Assembly: GCA_902801625.1 (NCBI GenBank) | Contig: CADCJI010000010.1 | Span: 1-64,000 of the forward strand | Reading direction: 5' to 3' | DNA: 64,000 nt | From: an uncultured Bacteroidia bacterium | GTDB lineage: Bacteria > Bacteroidota > Bacteroidia > Bacteroidales > F082 | Position numbers and translations under genes: made by a program | Notes under the pieces: model-generated | Told to the model about the DNA's origin: nothing | What the model saw: only the letters and a program-made list of their open reading frames with translations | Database searches by the model: none | Part shown: positions 1-64,000 of the stretch, piece by piece | Layout: every line of letters begins with the position of its first letter | How positions within the stretch are numbered: position 1 is the first letter of the stretch

Positions 1-1
1 C

Positions 2-484
2 CGCGCCAAGGCCAGCAAGGACGCTGAGATCGTCTTCGGCGGCAACTGCGACAAGAGCGTCGGTTACTTCGTGGAGCCTACCGTCATCCTCGCCAAGGTG
101 CCGAACTACGAGAGCATGGTGGAAGAAATCTTCGGCCCCATCATCACCATCTACGTCTACGACGACAACAAGTTTGAGGAGATGCTGGACGTGTGCGACC
201 AGAGTTCGCCTTACGCCCTCACCGGTGCTTTCTTCGGCAACTGCCTGAAGGCCCAGAAGATCGCCAACGACAAGCTGCGCCACGCAGCCGGCAACTACTA
301 CGTGAACGACAAGCCCACGGGAGCCGTGGTCGGCATGCAACCCTTCGGTGGCGCCCGCGCCAGCGGCACCAACGACAAGGCAGGCGGCCTCTGGAACCTC
401 ATCCGCTGGACCAGCCCCCGCGCCATCAAGAACACCTTTGTTCCTGCTGCCGCTTACGGGTATCCTTTCTTGGCACAAGATTAA
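2..484 (+). CDS. pruA: 1-pyrroline-5-carboxylate dehydrogenase, C-terminal part (5' end outside window)
   Basis: This is the last 160 residues of an aldehyde-dehydrogenase-fold enzyme that oxidises 1-pyrroline-5-carboxylate (glutamate semialdehyde) to glutamate in proline catabolism, in the cytoplasm. The frame is open from the window edge. Segments seen are VEPTVI, EEIFGPIITIYVYDD, the NYYVNDKPTGAVVGMQPFGG stretch and ASGTNDKAGG, followed by a C-terminus ending YGYPFLAQD, all typical of the P5CDH subfamily. The catalytic cysteine lies upstream of the window. The last ten codons and the downstream terminator are present again at 1261-1376, so the 3' end of this gene has been duplicated around an inserted gene pair. 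Confidence 0.93.
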   Translation, partial: RAKASKDAEIVFGGNCDKSVGYFVEPTVILAKVPNYESMVEEIFGPIITIYVYDDNKFEEMLDVCDQSSPYALTGAFFGNCLKAQKIANDKLRHAAGNYYVNDKPTGAVVGMQPFGGARASGTNDKAGGLWNLIRWTSPRAIKNTFVPAAAYGYPFLAQD

Positions 485-494
485 TCGTTTGTTG

Positions 495-522
495 GTAGAG
501 ACGTGCCATGGCGCGTCTCTAC
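495..522. repeat. REP-like palindrome, copy 1
   Basis: GTAGAGACG and CGTCTCTAC arms enclose the core TGCCATGGCG, directly after pruA. It belongs to a ten-copy family in this window and shares its core with copy 4 at 41902. It probably moves with the RAYT at 53948 (inference). Confidence 0.85.
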
Positions 523-540
523 AGCGACAAAACACCAAGA

Positions 541-578
541 AAAATCCGTCAACATTGTTTGGCGGATTTTTTTGTTTT
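541..578 (+). terminator. rho-independent terminator of pruA
   Basis: AAAATCCGTCAA and TTGGCGGATTTT form a 12-bp stem with one wobble pair, followed by a long T run. A near copy stands at 1343-1376. Confidence 0.85.
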
Positions 579-593
579 TCTTAAATCAAAGAC

Positions 594-623
594 TTGCCGT
601 TTAGGAAATTATATGTATCTTTG
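594..623 (+). promoter_or_regulatory. Bacteroidota promoter for the 652 gene pair
   Basis: TTG at 594-596 is followed after 19 bp by TATCTTTG at 616-623, which fits the -33/-7 pattern of the primary sigma factor in this phylum. Confidence 0.75.
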
Positions 624-651
624 CATCCAGTAACACATAATTTACAAGGAG

Positions 652-801
652 ATGGAAGCAACAACAAAACGGAAGAACCTCATCCAAAGCCTGCTTCTCT
701 TTAAGCGGGAGATGAGAGAGTGTATCCAGAATGGAGCCGACCCCGAAGAAATGAAACGAATCGCAGACAAATATGGTTTCACCTTCGCAACTCCCATATG
801 A
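652..801 (+). CDS. small hypothetical protein (49 aa) upstream of a DUF6169-like gene
   Basis: A 49-residue ORF starts 29 bp after a good -7 box and overlaps the next gene by 29 bp. The product is mostly helical and charged (MEATTKRKNLIQ..., ending KYGFTFATPI), with no signal peptide and no domain I recognise. The tight overlap suggests translational coupling with the downstream gene. A role as a partner of that protein is only an inference from this arrangement. Confidence 0.6.
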   Translation: MEATTKRKNLIQSLLLFKREMRECIQNGADPEEMKRIADKYGFTFATPI

Positions 802-1258
802 GTATCGAAAGATTGACGAGCTTAATTACGAGTTCGTCAACAAGCATGGCATCAAATACCACTTGTTCTTCATGCCAGTCTTTGAGTTATATCCCGATTT
901 GTTGAACACTTATTCGTTCAGCATTGAACGTGAGGGAACAAATCCTCACCCCATCGACCTCCGTATTGCCGCTACCGTTGTGGACGTGTTGCGTCGTTTC
1001 TTCCAAAATGTTGAGAACGCAATGATTATGGTGTGCGACAGCACCGACTGCAAGCAACAGAAACGTCGGAACCTGTTCGACCGCTGGTTCCACTTCTATA
1101 ATGACGGAACTCTGATGACCATCAATGCCGAGGTAGGCGAAGGCGATTACGAGCTGCTCCTCTCCATCTATTTCAAGAAAAACAATCCTTACAAGCAGCA
1201 GTTAATCAAAGCCTTTGGCGACCTGTTGGCCAATGATTGCTATGAAATCGTCATTTAA
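773..1258 (+). CDS. DUF6169-like protein of unknown function (161 aa)
   Basis: The 161-residue product resembles, from memory, the DUF6169 family found in Bacteroidota: a start like PYEYRKIDELNYEF, a central VENAMIMVCDSTDCKQQKR segment and the conserved FDRWFHFYNDG motif. No function is established for the family. There is no signal peptide. The pair 652-1258 sits between two direct copies of the pruA 3' end and terminator, which marks it as acquired. The ATG at 773 is the only start that keeps the conserved N-terminus. The family name should be confirmed by a Pfam search. Confidence 0.7.
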   Translation: MVSPSQLPYEYRKIDELNYEFVNKHGIKYHLFFMPVFELYPDLLNTYSFSIEREGTNPHPIDLRIAATVVDVLRRFFQNVENAMIMVCDSTDCKQQKRRNLFDRWFHFYNDGTLMTINAEVGEGDYELLLSIYFKKNNPYKQQLIKAFGDLLANDCYEIVI

Positions 1259-1260
1259 CG

Positions 1261-1290
1261 TACGGGGATCCGTTCCTGACACAAGATTAA
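1261..1290 (+). pseudogene. duplicated pruA 3' end
   Basis: The frame reads YGDPFLTQD-stop, against YGYPFLAQD-stop at the true pruA end (455-484). Of four base differences two are synonymous and two change a residue, so this is a diverged allele rather than a recent copy. Homology continues downstream through a palindrome and terminator to about 1376. Confidence 0.8.
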
Positions 1291-1300
1291 TCGTTTGTTG

Positions 1301-1328
1301 GTAGAGACGGTGCATGCACCGTCTCTAC
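1301..1328. repeat. REP-like palindrome, copy 2
   Basis: A perfect 28-nt palindrome: outer arms GTAGAGAC and GTCTCTAC, core GGTGCATGCACC. It stands at the same place in the second pruA tail as copy 1 in the first, but with a different core. Confidence 0.88.
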
Positions 1329-1342
1329 AACGACAAAACACA

Positions 1343-1376
1343 AAAAAATCCGTCAAAATGTTTGGTGGATTTTTTG
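1343..1376 (+). terminator. rho-independent terminator after the inserted pair
   Basis: The stem AAATCCGTCAAA / TTTGGTGGATTT is followed by a T run. It is homologous to the pruA terminator at 541-578. Confidence 0.8.
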
Positions 1377-1470
1377 TTTTTGTATTTTTGCTGAATAAAA
1401 CCATAGTATGCCATGACCTGTCTGCGCTACATCAGCCCAGAGATAAACAATAGTAATGTAAAACACTTCC

Positions 1471-1593
1471 GAGAGTGCAAAAGAAAAGGCCGTTGAGATA
1501 GCCCGCAAGCTGAAAGCCGCAGGCGTTGACGAAGCCGTCATCTTGGCCACGACAGGATTGAATGAAGATGAAGATGAATTGAACTCATTATAA
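1471..1593 (+). pseudogene. C-terminal remnant of an Rpn / PD-(D/E)XK family nuclease-transposase
   Basis: An open frame without a start codon encodes about 40 residues including AVEIARKLKAAGVDEAVIL and ATTGLNEDEDEL, then a stop. This matches the C-terminal tail (helix, then 'TGL..EEI') of the Rpn recombination-promoting nuclease / putative transposase family. The catalytic domain is absent. The call rests on a short segment. Confidence 0.5.
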
Positions 1594-1704
1594 ACCAACA
1601 AGATAAAACTAATTGATTAAAGAAAAGACAAACGAATAACCTGACATATTAACCCCCTGAGCTTTACGCTCTTGTTCTCTCAACTGAAAACTGGACACTT
1701 TCAA

Positions 1705-1771
1705 GACTAAGTGAGAATAAGTGCATTAAGGTTCACGCTTGGCGTGAATTTTTGCATTTATCTACTTAGTC
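1705..1771. other. long imperfect hairpin, possible structured RNA
   Basis: Outer arms 1705-1725 (GACTAAGT...TGCA) and 1753-1771 (TGCA...ACTTAGTC) pair with a few mismatches. An inner stem TTCACGC (1732-1738) / GCGTGAA (1742-1748) closes a 3-nt loop. It lies 149 bp before the T9SS cargo gene and could be part of its leader, a terminator or a mobile palindrome. Confidence 0.55.
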
Positions 1772-1919
1772 GGTAGTCCAGATAATCCGCAGTTGAAGGT
1801 AATGCAAAAGGTTTCACGCCTTTCTTATTGCTTTTTCTGAACGAGAGTTGAAGCCGATGGGAAATAGAAAAAGCTATAATCTAATTCAAACAATAAATAA
1901 AAGAAAGGAGAAAGAAATC

Positions 1920-3293
1920 ATGAAAAAAGTATTTTTCGCCCTGTTCTGCTTGTTTATCCTCTCTTACGAGGCACAAGCACAAAATGAAATGATGCTGGAC
2001 GTAACTCAGTCTCAGAGTCAAACACAAAACGACACCGTGCTGAGTATAACTCAAATATTGGAAGGAGATATTCCTTTGCTCGATATCTGTAAAAACAAGT
2101 ACGATCGTGCTATCATCTATCCGACAGAAGGTTGTAGTAGCTTTTATTGGTCAATTTATGGGTTTCCATATTATGAAAACCAGCCTTTAATTCTTGACAA
2201 GAACGATAGCTACTACCACTTTGGAGGAATTTATGTTTTTTGTGGTGTAAACTATATTGGTTGTGGAATGAATTCTAGTTTCACAATTAGATGGTTCGAT
2301 ACGACAGTTCCCAATGAAACCACTGATGAGAGTTGGATTCACGGTGGTGAGCTAGCCGAGCTCCAGGCTGTAGGAAATGACTCAGTTGACATGTATTCTT
2401 ATCTTTGGAATACTGGAGAAACTGAAAACACCATCTACAAACCAGGAGGGACCTATGTCGTCGGAATCTCTGATTTTTGCGCGACTTCCTATCGGACAAA
2501 AGTAGTGAAAGAAAGTGCCGAGATTTACCGTGCCACGGTGGATTTGGAGACCAAACTGAACAAGGTCACTTGGCAAGTCACACCTGAGCAAGCAGAGTAC
2601 ATCAGCGAGGTGAAGGTGGAACGCGATGGCATGGTCGTAGGCACTGCACCTTACGAACAGGGCTATTTCTTGGACAACATCGGCAGCGAGAACGCCGCGC
2701 GCAACTATCGCCTCACGGCCATTGCAGCCGATGGCACAGAATGCCCCATCCCAAGCTACCAGAAAGGCACCCTGCATGTGGACTATAGCCCCAACGCCAG
2801 CAATCCTAACAAACTCAACATGGCATGGACACCGCCGTTCATCGAGGAAGGTGCCCCCATCTCGGTCAGCTACTTCCAAATCTGCAAATACGACCCTGAA
2901 ACCAACGAGGTGACCGTCGTTGACCAACTTGGAGCCAATAACACCATCGGCAGCTATGATGTGAGTCTTTTTGACGGAGGCTATGCCGTTGTCGCCGCCT
3001 TGTTCAATGAGGGCAAAGCGTATGAGGAACTGTCCTTTTCCAACCTTACGGATTTTCTAGTGGGAATCGAAGAGAACGAAGGCCCTTCGACAGGCTCAGG
3101 GACCTTAACCGTTTATCCGAATCCCGCCAAAGACCGTTTCACCATAGAAGGTACGGGGGTGATAACTGTCACAAATACCCTTGGGCAAACCGTTCTGACC
3201 CAAGAAATCGATGGAAAAACGACCATTGAACTGCCACAAGGCATGTATTTCGTGAAACTGGGCGGTGCCACGCGGAAAATCGTGATAGAATGA
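1920..3293 (+). CDS. secreted protein with T9SS type A sorting domain (457 aa)
   Basis: The start at 1920 follows a purine-rich AAAGGAG and gives a classical signal peptide (MKKVFFALFCLFILSYEAQA). The middle is beta-rich with repeated fibronectin- or Ig-like segments, but no enzyme motif is visible. The last about 75 residues (TLTVYPNPAKDRFTIEG..., TNTLGQTV, MYFVKLGG, KIVIE) form a type A C-terminal sorting domain recognised by the T9SS and cleaved by PorU. The linker just before it (PSTGSG) is encoded by a dispersed repeat at 3081-3109. An exported surface or released protein is likely. Function unknown. Confidence 0.85.
   Translation: MKKVFFALFCLFILSYEAQAQNEMMLDVTQSQSQTQNDTVLSITQILEGDIPLLDICKNKYDRAIIYPTEGCSSFYWSIYGFPYYENQPLILDKNDSYYHFGGIYVFCGVNYIGCGMNSSFTIRWFDTTVPNETTDESWIHGGELAELQAVGNDSVDMYSYLWNTGETENTIYKPGGTYVVGISDFCATSYRTKVVKESAEIYRATVDLETKLNKVTWQVTPEQAEYISEVKVERDGMVVGTAPYEQGYFLDNIGSENAARNYRLTAIAADGTECPIPSYQKGTLHVDYSPNASNPNKLNMAWTPPFIEEGAPISVSYFQICKYDPETNEVTVVDQLGANNTIGSYDVSLFDGGYAVVAALFNEGKAYEELSFSNLTDFLVGIEENEGPSTGSGTLTVYPNPAKDRFTIEGTGVITVTNTLGQTVLTQEIDGKTTIELPQGMYFVKLGGATRKIVIE
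3081..3109. repeat. CCCTTCGACAGGCTCAGGG-type repeat in coding sequence, copy 1
   Basis: An imperfect palindromic repeat, in frame in the upstream cargo gene, encodes GPSTGSGTL immediately before its sorting domain. Other copies are at 7458, 42907, 42951, 51111 and 62601. Confidence 0.85.
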
Positions 3294-3300
3294 TTTTTGG

Positions 3301-3379
3301 CACGCAGATTACGCAAAACTATGGGAAGCGCAAAGCGGCATAATGTTTGCGTCCAGCAGGCTTCTGCGTATTCTGCGTG
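3301..3379. repeat. long inverted repeat after the cargo gene
   Basis: CACGCAGATTACGCA (3301-3315) and TGCGTATTCTGCGTG (3365-3379) pair in 14 of 15 positions across a 49-nt loop. Confidence 0.7.
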
Positions 3380-3391
3380 AGGCAAAACGAC

Positions 3392-3424
3392 AATTCCTCG
3401 GCTTTCGAGTCGGGGAATTTTCAT
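3392..3424 (+). terminator. probable terminator of the 1920 gene
   Basis: AATTCCTCG and CGGGGAATT form a stem with one mismatch, followed by a short T run. Confidence 0.6.
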
Positions 3425-3480
3425 GTACATGTCAATATTATTTTGGCGGATTTATTCACATCTATTATCACTATTTTTCC

Positions 3481-3488
3481 TATCTTTG
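3481..3488 (+). promoter_or_regulatory. -7 box of the first C25 protease gene
   Basis: TATCTTTG stands 22 bp before the chosen start. No convincing -33 element was seen. Confidence 0.6.
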
Positions 3489-3509
3489 TCGCCTGAAATT
3501 GAATCAACT

Positions 3510-6500
3510 ATGAAAAAAGTACTCTTCATTCTTCTTGCCTTCATGGCAAGCTTTACACTTCAAGCACAAGAATTCCGCTTCAATAACGAACCGAATGGTT
3601 TCAGCATAAGCAATAAAAGCGACAACCAACTGACTTTCAGGCATAATCTTGGTACGGTTACCATCGAAAATGCTGACCGCGCTGAAGTGAGTGGACAGGT
3701 CATCACCCTTTCGGGAATCTATCTCCCCAATGTGGCGGGTGCTCCCGATTTGCCGAGTAGCAGCACATTCATCGCTATTCCCAATGGAGCAACGCCGTCG
3801 GTCAAGATGGTGTCATCCAAGACCAAGGTCATCAGCAATGTCGACCTCATCCCTGCGGCTGTGCCTCAACTCGATGACGACAACTCTATTGCGGTTTACG
3901 AGAAAGACATGAATATCTATGGGCGCAATGCTTTTTATCCTGAGAAGCCTTTTCAGATTTCGGAGGTCGACACCATCCGAGGCGTGCAGATGGTACAGGT
4001 GGGTGTGATGCCCTTCCAATACAATCCTGTGACCAAAGAGCTCATCGTTTACAGTGACATAGAGCTGCAACTTGACGTGAAAGGCGGTGACGGCACCTAT
4101 GGTGACCTCCGCTACCGCACCCCTGAATGGGACCAAATCCTGCAAGACATCATCCTCAATCGTGATGTCCTGCCCGAAGTTGACTATGGCGAACGTCTCC
4201 GCAAACACTACCAAAACCGTGAGACGGGTTGCGAATATATGATCATCACCCCTGACAATGAAGATTTCATTTCGCTGGCCGACAGCATCAAGCAATTCAG
4301 AACCGAACAAGGCATCCCCACAGAGGTCTTCACCGTTTCGCAATGCGGAGGCAACGACCAGACGGCTATCAGGAACTTCATCCGCAACGCCTACAACAAT
4401 TGGGATATGCCTCCGGCGGCCGTGCTCCTTTTGGGCGACCACAACACAGATGGCACGAAAGGCATCGTTTCCTATACCATGAACAACCACCCAGGTGGCG
4501 ACGGTTACAACCCCTACATATCCGATCATATCTATTCTGTGATGGGCAACAACCACATGCCCCAAATCATCTTAGGGCGTATCACGGGACGGAACTACGA
4601 AGAGATGTACCACATGATCAAGAAAGACCTCGACTACGAACGCACACCTCCCACCGACCCCGACTTTTACGACCACCCTATCACTGCCATGGGCTTCCAA
4701 TTGGAGCGTTGGTTCCAGCTCTGTTCAGAAGTGGTGAATGGATTTTGGACCAATGAACTCGGCAAACACCCCGTCCGCCTAAATGCCATCTATGAAGGCA
4801 CACCTGGCAGTCGCTGGTCGACCTACGAACACACCAACACCGTGCTTAATTATTTCGGTCCTTCAGGTTGCGGCTATATTCCCCAAACCATGTCGCACCT
4901 TACAGACTGGAGCGCCACAGGTAACTCCGTGAACGAGGCCATCAACAATGGTGCCTTCCTCATCCAACACCGCGACCATGGTGCGGAGGAGGTTTGGGGT
5001 GAACCCAGCTACGGCATCGGCTATATCAAACGACTGACCAACACCAACCTCACTTATGTCATGTCGAACAACTGCCTCACAGGCAGATTCAACTATGGCG
5101 GAACGAATGGTGAAGGCTGTTTTGCCGAGGTGTTCCACCGCCACCAATATGGAGCTTTGGGACTCATTGCCGCCACTGAAGTCTCCTATTCCTTCGTCAA
5201 CGACATCTATGTTTGGGGCGCGTATGATAATATGTGGCCCGACTTTATGCCCACCTACGGCACGCAACACCCCACCAGCTTCATACTTCCCGCTTTTGGC
5301 AATGCCGCTGGAAAGTTTTTCCTCAGGCAATCCTCTTGGACTGATAATTATGTTAAAGAAATCACCTACTACCTGTTCCACCAGCACGGCGATGCTTACA
5401 TGAACCTCTACAGCGAAGTCCCTCAGGAACTTACGGTAGAGATGCTGCCCGTGTTACCCACAGGCAGTGACCAATACACACTGAAAGCCGACGAAGGCGC
5501 CACCATCTGCCTGACCGCCAACGGACAAATCATCGGCTTCGATATTGCCACGGGCGACTTGCAACAAATCAACGTCACGCCGCAAGAAATCGGAACCACC
5601 GTAAAACTTACCATCACCAAACAGAACTATTACCGCTACGAGCACCTCATCAAGACGATTTCCTCAGAAGAGCCTTACCTGATTTTCGATGCCATTGAAA
5701 TCAATGACGAAGAAGGCAACGGCAACCAAGCCCCCGACTACAACGAGACCTGCCACTTCGGAATCAATCTGCACAATGTAGGCTTTTCCACTTTGGAAGG
5801 CTTCAATGTTACCCTCTCCTGCAACCATCCTGCCGTTGAAATCACGCAAAACACATTCGCTTACAATAGCATGAACGCCGACGAGACACAAATGCAAAAC
5901 GACGCGTTCACCGTACACTTTGGCGACGAACTGAACGATCAGGAAAAGGTGAAGTTTTATCTGAGAATGGAAAACGCTACATACACTTTCAACGACAGCT
6001 TGATGCTTTCCATAAAGGCTCCAAAACTGAAATATGCAGGACTCCGTATCACCAATTTGGATGGCACCGAAACGGACCGCCTCATGAAAGGACAATCCTC
6101 CTATTTAACCTTTGACCTTGAAAACCAAGGAGGCAGCAAATCGATGGAAATCAGCAACAAGTTCAGACTTTTGGCTCCTTTCCTCCATGTCGACGAGAAC
6201 AGGATTACCATTCCGGCCATCGAAGCGGGAGCCTCGGGACAAGTCACTTTCCTTGCCCATACTGACGAAGACGCTGTTGACGGCATCATCAATTACCAGT
6301 TGCAAGCCGAAAGCGGGTTCCACACCTATCTGTTGGACAGCCATGTCGACCTGGGCTATGTCTCAGAAGACTTTGAAAACGAGTCTTTAAGCCAAGACAT
6401 GCAGTGGAACTTAGGCTCGAGCAGCAAAAAATGGACCATCGTTGAAGACGCCTCCGCCATGGGTGGCCATTGCCTGCGTTCGCCAAATATCACCGACAAG

Positions 6501-7598
6501 GTTTCTGCAAACCTTAACATCGGATACAAAGCCGATGCCGATGGTACGTTCTCATTCTATCACAAGACTTCAACCGAAGAAAACGACATGCTCATCCTCA
6601 CCATAAACGGCAAGGAAGTCGCTTCATGGAGTGGCATAGGCGAATGGGAACGCTCTGAATTTGAACTGCACGAAGGAACCAATGTCATACGCTTTTCCTA
6701 CAAGAAAGACGAAAATGGCAGTGCAGGAGAAGATGCCGTCATGATTGACCATTTATGCTTCCCACCATTCGCCAAGATGGTACTCTATGCCGGCGATGAC
6801 ACAGAGGCCTGTCCCAACGGCACATTCACTCCCGAAGGGTACATCTACAACCAAACGGATTTCACCTGGTCTACCAATGGCGACGGTACTTTCGACGATG
6901 CCACATTGGAACATCCGACCTATACCTTTGGCGAAACCGATAAGGAGAACGGTCAAGTTGAGCTCACCCTCACCGGTACATCAGCTTACGATGAAAGCCA
7001 ACAAAGCTGCACGGTATCTGTGAGCATACTGCCCAGCTTAGACCCGAGCTTTAGTCCCGCAACACCTTCCGGCGCAACTGAGATTGACCTGAGATTGGTT
7101 AACCAAAGCGAATATCTTGGAGAAGAAAGCAGCGATGTCGTTTACACCTGGAGCCTTGAACCTTCGACTGCGGGCACCATCACTGGCGACGGTCGCCGTG
7201 CCATTGTGGAATGGGACAATGGTTATCAAGGGCAAGCTAGCATCAGCTACAGCTATGAGAACCCATGCGGCTCCACTGCGGTTTCGGAACCCATACTCGT
7301 CAGAGTGTTCAACTCGACAGGAATTGGTGAACAGGAAATCGCAACCATTGATGTGTATCCCAATCCTGCGAAAGACATGATTCACATAAGGACGAATCAG
7401 GACGGCAAAGTTGCACTACGCATTATTGATATGACAGGAAAAGTGGTTTATGAATGCGGCCCTTCGACAGGCTCATGGACCGCTGGTATGGGAACCGCAA
7501 CTATTGCGACTTCCAAGTTCGGCGGTAGCGGCATCTATATGCTTCAGGTCATTCAAAACGACATCGTGACCAATGTCAGGATTGTTGTCCTGCCTTGA
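3510..7598 (+). CDS. gingipain-like C25 cysteine peptidase with T9SS sorting domain (1362 aa)
   Basis: The start at 3510 gives a signal peptide (MKKVLFILLAFMASFTLQAQ). A propeptide-like region (to about residue 230) is followed by a caspase-fold C25 domain (about 235-640). The probable catalytic pair is His490 in IQHRDHGAEEVW and Cys522 in SNNCLTGRF, spaced 32 residues apart, close to gingipain R. Ig-like, jelly-roll (about 960-1090) and PKD-like modules follow, then a type A sorting domain (IDVYPNPAKDMIH). It is a T9SS cargo, probably anchored at or released from the surface as a secreted protease. The next gene is a paralogue in tandem. A repeat-encoded GPSTGS insert lies inside the sorting domain. 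Confidence 0.9.
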   Translation: MKKVLFILLAFMASFTLQAQEFRFNNEPNGFSISNKSDNQLTFRHNLGTVTIENADRAEVSGQVITLSGIYLPNVAGAPDLPSSSTFIAIPNGATPSVKMVSSKTKVISNVDLIPAAVPQLDDDNSIAVYEKDMNIYGRNAFYPEKPFQISEVDTIRGVQMVQVGVMPFQYNPVTKELIVYSDIELQLDVKGGDGTYGDLRYRTPEWDQILQDIILNRDVLPEVDYGERLRKHYQNRETGCEYMIITPDNEDFISLADSIKQFRTEQGIPTEVFTVSQCGGNDQTAIRNFIRNAYNNWDMPPAAVLLLGDHNTDGTKGIVSYTMNNHPGGDGYNPYISDHIYSVMGNNHMPQIILGRITGRNYEEMYHMIKKDLDYERTPPTDPDFYDHPITAMGFQLERWFQLCSEVVNGFWTNELGKHPVRLNAIYEGTPGSRWSTYEHTNTVLNYFGPSGCGYIPQTMSHLTDWSATGNSVNEAINNGAFLIQHRDHGAEEVWGEPSYGIGYIKRLTNTNLTYVMSNNCLTGRFNYGGTNGEGCFAEVFHRHQYGALGLIAATEVSYSFVNDIYVWGAYDNMWPDFMPTYGTQHPTSFILPAFGNAAGKFFLRQSSWTDNYVKEITYYLFHQHGDAYMNLYSEVPQELTVEMLPVLPTGSDQYTLKADEGATICLTANGQIIGFDIATGDLQQINVTPQEIGTTVKLTITKQNYYRYEHLIKTISSEEPYLIFDAIEINDEEGNGNQAPDYNETCHFGINLHNVGFSTLEGFNVTLSCNHPAVEITQNTFAYNSMNADETQMQNDAFTVHFGDELNDQEKVKFYLRMENATYTFNDSLMLSIKAPKLKYAGLRITNLDGTETDRLMKGQSSYLTFDLENQGGSKSMEISNKFRLLAPFLHVDENRITIPAIEAGASGQVTFLAHTDEDAVDGIINYQLQAESGFHTYLLDSHVDLGYVSEDFENESLSQDMQWNLGSSSKKWTIVEDASAMGGHCLRSPNITDKVSANLNIGYKADADGTFSFYHKTSTEENDMLILTINGKEVASWSGIGEWERSEFELHEGTNVIRFSYKKDENGSAGEDAVMIDHLCFPPFAKMVLYAGDDTEACPNGTFTPEGYIYNQTDFTWSTNGDGTFDDATLEHPTYTFGETDKENGQVELTLTGTSAYDESQQSCTVSVSILPSLDPSFSPATPSGATEIDLRLVNQSEYLGEESSDVVYTWSLEPSTAGTITGDGRRAIVEWDNGYQGQASISYSYENPCGSTAVSEPILVRVFNSTGIGEQEIATIDVYPNPAKDMIHIRTNQDGKVALRIIDMTGKVVYECGPSTGSWTAGMGTATIATSKFGGSGIYMLQVIQNDIVTNVRIVVLP
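7458..7481. repeat. CCCTTCGACAGGCTCAGGG-type repeat in coding sequence, copy 2
   Basis: It encodes GPSTGSW inside the sorting domain of the first C25 protease, between the VVYEC strand and the following strand. One base of the 3' half has changed (CTCATGG). Confidence 0.82.
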
Positions 7599-7623
7599 TT
7601 ATTAAACGAGCAATTGCACACAA

Positions 7624-7661
7624 GAAAAATGCGTCAAAAAAAATGGCGCATTTTTTTTGTT
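7624..7661 (+). terminator. terminator between the two C25 genes
   Basis: AAAATGCGTCA pairs with TGGCGCATTTT and is followed by eight or more T. Confidence 0.85.
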
Positions 7662-7686
7662 TATTTCATTTTAATCTGTATTTTTG
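7657..7686 (+). promoter_or_regulatory. promoter of the second C25 protease gene
   Basis: TTG at 7657-7659 in the terminator T tract, then 19 bp, then TATTTTTG at 7679-7686. The start codon is 25 bp downstream. Confidence 0.75.
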
Positions 7687-7711
7687 CCGCATTAAACAAA
7701 CTTTTTCAGCT

Positions 7712-10700
7712 ATGAAACGCATTTTTACCCTCCTTACCATCATTTGCACTTTCAGTCTTCTGAATGCTCAAGAGACCTATCGTTTCCGTACCGACATGCC
7801 ACAAGGTCCCAACATCGAAAGCAGCACAGTCTTTGGACTTTCGCTGCATTATGTCCTCAATGAAATCACCGTTGCGGATTATAACCATGGTGACGACAAA
7901 GGACAGGAAATCCTCATGAAAGGCAGTTTTGGCTCATTCGCCGAAGGCTTGCCCAACCTTCCTTTTGAAAACCACTACATCGCCGTCCCACATGGCGCGA
8001 AGGTCAGCGTCAAGGTCAAGGAAAACGGTTGCCAGACCTTGAACGGCATCGACCTGTTGCCTGCTGCAGAAGTTATTTTGAACAATGCTGCGGAACAGCC
8101 CAAGTTGCGCAAGAACATGAGCGTCTTCGGCAAGGATGCCAACTTCCCATCCGAAAACGTGACCATCGCCGAGCCCACCCAAATCCGAGGCTTGGACGTA
8201 GTGATGCTCAACGTCACACCCTTCCGCTACAACCCTGTCAGGAAGACTTTGGAAGTGATTTACGACATGGATATCGAAATCAGCTTTGAAGGCGGCAACG
8301 GTCAATTTGGTGATGCACGATACCTCAATCCCGCTTGGGACGGCATCCTCCGCGACTTGGTCATCAATAGCAACATCTTGCCCGAGGCGCATTACTACGA
8401 GCGTCTCAACGAAGCCATCCAAAACCGTGAAGAAGGATGCGAGTACCTCATCATCACGATTGACGACTCTGCCTTTATGGCATGGGCCGACACCTTAAAG
8501 CAATTCCGCACAAAACAGGGTATCCTCACCAAAGTTGTCACCACTGCCGATTGCGGCAGCAACGAACCTGAGGACATCCGCAATTATATCCTCAACGCAT
8601 ACGAAAGTTGGTCCATCCCGCCAGCGGCAGTTTTGCTGTTTGGCGGGAACCATGCTACCAACGCAGAATTCGGCCTCAAACCTTACCTCTTCAACAGTCC
8701 GCCCAGTTATTATACCTATACCTATCCTACGGACAATCCCTTTGCCGACATGAACGGCGACAGCATCCCCGACATGGCCATCAGCCGTATGACAGTCTAT
8801 GACACTGATGACTGCAAACAACAAATCGAGAAGCTCATCAACTACGAACTCAATCCGCCCACCGACTTGCATTACTACGACCATCCCGTCATATCATCAG
8901 GTTACCAAAAGGAGAAATGGTTCACCATCAGCTCCCAGTGTTTCAACTACTTTATGTGCAACCGGTTAGGAAAGCATCCATCCAACCTGTACCATAAATA
9001 CTATTATGAGGACCATGACCCCACCCCACCCGACTCCATTTGGTCGATAGCCGACAACACCAATGCCGTCTTGGATTATTTCGGCCCTAACGGCATGAAT
9101 TACATCCCGTTGTCCATCGGAGTACTTAACAACTGGCAAGACCAATATGACATCCAACCTTTGGTAGATGCCATGAGTGAAAGTTCCTTTCTCACCTTCT
9201 ATAGAGACCATTCTGACACTGATATTTGGTGTTGCCCTTGGTTAAAAATCAGCCACCTCTCATTAATCAAAAATGAAAAGCCCTCCTTTCTCTTTTCCAT
9301 TGGATGCCTAAACAACGACTATTGGGACAACTGGTCATATTCCAAATGCCTCTCCGAAGCATTCCTTGAAGCCAAAACGGGAGCCATTGGTGTCATTGGA
9401 GCCAACACTATCACCTATTCCCACTACAACGACCTTACCACCTGGGGCATGTTCGACTACCTCTGGCCCGATTACATGCCCACACTAGGCAGCCAGACTG
9501 AACCTGATTTCTCATATCCCTCCTATTCGCTCGTTGCAGGCAAGATATTTCTCCGCCAACAAACTTTCTTACCCTACACTTCCGACACAGTGAAAGTGGA
9601 AAAAACACTCAATCTGTTCTCTTACTTGGGCGAAACTTACCTCTCCCTTTTCACGGAGAAGCCGCAACCTTTGGCCATGGATGCCCCTATCTTCCACACC
9701 AATGACCAATGGCAGTACACCTTTACAGCAGAAGAAGGCGCTACCATTTGCCTGTCAAACAAGAACGGAATCATCGCCGTTGTTCGTACCACAGGAGAAA
9801 CGCAAAGTCTAATGCTTCCACAGATGGAAGTTGGAGAACAGTTCACCCTTACCGCTACCAAGAAAAACCGATTCCGATATGAGAAAACCATCACCATCAT
9901 TTCTTCGGAACAATCGTTTGTCTATGCAAAAGCTATCACTTTCAACGACCAGGACGACAATGGCCAACTCGATTACGGGGAGTATTCCTGTTTCGACCTT
10001 GAATTGGACAATGCGGGTAAATTTGCTTCAGAAGGCGGTCGAGTCACATTGCTGTGCGAGTCTCCACACATCACCCTGTTACAAGATGCAGTGAGCTATC
10101 CTCGCATAGAGCCTGGAAATACCCTCACACTCGAGAAAGTGTTCAGAATCCGAATTGCCAATGATGTCCCCGACCACACTCCCATCCGTTTTAGCTTACG
10201 TTTCAATGACGGAGAAAACACCCACACCGACCAATTCGAGTATCTCGCCCATGCACCGCTTCTCCAAATCGAACCCGAATTCAGCATCACCGATACAGAA
10301 GGGAATCCTTCAACCCATATCCTCACCGAAGGCACATCCCTCCTCTCATTCACTGTCAACAACAACGGAAGCGCAAAGAGTCAGGCCGTCAACACCCAAG
10401 TTGAAATCAAGGCGCCTTTCCTTACGGTCGAGGAACCTCAGCTGCTTTCTGACGGTATCGAACCCAATGGTAGCCTCCGCCTTACCTTCCCGATAAAAAC
10501 AGACGGTGCCGAAGTCCTTGGTGCCTGGCCCCAGGCCCAACTGAAGCTCCAGTATGGCGATATAGAGATCCAAATGGATACCATCATCCAATATGGCGGT
10601 ATTTTCGAGAGCTTTGAGTCTGACACTTTGAACCAAGCATACTTTTGGCCGACAGGCCCCAACTCGACTTGGTCATACTATGAAGATGCCTTCGAGGGGC

Positions 10701-11797
10701 AACGTTGTGTCAGAATCGTTGTCGAAGACCACAGATACTACAACTTTACAGCTACTGCAAAAGAAACCTATCAGATTCCCCATGCCACTAAGACTTCTTT
10801 CCGTTACAAAACAAACTTCTCCAATTGCTTCAAAATCAAGACTGCAAATTACACAAGCTATTTAGACACAAGCGATTCATGGACCTACGCAGAGGCTCTA
10901 GAACCCAAAAAACAACAGAGAGTCACGTGGGGATTGCTATCTTCGCAACCAGTGGGCGACACCCTCATCGCCATGATTGACGACATTTGTTTCCCTCCAA
11001 CGCACAGACCCATCCTCAGCGCTGGCAGCGATATCATCTCATGTAGGGAAAATGTCGTGGAACTCCTTGATGCATATGCCTACGACTGTAATTCGGCATA
11101 TTGGGTCACAGAAGGCGATGGAGATTTCGAGGACAACACAATTGTCAATACCTTATATTTACCTGGGAGCCAAGACCTTGCAAACGGAGGAGTCACCTTA
11201 TCTCTGTACGCTATCGGCAGCGACACTTTGGTCAGTTCTATGCACATTCGCTTTGTGGATGAAATCAGTTTGGGCCCAATCCTTGGCGACAGCGTGGTCA
11301 ACAAGTACTCCAATCCAACCAGCCATTATGCCGTTGAAAGACAAGACGGCATCCGTTACCTTTGGCATCTTGAGCCCGCCAATGCAGGCTACATCTATGG
11401 TAACAGCAACGAGGTTGACATCCTTTGGAACCAGCATGAAGACGACACGGAAGCCTCGCTCTCAGTGACAATAGAAAACGGTTGTATGACCCAACCCATG
11501 ACGAAACACATCAGCCTCATCGGGTATTCCATACCCGAATGGCATTCGGCAGACTTCGAGCTCTTCCCTAATCCGACAGATGGGAAGGTGAACCTTGTGG
11601 TAAATGAAGCACCACATGGCAAGGCTATCATCGAGGTTTACAATCTTTTGGGAGAACGAATGATGTCAAAAAGCACTGGATGTATGCAAAAAGGCGAGAC
11701 CTATACTCTTGACTTGAGTCATCTCATTTCAGGGCTCTATATCATCAAATTGAGCACCGAAAACGGGAGTTGTTCAAAGAAAGTGAGCGTCAGGTGA
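7712..11797 (+). CDS. second gingipain-like C25 cysteine peptidase with T9SS sorting domain (1361 aa)
   Basis: This is a paralogue of the upstream gene with the same length and layout: signal peptide (MKRIFTLLTIICTFSLLNAQ), propeptide, C25 domain, Ig-like and jelly-roll modules, type A sorting domain (FELFPNPTDGKVNLVV). The probable catalytic His500 is in FYRDHSDTDIW and Cys532 in SIGCLNNDYW, again 32 apart. The usual HG-(S/A)-E after the histidine is replaced by HSDTD, so specificity or activity may differ from the first copy. It has its own promoter and is separated by a terminator, so the two proteases can be expressed independently. Confidence 0.88.
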   Translation: MKRIFTLLTIICTFSLLNAQETYRFRTDMPQGPNIESSTVFGLSLHYVLNEITVADYNHGDDKGQEILMKGSFGSFAEGLPNLPFENHYIAVPHGAKVSVKVKENGCQTLNGIDLLPAAEVILNNAAEQPKLRKNMSVFGKDANFPSENVTIAEPTQIRGLDVVMLNVTPFRYNPVRKTLEVIYDMDIEISFEGGNGQFGDARYLNPAWDGILRDLVINSNILPEAHYYERLNEAIQNREEGCEYLIITIDDSAFMAWADTLKQFRTKQGILTKVVTTADCGSNEPEDIRNYILNAYESWSIPPAAVLLFGGNHATNAEFGLKPYLFNSPPSYYTYTYPTDNPFADMNGDSIPDMAISRMTVYDTDDCKQQIEKLINYELNPPTDLHYYDHPVISSGYQKEKWFTISSQCFNYFMCNRLGKHPSNLYHKYYYEDHDPTPPDSIWSIADNTNAVLDYFGPNGMNYIPLSIGVLNNWQDQYDIQPLVDAMSESSFLTFYRDHSDTDIWCCPWLKISHLSLIKNEKPSFLFSIGCLNNDYWDNWSYSKCLSEAFLEAKTGAIGVIGANTITYSHYNDLTTWGMFDYLWPDYMPTLGSQTEPDFSYPSYSLVAGKIFLRQQTFLPYTSDTVKVEKTLNLFSYLGETYLSLFTEKPQPLAMDAPIFHTNDQWQYTFTAEEGATICLSNKNGIIAVVRTTGETQSLMLPQMEVGEQFTLTATKKNRFRYEKTITIISSEQSFVYAKAITFNDQDDNGQLDYGEYSCFDLELDNAGKFASEGGRVTLLCESPHITLLQDAVSYPRIEPGNTLTLEKVFRIRIANDVPDHTPIRFSLRFNDGENTHTDQFEYLAHAPLLQIEPEFSITDTEGNPSTHILTEGTSLLSFTVNNNGSAKSQAVNTQVEIKAPFLTVEEPQLLSDGIEPNGSLRLTFPIKTDGAEVLGAWPQAQLKLQYGDIEIQMDTIIQYGGIFESFESDTLNQAYFWPTGPNSTWSYYEDAFEGQRCVRIVVEDHRYYNFTATAKETYQIPHATKTSFRYKTNFSNCFKIKTANYTSYLDTSDSWTYAEALEPKKQQRVTWGLLSSQPVGDTLIAMIDDICFPPTHRPILSAGSDIISCRENVVELLDAYAYDCNSAYWVTEGDGDFEDNTIVNTLYLPGSQDLANGGVTLSLYAIGSDTLVSSMHIRFVDEISLGPILGDSVVNKYSNPTSHYAVERQDGIRYLWHLEPANAGYIYGNSNEVDILWNQHEDDTEASLSVTIENGCMTQPMTKHISLIGYSIPEWHSADFELFPNPTDGKVNLVVNEAPHGKAIIEVYNLLGERMMSKSTGCMQKGETYTLDLSHLISGLYIIKLSTENGSCSKKVSVR

Positions 11798-11818
11798 CAA
11801 AGTGACGGAAGTATTTCC

Positions 11819-11826
11819 TATTTTTG
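11819..11826 (+). promoter_or_regulatory. -7 box of the aldolase gene
   Basis: TATTTTTG stands 153 bp before the start, implying a long leader. The -33 element is weak. Confidence 0.55.
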
Positions 11827-11856
11827 CAGGGAATAACTATGGCCGATAGCCAATGG

Positions 11857-11916
11857 CCTATGGCTCGCCACACCCAAAGGTGATGTTTTCTAGCCTTGGG
11901 TGAAGTGAGCCATAGG
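11857..11916 (+). promoter_or_regulatory. hairpin in the aldolase leader
   Basis: CCTATGGCTC (11857-11866) pairs perfectly with GAGCCATAGG (11907-11916). An inner ACCCAAAGG / CCTTGGGT stem extends it. There is no T run, so it is more like a leader structure or mobile palindrome than a terminator. Confidence 0.6.
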
Positions 11917-11979
11917 TTATACGCCATAAGCCATCTGCCAACAATTAAACTGTTAAACAATCAACAATTCAACAACAAT

Positions 11980-12987
11980 ATGATCAGCTACAAAGAATTA
12001 GGGCTTGTGAACACCCGTAAAATGTTCGCCAAAGCTGTGGACGGCGGCTATGCCATCCCCGCTTTCAACTTCAACAATATGGAACAGATGCAGGCCATCA
12101 TCATGGCTGCCGTCGAGACCAAGTCGCCCGTCATCCTGCAAGTGTCGAAAGGCGCACGCAACTACGCCAACCAGACCCTGCTGCGCTACATGGCCCAAGG
12201 TGCCGTGGAATACGCCAAGGAACTCGGCTGCGCCCATCCTGAAATCGTGCTCCACCTCGACCATGGCGACAGCTTCGAGACCTGCAAGAGCTGCATCGAC
12301 ATGGGCTTCTCGTCGGTGATGATCGACGGCTCTGCCCTGCCCTACGACGAGAACGTGGCCCTCACGAAAAAGGTCGTCGACTACGCCCATCAGTTCGATG
12401 TGACCGTGGAAGGCGAACTCGGCGTGTTGGCTGGCGTGGAAGACGAAGTGGCCGCCGAAGAGAGCCACTACACCAAGCCCGAGGAAGTCATCGACTTCGT
12501 GACCAAGACTGGCGTGGACTCCTTGGCCATCAGCATCGGCACCTCACATGGCGCCTATAAGTTCACACCCGAGCAGTGCACCGTCGACCCCGCCACAGGT
12601 CGCCTCGTGCCGCCTCCGTTGGCCTTCGACGTGCTTGAGGCCATCGAGAAGAAACTGCCCGGCTTCCCCATCGTGCTGCACGGCTCGTCGTCGGTGCCAC
12701 AAGACGAGGTGGACACCATTAATAAGTATGGTGGTGCACTGAAGGCTGCTGTGGGCATCCCGGAAGAGCAGCTGCGCAAGGCCGCCAAGAGTGCCGTCTG
12801 CAAGATCAACATCGACAGCGACAGCCGCTTGGCCATGACCGCCGCCATCCGTAAGACCTTCGCCGAGAAGCCCGCCGAGTTCGACCCGCGCAAGTACCTC
12901 GGCCCCGCCCGCGACAGCATGAAGAAACTCTATGAGCACAAGATTATCAATGTCTTGGGATCTAACGACAAATTAGAACAAGCATAA
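11980..12987 (+). CDS. fba: class II fructose-bisphosphate aldolase (335 aa)
   Basis: Cytoplasmic zinc enzyme that cleaves fructose 1,6-bisphosphate into dihydroxyacetone phosphate and glyceraldehyde 3-phosphate in glycolysis, or makes it in gluconeogenesis. Hallmarks are AIPAFNFNNMEQMQA at the N-terminus, LHLDHGDS with the metal-binding histidine, VEGELGVLAGVED, SIGTSHGAYKF and VLHGSSSVP. The start at 11980 fits the family N-terminus (MISYKELGLVN); in-frame starts further upstream would add a non-conserved leader-encoded stretch. Codon use is GC-rich and strongly biased, as expected of a highly expressed gene. It has its own promoter and terminator. Confidence 0.95.
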   Translation: MISYKELGLVNTRKMFAKAVDGGYAIPAFNFNNMEQMQAIIMAAVETKSPVILQVSKGARNYANQTLLRYMAQGAVEYAKELGCAHPEIVLHLDHGDSFETCKSCIDMGFSSVMIDGSALPYDENVALTKKVVDYAHQFDVTVEGELGVLAGVEDEVAAEESHYTKPEEVIDFVTKTGVDSLAISIGTSHGAYKFTPEQCTVDPATGRLVPPPLAFDVLEAIEKKLPGFPIVLHGSSSVPQDEVDTINKYGGALKAAVGIPEEQLRKAAKSAVCKINIDSDSRLAMTAAIRKTFAEKPAEFDPRKYLGPARDSMKKLYEHKIINVLGSNDKLEQA

Positions 12988-13010
12988 AGCAACATTTTTA
13001 AGCTTGATGA

Positions 13011-13052
13011 AAAAAGTATCGCAAAAAGCACTATTTTTGCGATACTTTTGTT
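13011..13052 (+). terminator. terminator of the aldolase gene
   Basis: AAAGTATCGCAAAAA and TTTTTGCGATACTTT form a perfect long stem followed by TTG-TTT. Confidence 0.88.
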
Positions 13053-13085
13053 TATTAATCCAAGAGGACAAGCACCTGCCTTTTG

Positions 13086-13175
13086 CCGTCATAGCGGGCT
13101 CGACCCGCTATCTCCCAAGCGAGAAGTTGTCGTCTCCGAGCTCGGGAGATTGCGGATGTTCCTCCGCAATGACGG
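13086..13175. repeat. 90-bp cloverleaf-like palindromic repeat
   Basis: Four nested or adjacent stems are visible: CCGTCAT/ATGACGG, AGCGGG/CCCGCT, ATCTCCC/GGGAGAT and TTGCGGA/TCCGCAA. It lies between the aldolase terminator and purB. A partial relative stands at 58241-58269 (GGATTGCTTCG...CGCAATGACG). Confidence 0.75.
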
Positions 13176-13230
13176 TGTGGCGTTGGGATAGTCCTTCGTG
13201 GTGTATATTTCAGAATCAAACTATATAAAA

Positions 13231-14577
13231 ATGAACCTCAATCCCTTAACAGCAATATCGCCCGTCGATGGGCGTTACCGTTCCAAGACCGTTGAACTGG
13301 ACGACTTTTTCTCTGAATTTGCCCTCATCCGCTACCGCGTGATGGTCGAGGTGGAATACTACATTGCCTTGTGCGAACTGCCTTTGCCGCAACTTGAGCA
13401 GTTCAACGGCGATTACGACGACCTCCGTGCCATCTATGAGGAATTCCAAACGGAAGACGCTTTGGAAATCAAGGAGATAGAAAAAGAGACCAACCACGAT
13501 GTGAAAGCCGTGGAATACTTCCTGAAACGCCGCTTCGACGAACTCGGCCTGACCGAGTTCAAGGAGTTTCTGCACTTCGGCCTCACCTCGCAGGACATCA
13601 ACAACACCGCCGTGCCGCTCTCGATGATGGAGGCGCACAAACTGGTGGTAAAGCCCGCCTTGGAAGACCTCATCGACAAGCTGAAAGGCATGGCCGAGGA
13701 ATGGCGCGACATCCCAATGCTGGCCAAGACCCACGGTCAGCCCGCCAGCCCAACGCATCTCGGTAAGGAAATATACGTCTTCGTGGAGCGCCTCAACGAT
13801 CAGCTGAAGATGCTCAACAGTGTGCCCTTCACGGCCAAGTTCGGTGGCGCCACGGGCAACATGAACGCCCACAAGGTGGCCTACCCCGACATCGACTGGC
13901 CCGCCTTCGCGAAGAAGTTCGTGGAGAAGAGCCTGAAACTCAAGCGCCAGCAGACCACCACACAGATCGAGCATTACGACTACATGGCCGCCTACTTCGA
14001 TGCCCTGCGCCGCGTCAACACCATCCTGATTGACCTCTCGCGCGACATCTGGCTCTATGTGTCGATGGAATACTTCAAGCAGAAGATCAAGGCGGGCGAA
14101 GTCGGCTCGTCGGCGATGCCCCACAAGGTGAACCCCATCGACTTCGAGAACGCCGAAGGCAACCTCGGCATGGCCAACGCCATCCTCACCTTCTTGAGCA
14201 CCAAACTGCCCATCAGCCGCCTGCAGCGCGACCTCACCGACTCCACCGTCACCCGCAACATCGGCGTGCCGATTGCACATACCTTGATTGCGCTCAAGTC
14301 GCTGATGAAGGGATTGGACAAACTCTTGCTCAACGAAGACAAGATCCGCCAAGACCTGCAACAGAACTACGCCGTGGTGGCCGAGGCCATCCAGACCATC
14401 CTCCGCCGCGAGCAAATCGAAGGCGCATACGAACTGCTGAAAGGCCTCACCCGCACCAACAAGCACATCGACAAGGCCGCCATTGACGAGTTCATTAAAG
14501 GCTTGCCTGTGAGCGAGAAGATTAAAGCGGAATTAGCGGCGATTACGCCTGAGAATTACACGGGATACAACTACTAA
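13231..14577 (+). CDS. purB: adenylosuccinate lyase (448 aa)
   Basis: Cytoplasmic fumarase/aspartase-superfamily enzyme that releases fumarate from SAICAR and from adenylosuccinate in purine synthesis. Seen are the N-terminal LTAISPVDGRYR, the HFGLTSQDINNTA segment, the catalytic TKTHGQPASPT-like AKTHGQPASPTHLG and the superfamily signature GSSAMPHKVNP at about residues 290-300. The start at 13231 matches the family N-terminus. A four-helix-bundle gene follows after 11 bp and may be co-transcribed. Confidence 0.95.
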   Translation: MNLNPLTAISPVDGRYRSKTVELDDFFSEFALIRYRVMVEVEYYIALCELPLPQLEQFNGDYDDLRAIYEEFQTEDALEIKEIEKETNHDVKAVEYFLKRRFDELGLTEFKEFLHFGLTSQDINNTAVPLSMMEAHKLVVKPALEDLIDKLKGMAEEWRDIPMLAKTHGQPASPTHLGKEIYVFVERLNDQLKMLNSVPFTAKFGGATGNMNAHKVAYPDIDWPAFAKKFVEKSLKLKRQQTTTQIEHYDYMAAYFDALRRVNTILIDLSRDIWLYVSMEYFKQKIKAGEVGSSAMPHKVNPIDFENAEGNLGMANAILTFLSTKLPISRLQRDLTDSTVTRNIGVPIAHTLIALKSLMKGLDKLLLNEDKIRQDLQQNYAVVAEAIQTILRREQIEGAYELLKGLTRTNKHIDKAAIDEFIKGLPVSEKIKAELAAITPENYTGYNY

Positions 14578-14588
14578 AAACCACAAAG

Positions 14589-15230
14589 ATGGACAACGGT
14601 TTCATACCACCTCATGGGCATTATCAAGAACTGCTTTCTTATAAGAAGTCTGCTATTGTGTATTCTGCAACGGTTAAGTTTTGCGAAAGATTCATCAACA
14701 TCAAGGATAGAACTTATGACCAAATGGTTCAAGCTGCTCGTTCAGGAAAGCAAAATATTATTGAAGGCTCTAAAGCTTCTGCTACTTCCAAAGAAACTGA
14801 AATTAAACTTACAAATGTGGCAAGGGCTAGTTTGGAAGAATTGTTGGAGGATTACAAAGATTACATCAAAAACAGAAAAGAGGTTATTTGGGACAAAGAT
14901 AGCAAAGAAGCCTTGTATGTCAGGAAATTAGCCTATACGAAAGACGAGTCTTATGAAAACACCTATGAGCAATTTATTGAAACCAGAAGCGGTGTAGTTT
15001 GTGCCAATATCATCCTATGCCTAATCCACCAATGCAACTATCTTCTTGACCAACAGATTAGGAGATTGGAAGAAGATTTTATTAAAAATGGTGGTTTAAG
15101 AGAAAGAATGTACCAGGCAAGAAAAAACTACAAAGACAACACTCTTCCATCACAAGAAACCTCAGATAACAAGGAAAACAACGAAAAGGAAGAGAAGCCC
15201 TACCCACAAAACGACAATAATGAGAAATAG
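14589..15230 (+). CDS. four-helix-bundle protein, S23/IVP-like with extra C-terminal tail (213 aa)
   Basis: The N-terminal two thirds (LLSYKKSAIVYSATVKFCER..., YDQMVQAARSGKQNIIEGSKA, LTNVARASLEELLEDYKDYI) match the four-helix-bundle family first described from 23S rRNA intervening sequences. A longer C-terminal segment (LIHQCNYLLDQQIRRLEEDF) fits the variant annotated as four helix bundle suffix domain protein. The last 45 residues are low-complexity, rich in Asn, Glu and Lys. The cellular role is unknown. It follows purB by 11 bp, and there is no rRNA gene nearby. Confidence 0.8.
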   Translation: MDNGFIPPHGHYQELLSYKKSAIVYSATVKFCERFINIKDRTYDQMVQAARSGKQNIIEGSKASATSKETEIKLTNVARASLEELLEDYKDYIKNRKEVIWDKDSKEALYVRKLAYTKDESYENTYEQFIETRSGVVCANIILCLIHQCNYLLDQQIRRLEEDFIKNGGLRERMYQARKNYKDNTLPSQETSDNKENNEKEEKPYPQNDNNEK

Positions 15231-15246
15231 GATAGGTCGGCATAAG

Positions 15247-15275
15247 TCCTATAGGACCTATAAGACCTATATATG
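15247..15275 (+). repeat. short tandem CCTATA motif
   Basis: TCCTATAGGACCTATAAG and GACCTATATATG give three CCTATA units in the gap before the ABC transporter. Significance unknown. Confidence 0.4.
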
Positions 15276-15297
15276 ACCAACTAACAATATCCAAACT

Positions 15298-17133
15298 ATG
15301 CAAAAACAGTCCAAAACCTTTTCCCGAGTTTTGTCGTATATAAAGCCCTACTGGGGCAGCATCGTCTTGAATCTGGTCTTCAACCTGATGACCATTTTCT
15401 TCTCGTTGTTCTCCTTTGCCTTGGTGGGACCGTTCCTCACCTTGTTATTCAAGGAAGGCGCGGTGGAAGTCGTGGCCAAGCCTGAATTCTCCTTTACCTC
15501 CGACTACCTGATGGGCTACCTCAACTGGTTCATGAGCAGCCTCATCGCCAGTGGAGGCAAATACCATGCGTTGGTCTTCATGTGCCTGTTGCTGCTTGCA
15601 GCCTTCTTCTTCCGTAACCTGGGTCGCTTCTTCGCCTGCTATTTCATGGCTAACGTGCGTGTAGGTGCCGTCCACGACCTGCGCCGCGATGTCTACAACA
15701 AAATCCTCATCCTGCCTCTCTCCTTCTATCATAGCCGACAGAAAGGCGATACACTGGCGCGTATCACCACCGACGTGCAGGAAGTCGAGGTCTCGATTTT
15801 GAACTACTTGGAGATGCTCATCAAGGATCCGCTGACCATCCTGTTCTTCTTCCTCTTCATGGTGACTTTAAGCCCCAAATTGACGCTCTTTGTCATTTTG
15901 GTCCTACCCATTGCTGGACTGCTTATCGGCAAGGTGGGCAAGATGCTGAAAAAAGAGTCGAAGGAAGGCCAGACCAAACTGGCGGGTATCATTTCCACCG
16001 TGGAGGAAACCATTTCCGGTTTGCGTATCATTAAAGCCTTCAACGCCATACGCTATTCGGAAGACAAGTTTGAAGAACAAAACAGCGACTACACCAAGGT
16101 GCTGCGTGGCATCCATCGCAAGCGTGACATGAGTTCGCCAATGAGTGAGTTCCTTTCGTCGGCAGTGGTCATTCTTGTCCTTTGGTTTGGCGGCAAACTG
16201 ATCCTTGGTGGCGGCAACCATATCGATGCGGGCAGTTTCATCAGCTACATCGTGGTGTTTTCGCAAATCATCACCCCGGCCAAGTCATTCTCGCAAGGCT
16301 ACTACAATGTGCAGAAAGGCATCGCATCTGCCGAACGCATCTTTGAAATCTTGGATGCTGAAGAGGTCATCACCGAGAAAGAGAATGCCATTGAAATCAA
16401 AGACTTCAAGGACAGCATTGAATATAAGGATGTGCATTTCAGCTACGGCAAGGACGAGGTCTTGAAGGGTATTGACTTGAAGATTCCAAAGGGAAGATTT
16501 GTCGCCCTCGTGGGTGAAAGCGGTGGCGGCAAGTCGACCATGGCCGACCTCCTGCCGCGTTTCTACGAGGTGGGCAGCGGCTGCGTCAGCATCGATGGCC
16601 ACGACATCCGCGACTACAAGATTGGTGACCTGCGCAACCTGATGGGCGTGGTGTCGCAAGAAACCATCCTCTTCAACGACACTGTGTTCAACAACATAGC
16701 CTTTGGCATGAAGGATGTCTCGAAGGAACAGGTCATCGAAGCCGCCAAGATTGCCAATGCGCATGAGTTCATCATGGAGCTGGAACATGGCTACGACACC
16801 CGCATCGGCGACCGTGGCATGAACCTCTCTGGAGGCCAACGCCAACGCTTGAGTATCGCCCGTGCGGTGCTGAAGAACCCGCCCATCCTCATCCTGGACG
16901 AAGCCACTTCATCGTTGGACACTGAGAGCGAACGCTTGGTGCAGGACGCCTTGGCGAAGGTGATGAGCCAGCGCACCTCCATCGTCATTGCCCACCGTCT
17001 GTCGACCATACAATACGCCGACGAAATCGTGGTGTTGCAGAAAGGCCAAATCATCGAGCGAGGCAAACACGACGATCTCATCGCCCTTGGCGGCGTCTAC
17101 AAGAAACTCACCGACTTGCAATCCATAGGATAA
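15298..17133 (+). CDS. ABC exporter, MsbA-like, fused membrane and ATPase domains (611 aa)
   Basis: An inner-membrane half-transporter. The N-terminal part (to about residue 350) has six predicted membrane segments of the ABC type I exporter fold. The C-terminal nucleotide-binding domain has Walker A GESGGGKST (about 406-414), the Q-loop VVSQETILF, signature LSGGQRQRLSIARA (about 511) and Walker B ILILDEATSSLD. The family exports lipids, including lipid A core, or drugs as a homodimer; MsbA-type lipid flipping is the most likely role but the substrate cannot be told from sequence. A small ORF follows after 3 bp. Confidence 0.9.
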   Translation: MQKQSKTFSRVLSYIKPYWGSIVLNLVFNLMTIFFSLFSFALVGPFLTLLFKEGAVEVVAKPEFSFTSDYLMGYLNWFMSSLIASGGKYHALVFMCLLLLAAFFFRNLGRFFACYFMANVRVGAVHDLRRDVYNKILILPLSFYHSRQKGDTLARITTDVQEVEVSILNYLEMLIKDPLTILFFFLFMVTLSPKLTLFVILVLPIAGLLIGKVGKMLKKESKEGQTKLAGIISTVEETISGLRIIKAFNAIRYSEDKFEEQNSDYTKVLRGIHRKRDMSSPMSEFLSSAVVILVLWFGGKLILGGGNHIDAGSFISYIVVFSQIITPAKSFSQGYYNVQKGIASAERIFEILDAEEVITEKENAIEIKDFKDSIEYKDVHFSYGKDEVLKGIDLKIPKGRFVALVGESGGGKSTMADLLPRFYEVGSGCVSIDGHDIRDYKIGDLRNLMGVVSQETILFNDTVFNNIAFGMKDVSKEQVIEAAKIANAHEFIMELEHGYDTRIGDRGMNLSGGQRQRLSIARAVLKNPPILILDEATSSLDTESERLVQDALAKVMSQRTSIVIAHRLSTIQYADEIVVLQKGQIIERGKHDDLIALGGVYKKLTDLQSIG

Positions 17134-17136
17134 GCC

Positions 17137-17394
17137 ATGAAAAAGCATTTCACCTTTTCCACTGGCGAGCACATCGAAGCTGACCTTGAGGACTTGCAAC
17201 GCCTTTTGCGCGACAACCAGCAGTATTACGAAAACTATCAAGATGTCCTCGGCTCACTCGAAGACGACGAATACGTGGCCCGTGGCAACGGCTTCTGCGA
17301 CCGCAAATACAGCGATGACTTCATTGAGGGGCAACTGGAGAAATATGCACAACGGGTGAAGGAAATCGAGAGATGGATTGCTGAGTGGAAATAA
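17137..17394 (+). CDS. small conserved-looking hypothetical protein (85 aa)
   Basis: The start is 3 bp after the ABC exporter stop, so the two are almost certainly co-transcribed. The protein is acidic and helical (DLEDLQRLLRDNQQYYENYQ, EGQLEKYAQRVKEIERWIAEW) with one cysteine and no signal peptide. I do not recognise a domain. A role tied to the exporter is possible but only from position. Confidence 0.7.
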   Translation: MKKHFTFSTGEHIEADLEDLQRLLRDNQQYYENYQDVLGSLEDDEYVARGNGFCDRKYSDDFIEGQLEKYAQRVKEIERWIAEWK

Positions 17395-17406
17395 TTCTTT
17401 ATAAAT

Positions 17407-17463
17407 TTGCCGATAACGGCAAAAATTGAGTGTTATTTACTTAAAACTTGCCGATATCGGCAA
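17407..17463 (+). promoter_or_regulatory. two palindromic operator candidates before the Fic gene
   Basis: TTGCCGATAACGGCAA (17407-17422) and the perfect palindrome TTGCCGATATCGGCAA (17448-17463) lie 25 bp apart. A third half-site, TTGCCGATA, is at 17499-17507, just before the start codon. The second operator overlaps the -33 region, so binding would block transcription. The HTH of the Fic protein itself is the natural candidate regulator (inference). Confidence 0.7.
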
Positions 17464-17478
17464 AAACTGCTATTTTTG
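17448..17478 (+). promoter_or_regulatory. promoter of the Fic gene
   Basis: TTG at 17448-17450 (inside an operator), 20 bp, then TATTTTTG at 17471-17478. Confidence 0.7.
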
Positions 17479-17508
17479 CAGCAGTTTTTTGAAAAAACTT
17501 GCCGATAG

Positions 17509-18390
17509 ATGGAATACATTTCAGTCAGTCAGTTTGCCGAAAAATACGGTATCAGCGAACGTACAGCTCGTAATTATTGCGCTACAGGAAAGATAGGAGG
17601 TGCTTTTCTGACAGGAAAAACATGGAACATTCCTGCCGATGCAGACTTGCCCCGACGAAGCAAAAGGAAAGTGTCGCCTTTGCTTGCAGCTTTGCGTGAA
17701 CAGAAGGAAATGCGAATGAAAGGAGGCATCTATCATCGCACCCAAATCGACCTGACCTACAACTCAAACCATATCGAAGGTAGCCGTTTGACCAAGGAGC
17801 AAACACGCCACATCTTCGAAACCAACACCTTGGGCATCACCTCGGAAAATACGCGCATCGACGATATTATGGAGACCGTCAACCACTTCCGTTGCATTGA
17901 TTATGTCATCGACCACGCCACCGACAAGATCACCGAAACGCATATCAAACAACTGCATCTGATACTGAAAACCAACACTTCCGACTGCCATAAGCCATGG
18001 TTTGCCGTTGGTGACTACAAACGTTTGGCCAATGCCGTAGGAGAAGAAGAAACCGCCCAACCCGAAGAAGTGCACAAAAAGATGAAGGTCCTGCTTGCCA
18101 CTTACCACGCCATTCAGAAAATCCAGTTTGACGATATTTTGGATTTCCACGTGCGGTTTGAGCGAATCCATCCCTTCCAAGACGGCAACGGCCGTGTCGG
18201 CCGCCTATTGATGTTTTGGCAATGTCTCCAATTGGGCATCGCGCCATTCATAATCACCGACGATTTGCGTCTGTTCTATTATCGTGGCATTCAAAATTGG
18301 GGCAAAGTCAACGGCTATCTGCGTGACACTTGCCTCACGGCACAGGACAACTTTAAAGGTGTACTAGATTATTACCGGATTAGATATTAA
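17509..18390 (+). CDS. Fic family protein, class II, with N-terminal HTH (293 aa)
   Basis: The product probably transfers AMP or another nucleotide to a protein target. Residues about 1-45 form an excisionase-like helix-turn-helix (VSQFAEKYGISERTARNYC). The inhibitory motif SNHIEG (Ser86 to Glu90-Gly) precedes the Fic core, which places it in the self-inhibited class with an N-terminal inhibitory helix. The active site HPFQDGNGRVGR (about 220) is complete. Palindromic operators overlap the promoter and the start codon, suggesting autoregulation through the HTH. No antitoxin gene stands beside it, as expected when inhibition is internal. Confidence 0.9.
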   Translation: MEYISVSQFAEKYGISERTARNYCATGKIGGAFLTGKTWNIPADADLPRRSKRKVSPLLAALREQKEMRMKGGIYHRTQIDLTYNSNHIEGSRLTKEQTRHIFETNTLGITSENTRIDDIMETVNHFRCIDYVIDHATDKITETHIKQLHLILKTNTSDCHKPWFAVGDYKRLANAVGEEETAQPEEVHKKMKVLLATYHAIQKIQFDDILDFHVRFERIHPFQDGNGRVGRLLMFWQCLQLGIAPFIITDDLRLFYYRGIQNWGKVNGYLRDTCLTAQDNFKGVLDYYRIRY

Positions 18391-18406
18391 AGGAGTAATA
18401 ACGAGG

Positions 18407-20245
18407 CTATCTTTTATTAAACACAAATCCCCTCCTCTCCCACTCTGGCATTTCCCGAGCAACGATAATGCTATAGAAACGCTCAAAAGTGTCATCGAAT
18501 TGTCCTACCTTTTCTGCATTCCATCCTCGCTCCGCCACGCCAAGTGCTTTGGGAAGCATCTGATAAGTGGCATCGTCAAAACTTCTTAATTGAGAAGACC
18601 ACAATTGCGCCTGCACGCCAATGATGTCGCCTTTGTAATCTTTGGGATTGAAGGCGAAGGTCTTGCGCTCATCGACATAGCCCGCCCACGACAGACCGAT
18701 TTCTTCAGGAGAATCGCTATAGGCCAAATCCAAATAAGTGTAGGCCGCCGGAGAGAGCACAACAGGGAAGCCTTCGACGCCCTCTGTGTTCCATACGTTG
18801 ATAAAATAAAGCGAGTTTTTGAGTCTCTCTTGTGTTTCAGGCTCCAACCCTTTGGCGATGTCTTCCCAACCTGCCAGGCGTATGCCGCGTGCTTCGGCGA
18901 GATCGAGCATACCCTTGATGAAGGTTTCCTTCATTTCGTGGCGGTCATGGCCCGACCACGCGCCATCGGGCACCTCGTCGCCACCGATATGGATGGCAGG
19001 AAGAGGAACGCCCGCTTCCTTATGCAAACGGATGACCTCGTCGAAAACAGCACCGTAAAACTTGTAAACACTCGGCAGATAGACGCTCAACACATTATCC
19101 GTGAAGTCCTGTGCCGACCAGTAACGCGAAGTGTCGGCAGGGTCCTGCAGGCGGAAACTGCTGTCGCCCGTGCGCCGCTCGTAGGCCTGCATCGCCTTGA
19201 TGGAAGCCCGAGAATGACCCGGCATGTCGAATTCGGGAATCACCCTGATGCGGCGATCCCAAGCATAGCGGAGAATCCGTTGGTATTCCTCGGCAGTATA
19301 AAAAGAGGTGTTGCCGATTTTTCCATTGGCGGATGGCTTTAACGCGCAGGTTTCCTGCAAATTCCAATCAGGCAGCGCATGGTGGGCCCCAAAATCGGTC
19401 AGTTCCGGAAAATCCTTGATTTCCAGACACCAAGATTCGTCATCGGCAATATGGAAATGCAGTGTATTGAGTTTCCACGAGGCCATCAGATCTATGATTT
19501 CGAGCACCTCGTCCACCGTGCGGAAGTCGCGCACCACATCGAGCATAAAGCCACGGTAAGCGTAATCAGGCCAGTCCTCGATGGTCATGGGCGGCAAGGG
19601 GCGCGGCAACTTGGAGAGGGTGATTTGGGCATAGAAAGCGCCATCCTCATCATTGGATTCTACCTTTGGCACTCCATCCTCCCCTATTTTGATGCGATAC
19701 CAACCAGCGGGATGTACAATTGGTGGTGTTTCTGTCTTGGGAGACGTTTCAGGAAACGTCTCTACAGTGGAATCCAAATATTTCACCTGCTTGACTTGAG
19801 GGATGATGTCGGCGGGCTGGACTTCGTATTGATTTGAGGGCCAATCCATCGAATCCTGTTTTTCAGGCAATTTCAAGAAATGGTATTCCACCTCCATCGG
19901 CAGGTCGGGTCTGCCCTGTTGCTGTAGGACGAAGGCCTCGGGCGCCCAGGAATGCCTTGGCAACGGGCGACCGTAATACTTTAAGGTCACCGTTCCGCTT
20001 TCAGGAATGTCGATGTACCATGAGGTTCCCTGATAATGGTTCATCGTGGGTCCCTCCACAGAGGTCTTGCCGTCGAAAAGCTCTTGGAACCACACGCGCG
20101 AGCCTTCGGGCACATCGTGTAGCACAAGGGTATGCAAAGCCCGACCATCGGGCTCTGCTGGGCCTTCAGTCCAATCAGCTGACGGCACACGACTGCATGC
20201 TGCTGCCAAAAGTAAAAATAATATGAACGAGGCGATTTTTCGCAT
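18407..20245 (-). CDS. beta-N-acetylhexosaminidase, GH20, lipoprotein (612 aa)
   Basis: The start at 20245 gives MRKIASFILFLLLAAACS with a lipobox (LAAAC), so the enzyme is probably a lipid-anchored periplasmic or surface glycosidase removing terminal GlcNAc/GalNAc from glycans. A GH20b-like N-terminal domain is followed by the (beta/alpha)8 barrel: YRGFMLDVVRDF, LNTLHFHIADDESW, IPEFDMPGHSRA and the catalytic HIGGDEVPDGAW (Asp-Glu at about 423-424). A REP-like palindrome (19741-19765) is inserted in frame in the linker, encoding roughly VETFPETS. The gene ends convergent with the Fic gene. Confidence 0.92.
   Translation of the reverse strand: MRKIASFILFLLLAAACSRVPSADWTEGPAEPDGRALHTLVLHDVPEGSRVWFQELFDGKTSVEGPTMNHYQGTSWYIDIPESGTVTLKYYGRPLPRHSWAPEAFVLQQQGRPDLPMEVEYHFLKLPEKQDSMDWPSNQYEVQPADIIPQVKQVKYLDSTVETFPETSPKTETPPIVHPAGWYRIKIGEDGVPKVESNDEDGAFYAQITLSKLPRPLPPMTIEDWPDYAYRGFMLDVVRDFRTVDEVLEIIDLMASWKLNTLHFHIADDESWCLEIKDFPELTDFGAHHALPDWNLQETCALKPSANGKIGNTSFYTAEEYQRILRYAWDRRIRVIPEFDMPGHSRASIKAMQAYERRTGDSSFRLQDPADTSRYWSAQDFTDNVLSVYLPSVYKFYGAVFDEVIRLHKEAGVPLPAIHIGGDEVPDGAWSGHDRHEMKETFIKGMLDLAEARGIRLAGWEDIAKGLEPETQERLKNSLYFINVWNTEGVEGFPVVLSPAAYTYLDLAYSDSPEEIGLSWAGYVDERKTFAFNPKDYKGDIIGVQAQLWSSQLRSFDDATYQMLPKALGVAERGWNAEKVGQFDDTFERFYSIIVAREMPEWERRGFVFNKR
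19741..19765. repeat. REP-like palindrome, copy 3, inside the GH20 gene
   Basis: GAGACGTTTC-AG-GAAACGTCTCTAC. The outer arms match the family, the core (TTTCAGGAAA) is unique. It keeps the reading frame. Confidence 0.8.
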
Positions 20246-20253
20246 AACATGTG

Positions 20254-21165
20254 TCAAGAAACCATTTTCTTAGCCACACGCGACGCCAAGCGAGCGTTGT
20301 TCAGCACCAGCTGGATATTCGAAGCGAGGCTGTCGCCACCCGTAAGGTCTTTGATTCGTGCCAATAAATAAGGCGTCGTCTCCTTGCCGTGGATGCCTAA
20401 CCTCTTGGCATCTGCCACGGCCTCGTCGATGGCGCCGTTGATACGGTCGGCATCCATGGAATACTCCTCGGGAATGGGGTTGGTGACCAACATGCCACCA
20501 CCGAGTCCCATCTCCTGCTTGGCGATGAAAGCTTTGGCGACCTCCTCAGGAGTGTCGAGGCGATAATCCACCTTGAAGCCACTCTTGCGGGTGTAGAAAG
20601 CAGGCAGTTCTTCCGTGCCATAGCCGATTACCGGTACGCCCTTGGTCTCGAGATACTCAAGAGTGAGTCCCAGGTCGAGAATCGACTTGGCACCGGCACA
20701 GATGACCATGACGGGAGTGCGAGCCAGCTCCTCCAGGTCGGCAGAGATGTCCATGGTGATCTCTGCACCACGGTGCACGCCGCCCACACCACCTGTGGCA
20801 AACACGCGGATGCCTGCCAAGGCAGCAATGATCATCGTCGTGGCCACCGTGGTGGCGCCATCTTGTCCTCGTGCCACAAGCACGGGCAGGTCACGGCGCG
20901 AGGCCTTGGTGACAGCGGTGCCTTTCTTGCCCAGATATTCAATCTCCGATGGGGTCAAGCCTGCCTTCAGGCGGCCTCCGATGACAGCGATGGTGGCAGG
21001 CACTGCCCCCTCGTCGCGGATGGTCTGCTCCACCCGCAACGCCGTCTCCACATTCTGGGGGTAAGGCATTCCGTGGGATATGATGGTCGATTCGAGAGCC
21101 ACGACGGGCTTCCCGTTTTGCAATGCTTCAGCCACTTCGGGCGAGAGGTCCAAATATTTGTTCAT
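20254..21165 (-). CDS. psuG: pseudouridine-5'-phosphate glycosidase (303 aa)
   Basis: Cytoplasmic enzyme that cleaves pseudouridine 5'-phosphate to uracil and ribose 5-phosphate. The sequence has VALESTIISHGMPYPQN at the N-terminus, ATIAVIGGRLKAGL, FATGGVGGVHRGAE and the lysine-bearing GAKSILDLGLTLEYLET segment of the family, at the usual length. It overlaps the upstream kinase gene by 4 bp, so the two are translationally coupled. Together they form the PsuK-PsuG route for recycling pseudouridine from RNA. Confidence 0.95.
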   Translation of the reverse strand: MNKYLDLSPEVAEALQNGKPVVALESTIISHGMPYPQNVETALRVEQTIRDEGAVPATIAVIGGRLKAGLTPSEIEYLGKKGTAVTKASRRDLPVLVARGQDGATTVATTMIIAALAGIRVFATGGVGGVHRGAEITMDISADLEELARTPVMVICAGAKSILDLGLTLEYLETKGVPVIGYGTEELPAFYTRKSGFKVDYRLDTPEEVAKAFIAKQEMGLGGGMLVTNPIPEEYSMDADRINGAIDEAVADAKRLGIHGKETTPYLLARIKDLTGGDSLASNIQLVLNNARLASRVAKKMVS

Positions 21166-22001
21166 AATTGTTGTTGATTTACGGTATCAGGACTTTCAAT
21201 GTTATGTTTTGCACAAAGCAGGCCGATGTGCGCGGCTTCTGCGATAGTAGCTTCGGGACCTGCATGAATAATGCCGGCCATAAGTGCGTCGCCAGCGCCA
21301 GTGGCATTCACCACATGGCAAGGCAGAGCAGGAAAATGTTGTTTGGTGTTGTCTTCAACAACCTCCAAACCATCCGCTCCGAGGCTGACAAATCTTCTAT
21401 CGACGCCTTGCAAGTCGGCAAGGATGGTGTTTTCGATCTGATTGCATTTCAGCGTGAAGAAACGCTTTTTGACGGACATCGCCATGGCCTCTTTGATTTT
21501 GGCGGCCTTGGCACCCGAAACGGCATCCACATAGAGGGGCTTGTCGGCATGGTCTATCAGATAGGCCAAAGTTTCCACGGGGATGTTGGCATCGGCAACG
21601 AAGGCATCGACATCGCCCAACTGTTCCAACTTTGAGGCCAACCATTCCGGGGAGATGCCCTCGGCGGCAGCCATATCCGCCACGCCACCGACCATCTCGC
21701 CGTCGCAGTCATTGATGCTCAAGAAACAAGAGCGTGCACCCGGGGCGGCATAATCGCAGAGGCTGATGTCGATGTGGGCTTTACGGCAAATCTCGGCAGT
21801 GAAACGACCGAAGTCATCGCCTCCGAACAAGGTCAGGAAGACGACCTCGTCGCCCAACAGCGCCAGGTTATGGGCTATGTTGCGCCCTACCCCACCCGCC
21901 GTCAGGCGCACCGTGCCAGGGTTGGAGTCGCCAGGCACGAAAGCACTGAAGCTCGTGGCGATAATGTCGGCATTCGCTCCGCCGATTACACAGATTCTCA
22001 T
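21162..22001 (-). CDS. psuK: PfkB-family kinase, probably pseudouridine kinase (279 aa)
   Basis: A ribokinase-fold sugar/nucleoside kinase. N-terminal CVIGGANADI, the GGVGRNIAHNLALLG substrate-binding segment and the C-terminal NATGAGDALMAG active-site motif are present. The start at 22001 follows a clear promoter, and the alternative upstream start would add a non-conserved stretch. Overlap with psuG makes pseudouridine the most likely substrate; sequence alone would only say PfkB family. Confidence 0.88.
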   Translation of the reverse strand: MRICVIGGANADIIATSFSAFVPGDSNPGTVRLTAGGVGRNIAHNLALLGDEVVFLTLFGGDDFGRFTAEICRKAHIDISLCDYAAPGARSCFLSINDCDGEMVGGVADMAAAEGISPEWLASKLEQLGDVDAFVADANIPVETLAYLIDHADKPLYVDAVSGAKAAKIKEAMAMSVKKRFFTLKCNQIENTILADLQGVDRRFVSLGADGLEVVEDNTKQHFPALPCHVVNATGAGDALMAGIIHAGPEATIAEAAHIGLLCAKHNIESPDTVNQQQL

Positions 22002-22022
22002 GGTCAAATGCTTTGTTTGGTG

Positions 22023-22053
22023 CAAAAATACGAAAAAGTATAGATTCCACAAA
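22023..22053 (-). promoter_or_regulatory. promoter of psuK-psuG
   Basis: On the minus strand TTTG (22053-22050), 19 bp, then TATTTTTG (22030-22023), 21 bp before the start codon. Confidence 0.78.
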
Positions 22054-22107
22054 TAATTGGGGATGACATATAAGTTTAATAACAACACGCATTTTTTGCA
22101 TGTCAAG

Positions 22108-22138
22108 AGTGGTAAGTGCAAAATTTGCACATACCACT
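22108..22138. repeat. 31-bp palindrome flanked by TGTCAAG direct repeats
   Basis: AGTGGTA-A-GTGCAAA and TTTGCAC-A-TACCACT pair around one base. TGTCAAG stands at 22101-22107 and again at 22142-22148, like a target-site duplication. A second small hairpin, TAACGTG/CACGTTA, follows at 22154-22176. Confidence 0.65.
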
Positions 22139-22195
22139 ATTTGTCAAGGAAAATAACGTGAGTATTATGCACGTTAATAGACAAATTTGAGTCTC

Positions 22196-22510
22196 ATGTC
22201 ACGGAACAACGAATTCTTTCATGCCTGCGAGGTCGATAATTGGTACATTTTTGAGCATACCGAATACGAATGGGATGACATCGTGAACGCCTTCATTGCG
22301 GGAGGCTTGTATGCCGACAAAAACCCCAGAATCCAATGGGTGAAACTCACCGAAGAAACGGTCAAGGAATTGTTTGACTATGCGAGATACTTAGTCTACC
22401 GAGCGGATTACGATGAGTACTATGTCCTTGACGGAACGACCATTAAGGAAACTATCAGCGAAGGGAAATACACCCATGCTAAGTTGGTTGAAGGACCAGG
22501 GATGGTTTGA
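22196..22510 (+). CDS. hypothetical protein (104 aa)
   Basis: The ATG at 22196 is chosen over the TTG at 22187. The product is a small soluble acidic protein (MSRNNEFFHACEVDNWYIFEH..., YARYLVYRADYDEYYVLDG) rich in Tyr, Asp and Glu. No domain is recognised. It opens the accessory region and lies just after two palindromes. No clear -7 box was found before it. Confidence 0.6.
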   Translation: MSRNNEFFHACEVDNWYIFEHTEYEWDDIVNAFIAGGLYADKNPRIQWVKLTEETVKELFDYARYLVYRADYDEYYVLDGTTIKETISEGKYTHAKLVEGPGMV

Positions 22511-22539
22511 GGATTTTTGATTTTTTAAAGTATTTTATT

Positions 22540-22583
22540 GCCTGTGCATTAATTTGGCACAGGCTCTATTTTTCTTTGCAGCG
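22540..22583 (+). repeat. cassette-boundary module, copy A (hairpin plus -7-like box)
   Basis: GCCTGTGC, 9-nt loop ATTAATTTG, GCACAGGC, then 6 bp and TTTCTTTGCAGCGG. The module recurs at 24610, 26434 and 27494 with the same hairpin-to-box spacing. The hairpin with its T-rich tail may terminate the previous gene, while TTTCTTTGC may serve as the -7 of the next one. Confidence 0.75.
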
Positions 22584-22638
22584 GAAAACGGTCGAATTGA
22601 CAAATATAACAAACTATAAACATCATTAAATCAAAAAT

Positions 22639-23310
22639 ATGGAAAACAACAGATATGCAAGCATCGGTAAAGGCTCAATTGTCGAAGAAGGCGTCTTCGT
22701 AAGATTTCCCGAGCTCGTTCCAGCTTCTTTGGACAATTATTGGAACAGCAAGAAGCATAAAAAGCTGTTGATAGTTGGAGAAAGCAACTACTTTGACGAT
22801 GATGTCGACAGCGTGTTTAAGGACCCAAAAGCGTGGTATTCAGGAGCAGACAAACAACATTTGATACCAGAAGGAAAGAAGAAAGATGTAAGCAACTACA
22901 AAGGGTATAAGACTTTTGATAGGTTGTGTAAATCCATGAATGAAGTGTTGAACGAAACACTTTGTGAGCACGTCTATGAGGAGGCCATGTTCTATAATTA
23001 TTTTCTGCGTCCGGCCACGGTGAGGAAAAACAATAAATCATTCAAAAAAGACTGCACCCAATTAGACCGTGATGTGGCTGGCAGCGCATTATGTGGAATT
23101 ATCGACCTTGACCGTCCTGATGTAGTTATATTTGTCAGTAAATATGCACACTTGGAATTTAGGAAGTACATGGAATCGAATGGATTGTCATATAATATCC
23201 CGATTGATTTCGTCAATCATCCTGCACATCCTGCCTCATGGCATCACAGAAATGGAAACGGGAAACAGAAGTTCGAAAGACTATTGAGGGAATACTGGAT
23301 GGTAAAATAA
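22639..23310 (+). CDS. uncharacterised protein with uracil-DNA-glycosylase-like features (223 aa)
   Basis: No family is recognised with certainty. The layout KKLLIVGESNYFDDD near residue 45, a hydrophobic VVIFVSKYAHLEF strand late in the chain, and NHPAHPASWHHRNGNGKQKF near the C-terminus resembles the motif order of the uracil-DNA-glycosylase superfamily (G-E-x-N early, a strand, then a histidine-containing HP motif). Classical catalytic residues are not clear, so enzymatic activity is unproven. It is the first gene of the cassette between modules A and B, with relatively AT-rich codon use. Confidence 0.5.
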   Translation: MENNRYASIGKGSIVEEGVFVRFPELVPASLDNYWNSKKHKKLLIVGESNYFDDDVDSVFKDPKAWYSGADKQHLIPEGKKKDVSNYKGYKTFDRLCKSMNEVLNETLCEHVYEEAMFYNYFLRPATVRKNNKSFKKDCTQLDRDVAGSALCGIIDLDRPDVVIFVSKYAHLEFRKYMESNGLSYNIPIDFVNHPAHPASWHHRNGNGKQKFERLLREYWMVK

Positions 23311-23350
23311 TCACATTTTTATCAACCCCTGTATGTTTCATAGAAATGTT

Positions 23351-23358
23351 TACCTTTG
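23351..23358 (+). promoter_or_regulatory. -7 box before the triple zinc-ribbon gene
   Basis: TACCTTTG followed by CTGC, 56 bp before the chosen start. No clear -33. Confidence 0.5.
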
Positions 23359-23414
23359 CTGCAAATATCATCTTGGCATTGTGCCTACAAGTGCAAAACC
23401 CGAACTGGCCGCCC

Positions 23415-23759
23415 ATGAAAAACTATCAATGCAAGAAATGTGGCATTCTGATTAAAACAGAGCGACAGCCCAATGCGTTCAATTGTCGGGTTGGAAACTA
23501 CCACGATTGGAACGACCTCGGCGAAGTCGGCTGCGAGAACTACCGATGCAAGAAATGCGGTCTTCTCGTCGAAAGCAAGAGCACCCCATCTTCTTTTGGA
23601 TGCACTGCTGGAGGCTACCACAATTGGCAAGATTTATGTCCGATAGGCACCGATGTCTATCAATGCAAGAAGTGTGGCATTCTGTTGTATGCCTCAAAGT
23701 CACCCAATGAATTTGACTGCCCTTCGGGAGGGTATCATCAATGGAATAAGATGAACTAA
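23415..23759 (+). CDS. protein of three tandem zinc-ribbon-like repeats (114 aa)
   Basis: Three repeats of about 35-40 residues follow the pattern CKKCGxL...PxxFxCxxGxYHxW. Each carries a CxxC pair plus a later Cys and His, which could bind one zinc ion. The ATG at 23415 begins exactly at the first repeat (MKNYQCKKCG), whereas upstream in-frame codons run back over the previous gene. No enzymatic domain is present, so a nucleic-acid or protein-binding role is the most one can infer. It lies between the two glycosylase-fold-like genes. Confidence 0.65.
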   Translation: MKNYQCKKCGILIKTERQPNAFNCRVGNYHDWNDLGEVGCENYRCKKCGLLVESKSTPSSFGCTAGGYHNWQDLCPIGTDVYQCKKCGILLYASKSPNEFDCPSGGYHQWNKMN

Positions 23760-23787
23760 ATGGGAATTAAACTCAAAAACATATACA

Positions 23788-24582
23788 ATGATGAACAGCA
23801 ATATCAATTATGAACTTGAGTTTCTCTTCGGCAGATGGTATGAACGAATGGAGAAAACGAATGGAGAAAAAACTTGCTTTACAAAAGACGGGATTTTGTA
23901 TAAAAACGAGTTGTCAGATGATGAAGTGTTAAAAAAATGGAATGATTCATCAAAACGAGTTATGTTTTTGCTGAAAGACCAGAATCAAGAAGGCAAAGAA
24001 AAATGGGATGAAGACATTCGCTATTGGCTCAAAGATGCCGAGTGGGACAAACTTAAAGCCAAAGAAACAAAAGAAAAGAACAGAAATCTTGACAACAAGT
24101 TTTTCAAAAATCTTGCCTATCTCTTTTGGGGGTTATCTAAAGCAACAGCAGATGATGACAATGCTTGGTGGTATAATGAGGTGACAATGCATATCGAAGA
24201 AGTCAAGGCGTTTTTCAACAGCCAACCTTTTGCATTGGTCGAGTGCAAAAAACAACCTGGAGGTGGTTACCTTGACAATAAAGTGCTAGTAGAACATCTA
24301 AACAATTATAAAGACTTATTGGAACGAGAAATTGAGATTATGAGACCCAATATGATAGTTTGCACAAATCATCATATATATGGTACAGTCCTTAATATGA
24401 ACCTATTTCCAAAAAAGGAAGTCGTCAGCGTAAAGGAACATCAACCAGTCAGTTTTCACATACCAACAGGAACTCTGATTTTCTGTTCTTATCATCCCAG
24501 CGACAGAAAAAGTCCAAATGAAATATATGAAGGCGTAATGGACCACTACAGAGCTTTCTTGAAAAGCATTTACAATCTTTAA
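23788..24582 (+). CDS. uncharacterised protein, second glycosylase-fold-like protein (264 aa)
   Basis: The protein starts 28 bp after the zinc-ribbon gene. Segments RVMFLLKDQNQEGKEKW, PNMIVCTNHHIYGTVL and LIFCSYHPSDRKSPNE occur in the order strand-loop, strand, strand-HP motif. This again resembles the uracil-DNA-glycosylase superfamily, where a histidine-proline motif follows the last core strand. The resemblance is distant and the usual early GExPG motif is missing. Lys- and Asn-rich composition and lower GC than the flanking housekeeping genes suggest transfer. Confidence 0.5.
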   Translation: MMNSNINYELEFLFGRWYERMEKTNGEKTCFTKDGILYKNELSDDEVLKKWNDSSKRVMFLLKDQNQEGKEKWDEDIRYWLKDAEWDKLKAKETKEKNRNLDNKFFKNLAYLFWGLSKATADDDNAWWYNEVTMHIEEVKAFFNSQPFALVECKKQPGGGYLDNKVLVEHLNNYKDLLEREIEIMRPNMIVCTNHHIYGTVLNMNLFPKKEVVSVKEHQPVSFHIPTGTLIFCSYHPSDRKSPNEIYEGVMDHYRAFLKSIYNL

Positions 24583-24609
24583 TTGCAGGAATTGATCAAT
24601 TTTTCCTAA

Positions 24610-24653
24610 GCCTGTGCTTCAATTCGGCACAGGCTTTCTTTTTCTTTGCAGCG
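24610..24653 (+). repeat. cassette-boundary module, copy B
   Basis: GCCTGTGC, 8-nt loop, GCACAGGC, 6 bp, TTTCTTTGCAGCG. The stem is perfect. It sits 27 bp after the previous stop and 17 bp before the next start. Confidence 0.75.
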
Positions 24654-24670
24654 TTAAATCGTAACGCATT

Positions 24671-25339
24671 ATGACCATACAAGAAATTTACAACTCACAG
24701 CCCGTCAGGAAGGTGGAATACATGATTCTCGACTGTCAGCGGCAGAGCGAAAAAGGCATGTGGGGCATGGAAACAGGAAGAGTAGCCATCCAAAACCTTT
24801 TGAGCATCAGGAAAACCATCTTGAACGAAATGTTCGTGATGGACGACAATTATTTGCAACTGCTCAAGGACTTCAACGAGGCCATGAAGCAACAGATGAT
24901 AGAGATGCGTAGACGCACAATAGCACTTTATGAGTCGGTGGCCAAAGCAGAATTGCCAGGAACCATCGAAGTGGAGGGCAAATGCCATTTCGGCTACGAC
25001 TATCCTCCTTTGCATCCCATCCAAGACGAACGCGCCCAACGGATGTGGGACATACTAAATGGAACAATCGATAACTTTATTCCTTTGTACCATAACGGAT
25101 TCGGACAATTCCGAATTGACACCTATCATTCCTCTGTCCCAACAATTGAATCCGAACATCAAATGCTATATTTGAGTGAAGAAACGGACAATTGGAACGA
25201 GGGTTTAGACGGAAAACTGACAAAAGACATGCATCTTATATTCGCATTCCACGACCTTTTCGAGCACATGGAATTCGCCATTTTCGACCTCCTTTGGGTG
25301 CGCGACTTTAATATTGAACTGAATGTTGAAATCTCATAA
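24671..25339 (+). CDS. uncharacterised protein, first gene of the FtsZ-like operon (222 aa)
   Basis: A soluble protein with a helical N-terminal half (IRKTILNEMFVMDDNYLQLLKDF..., AMKQQMIEMRRRTIALYES) and a mixed C-terminal half ending in LIFAFHDLFEHMEFAIFDLL-type aromatic sequence. No signal peptide, membrane segment or known domain was recognised. It lies directly behind module B and 13 bp before the FtsZ-like gene, so the three genes to 26446 form one operon. A role as partner or regulator of the FtsZ-like protein is inferred only from this. Confidence 0.6.
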   Translation: MTIQEIYNSQPVRKVEYMILDCQRQSEKGMWGMETGRVAIQNLLSIRKTILNEMFVMDDNYLQLLKDFNEAMKQQMIEMRRRTIALYESVAKAELPGTIEVEGKCHFGYDYPPLHPIQDERAQRMWDILNGTIDNFIPLYHNGFGQFRIDTYHSSVPTIESEHQMLYLSEETDNWNEGLDGKLTKDMHLIFAFHDLFEHMEFAIFDLLWVRDFNIELNVEIS

Positions 25340-25352
25340 CAATACAACGACT

Positions 25353-26015
25353 ATGAACAAAAAAGCAACCTCAACAACAAAGTCAACCGTTAAAGTAATC
25401 GGCATTGGCTGTGGCGGCAACAATATCGTCAACCATATAAGCCAAAGCAATTTGGGAGGTTTCTCCTTTGTGGCCTGCGACATGGATGCCAAGGTGCTTG
25501 AGAAATCAGCAGCCGCCACAACCTTGCAACTTGGCACAGACGGACTTGGAAGCGGCAACAGCCCTGAGAAAGCACGCATCACAGCTGAAGAAAACACAGA
25601 TGCAATAAAGAAACTATTCGATGACAAACCTTCAATGACCTTTGTCGTCACTTGTCTTGGAGGAGGATGCGGCACGGGTGCGGCTCCCGTAATCGCCTGT
25701 GAGTCAAAAAAGATGGGCATCACGACCGTTGTCCTTGCCACTTTGCCATTCGAGTTGGAAGGCGAACGCAGATTCTCGCAAGCCTCGGAAGGAATTCAAA
25801 ACTTGGCAAGAAACACGGATGCCCTCTTCCTGCTCAACAACCAGTATATCAAAGAACAATACTGCGACTTGCCCATAAACCAAGCCTTCGCAAAGGCCGA
25901 TGGCCTGTTGGCGGAAATAGCCAAAAGCCTAATCCGAGCCATAATGGAGCCACAACAAGCGACAAAGAAAACCTCAAGAATAAAGGAGTTTTTCAAAAGA
26001 CTGAAATGCAAATAA
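25353..26015 (+). CDS. truncated FtsZ-like GTPase (220 aa)
   Basis: The protein aligns by eye with the GTP-binding domain of FtsZ: VKVIGIGCGGNNIVNHI (nucleotide loop T1), CDMDAKVLEKSAAATTLQLG, the GLGSGNSPEKAR segment, the tubulin signature GGGCGTGAAP (residues 103-112; FtsZ has GGGTGTGAAP) and LPFELEGERRFSQASEGI. It then stops near residue 200 with a basic tail. The T7 loop (NxDFxD) that completes GTP hydrolysis in the neighbouring subunit, and the whole C-terminal domain, are absent. It can plausibly bind GTP but not form a normal protofilament. It is far shorter than cellular FtsZ (over 300 aa) and sits in an accessory operon. Confidence 0.8.
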   Translation: MNKKATSTTKSTVKVIGIGCGGNNIVNHISQSNLGGFSFVACDMDAKVLEKSAAATTLQLGTDGLGSGNSPEKARITAEENTDAIKKLFDDKPSMTFVVTCLGGGCGTGAAPVIACESKKMGITTVVLATLPFELEGERRFSQASEGIQNLARNTDALFLLNNQYIKEQYCDLPINQAFAKADGLLAEIAKSLIRAIMEPQQATKKTSRIKEFFKRLKCK

Positions 26016-26020
26016 AAGCG

Positions 26021-26446
26021 ATGGCATCGAAAACATTCAACACTGCAACTATCGCCCGTCTGCTCAGTCACGAGGATGAGCATGGCATGGGACGCATTTT
26101 CATGTACGCCTTCGTCAATGAGGTAATACGTCAGAAGAGGCCGTTCTCATTCGATTGTGAATCCGCTCAAGTAAGCCCCAACTTGATGATTGTTGACAAC
26201 CAAGGAAGAAGCATCGCCGTTGAGCAAAGGCGCAATCGGCTTAGTTTAACCCTCAACCACCAACGAAGTGAAACTTCCGCACGCATCGAATACAAAGGCG
26301 AAGCCTATCGCCAAGTCATTCTTGCTTGGCTTATAGCTTGCATCCAGTACACTTCGTTGCAGCCTGAACTTCGCAACAAGCTGACAAGATATGCCAAATC
26401 CATTCAAAGAAGAACTTGGTTTACAAAAGTTTTGCCTGTGCATTAA
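26021..26446 (+). CDS. uncharacterised protein, third gene of the FtsZ-like operon (141 aa)
   Basis: The start at 26021 is 5 bp after the FtsZ-like stop; an ATG at 26006 overlapping that stop would add five residues. The product is basic with alternating strands (FSFDCESAQVSPNLMIVDNQGRSIAV...) and a helical C-terminus (LTRYAKSIQRRTWF). No known domain was recognised. The last codons (LPVH-stop) are encoded by boundary module C, so the gene end and the repeat are fused, which points to joining by recombination. Confidence 0.6.
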   Translation: MASKTFNTATIARLLSHEDEHGMGRIFMYAFVNEVIRQKRPFSFDCESAQVSPNLMIVDNQGRSIAVEQRRNRLSLTLNHQRSETSARIEYKGEAYRQVILAWLIACIQYTSLQPELRNKLTRYAKSIQRRTWFTKVLPVH

Positions 26447-26476
26447 TTTGGCACAATCTTTTTATTATCTTTGCCG
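26434..26476 (+). repeat. cassette-boundary module, copy C
   Basis: GCCTGTGC and loop ATTAATTTG are identical to copy A, but the 3' arm is degraded to GCACAATC. The following box is TATCTTTGCCGC (-7 at 26466-26473). It overlaps the stop codon of the preceding gene. Confidence 0.68.
26466..26473 (+). promoter_or_regulatory. -7 box of the RhuM-Fic gene
   Basis: TATCTTTG, 18 bp before the start codon, within module C. Confidence 0.65.
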
Positions 26477-26491
26477 CATAAAACCAACCTC

Positions 26492-27460
26492 ATGGAAAAC
26501 CAAATCGTCATATACCAAACCGACAACGGTCAAACTGCCATTGATGTCAGGCTGGAAAACGAAACTGTATGGCTTACACAAGCACAGATGGCGATGCTTT
26601 TTCAGAAGGATCAGTCTGTTATTGCACGTCATATCGCCAATGTTTTTAAAGAAGGTGAATTGGATAGAAATAGTAATATGCAAATTTTGCATAATACTCT
26701 TTCCAAGTACAAACCAACCACCATTTACAATCTCGATGTCATCATCTCCGTAGGTTACCGAGTAAAAAGTCAGCGAGGTGTGCAGTTCCGCCAATGGGCC
26801 AACAAAGTGCTGAAAGACTATCTGCTGAAAGGCTACGCCGTGAATGAGAAGATTCGCCGAAACCAAATCGGGGAACTAAGGCAATTGGTGCAAATGGTGG
26901 GTCGGACGCTGCAAAACCAGCCCTTGCTGAAAAACGAAGAGAACCAAGCCTTGTTTGACATTGTTGTGGATTACACCTACGCCCTCGACACGCTTGACGA
27001 TTACGATTATCAACGTTTGGGCGTGAAAGAAACCACGCAAGAAGAGAAGTTCCAAGCAACATACGACAACGCCATGCAAGCCATAGCGGCATTACGCGAG
27101 AAGTTCGGGGGCAGTTCGCTGTTCGGCAATGAAAAAGACGACTCTTTCAAAAGCAGTATTGGTCAAATCTATCAGACTTTTGGAGGTGAAGACTTATATC
27201 CGAGCGTGGAAGAGAAAGCGGCCATGCTGCTGTATCTCGTCACCAAAAACCATTCGTTCAGCGACGGCAACAAACGCATTGCTGCAACGCTGTTCCTATG
27301 GTTCCTCAACAACAACGGCATCCTCTACCGCGAGGACGGCAGCAAACGTATTGCCGACAACACCTTGGTAGCACTGACCTTGATGATCGCCGAGAGCAAA
27401 CCTGAGGAGAAGGATGTAATGGTGAAGGTGGTGGTGAACTTGATTAATCAGAAGAATTGA
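26492..27460 (+). CDS. RhuM family protein with C-terminal Fic/Doc domain (322 aa)
   Basis: The N-terminal half is the RhuM (virulence RhuM) domain, with VWLTQAQMAMLFQKDQSVIA, a DNA-binding-like segment, and YNLDVIISVGYRVKSQRGVQFR. The C-terminal half is a Doc-like Fic domain with the active site HSFSDGNKRIAA (His254), whose HxFxDGNKR form is complete and would support nucleotide or phosphate transfer. The start at 26492 follows the -7 box in module C. The architecture is common in Bacteroidota accessory regions. The cellular target is unknown, and no separate antitoxin stands next to it. Confidence 0.88.
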   Translation: MENQIVIYQTDNGQTAIDVRLENETVWLTQAQMAMLFQKDQSVIARHIANVFKEGELDRNSNMQILHNTLSKYKPTTIYNLDVIISVGYRVKSQRGVQFRQWANKVLKDYLLKGYAVNEKIRRNQIGELRQLVQMVGRTLQNQPLLKNEENQALFDIVVDYTYALDTLDDYDYQRLGVKETTQEEKFQATYDNAMQAIAALREKFGGSSLFGNEKDDSFKSSIGQIYQTFGGEDLYPSVEEKAAMLLYLVTKNHSFSDGNKRIAATLFLWFLNNNGILYREDGSKRIADNTLVALTLMIAESKPEEKDVMVKVVVNLINQKN

Positions 27461-27493
27461 TTTATTGAGCATAATAACTGCATAATTTTTCAA

Positions 27494-27538
27494 GCATGTG
27501 CTGTGATTTGGCACAAGCTTTTGTTTTCTTTGCAGCGG
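27494..27538 (+). repeat. cassette-boundary module, copy D
   Basis: GCATGTGC, 8-nt loop ending ATTTG, GCACAAGC (one mismatch pair), 6 bp, TTTCTTTGCAGCGG. It stands 33 bp after RhuM-Fic and 20 bp before the next start. Confidence 0.72.
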
Positions 27539-27558
27539 AAAACTAAAACGCTAAAGTT

Positions 27559-28113
27559 ATGTATAATGCACCCTATCACGTCCCCTTAAAGGAATATGAA
27601 GGAATGATGGCCAACCGAGAGTATTGGGACGACCTCGGAGCCGAATGGAATTGGAGTTCGATGGAGAAAAAGTTGGTGCGTCTTGCCGGTTTCGTACAAC
27701 AAGGCGGGAGTTTGAAGAAAGTCCTTGCCCGCTACACCAAAGACCGAGACGAAGAATACACCAATCGCATCCAATTTTGTGTCTTGGAGTATATCTTGAA
27801 ACTCATGGTCGGCAATCGGATAAAGCCATACGAAAAGGTTCCTTTGGTTGACCGCATCAAGCGGCTGAACAAGGACGAACTTGTGGAACTGCTCACGAAG
27901 GAATTGAAACGGGATGTGGTGCCAAGTAGCGAGATGGACAAAAACCACAAATTCCACGAGCATTGGAGACTGCTTTCAGATGACGAATGGTTGAGTGATG
28001 AAATTCTCGACAAGATTGAGTACCGGCATTGGCACAAACACCCCGAAGAGCCTTTCAGCCAATATTTGAGACGGTCGGAGTTTTGGTGGGATTATCGGCA
28101 TTTTTTATGGTGA
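27559..28113 (+). CDS. uncharacterised protein (184 aa)
   Basis: A soluble, strongly charged protein rich in Trp, Tyr and Lys/Arg (YWDDLGAEWNWSSMEKKLVRL, LLTKELKRDVVPSSEMDK, HWHKHPEEPFSQYLRR, ending FWWDYRHFLW). No domain, signal peptide or membrane segment was recognised. It is the last unit behind a boundary module. The following gene has its own promoter and no hairpin module in front. Confidence 0.6.
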   Translation: MYNAPYHVPLKEYEGMMANREYWDDLGAEWNWSSMEKKLVRLAGFVQQGGSLKKVLARYTKDRDEEYTNRIQFCVLEYILKLMVGNRIKPYEKVPLVDRIKRLNKDELVELLTKELKRDVVPSSEMDKNHKFHEHWRLLSDDEWLSDEILDKIEYRHWHKHPEEPFSQYLRRSEFWWDYRHFLW

Positions 28114-28128
28114 TGGACGAAAAAAATG

Positions 28129-28156
28129 TAACTTTGCAAATCATTAACAAAAGGAG
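28129..28156 (+). promoter_or_regulatory. -7 box and Shine-Dalgarno of the GIY-YIG gene
   Basis: TAACTTTG at 28129-28136 and AAGGAG at about 28151-28156 precede the ATG at 28167. A clear Shine-Dalgarno is unusual for this genome and fits recent transfer. Confidence 0.6.
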
Positions 28157-28166
28157 AAAATTCATT

Positions 28167-29060
28167 ATGAACAAACAAATCATTATCACAATTCAAGAAT
28201 TACTTAAAGGTAGAGATAGAAACTCTGATTTTGATTCAGCAGTGGAAAAGAGAATAAAACTGGTTAGGCATAGTGGGGTTATCCGCGAAGATAGCGTGAT
28301 TGGCAAAGATTACTATGGCCAATCTGTTTATGAACTTTACCGTTCAAATTATCCAAAGTTTTTGGAATGGCAATGTGAACAAAATGAAAACAAAATGAAA
28401 AATGTTGATTACATCGTGGCGTTTATAGGAGAGGAACAATGCATGTGCCGCTTTGCTGGAGTTTACAGAAACTATGGGCCAAAACATAAAACATTGTGCG
28501 GTATGTTCTATGATTTGAAAGAAGTTGATGGTTTCGAAATTTTGAAAAACCAAGTTGTAATTGATTGGGGGAAAGGCACTTTGCAATGGATGCAGAATTG
28601 GTCAACAATGAAAGAAGTTGTTCGAATAGACCAAGTGTCTGACAATGAAGGAATCCCATATTTTACTAGGTATGAAGATGTTTCGCTAAATTATTCTCAA
28701 TTAAAGCAAGTGGTTGCAGATAACGAATGGAAAACAAAACTTGAAGCATGTAATTGCGTTTATGTAATTACCGACAAAAGCAATGGAAAGCAATATGTTG
28801 GAGTGACTTATAAAGGTTCAAAGGCTGGTGCTAAAGGCGGAATTTTAAGTAGATGGACAGAATATGCTAACTCGGGTCACGGTGAAGATGTGTCGTTGAA
28901 AAAACTTTGTGAAGGAGATTCAAATTATGCAGAGGAGAATTTCCAATGGTCAATATTAGAAACATTACCACTAAGTGTCATACCAGCAATCGCAATCAAC
29001 ATAGAGACGAAGTGGAAGGAGAAACTAATGACCAAAGTGTTTGGCTATAACAATAATTAA
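28167..29060 (+). CDS. GIY-YIG nuclease-domain protein (297 aa)
   Basis: The C-terminal third (from about residue 195) has NCVYVITDKSNGKQYVGVTY, then a later GILSRWTEYANSG with an arginine and a glutamate in IETKWKEKL, matching the GIY-YIG endonuclease order Y-V-I / Y-V-G, Arg, Glu. The first about 190 residues are not recognised and may set the target. The start at 28167 is fixed by the Shine-Dalgarno and promoter; the longer upstream frame overlaps the previous gene. Codon use is AT-rich compared with the flanking WYL gene. A stand-alone nuclease or phage-defence role is possible, not shown. Confidence 0.75.
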   Translation: MNKQIIITIQELLKGRDRNSDFDSAVEKRIKLVRHSGVIREDSVIGKDYYGQSVYELYRSNYPKFLEWQCEQNENKMKNVDYIVAFIGEEQCMCRFAGVYRNYGPKHKTLCGMFYDLKEVDGFEILKNQVVIDWGKGTLQWMQNWSTMKEVVRIDQVSDNEGIPYFTRYEDVSLNYSQLKQVVADNEWKTKLEACNCVYVITDKSNGKQYVGVTYKGSKAGAKGGILSRWTEYANSGHGEDVSLKKLCEGDSNYAEENFQWSILETLPLSVIPAIAINIETKWKEKLMTKVFGYNNN

Positions 29061-29066
29061 TTCTTC

Positions 29067-29975
29067 ATGTCCAAAAACCAAATCAACAAATACGTCTGGC
29101 TCGTAGAGACGCTTTACCATGCCAAGAAAATCACGCTGAAGGAAATCAACCGCAGGTGGCTCGACACCGATTTGAGCGAAGGCCTGGAGATTCCGCGCCG
29201 CACGTTTCACACCTGGAAAAACGCGGTGGAAGAGATGTTCGGCCTCGTCATTATGTGCGACAAGAGCGACGGCGACCGCTATTACATCGAAAACCGCGAG
29301 GTGCTGGAGGACGATGGCCTGCAACGCTGGCTGCTCAGCACCATGTCGGTCAACAACACACTGTTGGACAACAAAGCCCTCAGCGACCGCATCCTGTTGG
29401 AAAGCATCCCCTCGGGACAAGACTTCCTCGCCACGGTCATGGAAGCGATGAAGAAAAACCGATTGCTGGAAATCACCTATAAAGGCTTTTGGAGCGAAAG
29501 CGAGCACACATTTCCCGTAGCGCCCTATTGCGTGAAGCTGTTCCGGCAGCGGTGGTACATGGTGGGCAACAGCGTCTACGAAGACAAGATCCGCATCTAT
29601 TCCCTAGATCGCGTACTGGAAGCCCAATTGTCGGAGAAGACCTTCAAATACCCCAAGAAATTCAACCCAGAGAACTATTTCAAAGGCTGTTTCGGCATCA
29701 TCCGTGACAAGGAATGTCCCATCGAGACCGTGAAGCTGAAAGTGAGCGCCGACCAAGCCAACTACCTGCGCTCCTTGCCGTTGCATCCTTCACAAAAGGA
29801 GCTGGTGCATACAGGCGAATACAGCATCTTCTCCGTCGAGGTGCGCCCCACTTTCGACTTCCAGCAAGAACTCCTCTGGAACGGCGATGCGCTTGAAGTG
29901 TTGGAGCCGCTATGGCTGCGCAAGGAAATGGCGGAGATGGTGAAACGGATGTGGAACAATTACAGCAAGAAATGA
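29067..29975 (+). CDS. WYL domain transcriptional regulator (302 aa)
   Basis: The N-terminal part looks like a winged helix (KYVWLVETLYHAKKITLKEINRRW). The central part has the WYL-type core with LEITYKGFWSESEHTFPVAPYCVKLFRQRWYMVG and IRIYSLDRVLEA, followed by the C-terminal WCX-like segment (VKLKVSADQANYLRSLPLHPSQ). Such proteins bind DNA and sense nucleic-acid or nucleotide ligands, and they often regulate DNA-repair or defence genes. It overlaps the exonuclease gene by 4 bp and follows the GIY-YIG gene by 6 bp, so it could control this neighbourhood. Confidence 0.88.
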   Translation: MSKNQINKYVWLVETLYHAKKITLKEINRRWLDTDLSEGLEIPRRTFHTWKNAVEEMFGLVIMCDKSDGDRYYIENREVLEDDGLQRWLLSTMSVNNTLLDNKALSDRILLESIPSGQDFLATVMEAMKKNRLLEITYKGFWSESEHTFPVAPYCVKLFRQRWYMVGNSVYEDKIRIYSLDRVLEAQLSEKTFKYPKKFNPENYFKGCFGIIRDKECPIETVKLKVSADQANYLRSLPLHPSQKELVHTGEYSIFSVEVRPTFDFQQELLWNGDALEVLEPLWLRKEMAEMVKRMWNNYSKK

Positions 29976-30466
29976 ACTCCTTCGCCGCCATAGACTTCGA
30001 GACCGCCAACAACGAACGCACCAGCGTGTGTAGCGTGGGCGTGGTGATTGTAAAAGAAGGCGAGTTTGTGGACTCGTTCTATTCCCTAATTCAACCGGAG
30101 CCGAATTATTATTTGTATTGGAACACGCTCGTCCACGGCATCACCAAAGAGGACACCGAGGATGCGCCAGTGTTTCCATACGTCTGGCAAAAAATTGAGC
30201 CACTTATTGAGGGTCTGCCTCTCGTAGCGCACAATAGTCCATTCGATGAAGGCTGCCTGAAGGCCGTGATGCGATGCTACCAGATGGATTACCCTGACTA
30301 TCAGTTCTACTGCACCTGTCGCGCCGCGCGCAAACACTTCGGGAAGCAGCTTCCCAACCACCAACTGCATACCGTGGCGGCAGCCTGCGGCTTCGATTTG
30401 GTCAACCACCATAACGCCCTGGCCGATGCCGAGGCTTGCGCTTGGATTGCTCGCGAGATTTTGTAA
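29972..30466 (+). CDS. DnaQ-like 3'-5' exonuclease (164 aa)
   Basis: A DEDDh exonuclease domain with almost nothing else: FAAIDFETAN (ExoI, Asp-Glu), LPLVAHNSPFDEGCL (ExoII) and HNALADAEACA (ExoIII, His and Asp). It matches the epsilon/RNase T type that degrades single-stranded DNA or RNA from the 3' end. The start at 29972 overlaps the WYL stop in an ATGA junction, showing translational coupling; a longer upstream frame is just read-through of the WYL gene. Confidence 0.88.
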   Translation: MNSFAAIDFETANNERTSVCSVGVVIVKEGEFVDSFYSLIQPEPNYYLYWNTLVHGITKEDTEDAPVFPYVWQKIEPLIEGLPLVAHNSPFDEGCLKAVMRCYQMDYPDYQFYCTCRAARKHFGKQLPNHQLHTVAAACGFDLVNHHNALADAEACAWIAREIL

Positions 30467-30485
30467 TTCAATTCGGAATTTACTG

Positions 30486-30493
30486 TAATTTTG
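30486..30493 (+). promoter_or_regulatory. -7 box of the carbonic anhydrase gene
   Basis: TAATTTTG, 21 bp before the start. TTTTG at 30459-30463 lies about 22 bp upstream as a possible -33. Confidence 0.55.
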
Positions 30494-30514
30494 CAGAAAA
30501 TTCCGAATAAGACT

Positions 30515-31063
30515 ATGAAACCGAACTCACAACAAGCTTTAGATCTACTCAAAGAGGGTAACGCACGCTTTGTTTCAGGAACCTTGACACTGAAAGACGA
30601 CTATGCAGCATTACGGGAGAAACTCTCCACAGGCCAACATCCCTTCGCCGTGGTGCTGTGCTGCTCCGACAGCCGTGTGGCACCTGAAATCATCTTCGAC
30701 CAGAAACTCGGCGACCTCTTCGTCATCCGAAATGCTGGCAACATAGTGGATGAGGAAGTGCTCGGCTCCATAGAATATGCCGTCGAGCATTTGGAAACGC
30801 CGTTGGTGGTCGTCATGGGACACGCATCCTGTGGCGCGGTCACTGCAACCTGCCAAGGCGGTGACTTGCCTGGTCACATCTTTGATTTGGCCAAACGCAT
30901 CAAACCTTCAATCAACACAAGCTGTTGCATTGATGACAATGCCCGCCACCATGCCCGAAGGATGGCGCAACTGATTGAAGAAGATGAAATCGTCCATCAT
31001 GTTGGTGCCAAAATCATTGCGGCTTTCTACGATCTTCAAAGCGGAAAAGTGGAATGGCTGTAA
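30515..31063 (+). CDS. beta-carbonic anhydrase (182 aa)
   Basis: Cytoplasmic zinc enzyme interconverting CO2 and bicarbonate. Zinc ligands are visible in CCSDSRVAPE and in GHASCGAV (His and Cys), with LFVIRNAGNIV between them. The length is at the short end of the family. The start at 30515 gives the usual N-terminal ALDLLKEGNARF. It is separated from both neighbours by its own promoter, and no transport partner is adjacent. Confidence 0.93.
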   Translation: MKPNSQQALDLLKEGNARFVSGTLTLKDDYAALREKLSTGQHPFAVVLCCSDSRVAPEIIFDQKLGDLFVIRNAGNIVDEEVLGSIEYAVEHLETPLVVVMGHASCGAVTATCQGGDLPGHIFDLAKRIKPSINTSCCIDDNARHHARRMAQLIEEDEIVHHVGAKIIAAFYDLQSGKVEWL

Positions 31064-31075
31064 CGAGGTTTTCCT

Positions 31076-31083
31076 TATTTTTG
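31076..31083 (+). promoter_or_regulatory. -7 box of the amidohydrolase gene
   Basis: TATTTTTG followed by CCGCC, 25 bp before the start. Confidence 0.65.
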
Positions 31084-31108
31084 CCGCCCAATCCAAAGAC
31101 AACAAACC

Positions 31109-32737
31109 ATGAAAACACATACAAGACACATAGCTTTAGCATTCATCGCTTCAATTCTGATCTTTATGACTGCCTGCAACCAAAAAACACCCGTCGACCT
31201 CATCGTCCACAATGCCAATATCTACACCGTCGACGACGACTTCTCCAAAGCCCAAGCCTTTGCCGTGAAAGACGGTAAGTTTGTCGCCCTCGGTGAGGAA
31301 GAGATCATTATGCGCCAATACGCGGCCAAGGAAACCATCGACGCACAAGGCGATGCGGTGTATCCCGGCTTCATGGATGGACACAGCCACTTCACTGGCT
31401 ACGGCGAGAACCTCGTCCGCTGGGCCGACCTGAAAGGTTGCCGCTCCTACGATGAAGTCATCGAACGCCTCAAAGTACACGACAGCCTCTACCCTGCCGA
31501 ATGGCTTTTAGGTCGCGGCTGGGACCAAAACCTCTGGGAAGTGGCCGAGTTCCCCGATAACGAAAAGCTTGCAGAGACCTTCCCCAACAAGAAAGTCCTG
31601 CTGACCCGTGTGGATGGACATGCGGTATTGGTATCCAAAGAAGTTCTTAAATTGGCCAACATTGACGCGAACACTAAGATGGACGGCGGCATGGCCATCG
31701 TCAAAGAAGGTCGTTGCACAGGTGTGCTGTTGGACAACCTCGCCGATGCTGCCAAGGCCTTGGTGCCTAAGATGGAGACTGCACAAAGCATTCAAGCCCT
31801 GCTCAAGGCACAAGAGGACTGCATGGCCGTCGGCCTGACCAGCGTCACCGATGCCGGACAAGACATCGCTACGATTGAACTTATAGACAGCCTGCAACAA
31901 ACTGGACAACTCAAGATGCACGTCAACGCGATGGTCAACCCTGATGATGAGACAATGGACCACTTCATGCGTCAAGGTGTCATCGACAAGGAAAGACTCA
32001 CCGTCCGCAGCGTGAAGATCTACGCCGACGGTGCCTTGGGCTCACGCGGTGCCAAGCTGCTGGTTCCTTACACCGATGACCCGACCAACGACGGCTTGAT
32101 TCTGGAAAGCGACGAGTTCTACCGCCATGTTTGCCAAAAAGCCTACGATGCAGGTTATCAGGTGTGTTGCCATGCCATCGGCGACGGCGGCGTACACCAT
32201 ATCCTGGACATTTATTCCGAATACCTGAAAGGCCAAAACAACCTCCGCTGGCGTATCGAGCACTCCCAAACAGTGGCCGATGCCGACTTCCAACGCTTTG
32301 GAGATTTATCAGTCATACCCTCCATCCAAACCACACACTGCACCTCCGACATGGATTGGGCCGACGAGCGCCTGGGCGACCGCATCAAGAATGCATACGC
32401 CTACCAGCAACTGCTACGACAAAACGGATGGGTCATCAACGGCACTGATTTCCCCATCGAGGACATCAGCCCCATCTACACTTTCTATGCCGCTGTGGCC
32501 CGCAAACACTTGGACGGCACGCCTGCCGAGGGTTTCCAAATGGAGAACGCTCTAACCCGCGAACAAGCCTTGCGTTCCATCACGATATGGGTGGCCAGGG
32601 GTTGCTTCCTTGAAGGTTGCAAAGGCAGCATCGAAGTCGGTAAAGACGCTGATTTCGTGATTCTTGATAGAGACCTTATGACCGTGGCTGAAAGCGAAAT
32701 CCCCATGGCTAAAGTGAAGATGTGCCATATCCACTAA
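31109..32737 (+). CDS. amidohydrolase family 3 (YtcJ-like) lipoprotein (542 aa)
   Basis: A signal peptide with lipobox (ILIFMTACN) places the enzyme outside the cytoplasm as a lipoprotein. The metal-dependent amidohydrolase barrel has FMDGHSHF (metal-binding His pair), VKIYADGALGSRGA, CHAIGDGGVHHILD, RIEHSQTV and GTDFPIEDISP, the order seen in YtcJ-type members. Substrates of this subfamily are mostly unknown and could be small amides or cyclic imides. The UvrA-like gene follows after 16 bp. Confidence 0.88.
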   Translation: MKTHTRHIALAFIASILIFMTACNQKTPVDLIVHNANIYTVDDDFSKAQAFAVKDGKFVALGEEEIIMRQYAAKETIDAQGDAVYPGFMDGHSHFTGYGENLVRWADLKGCRSYDEVIERLKVHDSLYPAEWLLGRGWDQNLWEVAEFPDNEKLAETFPNKKVLLTRVDGHAVLVSKEVLKLANIDANTKMDGGMAIVKEGRCTGVLLDNLADAAKALVPKMETAQSIQALLKAQEDCMAVGLTSVTDAGQDIATIELIDSLQQTGQLKMHVNAMVNPDDETMDHFMRQGVIDKERLTVRSVKIYADGALGSRGAKLLVPYTDDPTNDGLILESDEFYRHVCQKAYDAGYQVCCHAIGDGGVHHILDIYSEYLKGQNNLRWRIEHSQTVADADFQRFGDLSVIPSIQTTHCTSDMDWADERLGDRIKNAYAYQQLLRQNGWVINGTDFPIEDISPIYTFYAAVARKHLDGTPAEGFQMENALTREQALRSITIWVARGCFLEGCKGSIEVGKDADFVILDRDLMTVAESEIPMAKVKMCHIH

Positions 32738-32753
32738 CCCAACCTAAAACCTT

Positions 32754-35018
32754 ATGGAAAACCCTGCCGAATTCGACTATATCCTCATCAAAGACGCGAC
32801 CGAGAACAACCTGAAGCATGTCACCGTCAAGATTCCGAAACGGCAAATCACCGTGGTGACGGGCGTGTCGGGGTCGGGAAAGTCATCGTTGGTGCTGGAT
32901 ACCATCGCAGCCAAGTCGCGACGGGAACTCAATGACACTTTCCCTTCCTTTACGCAACAATATTTGCCCAAATACGGTCGTCCGCATGTTGGCGACATCG
33001 AGAATTTGCCCATCGCCATCGTTATTGAGCAAAGGAAGCCCACCTCCAATTCCCGTTCCACAGTAGGCACCTACACGGACATCTACGCCCTGTTGCGTCT
33101 GTTGTTCTCGCGTATCGGGCAACCTTTCGTGGGTTATTCCGACGCCTTCTCGTTCAACCATCCTTCGGGCAGTTGTCCGCGTTGTGCAGGATTGGGCGAA
33201 ATCCGCGAGTTGGACATCCACAAGCTTGTCGACTTCGACAAGTCGCTCAACGATGAGGACACCATCCACTACATCGCCTTCGGCAAAGGTGGCTGGCGCT
33301 GGATCCGTTATGCCCACAGCGGCCTTTTCGACCTCGACAAGAAAATCAAAGACTACTCACCTGAGGAACTTGACTTGTTCCTCAACTCTCCACAAATCAA
33401 GCTGAAAAACCCGCCGTCGAACTGGCCGAAGAGTGCCAAATACGAAGGTCTCATCCCGCGCATGTACCGCAGCATCATCAACTCGGAGGAAGGTCTGCTC
33501 CATGCCGCCGTGCTCAACCCCATGCTCACCATGGGCACCTGTCCCGACTGTGGCGGTACCCGCCTTAACGAGAAGATACGCTCTTGCAAAATCAAGGGTG
33601 TGAACATCGCCGAGGTGACCGCCATGAGCATCGCCGACTGCCGTCAATGGATGGAGACCTTCGACAATCCCCTTGCCGAAGACATCAAGCACGCCACCAT
33701 CGAAAGGCTTGCCGCCTTGGAAGAAATCGGCCTCGGTTACCTAACCCTCGACCGTGCTATCGGCACCCTCTCGGGCGGAGAGGCGCAACGCTGCAAGATC
33801 GCCAAATACATCAACTCTCCCCTTTCTGATGTGATGTATATCCTCGACGAGTCCAGCGTGGGCCTGCACAACCACGACATCCTGCTCATGCAGAAGTCGG
33901 TGCAGAAGCTGAAAAACCACGGCAACACCGTCATCCTTGTGGAGCATCACAAGGATATGATCAAAATCGCCGACCACATCATCGACATGGGTCCTGGCGC
34001 TGGCATGAAAGGCGGTGAAATCGTCTTCGAAGGCAGTTACGACGAATTGTTGCACAGCCAAACCCTGACAGGCCTTTCGCTCAGTGCAACAAGTTCCATA
34101 AAGGAACAAGTGCGCCTTCCCAAGTCGTTTTTCCATTTGGAGAGCGCCACACTGCACAATATCAAAGACTTGAGCGTTGACTTGCCATTGGGCGTGATGT
34201 GCGGCATCGTAGGCGTTGCCGGCTCTGGCAAAAGTTCCCTGATGGAGTGCTTCCGCAAGGCCTATCCTCAGCACGAGGAAATTGTGTACATCAGTCAGAA
34301 AAGCATCGGCATCAGCCTGCGCTCCACTCCTGCCACCTATCTCGAAGTGGCGGACGATATCCGCAAACTCTTCGCCAAAGTGAACAAGACCAAAGCCGAT
34401 TTATTCTCCTTCAATGGAAAGGGCGGCTGTCCCGTCTGCCAAGGTAAAGGCGTCATTGTCAGCGATATGGCCTTCATGGACGCCATCGAGACCACTTGCG
34501 AGGCGTGTGGCGGACTGCGCTATAGCAACGAAGTCTTATCATATAAGGTCAACGGCATGAACATTGCCGAGGTAATGGACTTGACTGCCAACAAAGCCTC
34601 AGAGATGTTTGCAGGCACCGTCATCGCTGAGAAGCTGGAGCCTTTGCGCAAGGTCGGGTTGGGTTATTTGCATCTGAACCAATCGCTTTCGACCTTATCT
34701 GGCGGTGAGTTGCAGCGCATCAAGCTAGCCTCGTATCTACGCGAAGCGGGCAAGATTTTCATCATGGACGAGCCTTCCGACGGTCTCCACCTCAACGACA
34801 TCAAGCGTATTCTCGACCTATTTGACACCATGGTGGAGGCGGGCAACACCATCTTCCTCATCGAGCACAATTTGGAAATGCTGAAGCAGTGCGACTACTT
34901 GATAGAAATCGGTCCCGGTGGCGGTGCCATGGGTGGCAAGGTGCTCTTCACGGGCACGCCCAAACAGATGTTGGATTGTAAAGAGTCAGTCACTGCACCT
35001 TATATGACGACTCTTTAA
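32754..35018 (+). CDS. UvrA-like ABC ATPase, short paralogue (754 aa)
   Basis: Two ABC domains of the UvrA type: Walker A GVSGSGKSS with signature TLSGGEAQRCKIA and DESSVGLH, then GVAGSGKSS with TLSGGELQRIKLA and MDEPSDGLH. Four zinc-binding CxxC pairs are seen (CPRC, CPDC, CPVC, CEAC). At 754 residues it lacks about 190 residues of housekeeping UvrA (about 940), as in the UvrA2 group linked to resistance to DNA-binding drugs. A DNA-damage-recognition or self-protection role is likely. No uvrB or uvrC gene is nearby. Confidence 0.88.
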   Translation: MENPAEFDYILIKDATENNLKHVTVKIPKRQITVVTGVSGSGKSSLVLDTIAAKSRRELNDTFPSFTQQYLPKYGRPHVGDIENLPIAIVIEQRKPTSNSRSTVGTYTDIYALLRLLFSRIGQPFVGYSDAFSFNHPSGSCPRCAGLGEIRELDIHKLVDFDKSLNDEDTIHYIAFGKGGWRWIRYAHSGLFDLDKKIKDYSPEELDLFLNSPQIKLKNPPSNWPKSAKYEGLIPRMYRSIINSEEGLLHAAVLNPMLTMGTCPDCGGTRLNEKIRSCKIKGVNIAEVTAMSIADCRQWMETFDNPLAEDIKHATIERLAALEEIGLGYLTLDRAIGTLSGGEAQRCKIAKYINSPLSDVMYILDESSVGLHNHDILLMQKSVQKLKNHGNTVILVEHHKDMIKIADHIIDMGPGAGMKGGEIVFEGSYDELLHSQTLTGLSLSATSSIKEQVRLPKSFFHLESATLHNIKDLSVDLPLGVMCGIVGVAGSGKSSLMECFRKAYPQHEEIVYISQKSIGISLRSTPATYLEVADDIRKLFAKVNKTKADLFSFNGKGGCPVCQGKGVIVSDMAFMDAIETTCEACGGLRYSNEVLSYKVNGMNIAEVMDLTANKASEMFAGTVIAEKLEPLRKVGLGYLHLNQSLSTLSGGELQRIKLASYLREAGKIFIMDEPSDGLHLNDIKRILDLFDTMVEAGNTIFLIEHNLEMLKQCDYLIEIGPGGGAMGGKVLFTGTPKQMLDCKESVTAPYMTTL

Positions 35019-35132
35019 GCCATAGATCCCATGCCTTTACCCACGTGCCCCCACTGGGATGACATGCCTGTTGAGGCCTGCAAAAACAACTTTTTTTCTC
35101 CAAAACAGCAACCATAGTATTCCAAAAAAGTG

Positions 35133-35140
35133 TATTTTTG
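35133..35140 (+). promoter_or_regulatory. -7 box of the 35176-39116 gene run
   Basis: TATTTTTG followed by CATC, 35 bp before the start codon. No clear -33. Confidence 0.6.
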
Positions 35141-35175
35141 CATCTTTCAACATTTTGCAAACTTATTTTACACCC

Positions 35176-35670
35176 ATGAAAAACATTTTCAAGCGCGGAT
35201 TGCTGCTTTTAGTTTTCACTATAGGACTGACATTCCACCTCGAAGCGCAATCCACCCAGATGACCATCCATTTGAACGATGGCACCGAACGCACCTATTT
35301 TATGAATGAGAGTGACCGAGTCTATTTTGAAGACAATGAGACACTTGTCGTCGAAATTGCCGTCTATGGCAAAGATGTCCGTTCAGACCGTTTTAACCTT
35401 GTCGATATCCGCAAAATCACATGCCAGGAAACGGAAGGTGTTACAGAAACATCGAACGCTTCTGTATTCCTCTCCCCCAACCCTACTCATGATGCTTTTA
35501 TGCTCCATAACCTCAATGGCAAGCAATCTGTCAACATCTATGCCTTAGATGGACGATTGGTAAAATCGGCAGAAGTATCTGAAAACCAACTCATCGACAT
35601 CTCCGATTTTCCTATTGGGCTATATTTGGTCAAAACCGAGTCGCAAACCCTTAAAATGATCAAGCTATGA
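35176..35670 (+). CDS. small secreted protein with T9SS sorting domain (164 aa)
   Basis: The start at 35176 gives a signal peptide (MKNIFKRGLLLLVFTIGLTF...). A short beta domain follows (MTIHLNDGTERTYFMNESDRVYFED), a pattern common at the N-terminus of Bacteroidota surface proteins. The rest is a type A sorting domain (VFLSPNPTHDAFMLHNL, NIYALDGRLVKS, GLYLVKTESQTLKMIKL). The protein is therefore little more than a module plus an export signal. It overlaps the next gene by 4 bp, and that gene starts with a similar short beta domain, so the two are coupled and probably work together. Confidence 0.82.
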   Translation: MKNIFKRGLLLLVFTIGLTFHLEAQSTQMTIHLNDGTERTYFMNESDRVYFEDNETLVVEIAVYGKDVRSDRFNLVDIRKITCQETEGVTETSNASVFLSPNPTHDAFMLHNLNGKQSVNIYALDGRLVKSAEVSENQLIDISDFPIGLYLVKTESQTLKMIKL

Positions 35671-38078
35671 GAAAGACCTTATTTATTATGGCCTTCCTAC
35701 TTGGTTGTATAGGCCTCAATGCGCAGAACTACCACATGAAAGTCTTCAATACAGCCTTCATGCTTTATGATAAGGATGTGAGCACTATTGAAGGATTTCG
35801 TTTTAATGGCGAGCACATGTTCATTAACGACAATGACGGAGGTAGAACACTGAATATCAGGGATATTGACAGCATCATTTTTAGGCAAGAGTTACCACAC
35901 ACGGGCGACACGGTTTACATCACCTACAACGGCAATTCCGTCTCGGTCGACAATCCTTTTTCCGATGTCGGTGTGTATATTAATGTAAATGGAACTAATG
36001 TCGATGTACAATCCTATAGAGAAGATGTACCGTATGTCGTTTCAGGGTATTCTGAAAACGGGCGATTAGTCTATTTTAGTGCAGCTCCTTTCCATCTCAT
36101 TCTTGACAATTTGACACTATCCAACTCTTCCTCTGCAGTTATTGGCATGGGCATCATTGTCCCCGTAACACTTTCGCTCAGAGGTACTTCAACACTTGCC
36201 GACGGAGCTAACGGTAGTCAAACGGCAGCAGTGGATATTCCTGGCGACCTCACCATAAATGGTCCCGGAACCCTTCAAATCACAGGCAATGCAAAACACG
36301 GCTTAAATGTCGACGGATCACTTACCGTCAACTCTGGCACTATTCGCATCCTTGACACCGACAGTGACGGCATCCACGGCAGTAGTGACCTAATTTGGAA
36401 TGGCGGCACACTCGACATCGTTTCGGCTGGTTCCGACGGCCTCGACTTCTCGGGCACCGTCACCATCAACGACGGCATCCTCACCATCCACACAACTGCG
36501 GAAAGCCAAAGATGCATAAAGGTAACCAATGCCTTCTCCATGATGGGTGGTATACTCCATCTCTATGTCTCAGGTAACGACTGTAAGGGCATCAAGGGTG
36601 ACGCGGATATTCTGCTTAATGACGGCTTCATCACTATTGACGTGGCCGGCGCAGGGTCCCATGGCATCTCATCCGACACCGATGTCAGCATTGGTGACAA
36701 TGCCGACATCACCATTGTTTCCTCATCCGAGGACGGCAAATGCATTAAGAGCGACGGCACTATCCACATCAACGGGGGCTCTTTGGATCTCACCCATTCA
36801 GGAGACATCTCAAAGGGAATCACGGCCACGGGCGATATCACTATCACGGACGGCAGCATCGGCATCACCGCCTCGGGAAGCACGGTTCTGGAAAATGTCA
36901 ATGGACAAAATGTGCCTGCATACTGCACCGCCATCAAGAGCGATGCCGACATCAACATCTCGAGTGGCATCTTCAACATCTCGCTGCCCACCAACAACCA
37001 CGGCGGCAAGGCCATCAGCGCTGACGGCAACCTGACCATCAGCGGCGGCGACTTCACCATCAACACCCAAGGCAACGGTGCCTCCTACACCGTGAGCGGC
37101 AACACGAAAGATGCTTATACCTCATCGTGTCTGAAATGCGACGGCAACATGCAAATCTTGGCCGGCAATCTCGCCCTCAGCAGCTCTGGCACAGGCGGCA
37201 AAGGCATCAATGTCGGTGGTACTTTGGTCATTGGACAGGAAGGTGCCAACAATGATGACCTCAATCTCAATGTCACCACTTCTGGAGAGCGCATCACCGT
37301 CACTTCGGGCGGCGGCGGTCCCTGGGGTGGTGGCGACTATGCCAACCCGAAAGGCGTCAAAGCACAAGGCAACCTGACCATCAACAGCGGCAACATCACC
37401 GTGCATTGCACCCAGACGCAAAACGAAGGTGGCGAATGTATCGAAAGCAAGGCCACGCTGACCATCAATGGTGGCAACATCGAGGCTTATTCCGTGAAGG
37501 ACGATGCTGTGAACGCGGCCCAAAATCTCACTATCAACGGAGGCATCTACTACGCCCACAGCGATGCCAACGATGGCACCGACTCGAACAGCACCATGGT
37601 CATTAACGGCGGCCTCAACATCTCCAATGGTGCCCGCCAACCTGAGGAAGGTTTTGACTGCGACAACAATCAGTTCAGAATTACCGGCAGCACTTCCATC
37701 GGCACAGGAGGTGGCACTAGTAATCCCACACAAAATGTCTGCACACAACCTTCTTTGAAAATCAACACGCAAGCTGGTTATGCCATTCAAATCCTCAAGT
37801 CGGACGGCACGGTCATCTGCACCTATCAATGCCCTCAGTTTACTGGAGGTGGAGGCGGTGGTTGGCCCGGTGGTGGCAACAGCATGGTCATGCTTTTCAC
37901 CGACCCACAGCTCCAAACAGGTCAAAGCTACACCGTGAAATACAACGGCACCATCAGTGGCGGCACCAACTGGAATGGTTATTACACGGGTAATGTCACC
38001 TACTCGGGAGGACAAAGCACCACGGTCAACGTCAACTCAATGGTCACCACGGTGAGTGCAGGAGGTGGAGGATGGTAA
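35667..38078 (+). CDS. secreted carbohydrate-binding beta-helix protein, Cthe_2159-like (803 aa)
   Basis: A signal peptide (MRKTLFIMAFLLGCIGLNAQ) is followed by a short beta domain ending IRDIDSIIF and then by many repeats of the form 'DGSLTVNSGTI / GDLTINGPGTL / KGIKGDADILLNDGFI'. These are right-handed beta-helix coils typical of the Cthe_2159 (DUF4353) carbohydrate-binding family. The C-terminus has glycine-rich GGGGGGWPGGG and a final beta domain. No T9SS sorting domain is present, unlike its small upstream partner. A role in binding acidic polysaccharide at the cell surface is likely from the family. Confidence 0.82.
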   Translation: MRKTLFIMAFLLGCIGLNAQNYHMKVFNTAFMLYDKDVSTIEGFRFNGEHMFINDNDGGRTLNIRDIDSIIFRQELPHTGDTVYITYNGNSVSVDNPFSDVGVYINVNGTNVDVQSYREDVPYVVSGYSENGRLVYFSAAPFHLILDNLTLSNSSSAVIGMGIIVPVTLSLRGTSTLADGANGSQTAAVDIPGDLTINGPGTLQITGNAKHGLNVDGSLTVNSGTIRILDTDSDGIHGSSDLIWNGGTLDIVSAGSDGLDFSGTVTINDGILTIHTTAESQRCIKVTNAFSMMGGILHLYVSGNDCKGIKGDADILLNDGFITIDVAGAGSHGISSDTDVSIGDNADITIVSSSEDGKCIKSDGTIHINGGSLDLTHSGDISKGITATGDITITDGSIGITASGSTVLENVNGQNVPAYCTAIKSDADINISSGIFNISLPTNNHGGKAISADGNLTISGGDFTINTQGNGASYTVSGNTKDAYTSSCLKCDGNMQILAGNLALSSSGTGGKGINVGGTLVIGQEGANNDDLNLNVTTSGERITVTSGGGGPWGGGDYANPKGVKAQGNLTINSGNITVHCTQTQNEGGECIESKATLTINGGNIEAYSVKDDAVNAAQNLTINGGIYYAHSDANDGTDSNSTMVINGGLNISNGARQPEEGFDCDNNQFRITGSTSIGTGGGTSNPTQNVCTQPSLKINTQAGYAIQILKSDGTVICTYQCPQFTGGGGGGWPGGGNSMVMLFTDPQLQTGQSYTVKYNGTISGGTNWNGYYTGNVTYSGGQSTTVNVNSMVTTVSAGGGGW

Positions 38079-38701
38079 ATCCCACTATCATAGCATACAT
38101 CAAGCAGGAAATCCTCCCCCGCTACGAGAATTTCGATGCCGCCCATCAGCGCAACCATGCCGATGAGGTGATCGAAAGAAGTTTGGCCTTAGCCAAACAT
38201 TATGATGTGGACGAGAACATGGTCTACGCCATTGCTGCGTACCATGACACTGGGCTTTGTGAAGGCCGCGACACCCATCATCTCGTTTCGGGACACATTA
38301 TCCGCGAGGACAGAAAGTTAAAAGATTGGTTCAGTGAAAACCAAATCGAAATCATGGCACAAGCCGCAGAAGACCACCGTGCCTCGTCAGGGCACGAGCC
38401 ACGCAGCATCTACGGCAAAATCGTGGCCGAAGCCGACCGCCTCATCTCACCCGAAAAGGTCATCCGACGCACCATTCAATTCACCCAAGACCACTTCCCC
38501 GACTACGATAAGGAACAACAATACCAGCGCTTTCGAGAACATCTGTTGGAAAAATACTCCGACACGGGATATCTTCGCCTTTGGATACCCGAATCGGACA
38601 ATGCCACACGATTGGAGGAATTGAGAATCATAATTCGTGACGAAGAAAAGATGCGCAAGGCTTTTGATCAAACCTTTGAGAAAATCAAGACCAATGAATG
38701 A
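38072..38701 (+). CDS. HD-domain phosphohydrolase (209 aa)
   Basis: A small HD-superfamily protein: HQRNHADEVIERSLALA carries the first His, AIAAYHDTG the HD pair, and EDHRASSG and ADRL complete the metal site. The family hydrolyses phosphate esters of nucleotides or similar substrates; the substrate cannot be told here. The start overlaps the previous stop by 7 bp and the gene overlaps the Fur gene by 8 bp, so it sits inside a coupled run of genes. Confidence 0.82.
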   Translation: MVNPTIIAYIKQEILPRYENFDAAHQRNHADEVIERSLALAKHYDVDENMVYAIAAYHDTGLCEGRDTHHLVSGHIIREDRKLKDWFSENQIEIMAQAAEDHRASSGHEPRSIYGKIVAEADRLISPEKVIRRTIQFTQDHFPDYDKEQQYQRFREHLLEKYSDTGYLRLWIPESDNATRLEELRIIIRDEEKMRKAFDQTFEKIKTNE

Positions 38702-39116
38702 ATCCGACCTTACCTTTTTGATGAAAGAACACGGCATCAAGCCTACCTCCAATCGTATCATCGTGGCCAAGGCCTTGTCCGAGGGAAACCGTCCCCTATC
38801 AATGACCGAGTTGGAAGACCGCATCGGTAGCATCGACAAATCGGGCATCTTCCGTGCTTTGACACTCTTCAAAGAACAGCACCTCGTACATGTGCTTGAA
38901 GACGGTGATGGCGTGCGCTATGAACTCTGCCACAGCCACGACCACGCTGTCGACAACGACATGCATATTCACTTCCACTGCGAACATTGCGGAGAGACCA
39001 TTTGTCTTGAAGACCTTGCCATTCCTGAGGTTCAGTTGCCCGAAGGATTTCTGATACAAAGTGCCAATTTTGTGCTCAAAGGCATTTGCCCAAAATGCCA
39101 AAAGTACCCTAGTTAA
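38694..39116 (+). CDS. Fur family metal-responsive repressor (140 aa)
   Basis: The winged-helix N-terminus (GIKPTSNRIIVAKALSEG..., MTELEDRIGSIDKSGIFRAL) is followed by the metal-binding dimerisation domain with HIHFHCEHCGE and a C-terminal CPKC pair forming a structural zinc site. The family includes Fur, Zur and PerR, and this one cannot be assigned by sequence alone. The start at 38694 gives the normal family length. It is translationally coupled to the HD protein. Confidence 0.88.
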   Translation: MNESDLTFLMKEHGIKPTSNRIIVAKALSEGNRPLSMTELEDRIGSIDKSGIFRALTLFKEQHLVHVLEDGDGVRYELCHSHDHAVDNDMHIHFHCEHCGETICLEDLAIPEVQLPEGFLIQSANFVLKGICPKCQKYPS

Positions 39117-39160
39117 ATGCATTTTTCCACTTCAAATACACTCTGAATCTAGATATTTTG

Positions 39161-39168
39161 TATTTTTG
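39161..39168 (+). promoter_or_regulatory. -7 box of the 39193 gene
   Basis: TATTTTTG followed by CGTC, 24 bp before the start. Confidence 0.65.
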
Positions 39169-39192
39169 CGTCAAATTTCAAAACCTTTCAAT

Positions 39193-40059
39193 ATGAAAAA
39201 AGCACTATTATCCTTCATGATTCTTTGTTTCTGCGGCCTCGTTACGGCTCAAGAAATGAACAAAAATGAATTCAAGATGGCTTTGGGCGACACCGTCGTT
39301 TGGAGGCCTTTCGACAACTGTGACAACAACGGCTACGAAATCAATGGACCCAAAATCATTAGTTTCAAGACTGTCAAGTTTGGCGACTGCATTCAGGTCA
39401 TCGCAAAAAGAATAGGTAAAAGCAGCATCATTGCCACCTGCAACGACAGCGATGCCCAAGCCGTGGCCAGATTCACCGTTTTTGATCCGAATGATGTCCC
39501 TGCTGTGGTTGAAATACCCGAGAAACCTGCCACGCTGACTTTCACAGGTACCTATAAGTTCAACCCGCCCACCGATAATTTCTTCATCACCATCAATGAC
39601 TTGGGTACCAAGCGCAACGAGACCTATATGAGACATGGTGACAACGAAGCCTACAATGATGGCCTGGGCATCGACCGTTTCTGGAACATCAAGACAGGTA
39701 AGAACTGGTACTATCGTCCCGATGCACAAGGCTGGACCGACGATGTCGACTGGGAGTTTGAGGCTTTCGGTGAAAGCTTCCCCATCATCAACTCCTTCGC
39801 TACCGAGGTGGAAAAGAACAACCTTTCCAACTATTATGTCGGCATGGAAAAAGTGCTTGACATCAACTGCTGGCACTTCTTCGTCGACTTTGAAGACAAC
39901 TTGGTCATCCAATACTGGGTCGACCCCAGCAACGGCTGCACACTGAAACGTCAAATGAACGCTGACCCTGCAAAAGTGGTCACCGTCTACGACCTCAAGT
40001 ACACGAAACTGCATTTCGGTCCCAGCTTCAAGAAGGGACTGCATGACACGAGAAGATAA
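39193..40059 (+). CDS. secreted protein of unknown function (288 aa)
   Basis: A signal peptide (MKKALLSFMILCFCGLVTAQ) precedes an N-terminal Ig-like domain (ALGDTVVWRPFDNCD..., KSSIIATCNDSDAQAVARF) and a C-terminal beta-rich domain with many aromatic residues (DRFWNIKTGKNWYYRPDAQGW, VLDINCWHFFVDFED, VIQYWVDPSNGCTLKRQM). The second domain resembles a lipocalin-like or LolA-like fold reading only in general pattern. No lipobox or sorting domain is present, so a periplasmic location is likely. Function unknown. Confidence 0.7.
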   Translation: MKKALLSFMILCFCGLVTAQEMNKNEFKMALGDTVVWRPFDNCDNNGYEINGPKIISFKTVKFGDCIQVIAKRIGKSSIIATCNDSDAQAVARFTVFDPNDVPAVVEIPEKPATLTFTGTYKFNPPTDNFFITINDLGTKRNETYMRHGDNEAYNDGLGIDRFWNIKTGKNWYYRPDAQGWTDDVDWEFEAFGESFPIINSFATEVEKNNLSNYYVGMEKVLDINCWHFFVDFEDNLVIQYWVDPSNGCTLKRQMNADPAKVVTVYDLKYTKLHFGPSFKKGLHDTRR

Positions 40060-40098
40060 ATTTTGAATCTTTAAATATTAAATCTTAAATACCATACA

Positions 40099-41214
40099 AT
40101 GGAAAACATCGAATTAAAGAAAACCCCTTACAACCAGATCCATCACGACCTAGGCGCCAAGATGGCTGAATTTGCCGGTTACGACATGCCGATTCAATAC
40201 ACTGGTCTTGTTGAAGAACACAACAATGTCCGCAACAATGTCGGCGTGTTCGATGTGAGCCACATGGGCGAGTTCCGCGCCAAAGGCCCCATGGCTAAGC
40301 AGTTCATGCAGTACTGCACTGTCAACGACGTTGCCGCTTTGAGCGACGGCAAGGTGCAATACACCTGCTTGCCAAACGGCAAGGGTGGTATCGTAGACGA
40401 CATGCTTGTCTATCGCATCGCCGACGACCACTACTTCATGGTGCCCAACGCTGCCAACATCGACAAAGACTGGGCTTGGATGAGCCAGATTGCCGAGAAG
40501 TTTGGCATGACCCTTGGTGAAGACTTCAAGAACGAGAGCGAAGAATGGGCTCAGTTGGCCGTGCAAGGCCCCAACGCCTTGAAAGCCATGCAGAAGCTCA
40601 CTAAAGCCAATGTGGTGGATATGGAGTATTATACCTTCCAAATCATTAACTTCGCTGGTGTCGACAACATCATCTTCTCGACCACAGGTTACACTGGTTC
40701 AGGCGGCTGCGAGATCTACATCCCCGTCGCCCACGCCAAGGAAGTTTGGGACGCTGTCTTTGAGGCTGGCAAGGAGTTCGGCATCATGCCCGCAGGTCTG
40801 GGCTGCCGCGACACCCTGCGTCTGGAAAAGGGCTTCTGCCTCTACGGTCACGAAATCGACGATACCATCAGCCCCATCGAGGCTGGTCTCGGCTGGATCA
40901 CCAAGTTCGTGGATGGCAACGACTTCCTCAACCGCGAAATCTTCGCCGCCCAGAAGGCCAATGGCGTGAGCCAGAAGATTGTCGGCTTCGAAATGATTGA
41001 CCGCGGTATACCGCGTAACGGCTATGAGGTTTGCGATGCCGAAGGCAACTGCATCGGTATGGTACGCTCAGGTAGCCCGTCACCTTCGACTGGCAAGAAC
41101 ATTGGCACCGCTTTGGTAAAGAAGGCCTTCAGCAAGAAGGACACCGAAATCTTCATCAAGATCCGCAACAAGCTCATAAAGGCTGTGGTGGTGAAGATGC
41201 CATTCCTTCCATAA
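40099..41214 (+). CDS. gcvT: aminomethyltransferase, glycine cleavage system T protein (371 aa)
   Basis: Transfers the aminomethyl carbon from lipoyl H-protein to tetrahydrofolate and releases ammonia, in the cytoplasm. Visible are HHDLGAKMAEFAGYDMPIQY, the VGVFDVSHMGEF motif with the catalytic Asp region, GYTGSGGCEIY, GLGCRDTLRLEKGFCLYG and the C-terminal beta-barrel. Length and start are normal. The other glycine cleavage genes are not in the window, but folD, another one-carbon folate gene, is 4 kb downstream. Confidence 0.95.
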   Translation: MENIELKKTPYNQIHHDLGAKMAEFAGYDMPIQYTGLVEEHNNVRNNVGVFDVSHMGEFRAKGPMAKQFMQYCTVNDVAALSDGKVQYTCLPNGKGGIVDDMLVYRIADDHYFMVPNAANIDKDWAWMSQIAEKFGMTLGEDFKNESEEWAQLAVQGPNALKAMQKLTKANVVDMEYYTFQIINFAGVDNIIFSTTGYTGSGGCEIYIPVAHAKEVWDAVFEAGKEFGIMPAGLGCRDTLRLEKGFCLYGHEIDDTISPIEAGLGWITKFVDGNDFLNREIFAAQKANGVSQKIVGFEMIDRGIPRNGYEVCDAEGNCIGMVRSGSPSPSTGKNIGTALVKKAFSKKDTEIFIKIRNKLIKAVVVKMPFLP

Positions 41215-41233
41215 GAATTGGAAGAAAAAAGCT

Positions 41234-41272
41234 TCAAGCCGTTTTCGATTTTCGGAGACGGCTTGTTTTTTG
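41234..41272 (+). terminator. terminator of gcvT
   Basis: CAAGCCGTTTTC pairs with CGGAGACGGCTTG apart from minor mismatches, followed by seven T. Confidence 0.82.
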
Positions 41273-41292
41273 GCAAGATTTTTGTAGTTTTG
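41263..41292 (+). promoter_or_regulatory. promoter of the 41343 lipoprotein gene
   Basis: TTG (41263-41265) inside the terminator 3' arm, 19 bp, then TAGTTTTG (41285-41292). Confidence 0.6.
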
Positions 41293-41342
41293 CAGTGTTA
41301 AAATGAAAGAAATTGAAGTTTAATAATTAAATATCTAACACA

Positions 41343-41873
41343 ATGAAAAAGTTAAGTGTAATCTGCATGACGATTTTGGCCATCACTTTATTAGCATCCT
41401 GCCGTGGTCCACAAGGGCCCGCTGGACACGATGGCAACGCAAATGTAGCTTCGTCAACTATCACAATTTATCCCAACAATTGGGAATGGGTAAACGACTG
41501 CCAATGGATGGTAGAAATTGACTATCCTGCCATCACCGACAATGTGTATAACCATGGCGCAGTGCTTGTTTATATGGATGTTGAAGGAGCTTGGTCGCAA
41601 GTGCCGCTGACCTATTATTATCAAGATTTGATCACCTACGACAACGGCACCCAAGAAGTCATCAACTGCGCAGCTTCCATTGAGGTGGCCACCTTGAGCG
41701 ACGGTGGAGTACGCCTCTTCTGGACGGAAAGCGATTTCTATGATGGCATGCGTCCTGACACCCACGATTTCAAGATTGTGGCCATCGAAGCTAATGTATA
41801 CAGAGACCGCAGCGATGTCGACTTCAGCAGCTACGAAGCTGTGAAGAAAGCCTTCCAACTGGCTGATGATTGA
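41343..41873 (+). CDS. lipoprotein of unknown function (176 aa)
   Basis: The signal peptide ends in a lipobox (LLASC), followed by a short collagen-like GPQGPAGHDG linker. The mature part is beta-rich (STITIYPNNWEWVNDCQW, GAVLVYMDVEGAWSQVPLTYYY) and ends in a helical tail. Collagen-like linkers of this sort are frequent in Bacteroidota lipoproteins of unknown role. It converges on the antiporter gene, with a REP-like palindrome in the 61-bp gap. Confidence 0.75.
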   Translation: MKKLSVICMTILAITLLASCRGPQGPAGHDGNANVASSTITIYPNNWEWVNDCQWMVEIDYPAITDNVYNHGAVLVYMDVEGAWSQVPLTYYYQDLITYDNGTQEVINCAASIEVATLSDGGVRLFWTESDFYDGMRPDTHDFKIVAIEANVYRDRSDVDFSSYEAVKKAFQLADD

Positions 41874-41901
41874 TTGAGAATAATTTGATAGGAAAATTCA
41901 G

Positions 41902-41928
41902 GTAGAGACGTGCCATGGCGCGTCTCTA
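41902..41928. repeat. REP-like palindrome, copy 4
   Basis: GTAGAGACG-TGCCATGGCG-CGTCTCTA, same core as copy 1. It stands between convergent genes and is followed by a T-rich stretch, so it may also end transcription. Confidence 0.85.
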
Positions 41929-41934
41929 TTGTTT

Positions 41935-42891
41935 TTATTGCATCACCAACGAGAACCACATAAAACCCACATAACCCAATGTCAACAAAGCGCCTTCCCA
42001 ACGGGAAATCTTTCGCCCTTTGCCCGTGAAGACAAACAGCAGCATGAGGATGTTAGCGGCAAAAAGAATCATCAACTGCTTGTTCATCATCGGCTCGAAA
42101 GGCAAGGGAGTGATGATGGAACTGACGCCTAACACCATGAAAATGTTGAGGATATTAGAGCCCAACACATTGCCGATGGCGATGCCGGAATTCTTCTTCA
42201 AAGCAGCCACAATGGAAGTGATGAGCTCGGGCAACGATGTGGCAGTTGCCACTACGGTCAAGCCGATGGTGCCTTCATCCATACCCCAGTTCTTTGCCAA
42301 GATTTGCGCGTTGTTTGAAACAAGTTCACCACCAACATATAACCCAGCAATACCAAAAACCAATGCTAGGATGGTCTTCCCCCAAGGCATGGCTTCTTGC
42401 ACATCTTCGGTCTCTTCTTTCGGGTCGTTTTTCAGCATGGTCAGCAACAAGTATGCGAAACCCATCAACAAGAGGACGATACCTTCAATCCAATTGATGG
42501 TACGCGCCTGACCTGAGAAAAAGTAGTTAGCCATCAAAGTAATGGCAAGTGTTGCTACAAAGCCCACAGGAATGTCGCGGCGGATGGAGACACGGCTCAC
42601 ATCGATAGGCCAGATAATCGAACTCACACCCAAGATGAGCAAAATGTTCATCGTATTACTCCCGATGATGTTGCCGATGGCCAAGCCAGGACTGCCTTTG
42701 ATGCATGAAAACACATTGACAATCATCTCAGGCAGCGATGTGCCAAAAGCCACGATGGTCAAACCTATAATAAGCGGCGACAGTTTGGCGCGGATGCCCA
42801 CGCTGGTAGCTCCGTTGACAAGCCAGTTAGCACCTAGAATCAAGGCGACAAAGCCGAGGATGAGTAATAATAAAGGTATTAGTGAATCCAT
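41935..42891 (-). CDS. calcium/sodium antiporter, CaCA family (318 aa)
   Basis: An inner-membrane YrbG-type exchanger with about ten membrane segments in two inverted halves. The two alpha repeats are clear: GTSLPEMIVN with GNIIGSNTMNILLILG, and ATSLPELITS with GNVLGSNILNIFMVLG. The start at 42891 (MDSLIPLLLLILG) is preferred. A longer frame to 42981 would add FDKLRDLNKTKK..., which is simply translation of the inverted repeat pair at 42907-42974. Confidence 0.9.
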   Translation of the reverse strand: MDSLIPLLLLILGFVALILGANWLVNGATSVGIRAKLSPLIIGLTIVAFGTSLPEMIVNVFSCIKGSPGLAIGNIIGSNTMNILLILGVSSIIWPIDVSRVSIRRDIPVGFVATLAITLMANYFFSGQARTINWIEGIVLLLMGFAYLLLTMLKNDPKEETEDVQEAMPWGKTILALVFGIAGLYVGGELVSNNAQILAKNWGMDEGTIGLTVVATATSLPELITSIVAALKKNSGIAIGNVLGSNILNIFMVLGVSSIITPLPFEPMMNKQLMILFAANILMLLFVFTGKGRKISRWEGALLTLGYVGFMWFSLVMQ

Positions 42892-42906
42892 TTCTTTTGG
42901 TAGCGG

Positions 42907-42974
42907 CATTTCGACAGGCTCAACGACCTTCGCTTTTTTTGTTTTGTTAAGGTCCCTGAGTTTGTCGAAGGGCC
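42907..42974. repeat. inverted pair of TTCGACA-type repeats upstream of the antiporter gene
   Basis: Plus copy TTTCGACAGGCTCAACGACC (42909-42928) and minus copy GGTCCCTGAGTTTGTCGAAG (42951-42970) face each other about 22 bp apart around a T-rich centre, giving a potential long hairpin in the antiporter leader. Confidence 0.78.
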
Positions 42975-42984
42975 GATTCATTTA

Positions 42985-43656
42985 TTAAACGTTATAATGT
43001 CTCGCTCCAAATATCTTGCTTCCTACACGCACCAAAGTTGCGCCTTCCTCAACGGCGATTGGATAGTCGTCCGACATGCCCATCGAAATCTCCTTGAATT
43101 GCGGCTGATTGGCAAAATATTCTGTCTTAAGGATGTCAAATATGTCTTTCAAATGTTTGAATTCCTTGCGGACTTCGGCCTCGTCGTCAGTGAAAGTGGC
43201 CATGCCCATCACGCCGCAGATACGCACATTTTCCATCTGTTTGAACGCTTCTGAATCAAGCAATTGGCGAGCTTCATCCATATCGAGGCCAAATTTGGTT
43301 TCCTCCTGAGCGATGTGGAATTGCAACAGGCAATCCACCACACGGTCATGCTTCTTGGCTTCCTTGTTGACGCCTTCCAATAGGTTAGCCGAGTCTATAC
43401 TATGGACGAGCGTGACAAATGGGATGATGTATTTGATTTTGTTGGTCTGCAAATGGCCGATGAAGTGCCACTGGATATCTTGCGGCAGCACCTCATGCTT
43501 GTCGCGCATCTCGAGGGCGTGGTTTTCGCCAAAAATGCGTTGGCCTGCGTCGTAAGCTTCTTGCAAGTCACTGACAGGCTTGGTTTTGCTGACAGCTACC
43601 AAAGTCACTGACTCGGGCAGCGTCGCCCTGATTTTTTCAAGGTTTTCTTTGATCAT
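42985..43656 (-). CDS. YggS/PLPBP family PLP-homeostasis protein (223 aa)
   Basis: A pyridoxal-phosphate-binding TIM-barrel protein without known catalysis, thought to buffer vitamin B6 in the cytoplasm. The cofactor lysine is in VAVSKTKPVSDL. QRIFGENHALEM, IQWHFIGHLQTNK, CGVMGMATFTDD and EISMGMSDDYPIAVEEGATLVRVGS are all diagnostic. Length and start are normal. It ends 94 bp from the antiporter start on the same strand. Confidence 0.93.
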   Translation of the reverse strand: MIKENLEKIRATLPESVTLVAVSKTKPVSDLQEAYDAGQRIFGENHALEMRDKHEVLPQDIQWHFIGHLQTNKIKYIIPFVTLVHSIDSANLLEGVNKEAKKHDRVVDCLLQFHIAQEETKFGLDMDEARQLLDSEAFKQMENVRICGVMGMATFTDDEAEVRKEFKHLKDIFDILKTEYFANQPQFKEISMGMSDDYPIAVEEGATLVRVGSKIFGARHYNV

Positions 43657-43703
43657 GATTCCAAGAATTAAAAATCGTGCAAAATTACTAAGGTTTCTCG
43701 GGT

Positions 43704-43737
43704 TTTGCTACAAATCGCTGAAATTTTCTTACCTTTG
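43704..43737 (+). promoter_or_regulatory. promoter of ffh
   Basis: TTTG at 43704-43707, 22 bp, TACCTTTG at 43730-43737, 20 bp before the start codon. Confidence 0.7.
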
Positions 43738-43757
43738 CGCCCAAATTTCGAAGAATT

Positions 43758-45092
43758 ATGTTTGAAGGTTTAAGCGAAAAATTAGAACGTTCGTTCAAAG
43801 TCCTTAAGGGACAGGCTTATATCACTGAGGTGAATATTGCCGACACGATGAAGGAAATCCGTCGCGCCCTCTTGGATGCCGACGTCAGCTATAAGATTGC
43901 CAAGGATGTCACCAACAACATCAAGGAAAAAGCCCTCGGTCAGGAGATTCTCTCCTCGGTGAAGCCAGGCGAAATGATGGTCAAGATTGTGCATGATGAG
44001 TTGGCCGAATTGATGGGCGGAGAGGCCGTCGACATCAACCTGAAGGGTCAGCCGAGCATCATCTTGATTGCAGGTCTGCAAGGTTCGGGTAAGACCACTT
44101 TCTCAGCCAAGTTGGCCTCTTATCTGAAGCGCAAACGCAGCAAGCAAGTGCTTTTGGTGGCTGGAGACGTGTATCGTCCTGCTGCCATCGAACAGTTGAA
44201 AGTACTGGGGCAACAGGTTGAGGTTGAGGTGTACAGCGAAGATGGCAACAAAAACCCGGTGCAGATTGCGCAAAATGCCATCAACCACGCCCGTAATCAA
44301 GGCAAGAACGTGGTCATTATCGATACCGCCGGTCGTCTGGCCGTCGATGAAGAGATGATGAACGAGATTGCCAACATCAAGGAAACGGTTCATCCGCACG
44401 AGACCTTGTTTGTGGTGGACTCCATGACAGGTCAGGATGCCGTGAACACGGCCAAGGCCTTCAATGATCGCTTGGACTTCGACGGTGTGGTGCTCACCAA
44501 GTTGGACGGTGACACCCGTGGCGGTGCTGCCCTTACCATCCGCACGGTGGTGGAGAAGCCCATCAAGTTCGTCGGTATCGGCGAAAAGATGGATGCTCTC
44601 GATGTATTCCACCCCAAGCGTATGGCCGACCGTATCCTCGGCATGGGCGACATTGTCTCACTCGTGGAACGCGCCCAAGAACAGTTCGATGAAGAGGAAG
44701 CCCGCAAGTTGCAGAAAAAACTCGCCAAGAACGAGTTCAACTATAACGACTTCCTGAAGCAAATCCAGCAAATAAAGAAGATGGGTAACCTGAAGGACTT
44801 GGCCAGCATGATTCCTGGCATGGACAAAGCCTTGAAAGGCGAGGAAATCGACGACGACGCCTTCAAGAGCATTGAGGCCATCATCTATTCGATGACACCC
44901 GCCGAGCGCGAGAACCCGAAACTGCTTAACGGCACGCGTCGGAAGCGTATTGCCGACGGAAGCGGCACTTCTATCGTGGAAGTGAACCGCCTCGTGAAGC
45001 AATTCGAGGAGACCTCGAAGATGATGCGTATGATGACCACTGGCGGAGGCAAGAAACTGATGCGCATGGCGGGGAACATGAAACGCCGCTAA
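43758..45092 (+). CDS. ffh: signal recognition particle GTPase (444 aa)
   Basis: The protein subunit of the signal recognition particle. It binds signal peptides of nascent membrane proteins with its M domain and docks to FtsY through its GTPase domain. The NG domain has GLQGSGKTTFSAKLA, DTAGRLAVDEEMM and TKLDGDTRGGAAL. The methionine-rich M domain ends with the RNA-binding GTRRKRIADGSG and MMRMM segments. Length is normal. Its 4.5S RNA partner was not found in the window. Confidence 0.96.
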   Translation: MFEGLSEKLERSFKVLKGQAYITEVNIADTMKEIRRALLDADVSYKIAKDVTNNIKEKALGQEILSSVKPGEMMVKIVHDELAELMGGEAVDINLKGQPSIILIAGLQGSGKTTFSAKLASYLKRKRSKQVLLVAGDVYRPAAIEQLKVLGQQVEVEVYSEDGNKNPVQIAQNAINHARNQGKNVVIIDTAGRLAVDEEMMNEIANIKETVHPHETLFVVDSMTGQDAVNTAKAFNDRLDFDGVVLTKLDGDTRGGAALTIRTVVEKPIKFVGIGEKMDALDVFHPKRMADRILGMGDIVSLVERAQEQFDEEEARKLQKKLAKNEFNYNDFLKQIQQIKKMGNLKDLASMIPGMDKALKGEEIDDDAFKSIEAIIYSMTPAERENPKLLNGTRRKRIADGSGTSIVEVNRLVKQFEETSKMMRMMTTGGGKKLMRMAGNMKRR

Positions 45093-45128
45093 TCATAATT
45101 CAAGATTCAAGATTCAAAATTTATAATT

Positions 45129-46010
45129 ATGGATAAGATTATTGATGGTAAAATCATCTCTGAACAGATAAAGAAAGAGATCGCGGCTGAAGTCGCAGAC
45201 ATAATCGACCACGGCAAACCCGCTCCGCATCTCGCTGCAGTCATTGTGGGCGATGACGGCGCCAGCAAGACCTATGTGGCCTCTAAAGAAAAAGCCTGCC
45301 ACTCGGTGGGCATGACCTCGTCAGTGTATCGTCTGCCCGTCACAACGACGGAAAAAGAGATGCTCGACATGGTCGATTTCCTCAACAACGACCCCGAAAT
45401 CAACGGCTACATCATTCAACTGCCGCTGCCTAAGCACATCGACGAGAACAAAGTCATCGCCGCCATCAAGCCTGAAAAGGACGTGGACGGCTTCACGAGC
45501 ATCAATGCTGGTCGCATGATGTTGGGTCTGCCCTGCTACATTCCAGCTACACCAAACGGCATTATGGAGCTCATCAAGCGTTCTGGCATTGAGACGGTTG
45601 GTAAGAATGTGGTAGTCTTGGGTCGTTCCAACATCGTAGGTACGCCTATGGCCATCCTCATGTCACGTAAGGGCATCGACTCCACCGTCACCTTGTGCCA
45701 CAGCCGCACTAAGAACCTACCCGACATCTGCCGCAATGCCGACATCCTCGTTGCCGCCATTGGCAAGCAAGGTTTCGTGACCGCCGACATGGTGAAACCC
45801 GGTGCCGTGGTCATCGATGTGGGTATCCACCGTATTGAAGACCCAACCAGTCCCAAGGGCTACAAGATTATGGGCGATGTGGATTATGACGAAGTATATA
45901 AAGTGGCCTCTAAAATCACCCCTGTCCCTGGTGGTGTAGGCCCAATGACCATCGTTTCGTTGCTGCAAAACACGCTGAAAGCAGCCAAAGGCGAGGTCTA
46001 TCCAAAATAA
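45129..46010 (+). CDS. folD: bifunctional methylene-THF dehydrogenase / methenyl-THF cyclohydrolase (293 aa)
   Basis: Interconverts 5,10-methylene- and 10-formyl-tetrahydrofolate in the cytoplasm. Seen are KTYVASKEKACHSVGM with the catalytic lysine, YIIQLPLPKHID, PEKDVDGF, VVLGRSNIVGTPMA for NADP binding and PVPGGVGPMTIVSLL near the end. Length is normal. It follows ffh by 36 bp without a visible terminator, so it may be co-transcribed. Confidence 0.95.
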   Translation: MDKIIDGKIISEQIKKEIAAEVADIIDHGKPAPHLAAVIVGDDGASKTYVASKEKACHSVGMTSSVYRLPVTTTEKEMLDMVDFLNNDPEINGYIIQLPLPKHIDENKVIAAIKPEKDVDGFTSINAGRMMLGLPCYIPATPNGIMELIKRSGIETVGKNVVVLGRSNIVGTPMAILMSRKGIDSTVTLCHSRTKNLPDICRNADILVAAIGKQGFVTADMVKPGAVVIDVGIHRIEDPTSPKGYKIMGDVDYDEVYKVASKITPVPGGVGPMTIVSLLQNTLKAAKGEVYPK

Positions 46011-46028
46011 GTTTTCATGGTTTTTTGG

Positions 46029-46066
46029 TAACGGGATAACCTTTTTCAGGGTCATCCCGTTTTTTT
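46029..46066 (+). terminator. terminator of folD
   Basis: AACGGGATAACC and GGTCATCCCGTT form a stem with one bulged position, followed by a T run. Confidence 0.82.
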
Positions 46067-46067
46067 A

Positions 46068-46100
46068 TTGCAAATAATCCAAGATTTTTACATAGTTTTG
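46068..46100 (+). promoter_or_regulatory. promoter of the 46122-49428 gene run
   Basis: TTG (46068-46070), 22 bp, TAGTTTTG (46093-46100). Confidence 0.6.
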
Positions 46101-46121
46101 CACCTTATAGTAAAAGAGAAC

Positions 46122-47045
46122 ATGAAAAAAAGATGGTTTATCACAATCGTGTTGTTGTCGTTTTTCACTTTGGCAAATGCACAAGAAGAAGGCACGGCTG
46201 ACTTCTCCCCTATTTTCTTCCCTCAACTTAAGGCCGAACTGCCCAAAGAGGTGAACGAGACTTCAGGTCTTTTCATGCACAATGGTCGCCTCTGGACCCA
46301 CAACGACAGCGGAGGCAAGCCGATATTGTTCGCACTTGATACCGCGACATTTGAAGTAGTGCAGAGAATCACTCTCGCCAATGTGAAAAACAAGGATTGG
46401 GAGGATATCTGCACCGATGGCGAAACCGTGTTCATTGGCGACTTCGGCAACAACAAAGGTAGCCGTAAGAACTTGAGAATCTTTACTATCCCCTTGTCAG
46501 ACATTCCTAAAGAAGGCGATGCCAACCTTATTGCGGACTCCATCACATTCCGCTTTGGCGACCAAACAGACTTCAACCACATCAAACAAGGACATGACTA
46601 CGATTGCGAGGCCATGTTTACTACTGAGGACTATCTCTATCTTTTCAGCAAAGGCTGGGCTACGGGCACAACGCGTCTATACCGACTTCCAAAAACATCT
46701 GGAAGCCATGTGGCAGAGGTGGTCAATGGCTTTGACTCACAAGGACTAATCACAGGTGCCGATTACGATATTGAGAATCGCATATTAGTCATAGTAGGCT
46801 ATGTGAAAAACATTTGGAAGCCTTTCATGTACATCATTTTCGACTTCGACGAGTCAGGAGTAAAGCTCTCGAACCGTCGTTTTGAGATGCCACAATGGAC
46901 GGGTGCCCAAACCGAAGGCATTTGTTTCTTCGACTACGGACAATGCTATGTCACGGCTGAGACCTCCCCCACCATCACCGCAAAGGTTTTCGTGGTGGAT
47001 TTCCGCAAATGGATTGAAAAGAATCTCAAAAACAAGAAGGAATGA
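46122..47045 (+). CDS. secreted beta-propeller-like protein of unknown function (307 aa)
   Basis: A signal peptide (MKKRWFITIVLLSFFTLANA) is followed by repeated strand patterns such as LWTHNDSGGKPILFALDTATF, VFIGDFGNNKGSRKNLRIFT, YLYLFSKGWATGTTRLYRL and GLITGADYDIENRILVIVGY, consistent with a beta-propeller. No catalytic motif was recognised. It overlaps the PorE-like gene by 4 bp, so it may take part in the same envelope function. No sorting domain is present. Confidence 0.72.
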   Translation: MKKRWFITIVLLSFFTLANAQEEGTADFSPIFFPQLKAELPKEVNETSGLFMHNGRLWTHNDSGGKPILFALDTATFEVVQRITLANVKNKDWEDICTDGETVFIGDFGNNKGSRKNLRIFTIPLSDIPKEGDANLIADSITFRFGDQTDFNHIKQGHDYDCEAMFTTEDYLYLFSKGWATGTTRLYRLPKTSGSHVAEVVNGFDSQGLITGADYDIENRILVIVGYVKNIWKPFMYIIFDFDESGVKLSNRRFEMPQWTGAQTEGICFFDYGQCYVTAETSPTITAKVFVVDFRKWIEKNLKNKKE

Positions 47046-48694
47046 AACGCTTTGCCATCATTCTGATAATCATCGTACTGACCTCCACAGCCTTTGCCCA
47101 ACATCCGAAAAAAGCGGTGAAAGCATACGAAGCGGCAGAACAAGCCTTTCAGAAGCGTGATTATTTGAAAGCCCATCAGCAGCTATTGAAAGCCGTATTG
47201 GAAGACCCAAACTATGCCGAGGCTTGGCTCTTGGAGGGCGAGGTCGGGATAGAGCTGAAAGACTATGACCTTGCCATGTTGGGCTACGAAAACGCTTTGT
47301 CATCCGACTCACTGCTGTTCCCTCCAGCGGCCATCACTTTGGCTCGCCTCTACGACACCCAAGGCAACTACAAACGAGAAATCGCCTTGCTGAAATGGTA
47401 TCTTTCAAAGGGCTTCGGCCAAGCATTCAACGAAGCCACGGCAAATGAGATGCTGGCAAAAGCAACTTTCCGCGACTGGGCAGTATGTCATCCCGTCGCC
47501 TTTGAGCCTGAAAATCTGGGGACGGCGGTTAATTCGAGCCACGACGAATATGTGAACATGTTGTCGTTTGATGGCTCGCAGCTCCTGTACACGCGCAAGA
47601 TGTCGATTGACGACAACTATCAAAAGGAGTTTCTCTTCGTTTCGCATCTCAATGACGGCCAATGGTCTGATCCCCAACCGCTTGCCTTTTCAGACTTTCC
47701 TCAAGATGTAGACCCAGGGGCAGCTTTCATTTCCGCTGATGGCAAGAAAATCTACCTGACGGGCTGTGGCTGGAGTCGCGACAGCAGTTGCGACATCTAT
47801 GTCTCAGAATGGAAGGACAATCGATGGAGCATGCCTCGACGATTGTCGGAAGGCATCAACACAAGAAATTGGGAATCACAACCTTGCGTGAGCAGCGATG
47901 GCAAGGAACTCTATTTCGTGTCGCGCCGATCGGGTCAAGCTGATATTTATTGCAGCAAGCGTAATACAGACGGAACTTGGGGCGAACCGCAAAATATAGG
48001 TAGTCCTATCAACACGAAAGGCACTGAAATGGCGCCTTTTCTGCATCCTGATGGACGCACACTTTACTTCTCGTCCGACACGCATGTCGGTATGGGCGGC
48101 TTCGACCTATTCATGAGTCGCAGAGACGATGACGGACATTGGCAGGAGCCTGTCAATCTGGGATTCCCCATTAACACCAGCGGTGACGAAATCAACTTTT
48201 TCGTGGCTGCCGATGGTAAGACTGCCTTCATTTCCTCACAGCGCGATGGCGGCAAAGGCGGCTACGACATATACACCTTTGAACTACCTGAAGAAATCCG
48301 CTCAGACTCAGCCAACTACCTCACCTCTTTGGATGTGATAGAGCTTACCCCTGGCGATGCAGTAGTGCTGCAAAACATACAGTTTGAATTCAACAGCGCT
48401 GCCTTGACGGCTGACTCAGAGTCGGGCATCCAGATATTGACCACCTTCCTCAAGCGCAATCCCGAATTGAAGGTGGAGCTTGCCGGACATACCGACAATG
48501 TGGGTAACGACAACTACAACTTGAAACTTTCCTCCGACCGTGCCGAAGCGGTCACGAAGGCCTTGATTGCCAATGGTATCGAAGAAACACGATTGACAGC
48601 AAAAGGCTATGGTGCCACAAAACCCATGGTTTCCAATGACACTGAAGAGCACCGTGCCTTGAACCGAAGGACAGAAATGATTATAATTAACTGA
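47042..48694 (+). CDS. TPR - PD40 propeller - OmpA protein, PorE-like (550 aa)
   Basis: After a signal peptide (MKRFAIILIIIVLTSTAFA) come TPR units (about 25-130: KAVKAYEAAEQAFQKRDYLK...), PD40/WD40-like blades (about 165-420, with repeated ISADGKKIYLTG, VSSDGKELYFVS, LHPDGRTLYFSS) and a C-terminal OmpA peptidoglycan-binding domain (VELAGHTDNVGNDNYN, LSSDRAEAVTKAL). This is the layout of PorE, which links the T9SS to the cell wall, except that no carboxypeptidase-regulatory-like domain is obvious before OmpA. Similar proteins unrelated to T9SS also exist. Confidence 0.82.
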   Translation: MKRFAIILIIIVLTSTAFAQHPKKAVKAYEAAEQAFQKRDYLKAHQQLLKAVLEDPNYAEAWLLEGEVGIELKDYDLAMLGYENALSSDSLLFPPAAITLARLYDTQGNYKREIALLKWYLSKGFGQAFNEATANEMLAKATFRDWAVCHPVAFEPENLGTAVNSSHDEYVNMLSFDGSQLLYTRKMSIDDNYQKEFLFVSHLNDGQWSDPQPLAFSDFPQDVDPGAAFISADGKKIYLTGCGWSRDSSCDIYVSEWKDNRWSMPRRLSEGINTRNWESQPCVSSDGKELYFVSRRSGQADIYCSKRNTDGTWGEPQNIGSPINTKGTEMAPFLHPDGRTLYFSSDTHVGMGGFDLFMSRRDDDGHWQEPVNLGFPINTSGDEINFFVAADGKTAFISSQRDGGKGGYDIYTFELPEEIRSDSANYLTSLDVIELTPGDAVVLQNIQFEFNSAALTADSESGIQILTTFLKRNPELKVELAGHTDNVGNDNYNLKLSSDRAEAVTKALIANGIEETRLTAKGYGATKPMVSNDTEEHRALNRRTEMIIIN

Positions 48695-48696
48695 TA

Positions 48697-49428
48697 ATGA
48701 AAAAATTATTATTACTACTTGGTACAGCCTTTTTGATGGCTGCTTGTGTGAAACAACCAGAACAGCCCGAACAAATCCGTTTCTCAATCTTGGGCGACAG
48801 CTATTCCACATACGAGGGCTATGTGCATCCCGACTCGAACGATGTTTATCCTTACGAAGAAATTGGTCTAACTGGCGTCGAACAGATGTGGTGGGCTCGT
48901 ATGGCCAATTCGACTGGTTGGACTCTTGAACGAAACAATTCATTCTCAGGGGCTTTGGTATGCAATTACAACTATGTGAACTATTACGGGCAATACTCCT
49001 TCATTCGCCGCATGGACAATCTAGGGCATCCCGATGTGATTTTCATCTTCGGTGCCACCAACGATGCCTACGCCCATGATGACGAGGGACCCATTGTGCC
49101 TTTGGGTGATTACATCTATTCCGACTGGACAGAGGAGCAACTCTGCGAATTCCGTCCAGCCTTGGCCTATCTGTTTGAGAACCTCCAAACGCTCTATCCC
49201 AAAGCCAAATTATATTTTCTGCTCGACATGAACCTTGGCACTGATGGTATTAACGAAGCGCGACGCGCTGAATTCCTGACATCAATTCATCATATTACCA
49301 ATCATTATGGGGTGGAGTGCATCGATCTGACCGGTATCCACAAGAGTCGATGGCATCCCGACGCCCAAGGCCATAAAGACATTGCTCGCCAAGTCATTGA
49401 GGTCATCGAGACCGATTTCAATGTCTAA
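48697..49428 (+). CDS. SGNH/GDSL hydrolase lipoprotein (243 aa)
   Basis: A lipobox signal peptide (LLGTAFLMAACV) leads into an SGNH esterase fold: SILGDSYSTYEG with the catalytic Ser, IFGATNDA for the Asn block, and WHPDAQGHKDIA with the catalytic Asp and His. Enzymes of this type remove acyl groups from glycans or lipids outside the cytoplasm. It starts 3 bp after the PorE-like gene. Its end overlaps the convergent rhomboid gene by 11 bp. Confidence 0.88.
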   Translation: MKKLLLLLGTAFLMAACVKQPEQPEQIRFSILGDSYSTYEGYVHPDSNDVYPYEEIGLTGVEQMWWARMANSTGWTLERNNSFSGALVCNYNYVNYYGQYSFIRRMDNLGHPDVIFIFGATNDAYAHDDEGPIVPLGDYIYSDWTEEQLCEFRPALAYLFENLQTLYPKAKLYFLLDMNLGTDGINEARRAEFLTSIHHITNHYGVECIDLTGIHKSRWHPDAQGHKDIARQVIEVIETDFNV

Positions 49429-50155
49429 ACCGATAACGCACCGTCAGTTCGTCGTTGCTCGGTGTAGGCACATCCCAGTAAGGTTTTTCAGGTGTTGAGC
49501 CTGTCGCAACATCAGAATTATCGTCATTTATTTCTTCTTCGTTATCCTCCTCATCTTCCCAATGGTATACCTCTTTCTGAGGGCCTTCCTTGCGCAGGAA
49601 AACGGCCAACAGCACCCCTATGATGGCTCCGCTCAGATGGCCTTCCCATGAGATGTTTTGAGGAATGGCCAAAGACGGAATCATGCCCCAGATAAAGCTA
49701 CCATAAAGGAACACCATGATAAGCGAAATGACGATTAGCATGCGATTGCCGCGGATGAAACCACTTGAGATAAGGAAAAAATTCAAGCCATAAACGAGCG
49801 CGCTTGCTCCAATATGCGTTGACTCTGGATTGCCGATACACCAAGTAATCAAGCCGCTGGCCAAATAGGTAATGAGCAATACTCGGTTGGCGAGCGTGGG
49901 GTAACAGTAATACAAGGCCGTGCCCAAAACCAAAATGGGGACAGAATTAGACAGCAGATGTTCCCAACTGCCATGCAGGAAGGGCAAAGTGAAAATGCCA
50001 ATAAGTCCATGTGCAGTATGCGGCGTGACGCCATATCGGCCAAAGTCAATGTTCAGCGATACCTCAATAATCTTCACCACCCACATCACCGCCACAATGA
50101 GCAAGGGCACGATGAGGCTACCCAAAAACTTCCGTCTTTCCGCTTTATTATCCAT
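49418..50155 (-). CDS. rhomboid family intramembrane serine protease (245 aa)
   Basis: About six membrane segments carry the rhomboid marks HGSWEHLLSN, the catalytic serine in HIGASALVYG and the catalytic histidine in WEGHLSGAIIG. The C-terminal 50 residues are an acidic, soluble tail (WEDEEDNEEEINDD). The start at 50155 (MDNKAERRK) is preferred over 50173. It would cleave membrane proteins within the bilayer; the substrate is unknown. The divergent EamA gene starts 73 bp away. Confidence 0.9.
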   Translation of the reverse strand: MDNKAERRKFLGSLIVPLLIVAVMWVVKIIEVSLNIDFGRYGVTPHTAHGLIGIFTLPFLHGSWEHLLSNSVPILVLGTALYYCYPTLANRVLLITYLASGLITWCIGNPESTHIGASALVYGLNFFLISSGFIRGNRMLIVISLIMVFLYGSFIWGMIPSLAIPQNISWEGHLSGAIIGVLLAVFLRKEGPQKEVYHWEDEEDNEEEINDDNSDVATGSTPEKPYWDVPTPSNDELTVRYRFRH

Positions 50156-50216
50156 GATTTTGAGGCCGTTCAAGAATCATTCCGTGGGCAAAGGTCGGAA
50201 ATTTTGGCAGATTTTG

Positions 50217-50224
50217 TATTTTTG
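50217..50224 (+). promoter_or_regulatory. -7 box of the first EamA gene
   Basis: TATTTTTG followed by CCGC, only 4 bp before the start codon, so the transcript would be nearly leaderless or use another promoter. Confidence 0.5.
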
Positions 50225-50228
50225 CCGC

Positions 50229-51164
50229 ATGAAAAACAAAGGCTTCATCGTTCATTTGGCTGGTGTCGTAGCCATGGTCTTCTGGGGCATGTCGTTTGTA
50301 TGGTCGACACAGGTCTACCAAAACCTCAACCCTACCGCGACCATCTTCCTACGCCTTGTTATCGCCACCGTTTTTCTTACAACAATTTTGTTTGTCTTCC
50401 GTCTCAACGAGAAAATACAGCGGAAACACCTCAGCCTGTTCGCCATAGCAGCCCTATTTGAGCCTTTCCTCTACTTCATCTTTGAAGGCTATGGGCTGAA
50501 GAACTCCTCTCCCGTCATCGGAGCCGGCATCATCGCCCTGATACCCTTGGTGACACCTATAGCGGCACGCATTTTCCTCAAGGAGCGGCTCACCCCTATG
50601 AACATCGTGGGCTTCATCATCTCCTTTGTCGGCGTCATTGTTATGCTCCTTAACAAGAACCTAGAGCTAACAGCCTCGCCCAAAGGCATCCTCTTCCTCT
50701 GCGGGTCGGTAATTGTGGCCGTAGGCTATTCCATTGCTTTGATTCGACTCACCAAACTCTACAAGCCCCTGACCATCACTTGGATGCAGAACATCGTTGG
50801 AATGATCTACTTCATTCCCATGGTCTTCATCATGGAACGCTACGAGCCTTCAAACTTCGCCAATGTGGGTGCTTACATCGTCCCGTTGGTCTGTCTGGGC
50901 ATCTTATGTAGCGCTGGCGCTTATGCCCTGTGGGCTTTCGCTTTCAGCAAGCTGGGTGCCTCAAAGGCTAATGTTTACTCCAACCTTATCCCTGTCTTCA
51001 CGGCCATCTTCAGTTATCTTCTCGCCATCGAAGAGATGACTGCGTTTAAGATCATAGGCATCTTGGTGGTGGTGGTCGGATTGGTGTTGTCGCAAATGAA
51101 ATCAAAAAACGGCCCTTCGACAGGCTCAGGGTCCTTAACTGAACAACTGAACACCCCCAACTGA
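50229..51164 (+). CDS. EamA (DMT) family transporter (311 aa)
   Basis: About ten membrane segments in two EamA halves (AMVFWGMSFVWSTQVY at the start, a second repeat from about residue 155), typical of drug/metabolite exporters in the inner membrane. The substrate is unknown. The start at 50229 is at the first conserved residue. The last residues (NGPSTGSGSLTEQLN) are encoded by a dispersed TTCGACA-type repeat, which has replaced or extended the normal C-terminus. The methyltransferase gene follows after 2 bp. Confidence 0.88.
   Translation: MKNKGFIVHLAGVVAMVFWGMSFVWSTQVYQNLNPTATIFLRLVIATVFLTTILFVFRLNEKIQRKHLSLFAIAALFEPFLYFIFEGYGLKNSSPVIGAGIIALIPLVTPIAARIFLKERLTPMNIVGFIISFVGVIVMLLNKNLELTASPKGILFLCGSVIVAVGYSIALIRLTKLYKPLTITWMQNIVGMIYFIPMVFIMERYEPSNFANVGAYIVPLVCLGILCSAGAYALWAFAFSKLGASKANVYSNLIPVFTAIFSYLLAIEEMTAFKIIGILVVVVGLVLSQMKSKNGPSTGSGSLTEQLNTPN
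51111..51139. repeat. CCCTTCGACAGGCTCAGGG-type repeat in coding sequence, third coding copy
   Basis: It encodes GPSTGSGSLT in the C-terminal tail of the EamA transporter, in the same frame as the copies at 3081 and 7458. Confidence 0.83.
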
Positions 51165-51166
51165 CA

Positions 51167-51937
51167 ATGATTACCAGCAAAACCAACCCCAAGATAAAGA
51201 ACCTCGTCAAGCTACAAAAGGCAGCCGAGCGTCGCGAACAAAATCGCATCCTTATAGAGGGTCAGCGCGAGATTGAACGGGCCCAAGCCTGTGGCTTTGA
51301 GATTGAGCAGCTTTATGTCTGCGAGTCACTGCTACGAGAACCCGTTAAGGTTAACGCCACCTATACCGAGACTGTTACTGAAGAGGTGTTCGACAAGATT
51401 GCCTACCGTGAAGGTAGTGATGGTCTGTTGGCTGTTGCCATACCCAAATACAAGAGCCTCAGCGAGTTCAAGCCGAGAAAAGATGCTTTGATTATCGTTT
51501 TGGAAACGGTAGAGAAACCTGGCAACCTCGGCGCCGTAATGCGCACCGCCGATGCTGCCGGCGTGGATGCCGTCATCGTAGCCGACCCTGCCACCGATTT
51601 GTATAACCCCAACGCCATCCGTGCCAGCATTGGGTGCATTTTCAGCGTGCCAGTCTATGCCTGTTCCACCGAGGAATGCATCCAGTGGCTGAAGCAGAAC
51701 GGTATAACCATCTACTGTACCTACCTCAAGGCCTCCATTGACTATCTTGATGCCGACTTCCGTAAAGCTTCCGCACTCGTGATGGGCACCGAGGCCACTG
51801 GCATCTCAGATGCCTGGGTAGAGGCCGCCGACCAGAATATCATCATTCCCATGAACGGCATCGCCGATTCGCTTAATGTGTCGGTCACCACCGCCATTGT
51901 CACCTTTGAGGCCATCCGCCAAAGGAGAAAACCATGA
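51167..51937 (+). CDS. SpoU/TrmH-family RNA 2'-O-methyltransferase (256 aa)
   Basis: An N-terminal substrate-binding domain (KNLVKLQKAAERREQNRILIEG) precedes a SPOUT knot domain with the three family motifs: EKPGNLGAVMRTADAAG, LVMGTEATGIS and IIPMNGIADSLNVSVTTAI. It methylates ribose in tRNA or rRNA; the target site is not clear from sequence. It is sandwiched between two EamA genes, 2 bp after the first and overlapping the second by 4 bp, so all three are one operon. Confidence 0.92.
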   Translation: MITSKTNPKIKNLVKLQKAAERREQNRILIEGQREIERAQACGFEIEQLYVCESLLREPVKVNATYTETVTEEVFDKIAYREGSDGLLAVAIPKYKSLSEFKPRKDALIIVLETVEKPGNLGAVMRTADAAGVDAVIVADPATDLYNPNAIRASIGCIFSVPVYACSTEECIQWLKQNGITIYCTYLKASIDYLDADFRKASALVMGTEATGISDAWVEAADQNIIIPMNGIADSLNVSVTTAIVTFEAIRQRRKP

Positions 51938-52827
51938 AAAAGGACTATCTACTGCTACATCTTTCCGTCTTCATCGCGGGTTTCACGGGTGTATTGGGGC
52001 GGCTCATTACCTTGGATTCGGCCATTTTGGTATGGTGGCGCATGGCTGCGGCGGCGGTGTTGATGTTCCTGTTTTTACGGTTTACAGAGACGCACGGCCG
52101 CGCGTCTCTGCAACGGTACAAATTCAGGGACATTTTGCAGATGGGTGGTGTAGGTATGTTATTGTGCCTGCATTGGGTATTCTTTTACGCCTCCATCAAG
52201 GCCTCAAATGTCAGCATCGGTGTGGTGTGTTTCTCCTTGGTCGGGTTTTTCACTGCCTTGTTCGAGCCCATCATTAACAAGCATAAATTCTCAGGTCGTG
52301 AATTTCTGTTTAGCCTGCTCACCATCCTGGGCATTTACCTTATCTTCCAATTCGATTCGCGCTATCGGTTGGGTATTGCCTTGGGCGTGGTCTCCTCGGC
52401 GCTTTATGCCTTGTTTGCCATCGCCAACCAGCGCGTTGGCAAGCACTATGAAGCCAAAAACATGTTGCTTTGGGAGATGATTGGTGGACTCATCGGCTTG
52501 ACCTGCCTAATACTTTTGTATAATATGTTCATCCCCGTTGGGCGACTCTATCCCGTCGGGATGGACTATCCTTATCTCGCCTTCATGGTGGTTGTTTGCA
52601 CCATCGGGCTCTGCCTGCTGCAAATCATTGTTTTACAAAAGATTCCTGCCTTTACCGTCAATTTGACCTACAACTTGGAGCCAGTGTATAGCATCATCCT
52701 CTCCATGTTCATCTTCAGCGAATACAAGGAGTTGAATTTCTCGTTCTGCATCGGTATTGCACTGATTATCATCTCGGTGGTGTTGCAGACTTGGAGTGAG
52801 ATAAAGAAGCGGAAAGTCAAAGCTTAA
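51934..52827 (+). CDS. second EamA (DMT) family transporter (297 aa)
   Basis: About ten membrane segments with two EamA halves (LSVFIAGFTGVLGRLI; ALGVVSSALYALFAIANQRVG). It is a diverged paralogue of the 50229 transporter; substrate unknown. A REP-like palindrome (52085-52110) lies in frame in the loop after the second membrane segment, encoding about ETHGRASLQ. Its end overlaps the convergent EEP gene by 11 bp. Confidence 0.88.
   Translation: MKKDYLLLHLSVFIAGFTGVLGRLITLDSAILVWWRMAAAAVLMFLFLRFTETHGRASLQRYKFRDILQMGGVGMLLCLHWVFFYASIKASNVSIGVVCFSLVGFFTALFEPIINKHKFSGREFLFSLLTILGIYLIFQFDSRYRLGIALGVVSSALYALFAIANQRVGKHYEAKNMLLWEMIGGLIGLTCLILLYNMFIPVGRLYPVGMDYPYLAFMVVVCTIGLCLLQIIVLQKIPAFTVNLTYNLEPVYSIILSMFIFSEYKELNFSFCIGIALIIISVVLQTWSEIKKRKVKA
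52085..52110. repeat. REP-like palindrome, copy 5, inside an EamA gene
   Basis: CAGAGACGC and GCGTCTCTG arms around ACGGCCGC. It preserves the reading frame in a predicted loop. Confidence 0.8.
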
Positions 52828-53764
52828 CCTTCACGAAGACCGGATAATGATCCGAAGGATTGTGCCGGATATAGGTGTCAAACGAAATCTGTTGCGGTGC
52901 ATCGTTGGCCTTCAGGTTGTCATCGGGGTCCTCGTCAGGTGTCCAATAACTGTTGGTGAAAACGCCGTAGGCCTCCACCGTTGTACTTGGCGACACAAAC
53001 ACATGGTCGATACGACTATTGGTGTAATAATTCGTTTTGAAGGCATTGAATGTGCCGTTTTCCGCAAAACGGATACGAGCTGCATCATAAGAGTCCTTCA
53101 ACAAACCTGATTTCGTGAAAATCGTGTAAATCTCATCGTTCTGGTCCACATTGAAGTCGCCAGTAATGAACACGGGCGCACCTTGGGCAATCTCACGGAC
53201 CTTAGCCACAACCAACTTGGCCGCCTCGCGGCGCGCCACCACACCCACATGATCCATGTGGAGGTTGAAGAAATAGAACACTTTTGCAGCTTTTCTGCGA
53301 TTGAACAAGCCGTGGCGCTGTTCCGCTTCCTTTACAGCAAATTTGCCCCAAGTACAAATACGGATACAGACTGCGTCCCAACCCAAGCCAGGCTTGTCAG
53401 GTGTCTCACTCAGCCAAAAATCTCCATGGTCGAGAAGCTGAAGTTTGTCCGTTTTGTAAAAGATAGCTTCGTGTTCGCCACCGTGTTGGCCATCATCGCG
53501 ACCGATGCCGATATAATCATAGCCATCCAAAGCCTTCTTCATATCTTGAAGTTGGACATATAGCACTTCCTGGGTCCCGAAAATTTCTGGAGCCATGAAG
53601 TTCACCTGGTCGCAGATGACTTGACAGCGTTTCTGCCATATTTCACCTTGCACGCTATCGTTCCAGTTCTTGTAACGGATATTGTAAGAGCCCACTAGCA
53701 TATCTTGGGCAAAGAGTTGCATGGAAGCCACTATGATAAGGGCAAAAAGAAGGAGTTTTTTCAT
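52817..53764 (-). CDS. endonuclease/exonuclease/phosphatase family protein, secreted (315 aa)
   Basis: A signal peptide (MKKLLLFALIIVASMQLFAQ) precedes an EEP fold: SYNIRYKN, FGTQEVL with the metal Glu, FFNLHMDHVG, ITGDFNVDQND, SRIDHVFVS and the terminal NPSDHYPVFVKV with the catalytic Asp-His. The family hydrolyses phosphodiesters in nucleic acids, lipids or sugars. Export suggests use on extracellular nucleic acid or phosphate esters. Length is normal. Confidence 0.9.
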   Translation of the reverse strand: MKKLLLFALIIVASMQLFAQDMLVGSYNIRYKNWNDSVQGEIWQKRCQVICDQVNFMAPEIFGTQEVLYVQLQDMKKALDGYDYIGIGRDDGQHGGEHEAIFYKTDKLQLLDHGDFWLSETPDKPGLGWDAVCIRICTWGKFAVKEAEQRHGLFNRRKAAKVFYFFNLHMDHVGVVARREAAKLVVAKVREIAQGAPVFITGDFNVDQNDEIYTIFTKSGLLKDSYDAARIRFAENGTFNAFKTNYYTNSRIDHVFVSPSTTVEAYGVFTNSYWTPDEDPDDNLKANDAPQQISFDTYIRHNPSDHYPVFVKVKL

Positions 53765-53786
53765 AGAAATACAGATTTAACTGGGA

Positions 53787-53794
53787 CAAAAATA
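53787..53794 (-). promoter_or_regulatory. -7 box of the EEP gene
   Basis: TATTTTTG on the minus strand, 22 bp before the start. Confidence 0.6.
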
Positions 53795-53850
53795 GAAAAA
53801 CAATCTATTCAAATTTTCATTTTTTTTAAAAACCCAAACAATTCAATTTT

Positions 53851-53875
53851 GTAGAGACGCATTGAATGCGTCTAG
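53851..53875. repeat. REP-like palindrome, copy 6
   Basis: GTAGAGACGCATT-GAATGCGTCTAG. The last base pairs of the outer arm are altered. First of a pair downstream of the RAYT gene. Confidence 0.82.
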
Positions 53876-53902
53876 GAATAACATGGGAAACCATAAACCA
53901 TT

Positions 53903-53926
53903 GAGACGCAAGCATTGCGTCTCTAC
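53903..53926. repeat. REP-like palindrome, copy 7
   Basis: GAGACGCAAGCATTGCGTCTCTAC. With copy 6 it makes a two-palindrome unit just 3' of the RAYT gene. Confidence 0.82.
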
Positions 53927-53947
53927 AACGGGTATAGGAATTCGAGG

Positions 53948-54523
53948 TTATTTCCCGTCATAGAATTCGTCCTCTTTCCATTTGGCGACATTGTTCTCGA
54001 TATAACAGGCAATTGCATTCAATTCGTCAATGTCGCGAACAATATGGTCATGGTAACGGGTTTGCCACCCAAACCAAATGTCATTTTTCAGAGCGAAAGA
54101 GGTGGTTGCCGTTTTGATACCTCTAATCACAGAAGCCAAATTCTTCCTTTGAGGAGAAAACGCATTCTCAGATGCATCAATGCTATCCATACATTTCTGT
54201 TCGCTCACATAATCCACAGGCGTGTTATAAACATTATCACCGATGACGACCAACAAATGTACATGATTAGGCATAATCGTGAATGTAGGAATCTCAAGGT
54301 TCATATCAGGCCTCACCTGTGGAGTTGATAGAATCTGCTGGTTCAGATATTCTCCAACCTTCGACAAGGTCACAATGCCATCTTTTATCTCACCAAAGAA
54401 ATGCTCACGATTCTTCGTGCAAATTGTGACAAAATAGGTACCACCATTGTATTGGTGCCACCAAGCACGTGCAGATGGAATGCGATAACGACCTCTGTAT
54501 TTTGTTTCGTCCATGAAATACAT
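53948..54523 (-). CDS. REP-associated tyrosine transposase (RAYT), Y1/HUH family (191 aa)
   Basis: A single-strand DNA transposase of the TnpA-REP type. The HUH motif is MPNHVHLL (His87, His89), the catalytic tyrosine is probably Tyr174 in ACYIENN, and the N-terminus has RRYRIP-like RGRYRIPSARAWW and GTYFVTICTKNR. Domesticated RAYTs are single genes that mobilise or process REP palindromes in their own genome rather than themselves. Here palindromes lie on both sides (53851, 53903; 54621). A -7 box TATATTTG is at 54540-54547. The start could also be the Met at 54514. Confidence 0.92.
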   Translation of the reverse strand: MYFMDETKYRGRYRIPSARAWWHQYNGGTYFVTICTKNREHFFGEIKDGIVTLSKVGEYLNQQILSTPQVRPDMNLEIPTFTIMPNHVHLLVVIGDNVYNTPVDYVSEQKCMDSIDASENAFSPQRKNLASVIRGIKTATTSFALKNDIWFGWQTRYHDHIVRDIDELNAIACYIENNVAKWKEDEFYDGK

Positions 54524-54539
54524 AATTGGTTTTACCCGA

Positions 54540-54547
54540 CAAATATA
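54540..54547 (-). promoter_or_regulatory. -7 box of the RAYT gene
   Basis: TATATTTG on the minus strand, 16 bp before the start at 54523. Confidence 0.55.
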
Positions 54548-54620
54548 AGCATTATTTCAATTCATGATGTCATAATGAAACGGTTAATCTGTAGTCTCAA
54601 ATATTATTAATCATTGCCAC

Positions 54621-54647
54621 GTAGAGACGCATTCAATGCGTCTCTAC
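54621..54647. repeat. REP-like palindrome, copy 8
   Basis: GTAGAGACGCATT-C-AATGCGTCTCTAC, a perfect stem, between RAYT and GNAT. It supplies the TAG stop codon of the GNAT gene. Confidence 0.88.
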
Positions 54648-55219
54648 AAAAGAGGACAAATCAATTTACAATACCACGCACCAAACACAAACATTTCCTC
54701 ACCGAAAGCGAAGCCCTCGCTTTCATAATATTGTTGCAAACGCGGTTTGTCTTTGTCAACAAGCAAAGTAACCTTTTGAAAACCATTGTTGAAGGCGAAA
54801 TCCACACGATCACGCATCAACAGTTTGCCAATACCTATGCCCCTATAATCGGAAAGGATAGCCATACTATCCAAATAAAATTCACTAGGACCGGTTTCCA
54901 TTGCGTTATGACTCAAGTCCATGCCAGAAGTTTGCTGCACGAGACCAAAGGTCTTAGCGCGCATTTTAGCATAACATGCACCATCGTACGCCACCAACGC
55001 CCCAACGGGATTGCCATCAATCTCGGCAATGCGCGTGTTGAGATAGCTATATAAGGTGTCATCCATGCGGCAAATCCTAATCAAATGCTCAAAAATCGCA
55101 CGCTGATCATCAGGAAGGACAGCATCAATGTCAAGCATATCGATGCCTGCCAACACCACACGGGCGATGAAAGGCGCATCACCCACTGTGGCATCACGAA
55201 GAACAATTCTTTTTTCCAT
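54644..55219 (-). CDS. GNAT family N-acetyltransferase (191 aa)
   Basis: An acetyl-CoA-dependent acetyltransferase fold with IVLRDATVGDAPFIARVV at the N-terminus, the acetyl-CoA pyrophosphate loop ILSDYRGIGIGKLLM and VTLLVDKDKPRLQQYYESEGF. The substrate is unknown. The start at 55219 (MEKRIVLRD) excludes a few residues that would be encoded by the upstream palindrome. Palindromes bracket the gene on both sides, and the last codons with the stop (ICPLL-stop) run into copy 8. Confidence 0.88.
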   Translation of the reverse strand: MEKRIVLRDATVGDAPFIARVVLAGIDMLDIDAVLPDDQRAIFEHLIRICRMDDTLYSYLNTRIAEIDGNPVGALVAYDGACYAKMRAKTFGLVQQTSGMDLSHNAMETGPSEFYLDSMAILSDYRGIGIGKLLMRDRVDFAFNNGFQKVTLLVDKDKPRLQQYYESEGFAFGEEMFVFGAWYCKLICPLL

Positions 55220-55227
55220 AAAAACAA

Positions 55228-55252
55228 GGAGACGCATTCAATGCGTCTCTAC
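55228..55252. repeat. REP-like palindrome, copy 9
   Basis: GGAGACGCATT-C-AATGCGTCTC followed by TAC, in the 38-bp gap between the MFS and GNAT genes. Same core as copy 8. Confidence 0.85.
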
Positions 55253-55257
55253 AAGGG

Positions 55258-56451
55258 TTAACGCAATTTATTCCTTTGATAATGAGGTGTTACAACGATG
55301 ACAAAAAAGATGAGCGACACCAGCACCGAAGCCGAGGCCACCAGATAGGCTGCCGAAAATGAGAAATGCTCCGCCAACATACCGCCCGAGAAGATGCCGA
55401 TACCGAGACCCAAGTCCCAGGTGGTCAAATAAGTTGATGTAGCCGTGCCGCGCTGGGCATTGGTACCGAGATTGATAAACAAGGCATTAAACGACGGGAA
55501 AGCTGCACCGAAACCCAAACCGCAACACAAGGCAATCAACAAGAAAGCCACTGCCGTATAGCTAGTGCCCAAGGCATTACAATGATGACACATGCCCAAT
55601 CCGAACATGGCTAACACAACGATACCCAAGCCCAAGGCGATAGTCTGCGTCACCTTGCCCTTATCGACCATCTTGCCTGCAAAAAGGCGTGAGGCAATCA
55701 GTCCGACGGCATATACCGTGAAGAACAAACCGCTACTAATGGTCAAGCCCATCTCTTTAGCATAAAGAGCGATGTAATTGGAGATCTGTCCGTAGGCGAA
55801 AGCCAACAAGGTGAAAGAAATGCCCGCCAGCAAGCCTTTCAGCAAGATGAAACGGTCAAGGGAAATTGGAGGACGCTTGACGGGCGGCCTAACTTTGGTT
55901 TGAATCCTTGAGGCGAACAAAGCCGCCAGCAGGCTGCAACCCATGCATCCCATAAAGATAGCGTTGAAGCTGAAATGCTCGTAAACAAACAATCCCGTCA
56001 TCGGGCCGACCGCCATAGCAATGTTATTGGCCACGCCATAATAGCCGATACCCTCTCCCCTATGCTCCGACGGCACCACATCGATGACCAAGGTGTTGCC
56101 ACCCACCGAGGTAAGGCCAAACGCCAAGCCGTGAACAATGCGGATTATTATTAATATGGTGATGGTAGCGGCAAAAAGATAGCCGACAAACACCACCGTG
56201 AAGATGGACAATGCCAACAGATACAAAGGCTTACGCTTAAAGGTGTCCATCATATAGCCTGAAAAAGGACGCACCACAAGTGTGGCAAGCGTGTAGCACG
56301 AAATCACCGTGCCGATGACCGCATTGCCAGCCTGGTATTTCTCCATGATGAAGAAAGGCAATACGGGCAGCAGCAGATAGAACGAAAAGAAAAACAAGAA
56401 ATTAGCCGCACAAAGGCAGAGGTAATTCTTATTGAACAGTTTTTCTTCCAT
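55258..56451 (-). CDS. MFS transporter (397 aa)
   Basis: An inner-membrane major facilitator superfamily protein with twelve predicted segments. The motif A region RPFSGYMMDTFKRKPLYLL after segment 2 and its counterpart SRLFAGKMVDKGKV in the second half are visible. It resembles the sugar- or drug-efflux MFS type, but no substrate can be named. Its own -7 box lies at 56475-56482 on the minus strand. The downstream GNAT gene follows after a palindrome. Confidence 0.9.
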   Translation of the reverse strand: MEEKLFNKNYLCLCAANFLFFFSFYLLLPVLPFFIMEKYQAGNAVIGTVISCYTLATLVVRPFSGYMMDTFKRKPLYLLALSIFTVVFVGYLFAATITILIIIRIVHGLAFGLTSVGGNTLVIDVVPSEHRGEGIGYYGVANNIAMAVGPMTGLFVYEHFSFNAIFMGCMGCSLLAALFASRIQTKVRPPVKRPPISLDRFILLKGLLAGISFTLLAFAYGQISNYIALYAKEMGLTISSGLFFTVYAVGLIASRLFAGKMVDKGKVTQTIALGLGIVVLAMFGLGMCHHCNALGTSYTAVAFLLIALCCGLGFGAAFPSFNALFINLGTNAQRGTATSTYLTTWDLGLGIGIFSGGMLAEHFSFSAAYLVASASVLVSLIFFVIVVTPHYQRNKLR

Positions 56452-56474
56452 GATTTCGGCTCGTTTTGGGGCCG

Positions 56475-56482
56475 CAAAAGTA
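56475..56482 (-). promoter_or_regulatory. -7 box of the MFS gene
   Basis: TACTTTTG on the minus strand, 23 bp before the start. Confidence 0.6.
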
Positions 56483-56534
56483 CGGAATTAAACCCATAAA
56501 CGAGCCGAAACTATATGGAAAATCTATCGATTCC

Positions 56535-57737
56535 TTAGAAAGCGAAGTACATGTCCCAACGAAGGCGGCTCCTTTCAAATTGACTGTTCACGATAACACC
56601 AGTCTTATAATACCAGGAATAAGAAATATCCATACCAAATATACCGAACTTCATACCCAAACCCTCGGTCAGGCAATCCACGCGACCTTTCAAGTCTGGC
56701 ACATGGTAATAACCCGTCCTGACGAAGAAATGATCGGCTAGATTGTATTCAATACCGATTCCCGTATTCACTTCACAAAGTTCCTCGTAAAACGAGCCGA
56801 TGCGCTCATAATCTCCTGTGACATAATTCATAGTATAGCCAGGAGCGTCGAAGAAGGATTGGAACATACCTCGGAACACCGAGACATTATTGTCCATTCC
56901 ACACAAAATCTGATAGGAACCATCGTCATTGTACATGTAATTCCCATAATCATCCCTTGCAACGATAGGAGGCGTAGGCACCATCAATTTGTTGAATTCC
57001 AGATTCACGGCAAGGGTGTTCTTGGGATGGAAGTTGAACTTGAAGCACGAGCCAAGTCGCAGCGTTGTTGGGATGAAATCCTTACGACCCTCGGCATAAC
57101 TATATGACATCTTCGTGCCAATGTTGGTAATGGCGGCACCCAATGACATGTCAACCAAATTGCCCAACGGGCGTTTGTAATAGGCAGAAACATCACCCGC
57201 AACCGAACTGGATTTGGCGTTATATCCTGGCATACTTGTATTCAGAGCGTAATGGATAAAACGCCCTGCAACACCTGCAGACAAATAATCGCCAAAACGA
57301 TAGGAACAGGCAACATCCACGGCAAATTCCTGCGGCCTATAGTATCCAAGAGATTGGTGATATGCGTCATATAACTCTATATCGCCACAACGATGATATC
57401 GTGCCGTGGCAGCAATAACCGAGTTGCCAATTCTCTGAGCGAAAGCGTCATACAACAAGTATTGATTCGGGAAAGTGGTATACGCATTGAATCCAGAAGC
57501 TATCATGGTATGGTCGTTCGACATGAAGGCATATTTGGCTGGATTGTAAAACATGCTGAAAGCATCAGGGCTGGTGGCAACACCACTAAAGCCCAGCGAG
57601 GCTCCACGAGCATCAGGGATATTCGATAGGAAAGGCACAGCAGTCGTAATGTAGTTGGCTTGCAAGGTTTGTGCATAGGATGACAATGAGGTTCCCAAGA
57701 GAAGCAACGCAGCGAAAAGAATTCTTCTTGTTTTCAT
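56535..57737 (-). CDS. PorV-family outer-membrane protein, paralogue of PorV (400 aa)
   Basis: Signal peptide (MKTRRILFAALLLLGTSLSSYAQ), then a FadL-like outer-membrane barrel. It shares with the PorV gene at 61288 the N-terminal region TAVPFLSNIPDARGASLG, YNPAKYAF, the MVPTPPIVARDDYGNYMYND loop, GMDNNVSVFRGM, FDAPGY and SFYEELCEVN. PorV accepts T9SS cargo at the outer membrane and hands it to PorU. This second copy may serve other cargo or partners. It lies behind a leader of about 260 nt with a strongly folding element. Confidence 0.88.
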   Translation of the reverse strand: MKTRRILFAALLLLGTSLSSYAQTLQANYITTAVPFLSNIPDARGASLGFSGVATSPDAFSMFYNPAKYAFMSNDHTMIASGFNAYTTFPNQYLLYDAFAQRIGNSVIAATARYHRCGDIELYDAYHQSLGYYRPQEFAVDVACSYRFGDYLSAGVAGRFIHYALNTSMPGYNAKSSSVAGDVSAYYKRPLGNLVDMSLGAAITNIGTKMSYSYAEGRKDFIPTTLRLGSCFKFNFHPKNTLAVNLEFNKLMVPTPPIVARDDYGNYMYNDDGSYQILCGMDNNVSVFRGMFQSFFDAPGYTMNYVTGDYERIGSFYEELCEVNTGIGIEYNLADHFFVRTGYYHVPDLKGRVDCLTEGLGMKFGIFGMDISYSWYYKTGVIVNSQFERSRLRWDMYFAF

Positions 57738-57837
57738 AATAAATTGATTTTAAGATGATTATTACTATTCATACAAGGATGCAAACTATTAGACACAAAA
57801 GAAGCGTGGAACTGTAGGCCACTCAGAAATTGGAGGT

Positions 57838-57933
57838 TGTAGGATACCTAAAGCAACTTTGTGGTATAGCAGTCCACGCATAACAAGCGTGGAAGCCGCT
57901 ATGATTACTCGTTGCTTTTTGAAAACTCCTACA
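57838..57933 (-). promoter_or_regulatory. structured leader element before the PorV paralogue
   Basis: Four nested stems: TGTAGGA/TCCTACA (57838-57844 with 57927-57933), GCAAC/GTTGC (57853-57857 with 57911-57915), ATAGC/GCTAT (57866-57870 with 57898-57902) and CCACGC/GCGTGG (57874-57879 with 57887-57892). It lies between the minus-strand promoter at 58004 and the start at 57737. The class is unknown; riboswitch-like leader, sRNA or mobile element are all possible. Confidence 0.6.
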
Positions 57934-58003
57934 TTCCCAAATTTCAAGATAAGCATAACGCTTCAATAAAATAATTTGTCGACCTGGCGAACCAAATCAT
58001 TTG

Positions 58004-58032
58004 CAAAGATAAACATTATCATTAAATGCAAA
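58004..58032 (-). promoter_or_regulatory. promoter of the PorV paralogue
   Basis: Minus strand TTTG (58032-58029), 17 bp, TATCTTTG (58011-58004). It predicts a leader of roughly 260 nt. Confidence 0.65.
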
Positions 58033-58080
58033 CCATATAATTGGTTATTTCATCAAAAAGACACCAAAAAACAGTAATTT

Positions 58081-58137
58081 CGGAAATTTTGTCATAATTT
58101 TTAAGCCTGTTTTGTGCAAAATCGGAAATTTTGTCAT
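58081..58137. repeat. two direct 15-mers upstream of hsp20
   Basis: CGGAAATTTTGTCAT at 58081-58095 and again at 58123-58137, 42 bp apart. Confidence 0.7.
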
Positions 58138-58240
58138 TAAAATTAGTGTTTTTGACCCGTTTTAGGCCTTGGCAAAGAATTTGACTAGATGGAGTCGTCC
58201 GAACGAAAGGAAAGGGACGAAGAAAAGAAAGATGGTTATT

Positions 58241-58269
58241 CTGGATTGCTTCGTTCCTCGCAATGACGC
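58241..58269. repeat. partial REP-like element
   Basis: GGATTGCTTCG-TTCC-TCGCAATGACG is related to the 3' half of the 13086 element (ATTGCGGA...TCCGCAATGACGG). Confidence 0.6.
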
Positions 58270-58343
58270 GAAGCGACAAACAATTAAACAATTAAACGAT
58301 TAAACAATTAAACAAACAACAATAATAATAGGAGATCAAAACC

Positions 58344-58769
58344 ATGTTAGTAACTAGAAGAAACCAAGACTTTATGCCTACACTGTTCAACGAACTGATG
58401 AACTGGAACGACACAACTTATTCAACGCCCCGCATGAACATCATGGAGACGAAAGACAACTACAAACTCGAACTCTGCATCCCTGGTCTCACCAAGGAAG
58501 ATGTCAAGTTGAGCATCGACGCCGAAGGCAACCTCGTCGTCGAGATGGTCAAAGAGAACAAGAGCGAGAAGAAAGAGAACAAGGAAGATATGCGCTACCT
58601 GCGTCACGAGTTCTCGGTCGAACACTTCCGCCAGACGGTGATGCTGCCTGAGGACATCCACAAGGAGCAAATCAGCGCCAAGGTCGAAAACGGCATCCTC
58701 GACATCATCATCCCGAAGGTGACCGTCGAAGAGAAGAAGCAGGCCATGCAGACCATCGAAGTCTGCTAA
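58344..58769 (+). CDS. Hsp20 / alpha-crystallin family chaperone (141 aa)
   Basis: A small heat-shock protein that holds unfolding proteins in the cytoplasm. The alpha-crystallin domain spans about residues 30-130, with MNIMETKDNYKLELCIPGLTKEDVKLSID and the C-terminal AKVENGILDIIIPK, which is the conserved A-x-x-x-N-G-V-L motif. A GGAG sequence 10 bp before the ATG at 58344 acts as a Shine-Dalgarno, unusual here. No TAnnTTTG promoter was recognised, so an alternative sigma factor is possible. Confidence 0.93.
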   Translation: MLVTRRNQDFMPTLFNELMNWNDTTYSTPRMNIMETKDNYKLELCIPGLTKEDVKLSIDAEGNLVVEMVKENKSEKKENKEDMRYLRHEFSVEHFRQTVMLPEDIHKEQISAKVENGILDIIIPKVTVEEKKQAMQTIEVC

Positions 58770-58790
58770 AGTCTTCGAAAAACAACCCTA

Positions 58791-58826
58791 CAACGGGACG
58801 GAGTCATCCGCCCCGTTTTTTTTGTT
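58791..58826 (+). terminator. terminator of hsp20
   Basis: AACGGGACGG pairs with CCGCCCCGTT with small irregularity, followed by eight T. Confidence 0.82.
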
Positions 58827-58859
58827 GCCACAAACGCAATTCCCGACACTTTTATTCCT

Positions 58860-58867
58860 TACCTTTG
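58860..58867 (+). promoter_or_regulatory. -7 box of the porin gene
   Basis: TACCTTTG followed by CCGC, 18 bp before the start at 58886. Confidence 0.6.
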
Positions 58868-58885
58868 CCGCAAATTTATTTGCGT

Positions 58886-59926
58886 ATGAGAAAAGCGTTA
58901 CTCCTCACCTTTTTATCCATCTTCACCTTCTTGCAAGCCTTTTCGCAAGACGGCAAGCCATTTGTCACCCTTGACAATCTGCATCTGAACACCCGCGCCG
59001 ACTTTACCCTCGACTACCATCCCGGGTACGACACGGTTGCCCCCAGCACCGATCACGGCTTTGCGGGCAAGTACCTTGTCGTGGCCTTGGACGGCACTCT
59101 CGGCAGCAAGTTCAGCTACCACCTGCGCCAGCGCATCAACGCCCCCAACATCGGCTTCGCCAATACCTTCTTCCAAGGCACCGACTGGGCCTACCTCAAC
59201 TGGAACTTCACCGACAACCTCTTCCTGTCGGCTGGTAAGCAGGTCGTGGCCATTGGCGGCTGGGAATATGACTCCAACCCTATCGACATCTACTACGGCA
59301 CCGAATTCTGGAACACCGTATGCTGCTACGAGGTGGGTGCATCCTTGAATTACAAAGACAACTCTGGCAAGAATCATTTCCTTGTCCAGATGTGCAACTC
59401 GCCTTTCATCAACCAGGCTATGCAGAGCATCTATGCCTACAACCTAATGTGGTACGGCAACTTCGGCATCTTCAAGACGGCCTATTCCGTCAATATGATC
59501 GAATACCAACCCGGCAAATTCATCAACTACATCGCCTTGGGCAACAAGTTGCAATTCAAGGGTGTGGAGATGTACCTCGATGTCATCAACCGTGCCTCTT
59601 TTGAGCAGGAGAAGTTCTTCGGCCAAGACATCACAGCCATCTACGGCATCGGCGTCGACATTGGGAAGAAATGGATCGTATTTGCCAAAGCAGGCTATGA
59701 CTTCAACCAAGCCCAGCTGCCCAACACCGAAGCCTACGACCAATATGTCACCCCAGGCAAAAAAGTCGATTTTGAGAGCATCGGCTTTGAATACTATCCC
59801 ATGGGCGACCGCAACATCCGCCTCCACCTCTGCGGCTCACACACCAGCGTAGACGGCATCAGCAAGTTCCAAGCCAACCTTGGTCTCACTTGGAAAGTCA
59901 ACCTTCTCAACCTCAAGAAAAAATAA
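58886..59926 (+). CDS. porin-like outer-membrane beta-barrel protein (346 aa)
   Basis: A signal peptide (MRKALLLTFLSIFTFLQAFSQ) precedes alternating amphipathic strands, for example FSYHLRQRINAPNIGFANTF, DWAYLNWNFTDNLFLSAGKQ, FLVQMCNSPFI and a final strand FQANLGLTWKVNLLNLKKK. This is the pattern of OprO/OprP-type porins, where the phosphate-selective family also has an early GKQ segment. The solute cannot be predicted. The membrane gene downstream starts after 6 bp, so the two are one operon. Confidence 0.82.
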   Translation: MRKALLLTFLSIFTFLQAFSQDGKPFVTLDNLHLNTRADFTLDYHPGYDTVAPSTDHGFAGKYLVVALDGTLGSKFSYHLRQRINAPNIGFANTFFQGTDWAYLNWNFTDNLFLSAGKQVVAIGGWEYDSNPIDIYYGTEFWNTVCCYEVGASLNYKDNSGKNHFLVQMCNSPFINQAMQSIYAYNLMWYGNFGIFKTAYSVNMIEYQPGKFINYIALGNKLQFKGVEMYLDVINRASFEQEKFFGQDITAIYGIGVDIGKKWIVFAKAGYDFNQAQLPNTEAYDQYVTPGKKVDFESIGFEYYPMGDRNIRLHLCGSHTSVDGISKFQANLGLTWKVNLLNLKKK

Positions 59927-59932
59927 TCCGCT

Positions 59933-61174
59933 ATGGCAAAGACAAAATACAACACCATCAAGCGAACCACCACTTTTTATCATGATAAAGTGGAAAAATT
60001 GTTCAAAAAGATTGAAGAGAAACTGAAAAAACCTCTGCGGTTCACCACCAAACGAAGCGTGGAAGCCTTCATTTTCCTCATCATCTTCTTCGCATTCTTC
60101 GGGCTCCTGGCCTATAAGATGACGCTGCCCAAGATGCTGAACACCTTCATGCAAACGGCCTACCACCTGCTGCTTGAGACCGTATTCTACATCATGGCCA
60201 TCTGTGTGCTGATGGGAGCCATCAGTAAGCTACTCACCGAGTTTGGTGTGGTGCGTCTGTTGGAGAACTTGCTGCGTCCTTTGATGAAGCCGCTCTACAA
60301 CCTGCCCGGTGTAGCCGCTTTGGGTGCCGTAATGACTTTCCTTAGCGACAACCCCGCTATCATCACCTTGGCACACGACAAGAACTTCAACCGTTATTTC
60401 AAGAAGTACCAGCTCGTCTCGCTGACCAACTTCGGTACAGCTTTCGGCATGGGTTTGGTTGTGGTCGCCTTTATGACCGGTCTTGGATTCGGTAAAGGTG
60501 CTTTAGTCGGTGTGGCTGGTGCAGTCATCGGCAGTATCATCTCAACAAGAGTGATGCAACGCTCCACCTTGAAGAGTTATCCCGAGTTGGACTCCCCTGT
60601 TGACGCAGAGTTTGGCGGCGACGAACAGCAGATTTCGTTCAAGACTGAAGGCGGCGTGTTCATGCGTTTCCTCAACTCGTTGCTCGACGGCGGCAAGGAC
60701 GGTGTCAGCATCGGCTTCGCCATCATCCCAGGTGTGCTGTGCATCTCCACCATCGTGATGATGCTTACTTTTGGTGCTTCAGGCGAAAACGGCGAATATC
60801 TTGGCGTTGCCTATGAAGGCGTGCCTGTCATCAGTTGGGCAGCCAACAAGGTGAACTTCATCTTTGACTGGCTCTTCGGCTTCAAGGATGGTGCCTTGAT
60901 TTCCTTCCCCATGACCGCCCTCGGTGCCGTGGGTGCCGCCATCGGTTTGGTGCCTCGTTTCATCACTGAAGGCATCATCGACAACAACGCCATCGCCGTG
61001 TTCACGGCCATTGGCATGTGCTGGAGCGGTTTCCTCAGCACCCATGCTGCCATGCTCGACAGCCTTGGTTATCGCAAACTCATCGGCAAGGCTATTGGTG
61101 CACATACCATTGGTGGTCTTTGCGCTGGTATTGCAGCGCACTGGCTGTATGTACTGCTGGCGTTGATATTCTGA
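59933..61174 (+). CDS. nucleoside-recognition (Gate) domain membrane protein (413 aa)
   Basis: An inner-membrane protein with a basic cytoplasmic N-terminus and about eight to ten hydrophobic segments. The Gate-like pattern VFYIMAICVLMGAISKLLTEFG, LLRPLMKPLYNLPGVAALGAVMTFLSDNPA and VGVAGAVIGSIISTRVM is visible. It resembles the group annotated as CD0519/CD1768 family membrane protein. Transport is likely but the substrate is unknown. It is in an operon with the porin, which suggests a shared solute across the two membranes. Confidence 0.8.
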   Translation: MAKTKYNTIKRTTTFYHDKVEKLFKKIEEKLKKPLRFTTKRSVEAFIFLIIFFAFFGLLAYKMTLPKMLNTFMQTAYHLLLETVFYIMAICVLMGAISKLLTEFGVVRLLENLLRPLMKPLYNLPGVAALGAVMTFLSDNPAIITLAHDKNFNRYFKKYQLVSLTNFGTAFGMGLVVVAFMTGLGFGKGALVGVAGAVIGSIISTRVMQRSTLKSYPELDSPVDAEFGGDEQQISFKTEGGVFMRFLNSLLDGGKDGVSIGFAIIPGVLCISTIVMMLTFGASGENGEYLGVAYEGVPVISWAANKVNFIFDWLFGFKDGALISFPMTALGAVGAAIGLVPRFITEGIIDNNAIAVFTAIGMCWSGFLSTHAAMLDSLGYRKLIGKAIGAHTIGGLCAGIAAHWLYVLLALIF

Positions 61175-61205
61175 TAATTCAATTGCTATTTAAAACACAA
61201 TCATT

Positions 61206-61232
61206 GTGGAGACGCAATCATTGCGTCTCTAC
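61206..61232. repeat. REP-like palindrome, copy 10
   Basis: GTGGAGACGCAA-TCA-TTGCGTCTCTAC between convergent genes, followed directly by a terminator. Confidence 0.84.
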
Positions 61233-61239
61233 AAGGCAC

Positions 61240-61271
61240 AAAAAAAGCGGCCCGAAAGCCGCTTTTTGTTT
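61240..61271. terminator. bidirectional terminator
   Basis: AAAAAGCGGC-CCGAAA-GCCGCTTTTT between the convergent Gate-protein and porV genes. Confidence 0.88.
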
Positions 61272-61287
61272 TGCATAAATACATTCA

Positions 61288-62511
61288 TCAACCTTTCTTG
61301 CCACCCATGCTGTAGGTGAGGTTGAAACGCAGGGTGTTCTCCAAGGGGTTGCTACCAGCCACTGTGTTGACGGGAATCAGGTAGGAAACATCTAAGCCGA
61401 ACACATTGTACTTCAAAGCGGCGCCGAGGGTGACATACTTACGGTTACCCTTCATTGCGGTTTCGTTGAAGTAACCACCACGCACAGCAAAGATGTTGTT
61501 GTACCAATACTCCACACCAGCACCAATGTTGATTTCGCAAAGTTCCTCATAGAATGAACCAACATGCACCAAATCGTGATTATTGGCATTATAGCTATAA
61601 CCAGGAGCATCGTAGAAGGACTGGATCATGCCTTGCACGACGGACACATTATTGTCCATGCCATACGCAATTTGATAGGTTCCATCGTCATTGTACAAAG
61701 GATTGCCGTTATCGTCTCTGGCAATAATAGGAGGCGTGGGCACCATCAGCTTGGTGAAATCTACGGTGAATGCCAAAGAATTGTATTCGTCAAGTTCCAG
61801 TCTCAAGCCCGTACCCAAACGCAAGGTGGTCGGAATGAAGTCACGACGGTTGCTGGAAGCATTATAGGTGATCTTACTACCAATGTTAGTGATGGCAGCG
61901 CCCCATGAAAAGTCGGCATCCATGTTGCTGAACCACTCGACAGGACGTTTGTAATACACGGCCACATCGGCAGCCACGGAAATACCCGGACGAGCATAAT
62001 CCGACTGGTTCTGAATTAAATTGGAATAGATGAAACGGCCTGCCACAGCACCCGACAAATAATCACCAAGCATACGGGAATAAGTGGCATCGATAGCCCA
62101 TTCATTAGGCGTGTACTCACCCAACGATTGGTTGTACTGGTCTCTGAATTCAATCTTACCAGGGCTGAAATAACGCAATGTACCCGCAACGGAAGAGCGA
62201 TCATTAATCTTATAGCCCAATGCCAAATAAGCCAAGCCCATATCAGAAACCAAGTTACGCAGCCAAGGGCTATAGCCCAAGCCAGCGGCAAACTTGTCCT
62301 CAAGATAGACATACTTGGCGGGATTGTAATGCATGGAATAAATATCTGCCGAAGTGGCTACACCACAATCGCCCATTGCACCACCTCTTGAATCGGGGTT
62401 AATGGAGACGAAGGGTACACCTGTGGTAATCACATTCGGAGAATAGGTTTGTCCATAAGACACGGCCGCGACCAACATAAGAGCGGCGACAAGGAGTTTC
62501 TTCACTTTCAT
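61288..62511 (-). CDS. porV: T9SS outer-membrane shuttle protein PorV (407 aa)
   Basis: FadL-like outer-membrane barrel that collects T9SS cargo from the translocon and delivers it to the PorU sortase. Signal peptide MKVKKLLVAALMLVAAVSYGQ, then TTGVPFVSINPDSRGGAMGDCG, YNPAKYVY, KLMVPTPPIIARDDNGNPLY, GMDNNVSVVQGM and SFYEELCEIN. The start at 62511 gives a clean signal peptide. PorU is directly upstream, the usual order in Bacteroidales. It has a -7 box at 62533-62540 on the minus strand. Confidence 0.94.
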   Translation of the reverse strand: MKVKKLLVAALMLVAAVSYGQTYSPNVITTGVPFVSINPDSRGGAMGDCGVATSADIYSMHYNPAKYVYLEDKFAAGLGYSPWLRNLVSDMGLAYLALGYKINDRSSVAGTLRYFSPGKIEFRDQYNQSLGEYTPNEWAIDATYSRMLGDYLSGAVAGRFIYSNLIQNQSDYARPGISVAADVAVYYKRPVEWFSNMDADFSWGAAITNIGSKITYNASSNRRDFIPTTLRLGTGLRLELDEYNSLAFTVDFTKLMVPTPPIIARDDNGNPLYNDDGTYQIAYGMDNNVSVVQGMIQSFYDAPGYSYNANNHDLVHVGSFYEELCEINIGAGVEYWYNNIFAVRGGYFNETAMKGNRKYVTLGAALKYNVFGLDVSYLIPVNTVAGSNPLENTLRFNLTYSMGGKKG

Positions 62512-62532
62512 ATTCGATTTAGTATTAAATTG

Positions 62533-62540
62533 CAAAAATA
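62533..62540 (-). promoter_or_regulatory. -7 box of porV
   Basis: TATTTTTG on the minus strand, 21 bp before the start. No good -33 seen. Confidence 0.55.
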
Positions 62541-62600
62541 ACGTTGATTCAAATGGCTTATTGTATTGAGGTGAAAATATTTTTGTCTAATTTTGAAAGC

Positions 62601-62626
62601 GACCCTTCGACAAGCTCAGGGTTCGC
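62601..62626. repeat. CCCTTCGACAAGCTCAGGG repeat, intergenic copy
   Basis: A near-palindromic copy in the porU-porV gap, 4 bp after the porU stop (minus strand). Confidence 0.82.
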
Positions 62627-62630
62627 AGAA

Positions 62631-64000
62631 CTAACGTTGGATGATCATGCGTTGGCTGACGGTGCGGAAATAACCCGTTTCGTCCGTCAGGGTGAGACGA
62701 TAAAGATAAATACCTGAGCGCAAATGATTTCCATAATAGTCGCGGCCGTCCCAAACGATGGGCTCGATGACACCGTTGGAGGACGACACCTTTTTATATA
62801 GTTGTTGCACAGAGCGACCCATGATGTCGAAAATCTCGATATTCACATCAAAATCGCCATCCTCGCCGATATGGGTCATCGTAATGCGGGTTTCCTCATC
62901 GAAAGGATTAGGATAGTTGCGCACCTGCGAGAGGAAGAGGTTGTCGTCGACGACAAACCAAATGGTCGCCTCGGAAGCGTTATCCTGCGTGTCCCACACC
63001 TTTAGGGTGAATTCGTATGTTCCCGGCTCAAGGTCGTTGAGCGGCAAGGCAATGCGTCCGCGTCTGAAGTCGTTCATGGCCGGCTCGTAACGGTCGTTCA
63101 ACACCAAATGGTCGCAAGCTGCAAGATTGCTGTTCATGACGATGTCGCGACCCAAGCTGTAGCCGTAGTGGTAGATACCTTGGGCATCATAAAGGTCCGC
63201 ATAGAGTACACCCTGATGTTCCACCAGCTGACCATTCTCGAAATCGGGAGTGTTCCAATAGAAGGTGATTTTCGGGCCTTCGTCATCGGGCACCATGGCA
63301 GGATCGGTGCCACCCAAGAGAAGGTCATCAAACTTGCCCATGGCATCAATGCCACGGATGGAATCGTATGCATAGAAGCTGAAGCGTGGTGTGCCCTCAC
63401 CAGGCTTGATTTCCTTAGGCACTTGGAAAGAGATGCTGAACTTGCCAGCTTTCACACTTACCTGCCCTTGATAGAGCACATCCTTATGATAATACACTTT
63501 CCTTGTGCTGTCATCAGAAAACTTCACCACCACTTTTGTTTTCTGGTCGTAGAACCTCACCCACAATGTGCCGTTGAATCCTGCATCGAGCTGTCCGTTG
63601 ACATTCCGGACCTCGCCCTCCATTGTCACCATACTCATGGCATGAAGCCCTAGTTCGCTGGAAGCGCCAGCTGCGATTCCATTGATTCTCGTTACAGTGA
63701 TGTTCTTCTGAGGCAGGGGGAAGCGTAGCACAGGGTCGCCTAAAAACAGGAAGCGAATGTTCAGGTTGAGGTAAGGATTGGGATTGTTTTGGCTATAATT
63801 ATAATTGAGCGTATTGCTCTTCGCCAGTCTGACAATATCGCCGTAACGCAACGGCAAGCCGTCCTCATCACGTTGCAAGAGCACCGGAGCTAGGGATCGG
63901 GTCATGAGATCGTTTTTGTCTCCATAGGTAGGACGTGATGTCGTGAAAAGCGCCACACAGCCGCCATGGGGGTTCAAGAACAACTGCTCGCCAGCCGAAA
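62631..64000 (-). CDS. porU: T9SS sortase PorU, C-terminal part (5' end outside window)
   Basis: The frame stays open to the window edge. The visible 455 residues begin in the end of a C25 peptidase domain (SAGEQLFLNPHGGCVALFTTSRPTYG, FLFLGDPVLRFPLP) and continue through beta-rich modules to a C-terminal domain (NYPNPFDEETRITMTH, FDIMGRSVQQLY, YGNHLRSGIYLYRL, QRMIIQR). PorU cleaves sorting domains from cargo and attaches it to anionic lipopolysaccharide. The catalytic residues are outside the window. Identification is supported by porV immediately downstream. Confidence 0.9.
   Translation of the reverse strand, partial: SAGEQLFLNPHGGCVALFTTSRPTYGDKNDLMTRSLAPVLLQRDEDGLPLRYGDIVRLAKSNTLNYNYSQNNPNPYLNLNIRFLFLGDPVLRFPLPQKNITVTRINGIAAGASSELGLHAMSMVTMEGEVRNVNGQLDAGFNGTLWVRFYDQKTKVVVKFSDDSTRKVYYHKDVLYQGQVSVKAGKFSISFQVPKEIKPGEGTPRFSFYAYDSIRGIDAMGKFDDLLLGGTDPAMVPDDEGPKITFYWNTPDFENGQLVEHQGVLYADLYDAQGIYHYGYSLGRDIVMNSNLAACDHLVLNDRYEPAMNDFRRGRIALPLNDLEPGTYEFTLKVWDTQDNASEATIWFVVDDNLFLSQVRNYPNPFDEETRITMTHIGEDGDFDVNIEIFDIMGRSVQQLYKKVSSSNGVIEPIVWDGRDYYGNHLRSGIYLYRLTLTDETGYFRTVSQRMIIQR

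Follow-up and report, generated by a model that had tools for sequence, protein, structure and literature searches.

A repeated operator-promoter-like module heading the cassettes of a putative defence array in an uncultured Bacteroidia bacterium, and its candidate WYL-domain regulator

Four copies of one module in a cassette array

The window, a 64,000-nucleotide stretch of contig CADCJI010000010.1 from an uncultured Bacteroidia bacterium, contains an array of four gene cassettes, each preceded by a copy of the same module (Table 1). A repeat search of the window returned the module as four direct-repeat copies at 22533-22589, 24603-24659, 26427-26483 and 27487-27543, with hairpins starting at 22540, 24610, 26434 and 27494, where the initial annotation had placed a hairpin-promoter module. 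The hairpin loop measures 9 nt in all four copies, in line with that description, while the constant hairpin-to-box spacing does not extend to copy C, in which TATCTTTGCCGCA lies one base further off. The hairpin arms are perfect and 8 bp long in modules A and B, GCATGTGC/GCACAAGC in D and GCCTGTGC/GCACAATC in C. As had also been claimed, copy C covers the end of the preceding gene (ORF 26006-26446).

With two mismatches allowed, the box TTTCTTTGCAGCG alone matched four times in the window against 2.94 expected, which is not above chance. The whole pattern with at most three mismatches was found three times in the window and in none of 100 shuffles, and searching the entire genome yielded six matches, with none for the reversed control. 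Module C falls outside these whole-pattern matches and was recovered by the repeat search and a profile. Three contigs of the window's genome carry modules.

Table 1. Modules and genes of the array in the window
Feature	Position	Strand	Details
F15, left edge gene, 107 aa	22187-22510	+	adjoins conserved flank genes 18407-22130
Module A	22537-22589	+	dyad core 22543-22561; -7 box TTTCTTTG 22571-22578
F16, cassette 1, 223 aa	22639-23310	+	family also in other arrays
F13, cassette 1	23238-23759	+	zinc-ribbon repeats (DUF7128, E 1.5e-8)
F23, cassette 1, uracil-DNA-glycosylase-like	23788-24582	+	PF03167 E 2.3e-4, under cut-off
Module B	24607-24659	+	dyad core 24613-24631; -7 box TTTCTTTG 24641-24648
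F3, cassette 2, 222 aa, no assigned function	24671-25339	+	module directly upstream in close homologues
F14, cassette 2	25323-26015	+	tubulin/FtsZ GTPase domain (PF00091 E 1.1e-28)
F1, cassette 2, PDDEXK_4-like	26006-26446	+	PDDEXK_4 E 0.0085, under cut-off; PADLOC PDC-S26 E 2e-11
Module C, regulator-type	26432-26484	+	dyad core 26437-26455; canonical -7 box TATCTTTG 26466-26473; outer stem unpaired
F4, cassette 3, RhuM-Fic	26492-27460	+	PADLOC PDC-S23 E 5.5e-142
Module D	27490-27543	+	dyad core 27497-27515; -7 box TTTCTTTG 27525-27532
F5, cassette 4, 184 aa, no assigned function	27559-28113	+	–
F35, cassette 4, GIY-YIG-like (under Pfam cut-off)	28167-29060	+	PADLOC UzuA E 6.1e-70
F0, wHTH-WYL-WCX transcription factor, predicted dyad reader	29067-29975	+	last gene of array
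F2, right flank, DEDDh/RNase_T exonuclease	29912-30466	+	frequent neighbour of F0

The constant part of the module is a 19-bp dyad, TRTGC-N9-GCAYA, followed after 9-10 bp by a Bacteroidota -7 box; the dyad usually lies within a longer palindrome, and the whole unit spans about 50 bp. Judged from the -7 consensus, the dyad would be centred near -33. Two promoter classes were found, those leading F0 or RhuM-Fic with a canonical -7 box and cassette promoters without it: the canonical A was present in 20 of 21 modules leading F0 or F4, versus 2 of 123 other (cassette) modules, the fetching pattern having left the first two bases of the box free. The spacing between dyad and box was 9 bp in 121 of the 123 cassette modules, although fetching of the loci with a fixed-spacing pattern biases this count as well as those of core conservation.

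Distribution of the module and exchange of cassettes

The genus comprises gut bacteria, known mainly from ruminants such as cattle. By pattern, the module was detected in 46 of its 99 genomes versus 1 of 74 genomes from the other genera of the family, with no more than 11 copies in any genome. The main locus holds 2-11 modules between conserved flanks, and the intervening genes, partly defence-like, differ. Searching the relatives and comparing the genes between copies, as the initial annotation had suggested, revealed the same module with other genes and in another gene order; neither identical genes, order and modules in all relatives nor modules at hundreds of ordinary gene borders were observed, and with a maximum of 11 copies per genome the hypothesis of a common promoter form was rejected.

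Both flanks are common to 83 of 10,731 module pairs, the upstream flank alone to 304, the downstream flank alone to 475 and neither to 9,869, so that 779 of the 862 pairs with a common flank share it on one side only. Within 33 informative modules mosaics were detected, one clean switch fitting 113 of 358 triplets, and the inferred switch points are scattered between module positions of about -7 and +44. The array is thus variable in content and exchanged in units bounded by the module, as first proposed. Site-specific recombination, one of the mechanisms then suggested, was supported neither by an integrase nor by one fixed crossover base. Since the cassettes are tightly packed (median stop-to-module distance 29 nt), junctions at the module are partly forced; the argument from homology ends alone is weak because intergenic gaps are short, and it was dropped. 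For upstream-only pairs with at least 90% identity, gaps of at least 40 nt occur in both members in 4 of 68. Module orientation is uniform within each fetched array, and none is inverted.

The AAA gene F7 occurs in two states: it is accompanied by a module in 19 of 20 cases at 67% identity or more and in none of nine homologues at 43% or less. F3 homologues with at least 93% identity carry it directly upstream (10/10); among 20 distant ones (30-51%), six have an adjacent module, two more have one within about 1 kb, and none was found for 12. For F16, neither a PADLOC match nor a Pfam match over cut-off was obtained. In viral contigs, no exact match of the pattern was obtained. Of 20 regions fetched for looser dyads elsewhere in the genus, two lacked the core; in one region (L276) the dyad is flanked by open frames and accompanied by a -7-like box. 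The remaining ones, in which the dyad is inside a long stop-to-stop frame, were treated as chance and not as further operators.

A WYL-domain protein as candidate reader of the dyad

The last gene of the array encodes F0, in which WYL (PF13280, E 1.9e-13) and WCX (PF25583, E 2.4e-12) domains were identified, both over cut-off. An N-terminal winged helix-turn-helix was not found by Pfam at E 0.1; the structural model (pLDDT 88.7) places helices at 3-19, 24-32 and 44-58 and strands at 62-65 and 71-74 in the N-terminal region and matches DriD and BrxR over its whole length. F0 is thereby predicted to possess the three parts of a WYL transcription factor, winged helix-turn-helix, WYL and WCX. The predicted fold is closest to DriD (E 5e-13), followed by PafBC, CapW (1e-8) and BrxR (1e-7), and a phmmer search against the PDB with a limit of E 0.1 returned proteins of the DriD and PafBC types and neither BrxR nor CapW.

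Among the fetched array loci, which had been chosen for having modules, F0 was called in 25; in each of these it stands behind the last module, and no module was found downstream of it. Modules are present in 34 of the 38 genomes with an F0 of at least 74% identity and in 12 of the other 61, a co-occurrence (Fisher 3.5e-12) that is confounded by descent. Five module-bearing genomes (G021, G041, G049, G087 and G095) lack an F0 reaching 55% identity; three of these are less than 80% complete, and in G021 and G049 the array contig breaks off close to a module. Conversely, an F0 of at least 55% identity occurs in 16 of the 53 genomes without a pattern match. In G077, the 12.6 kb upstream of an F0 of 80% identity (L205) contain no module, and one lies elsewhere in the genome.

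The dyad varies together with the regulator. F0 orthologues of about 58%, 56% and 50% identity, as well as one paralogue group, are preceded at their own gene or operon by dyads that follow the same plan with diverged sequences (AACATGTGC-N9-GCACATGTT, GGTATGCCCCGATTGGGCATACC, CTATGCCCACAACGGGCATA and TGTTTCA-N5-TGAAACA), and each of these groups has its own recognition helix. Of the nine loci of the 58-60% identity group, four carry a perfectly palindromic dyad and the others an imperfect one. A dyad before a -7-like box was detected for 13 of 26 tested WYL genes versus 10 of 307 other genes; the 13 dyad-bearing WYL genes fall in a few related groups, and the remaining 13 show none. F0 is the most likely reader of the module dyad, as judged from these sequence comparisons.

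Interpretation and relation to known systems

Taken together, we consider it likely that the array is a defence regulon under a single regulator, with the module as its operator-promoter. The locus would form one inducible regulon that was extended by exchange at a shared operator-promoter, with both binding and the sign of control putative. Each cassette would begin with the approximately 50-bp unit, in which the dyad near -33 is followed 9-10 bp on by the -7 box. F0, encoded in the last module-led operon, would bind every copy and place all cassettes under joint control, and, like DriD, it probably responds to nucleic acid that arises in the course of phage infection or DNA damage. New cassettes may come under this control by recombination at the common module; the spread-out crossover positions fit homologous exchange. 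Results that speak against this overall reading are the mixed picture for distant F3 homologues, the module-bearing genomes in which F0 went undetected and the converse cases including G077, the imperfect dyads of the 58-60% group and the WYL genes that show no dyad. More tentatively, the operator-promoter of a WYL sensor may have been copied into the joint of the array, so that recombination inserts a defence gene and at once puts it under the sensor. This would amount to integron-like assembly without an integrase, with control and capture in the same 50 bp.

F0 is somewhat more likely to be an activator than a repressor, as suggested by DriD as the nearest fold, the near-constant dyad-to-box spacing and the cassette -7 boxes without the consensus A. 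On that view, the cassettes would use a weakened -7 box that depends on the activator, and the regulator retains the canonical form. That F0 is instead a repressor of the BrxR/CapW kind, all else being as proposed, is a possible though not the preferred reading: both folds match too, a dyad over -33 suits repression as well, and in the available text of the sources BrxR and CapW repress at promoter-near dyads over -35 or -10 (PMC9122589, PMC9122588), but the spacing and the absent consensus A suit activation.

The initial annotation had regarded the module as a shared terminator-promoter, and it is unlikely that it is a bifunctional element of this type that only insulates neighbouring transcription units and has no dedicated regulator. 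In its favour, cassettes are packed tightly, a T-rich stretch follows, and the folds of hairpins A and B are much more stable than those of shuffles (z -4.2 and -6.5; D, z -2.0). Transcription may also terminate at A and B and, less probably, at D. Module C, however, folds at -5.3 kcal/mol (z -0.84), no better than shuffled sequence, and pairing between left and right arms (1140) hardly exceeds that of shuffled arms (1132 ± 4.3); a conserved RNA hairpin was therefore rejected. Regulator-type copies such as C keep dyad and box despite an unpaired outer stem, and the 19-bp dyad plan is retained with other sequences before diverged F0 genes. The constant feature is dyad plus -7 box, tracking the WYL regulator.

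Slightly less probable still is a recombination site at which the Y1/HUH-like protein F24 cuts hairpins and moves cassettes, comparable to IS200/IS605 or REP-associated transposases. Whole or broken F24 genes, divergent to the module, start 54-80 bp from it in 10 of 12 close-family loci with a visible start (L134, L136-L141, L143, L147, L161), a remnant lies 33 bp away in L162, and F24 has a PDHHH motif and a REP_Tyr_transpos match (E 4.3e-6) under cut-off. Yet the Y1_Tnp match is also under cut-off, F24 is absent beside many arrays, that of the window among them, two copies have no module (L135, L142), crossover points are scattered over the module, and its copies are few and none inverted within an array. 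An ordinary defence island with a promoter common by descent and no exchange at the module would agree with the co-oriented modules and with cassettes that keep both neighbours, but is very improbable given the predominance of one-sided pairs, the mosaics and the presence of the same module on unrelated genes.

An operator-promoter of this kind could explain how defence islands assemble and switch on as a set: to the questions of how defence genes cluster and how they are switched on, a 50-bp sequence offers a testable answer. Every open reading frame with a module in front of it is predicted to belong to a single inducible defence regulon, which nominates families such as F3, F5, F16, F40 and F47/F48 as candidate defence genes. 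Among the matches listed in a literature search, no title described a multi-cassette array with one common WYL operator.

Integron cassettes, like those of the array, are bounded by a palindromic repeat. Chromosomal integrons, described as defence biobanks in the available text of the source, likewise array exchangeable defence cassettes at one locus (PMC12409362), whereas here the promoter lies inside the repeat and crossovers do not fall at one point, in contrast to the fixed recombination point in attC/attI. None of the 99 genus genomes gave a match to the integron integrase TIGR02249 over cut-off, nor did any of 14 controls, so that this search had no positive control; none of the five PF00589 matches in the window's genome lies on the three module contigs, and an integron was rejected. 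REP elements with RAYT transposases resemble the module in that a palindrome stands beside a Y1-type protein gene (PMC2817692, as far as its available text describes). The module differs from them in its few copies, single orientation and promoter position and in the frequent absence of the Y1 protein; the high dispersed copy number of REP elements was not seen, and F24 scored 26.7 bits against NF047646 (cut-off 80).

DriD of Caulobacter, a WYL activator stimulated by ssDNA, is the nearest fold, and the accessible part of its description reports a dyad that overlaps -35 and keeps a constant distance to -10, weak core promoters and several target promoters (PMC12340889). Its reported targets are DNA-damage-response and replication/repair genes, whereas here the cassettes are clustered, defence-like and joined at the operator. 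BrxR and CapW, known from BREX, CBASS and defence islands, share the wHTH-WYL-WCX fold, the defence-gene neighbours, a palindrome of 19-27 bp near the promoter (for BrxR 25-27 bp with a 5-bp spacer) and a target that changes with the DNA-contacting residues (PMC9122601, PMC9122589, PMC9122588). In what these papers make available, a single system or island is controlled from one or two boxes at its locus; in the array, by contrast, up to 11 exchangeable cassettes are each headed by a copy of the operator-promoter, and the regulator comes last.

Distribution and layout of the module array

The initial annotation had described four repeated modules between cassettes, and this stands as an observation, since a repeat search located all four at the positions claimed.

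Features of the window and of related loci
Feature	Position	Strand	Remark
Module A	22537..22589	+	
Module B	24607..24659	+	
Module C	26432..26484	+	
Module D	27490..27543	+	
FtsZ/tubulin-domain GTPase gene	25323-26015		230 aa; within the three-gene cassette F3-F14-F1
F0, WYL-domain transcription factor gene	29067..29975	+	
Second module array, L007	C11 of the host genome, 1-8000		diverged; in trans to F0
F24 gene, Y1/HUH-like	L008 (C23 of the host genome), 7856-8959		~367 aa; PDHHH motif; also in L134-L147
F7-like AAA gene next to a WYL paralogue, L311	C1 of the host genome, near 210167-211783		

With up to 3 mismatches allowed, the full pattern, TGTGC-N4-ATTNGGCACA-NNCT-...-TCTTTGC, matched three times in the window and never in 100 shuffles; copy C is a diverged fourth module, recovered through the repeat search and a profile. 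The -7-like box by itself showed no excess over chance in the window. In the host genome, 3.58 Mb in size and 84% complete, the full pattern matched six times: contig C11 adds two matches and C23 one to the three of the window. Across the genus, 46 of 99 genomes contained at least one match (maximum 11 per genome) and the reversed-pattern control gave 0 in all rows, while in other genera of the family the pattern was found in 1 of 74 genomes, at 3 mismatches. An exact scan of a species-genome collection returned 54 stretches, titled Bacteroidales or Bacteroidia except for two of bacterium F082, which the database listing gives as Candidatus Alcium sp. F082. Every source named in these titles is the stomach of a goat or yak, and the RUG names among them denote rumen assemblies. 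No match was obtained in an exact pattern scan of viral contigs. The module consensus is AAGCCTGTGCTTCAATTCGGCACAGGCTTTTGTTTTCTTTGCAGCGTxAAAA, with little information in the flanking sequence.

With 40 regions fetched from genus pattern matches, plus stretches of C11 and C23, 43 loci with modules were compared, the window counted in, and none contained a module inverted relative to its own array. The main locus is flanked on the left by an ABC transporter, a Fic gene, GH20, an indigoidine synthase A-like gene, PfkB and a 107-aa gene, and on the right by F0, a DEDDh exonuclease, carbonic anhydrase and an amidohydrolase; both lists are composites, some members being missing in some genomes. Between these flanks the cassette lists vary, and the same genes in the same order were not seen in all relatives. 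The window (module borders as //) reads F16-F13-F23 // F3-F14-F1 // F4 // F5-F35-F0, genome G053 (L047) reads F7 // no plus-strand ORF called // F11-F18 // F31-F64 // F16-F13-F23 // F40 // F3-F14-F1 // F4-F0, and G055 (L049) reads F10 // F7 // F31-F27 // F41-F11-F18 // F0; 11 modules were present in G071 (L063, L064). The locus forms an array of defence-like cassettes that varies in content and keeps one orientation. Further arrays lie elsewhere, some near a DnaE-like gene (identified by eye). The second array in the host genome carries genes for a MoxR-like ATPase and for VWA-like and SprT-like proteins (all three by eye), as well as for phospholipase-D-like and glycosylase-like proteins.

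Cassette content and exchange at the module

A PADLOC screen covered 30 proteins: 18 came from relatives and 12, counting F0 and F2, from the window. Clear matches linked F4 (RhuM-Fic) to PDC-S23, F35 to UzuA, F7 to IetA-type AAA, F46 to SspH, F33 to AriA/GajA/mad3-type ATPases, F17 to PDC-S26, and the GmrSD-like F11, F52, F67 and F75 to HEC-05, HEC-06, Orf5 or SspE. Matches were weaker for F1 (PDC-S26) and F10 (DrmC), poor for F14 (type II restriction enzyme model) and only weak for F36 (CARF-AAA-HTH model); at the thresholds used, F3, F5, F13, F15, F16, F23, F18, F26, F37, F47, F48, F51, F82 and F89 gave none. The array is therefore defence-rich, by the matches of part of its proteins. The F3-F14-F1 cassette, found again in several arrays, is possibly a new defence operon.

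To the left of the hairpin, identity between modules goes with the upstream gene, and from about the right arm on it goes more strongly with the downstream gene; loop and spacer identity is partly tied to both. Among 10,731 pairs of 147 modules, scored for similar flanking DNA, 83 were alike on both sides, 304 upstream only, 475 downstream only and 9,869 on neither. When modules were compared with an upstream and a downstream donor (at least 90% identity), 33 modules were informative and one clean switch fitted 113 of 358 triplets. Of the two mechanisms named in the initial annotation, generic homologous exchange probably fits better, because the switch intervals spread across the whole module, and site-specific recombination with one fixed cut fits more poorly. 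Junctions near the module are partly forced, since upstream stop codons lie at a median of only 29 nt from it. Modules or cassettes might instead be mobilised by F24, a Y1-like protein with a weak match to REP-associated transposases, whose start lies divergent and 54-80 bp from a module in 10 of 12 close-family loci with a visible start (broken copies included); however, two F24 copies lack a module, and F24 is a rival only, because many arrays have no adjacent F24. Broken F24 copies occur in L147 and L161, L162 retains a remnant, and the F24 stop in L145 is followed instead by a partial module.

A predicted operator of the WYL regulator

The initial annotation had read the hairpin as a terminator. 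RNA folding energies were -14.8, -17.8, -5.3 and -12.2 kcal/mol for A to D, that of copy C being no better than shuffles, and the outer stem is unpaired in copy C and its relatives. Across 144 distinct modules the arms formed 1140 Watson-Crick pairs, against 1132 +/- 4.3 with shuffled arms. What persists is the dyad TRTGC-N9-GCAYA close to the -7 box, and the module is a predicted operator rather than a terminator. The host genome holds 17 such dyads, 7 inside modules; the other 10 look like chance, because the reversed control gives 8.

With good comparative support, the shared start of the cassettes is the predicted operator-promoter for a single WYL regulator encoded at the array end. F0 carries a WYL and a WCX domain. 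In all 25 array loci with a called F0 (picked for having modules), the nearest module is upstream of it, either immediately or with same-strand genes in between, and no module was found beyond F0 within the fetched stretches. Of the genus genomes, 38 encode F0 at 74% identity or more (some as partial matches); 34 of these have pattern modules, against 12 of the 61 others (Fisher p 3.5e-12, ignoring descent); at 55% or more it is found in 41/46 module genomes and 16/53 others. Against this link, a profile search of the 12.6 kb upstream of the G077 F0 (80%) gave no module (L205); this genome, tallied as module-free, has one elsewhere by profile (L317).

The same genes also occur with and without the module. 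Among the matches listed for F7 (30 loci from a longer list), those with at least 67% identity had a module directly upstream in 19/20, the twentieth (L301) carrying a diverged dyad instead, while none of the 9 homologues at 43% or less that had upstream DNA showed one; the tenth, at 46%, lacked upstream DNA. For F3 (30 loci), a module was adjacent in 10/10 at 93% or more. At 30-51% (n=20), six had an adjacent module, two more had one within ~1 kb, and the other 12, one of them lacking upstream DNA, had none.

Diverged dyads, promoter classes and known operators

Where F0 has diverged the dyads have diverged too, with the plan kept.

Dyads of diverged F0 genes and paralogues
Group	Dyad	Position	Recognition helix	Remark
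F0, 58-60%	AACATGTGC-N9-GCACATGTT	before operons	RKTFNTW	perfect in 4/9 loci, others imperfect
F0 pair, 56%	GGTATGCCCCGATTGGGCATACC	57 bp before F0	RTFHKW	one mismatch in one copy
F0, 50% (n=5)	CTATGCCCACAACGGGCATA or close variant	66 bp before F0	RTFIKW	
Five paralogues	TGTTTCA-N5-TGAAACA	53-62 bp before own start	TTFYRLR or near variant	

A 7+5+7 dyad ahead of a -7-like box was present at 13 of 26 WYL genes, which are related and not independent, and at 10 of 307 other genes (p 1e-10). At L311, tandem GTGACA-type dyads lie immediately upstream of a -7-like box, and this is perhaps another WYL-controlled defence operon. The WYL paralogues of L240 and L241 lie behind a palindrome with 14-bp arms (TTAGGTAGAACTAT...), identical in its arms and different in its loop between the two genomes.

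The -7 consensus is TAnnTTTG (PMC7366714). Its A is kept in 20/21 modules whose first gene is F0 or F4 and in 2/123 with any other first gene, three modules without a recognisable box being omitted; one of the two exceptions (L055) leads to a partial F0. Spacing is 9 bp in 121/123 cassette modules, the fetch pattern having fixed it and left the first two box bases free. In the window, F0 is the third gene after module D, whose promoter is of the cassette type, and module C leads to F4. Because of the difference in this A, two classes are suggested: the regulator promoter would fire unaided and cassette promoters would need help, like DriD targets. Among published WYL operators, that of BrxR has 11-bp arms and a 5-bp spacer (PMC9122601), that of Acinetobacter BrxR is a dyad of 25 bp across the -35 (PMC9122589), that of CapW covers 19-24 bp over the -10 (PMC9122588), and that of DriD, ATACGAC-N7-GTCGTAT, lies over the -35 at constant distance to the -10 (PMC12340889).
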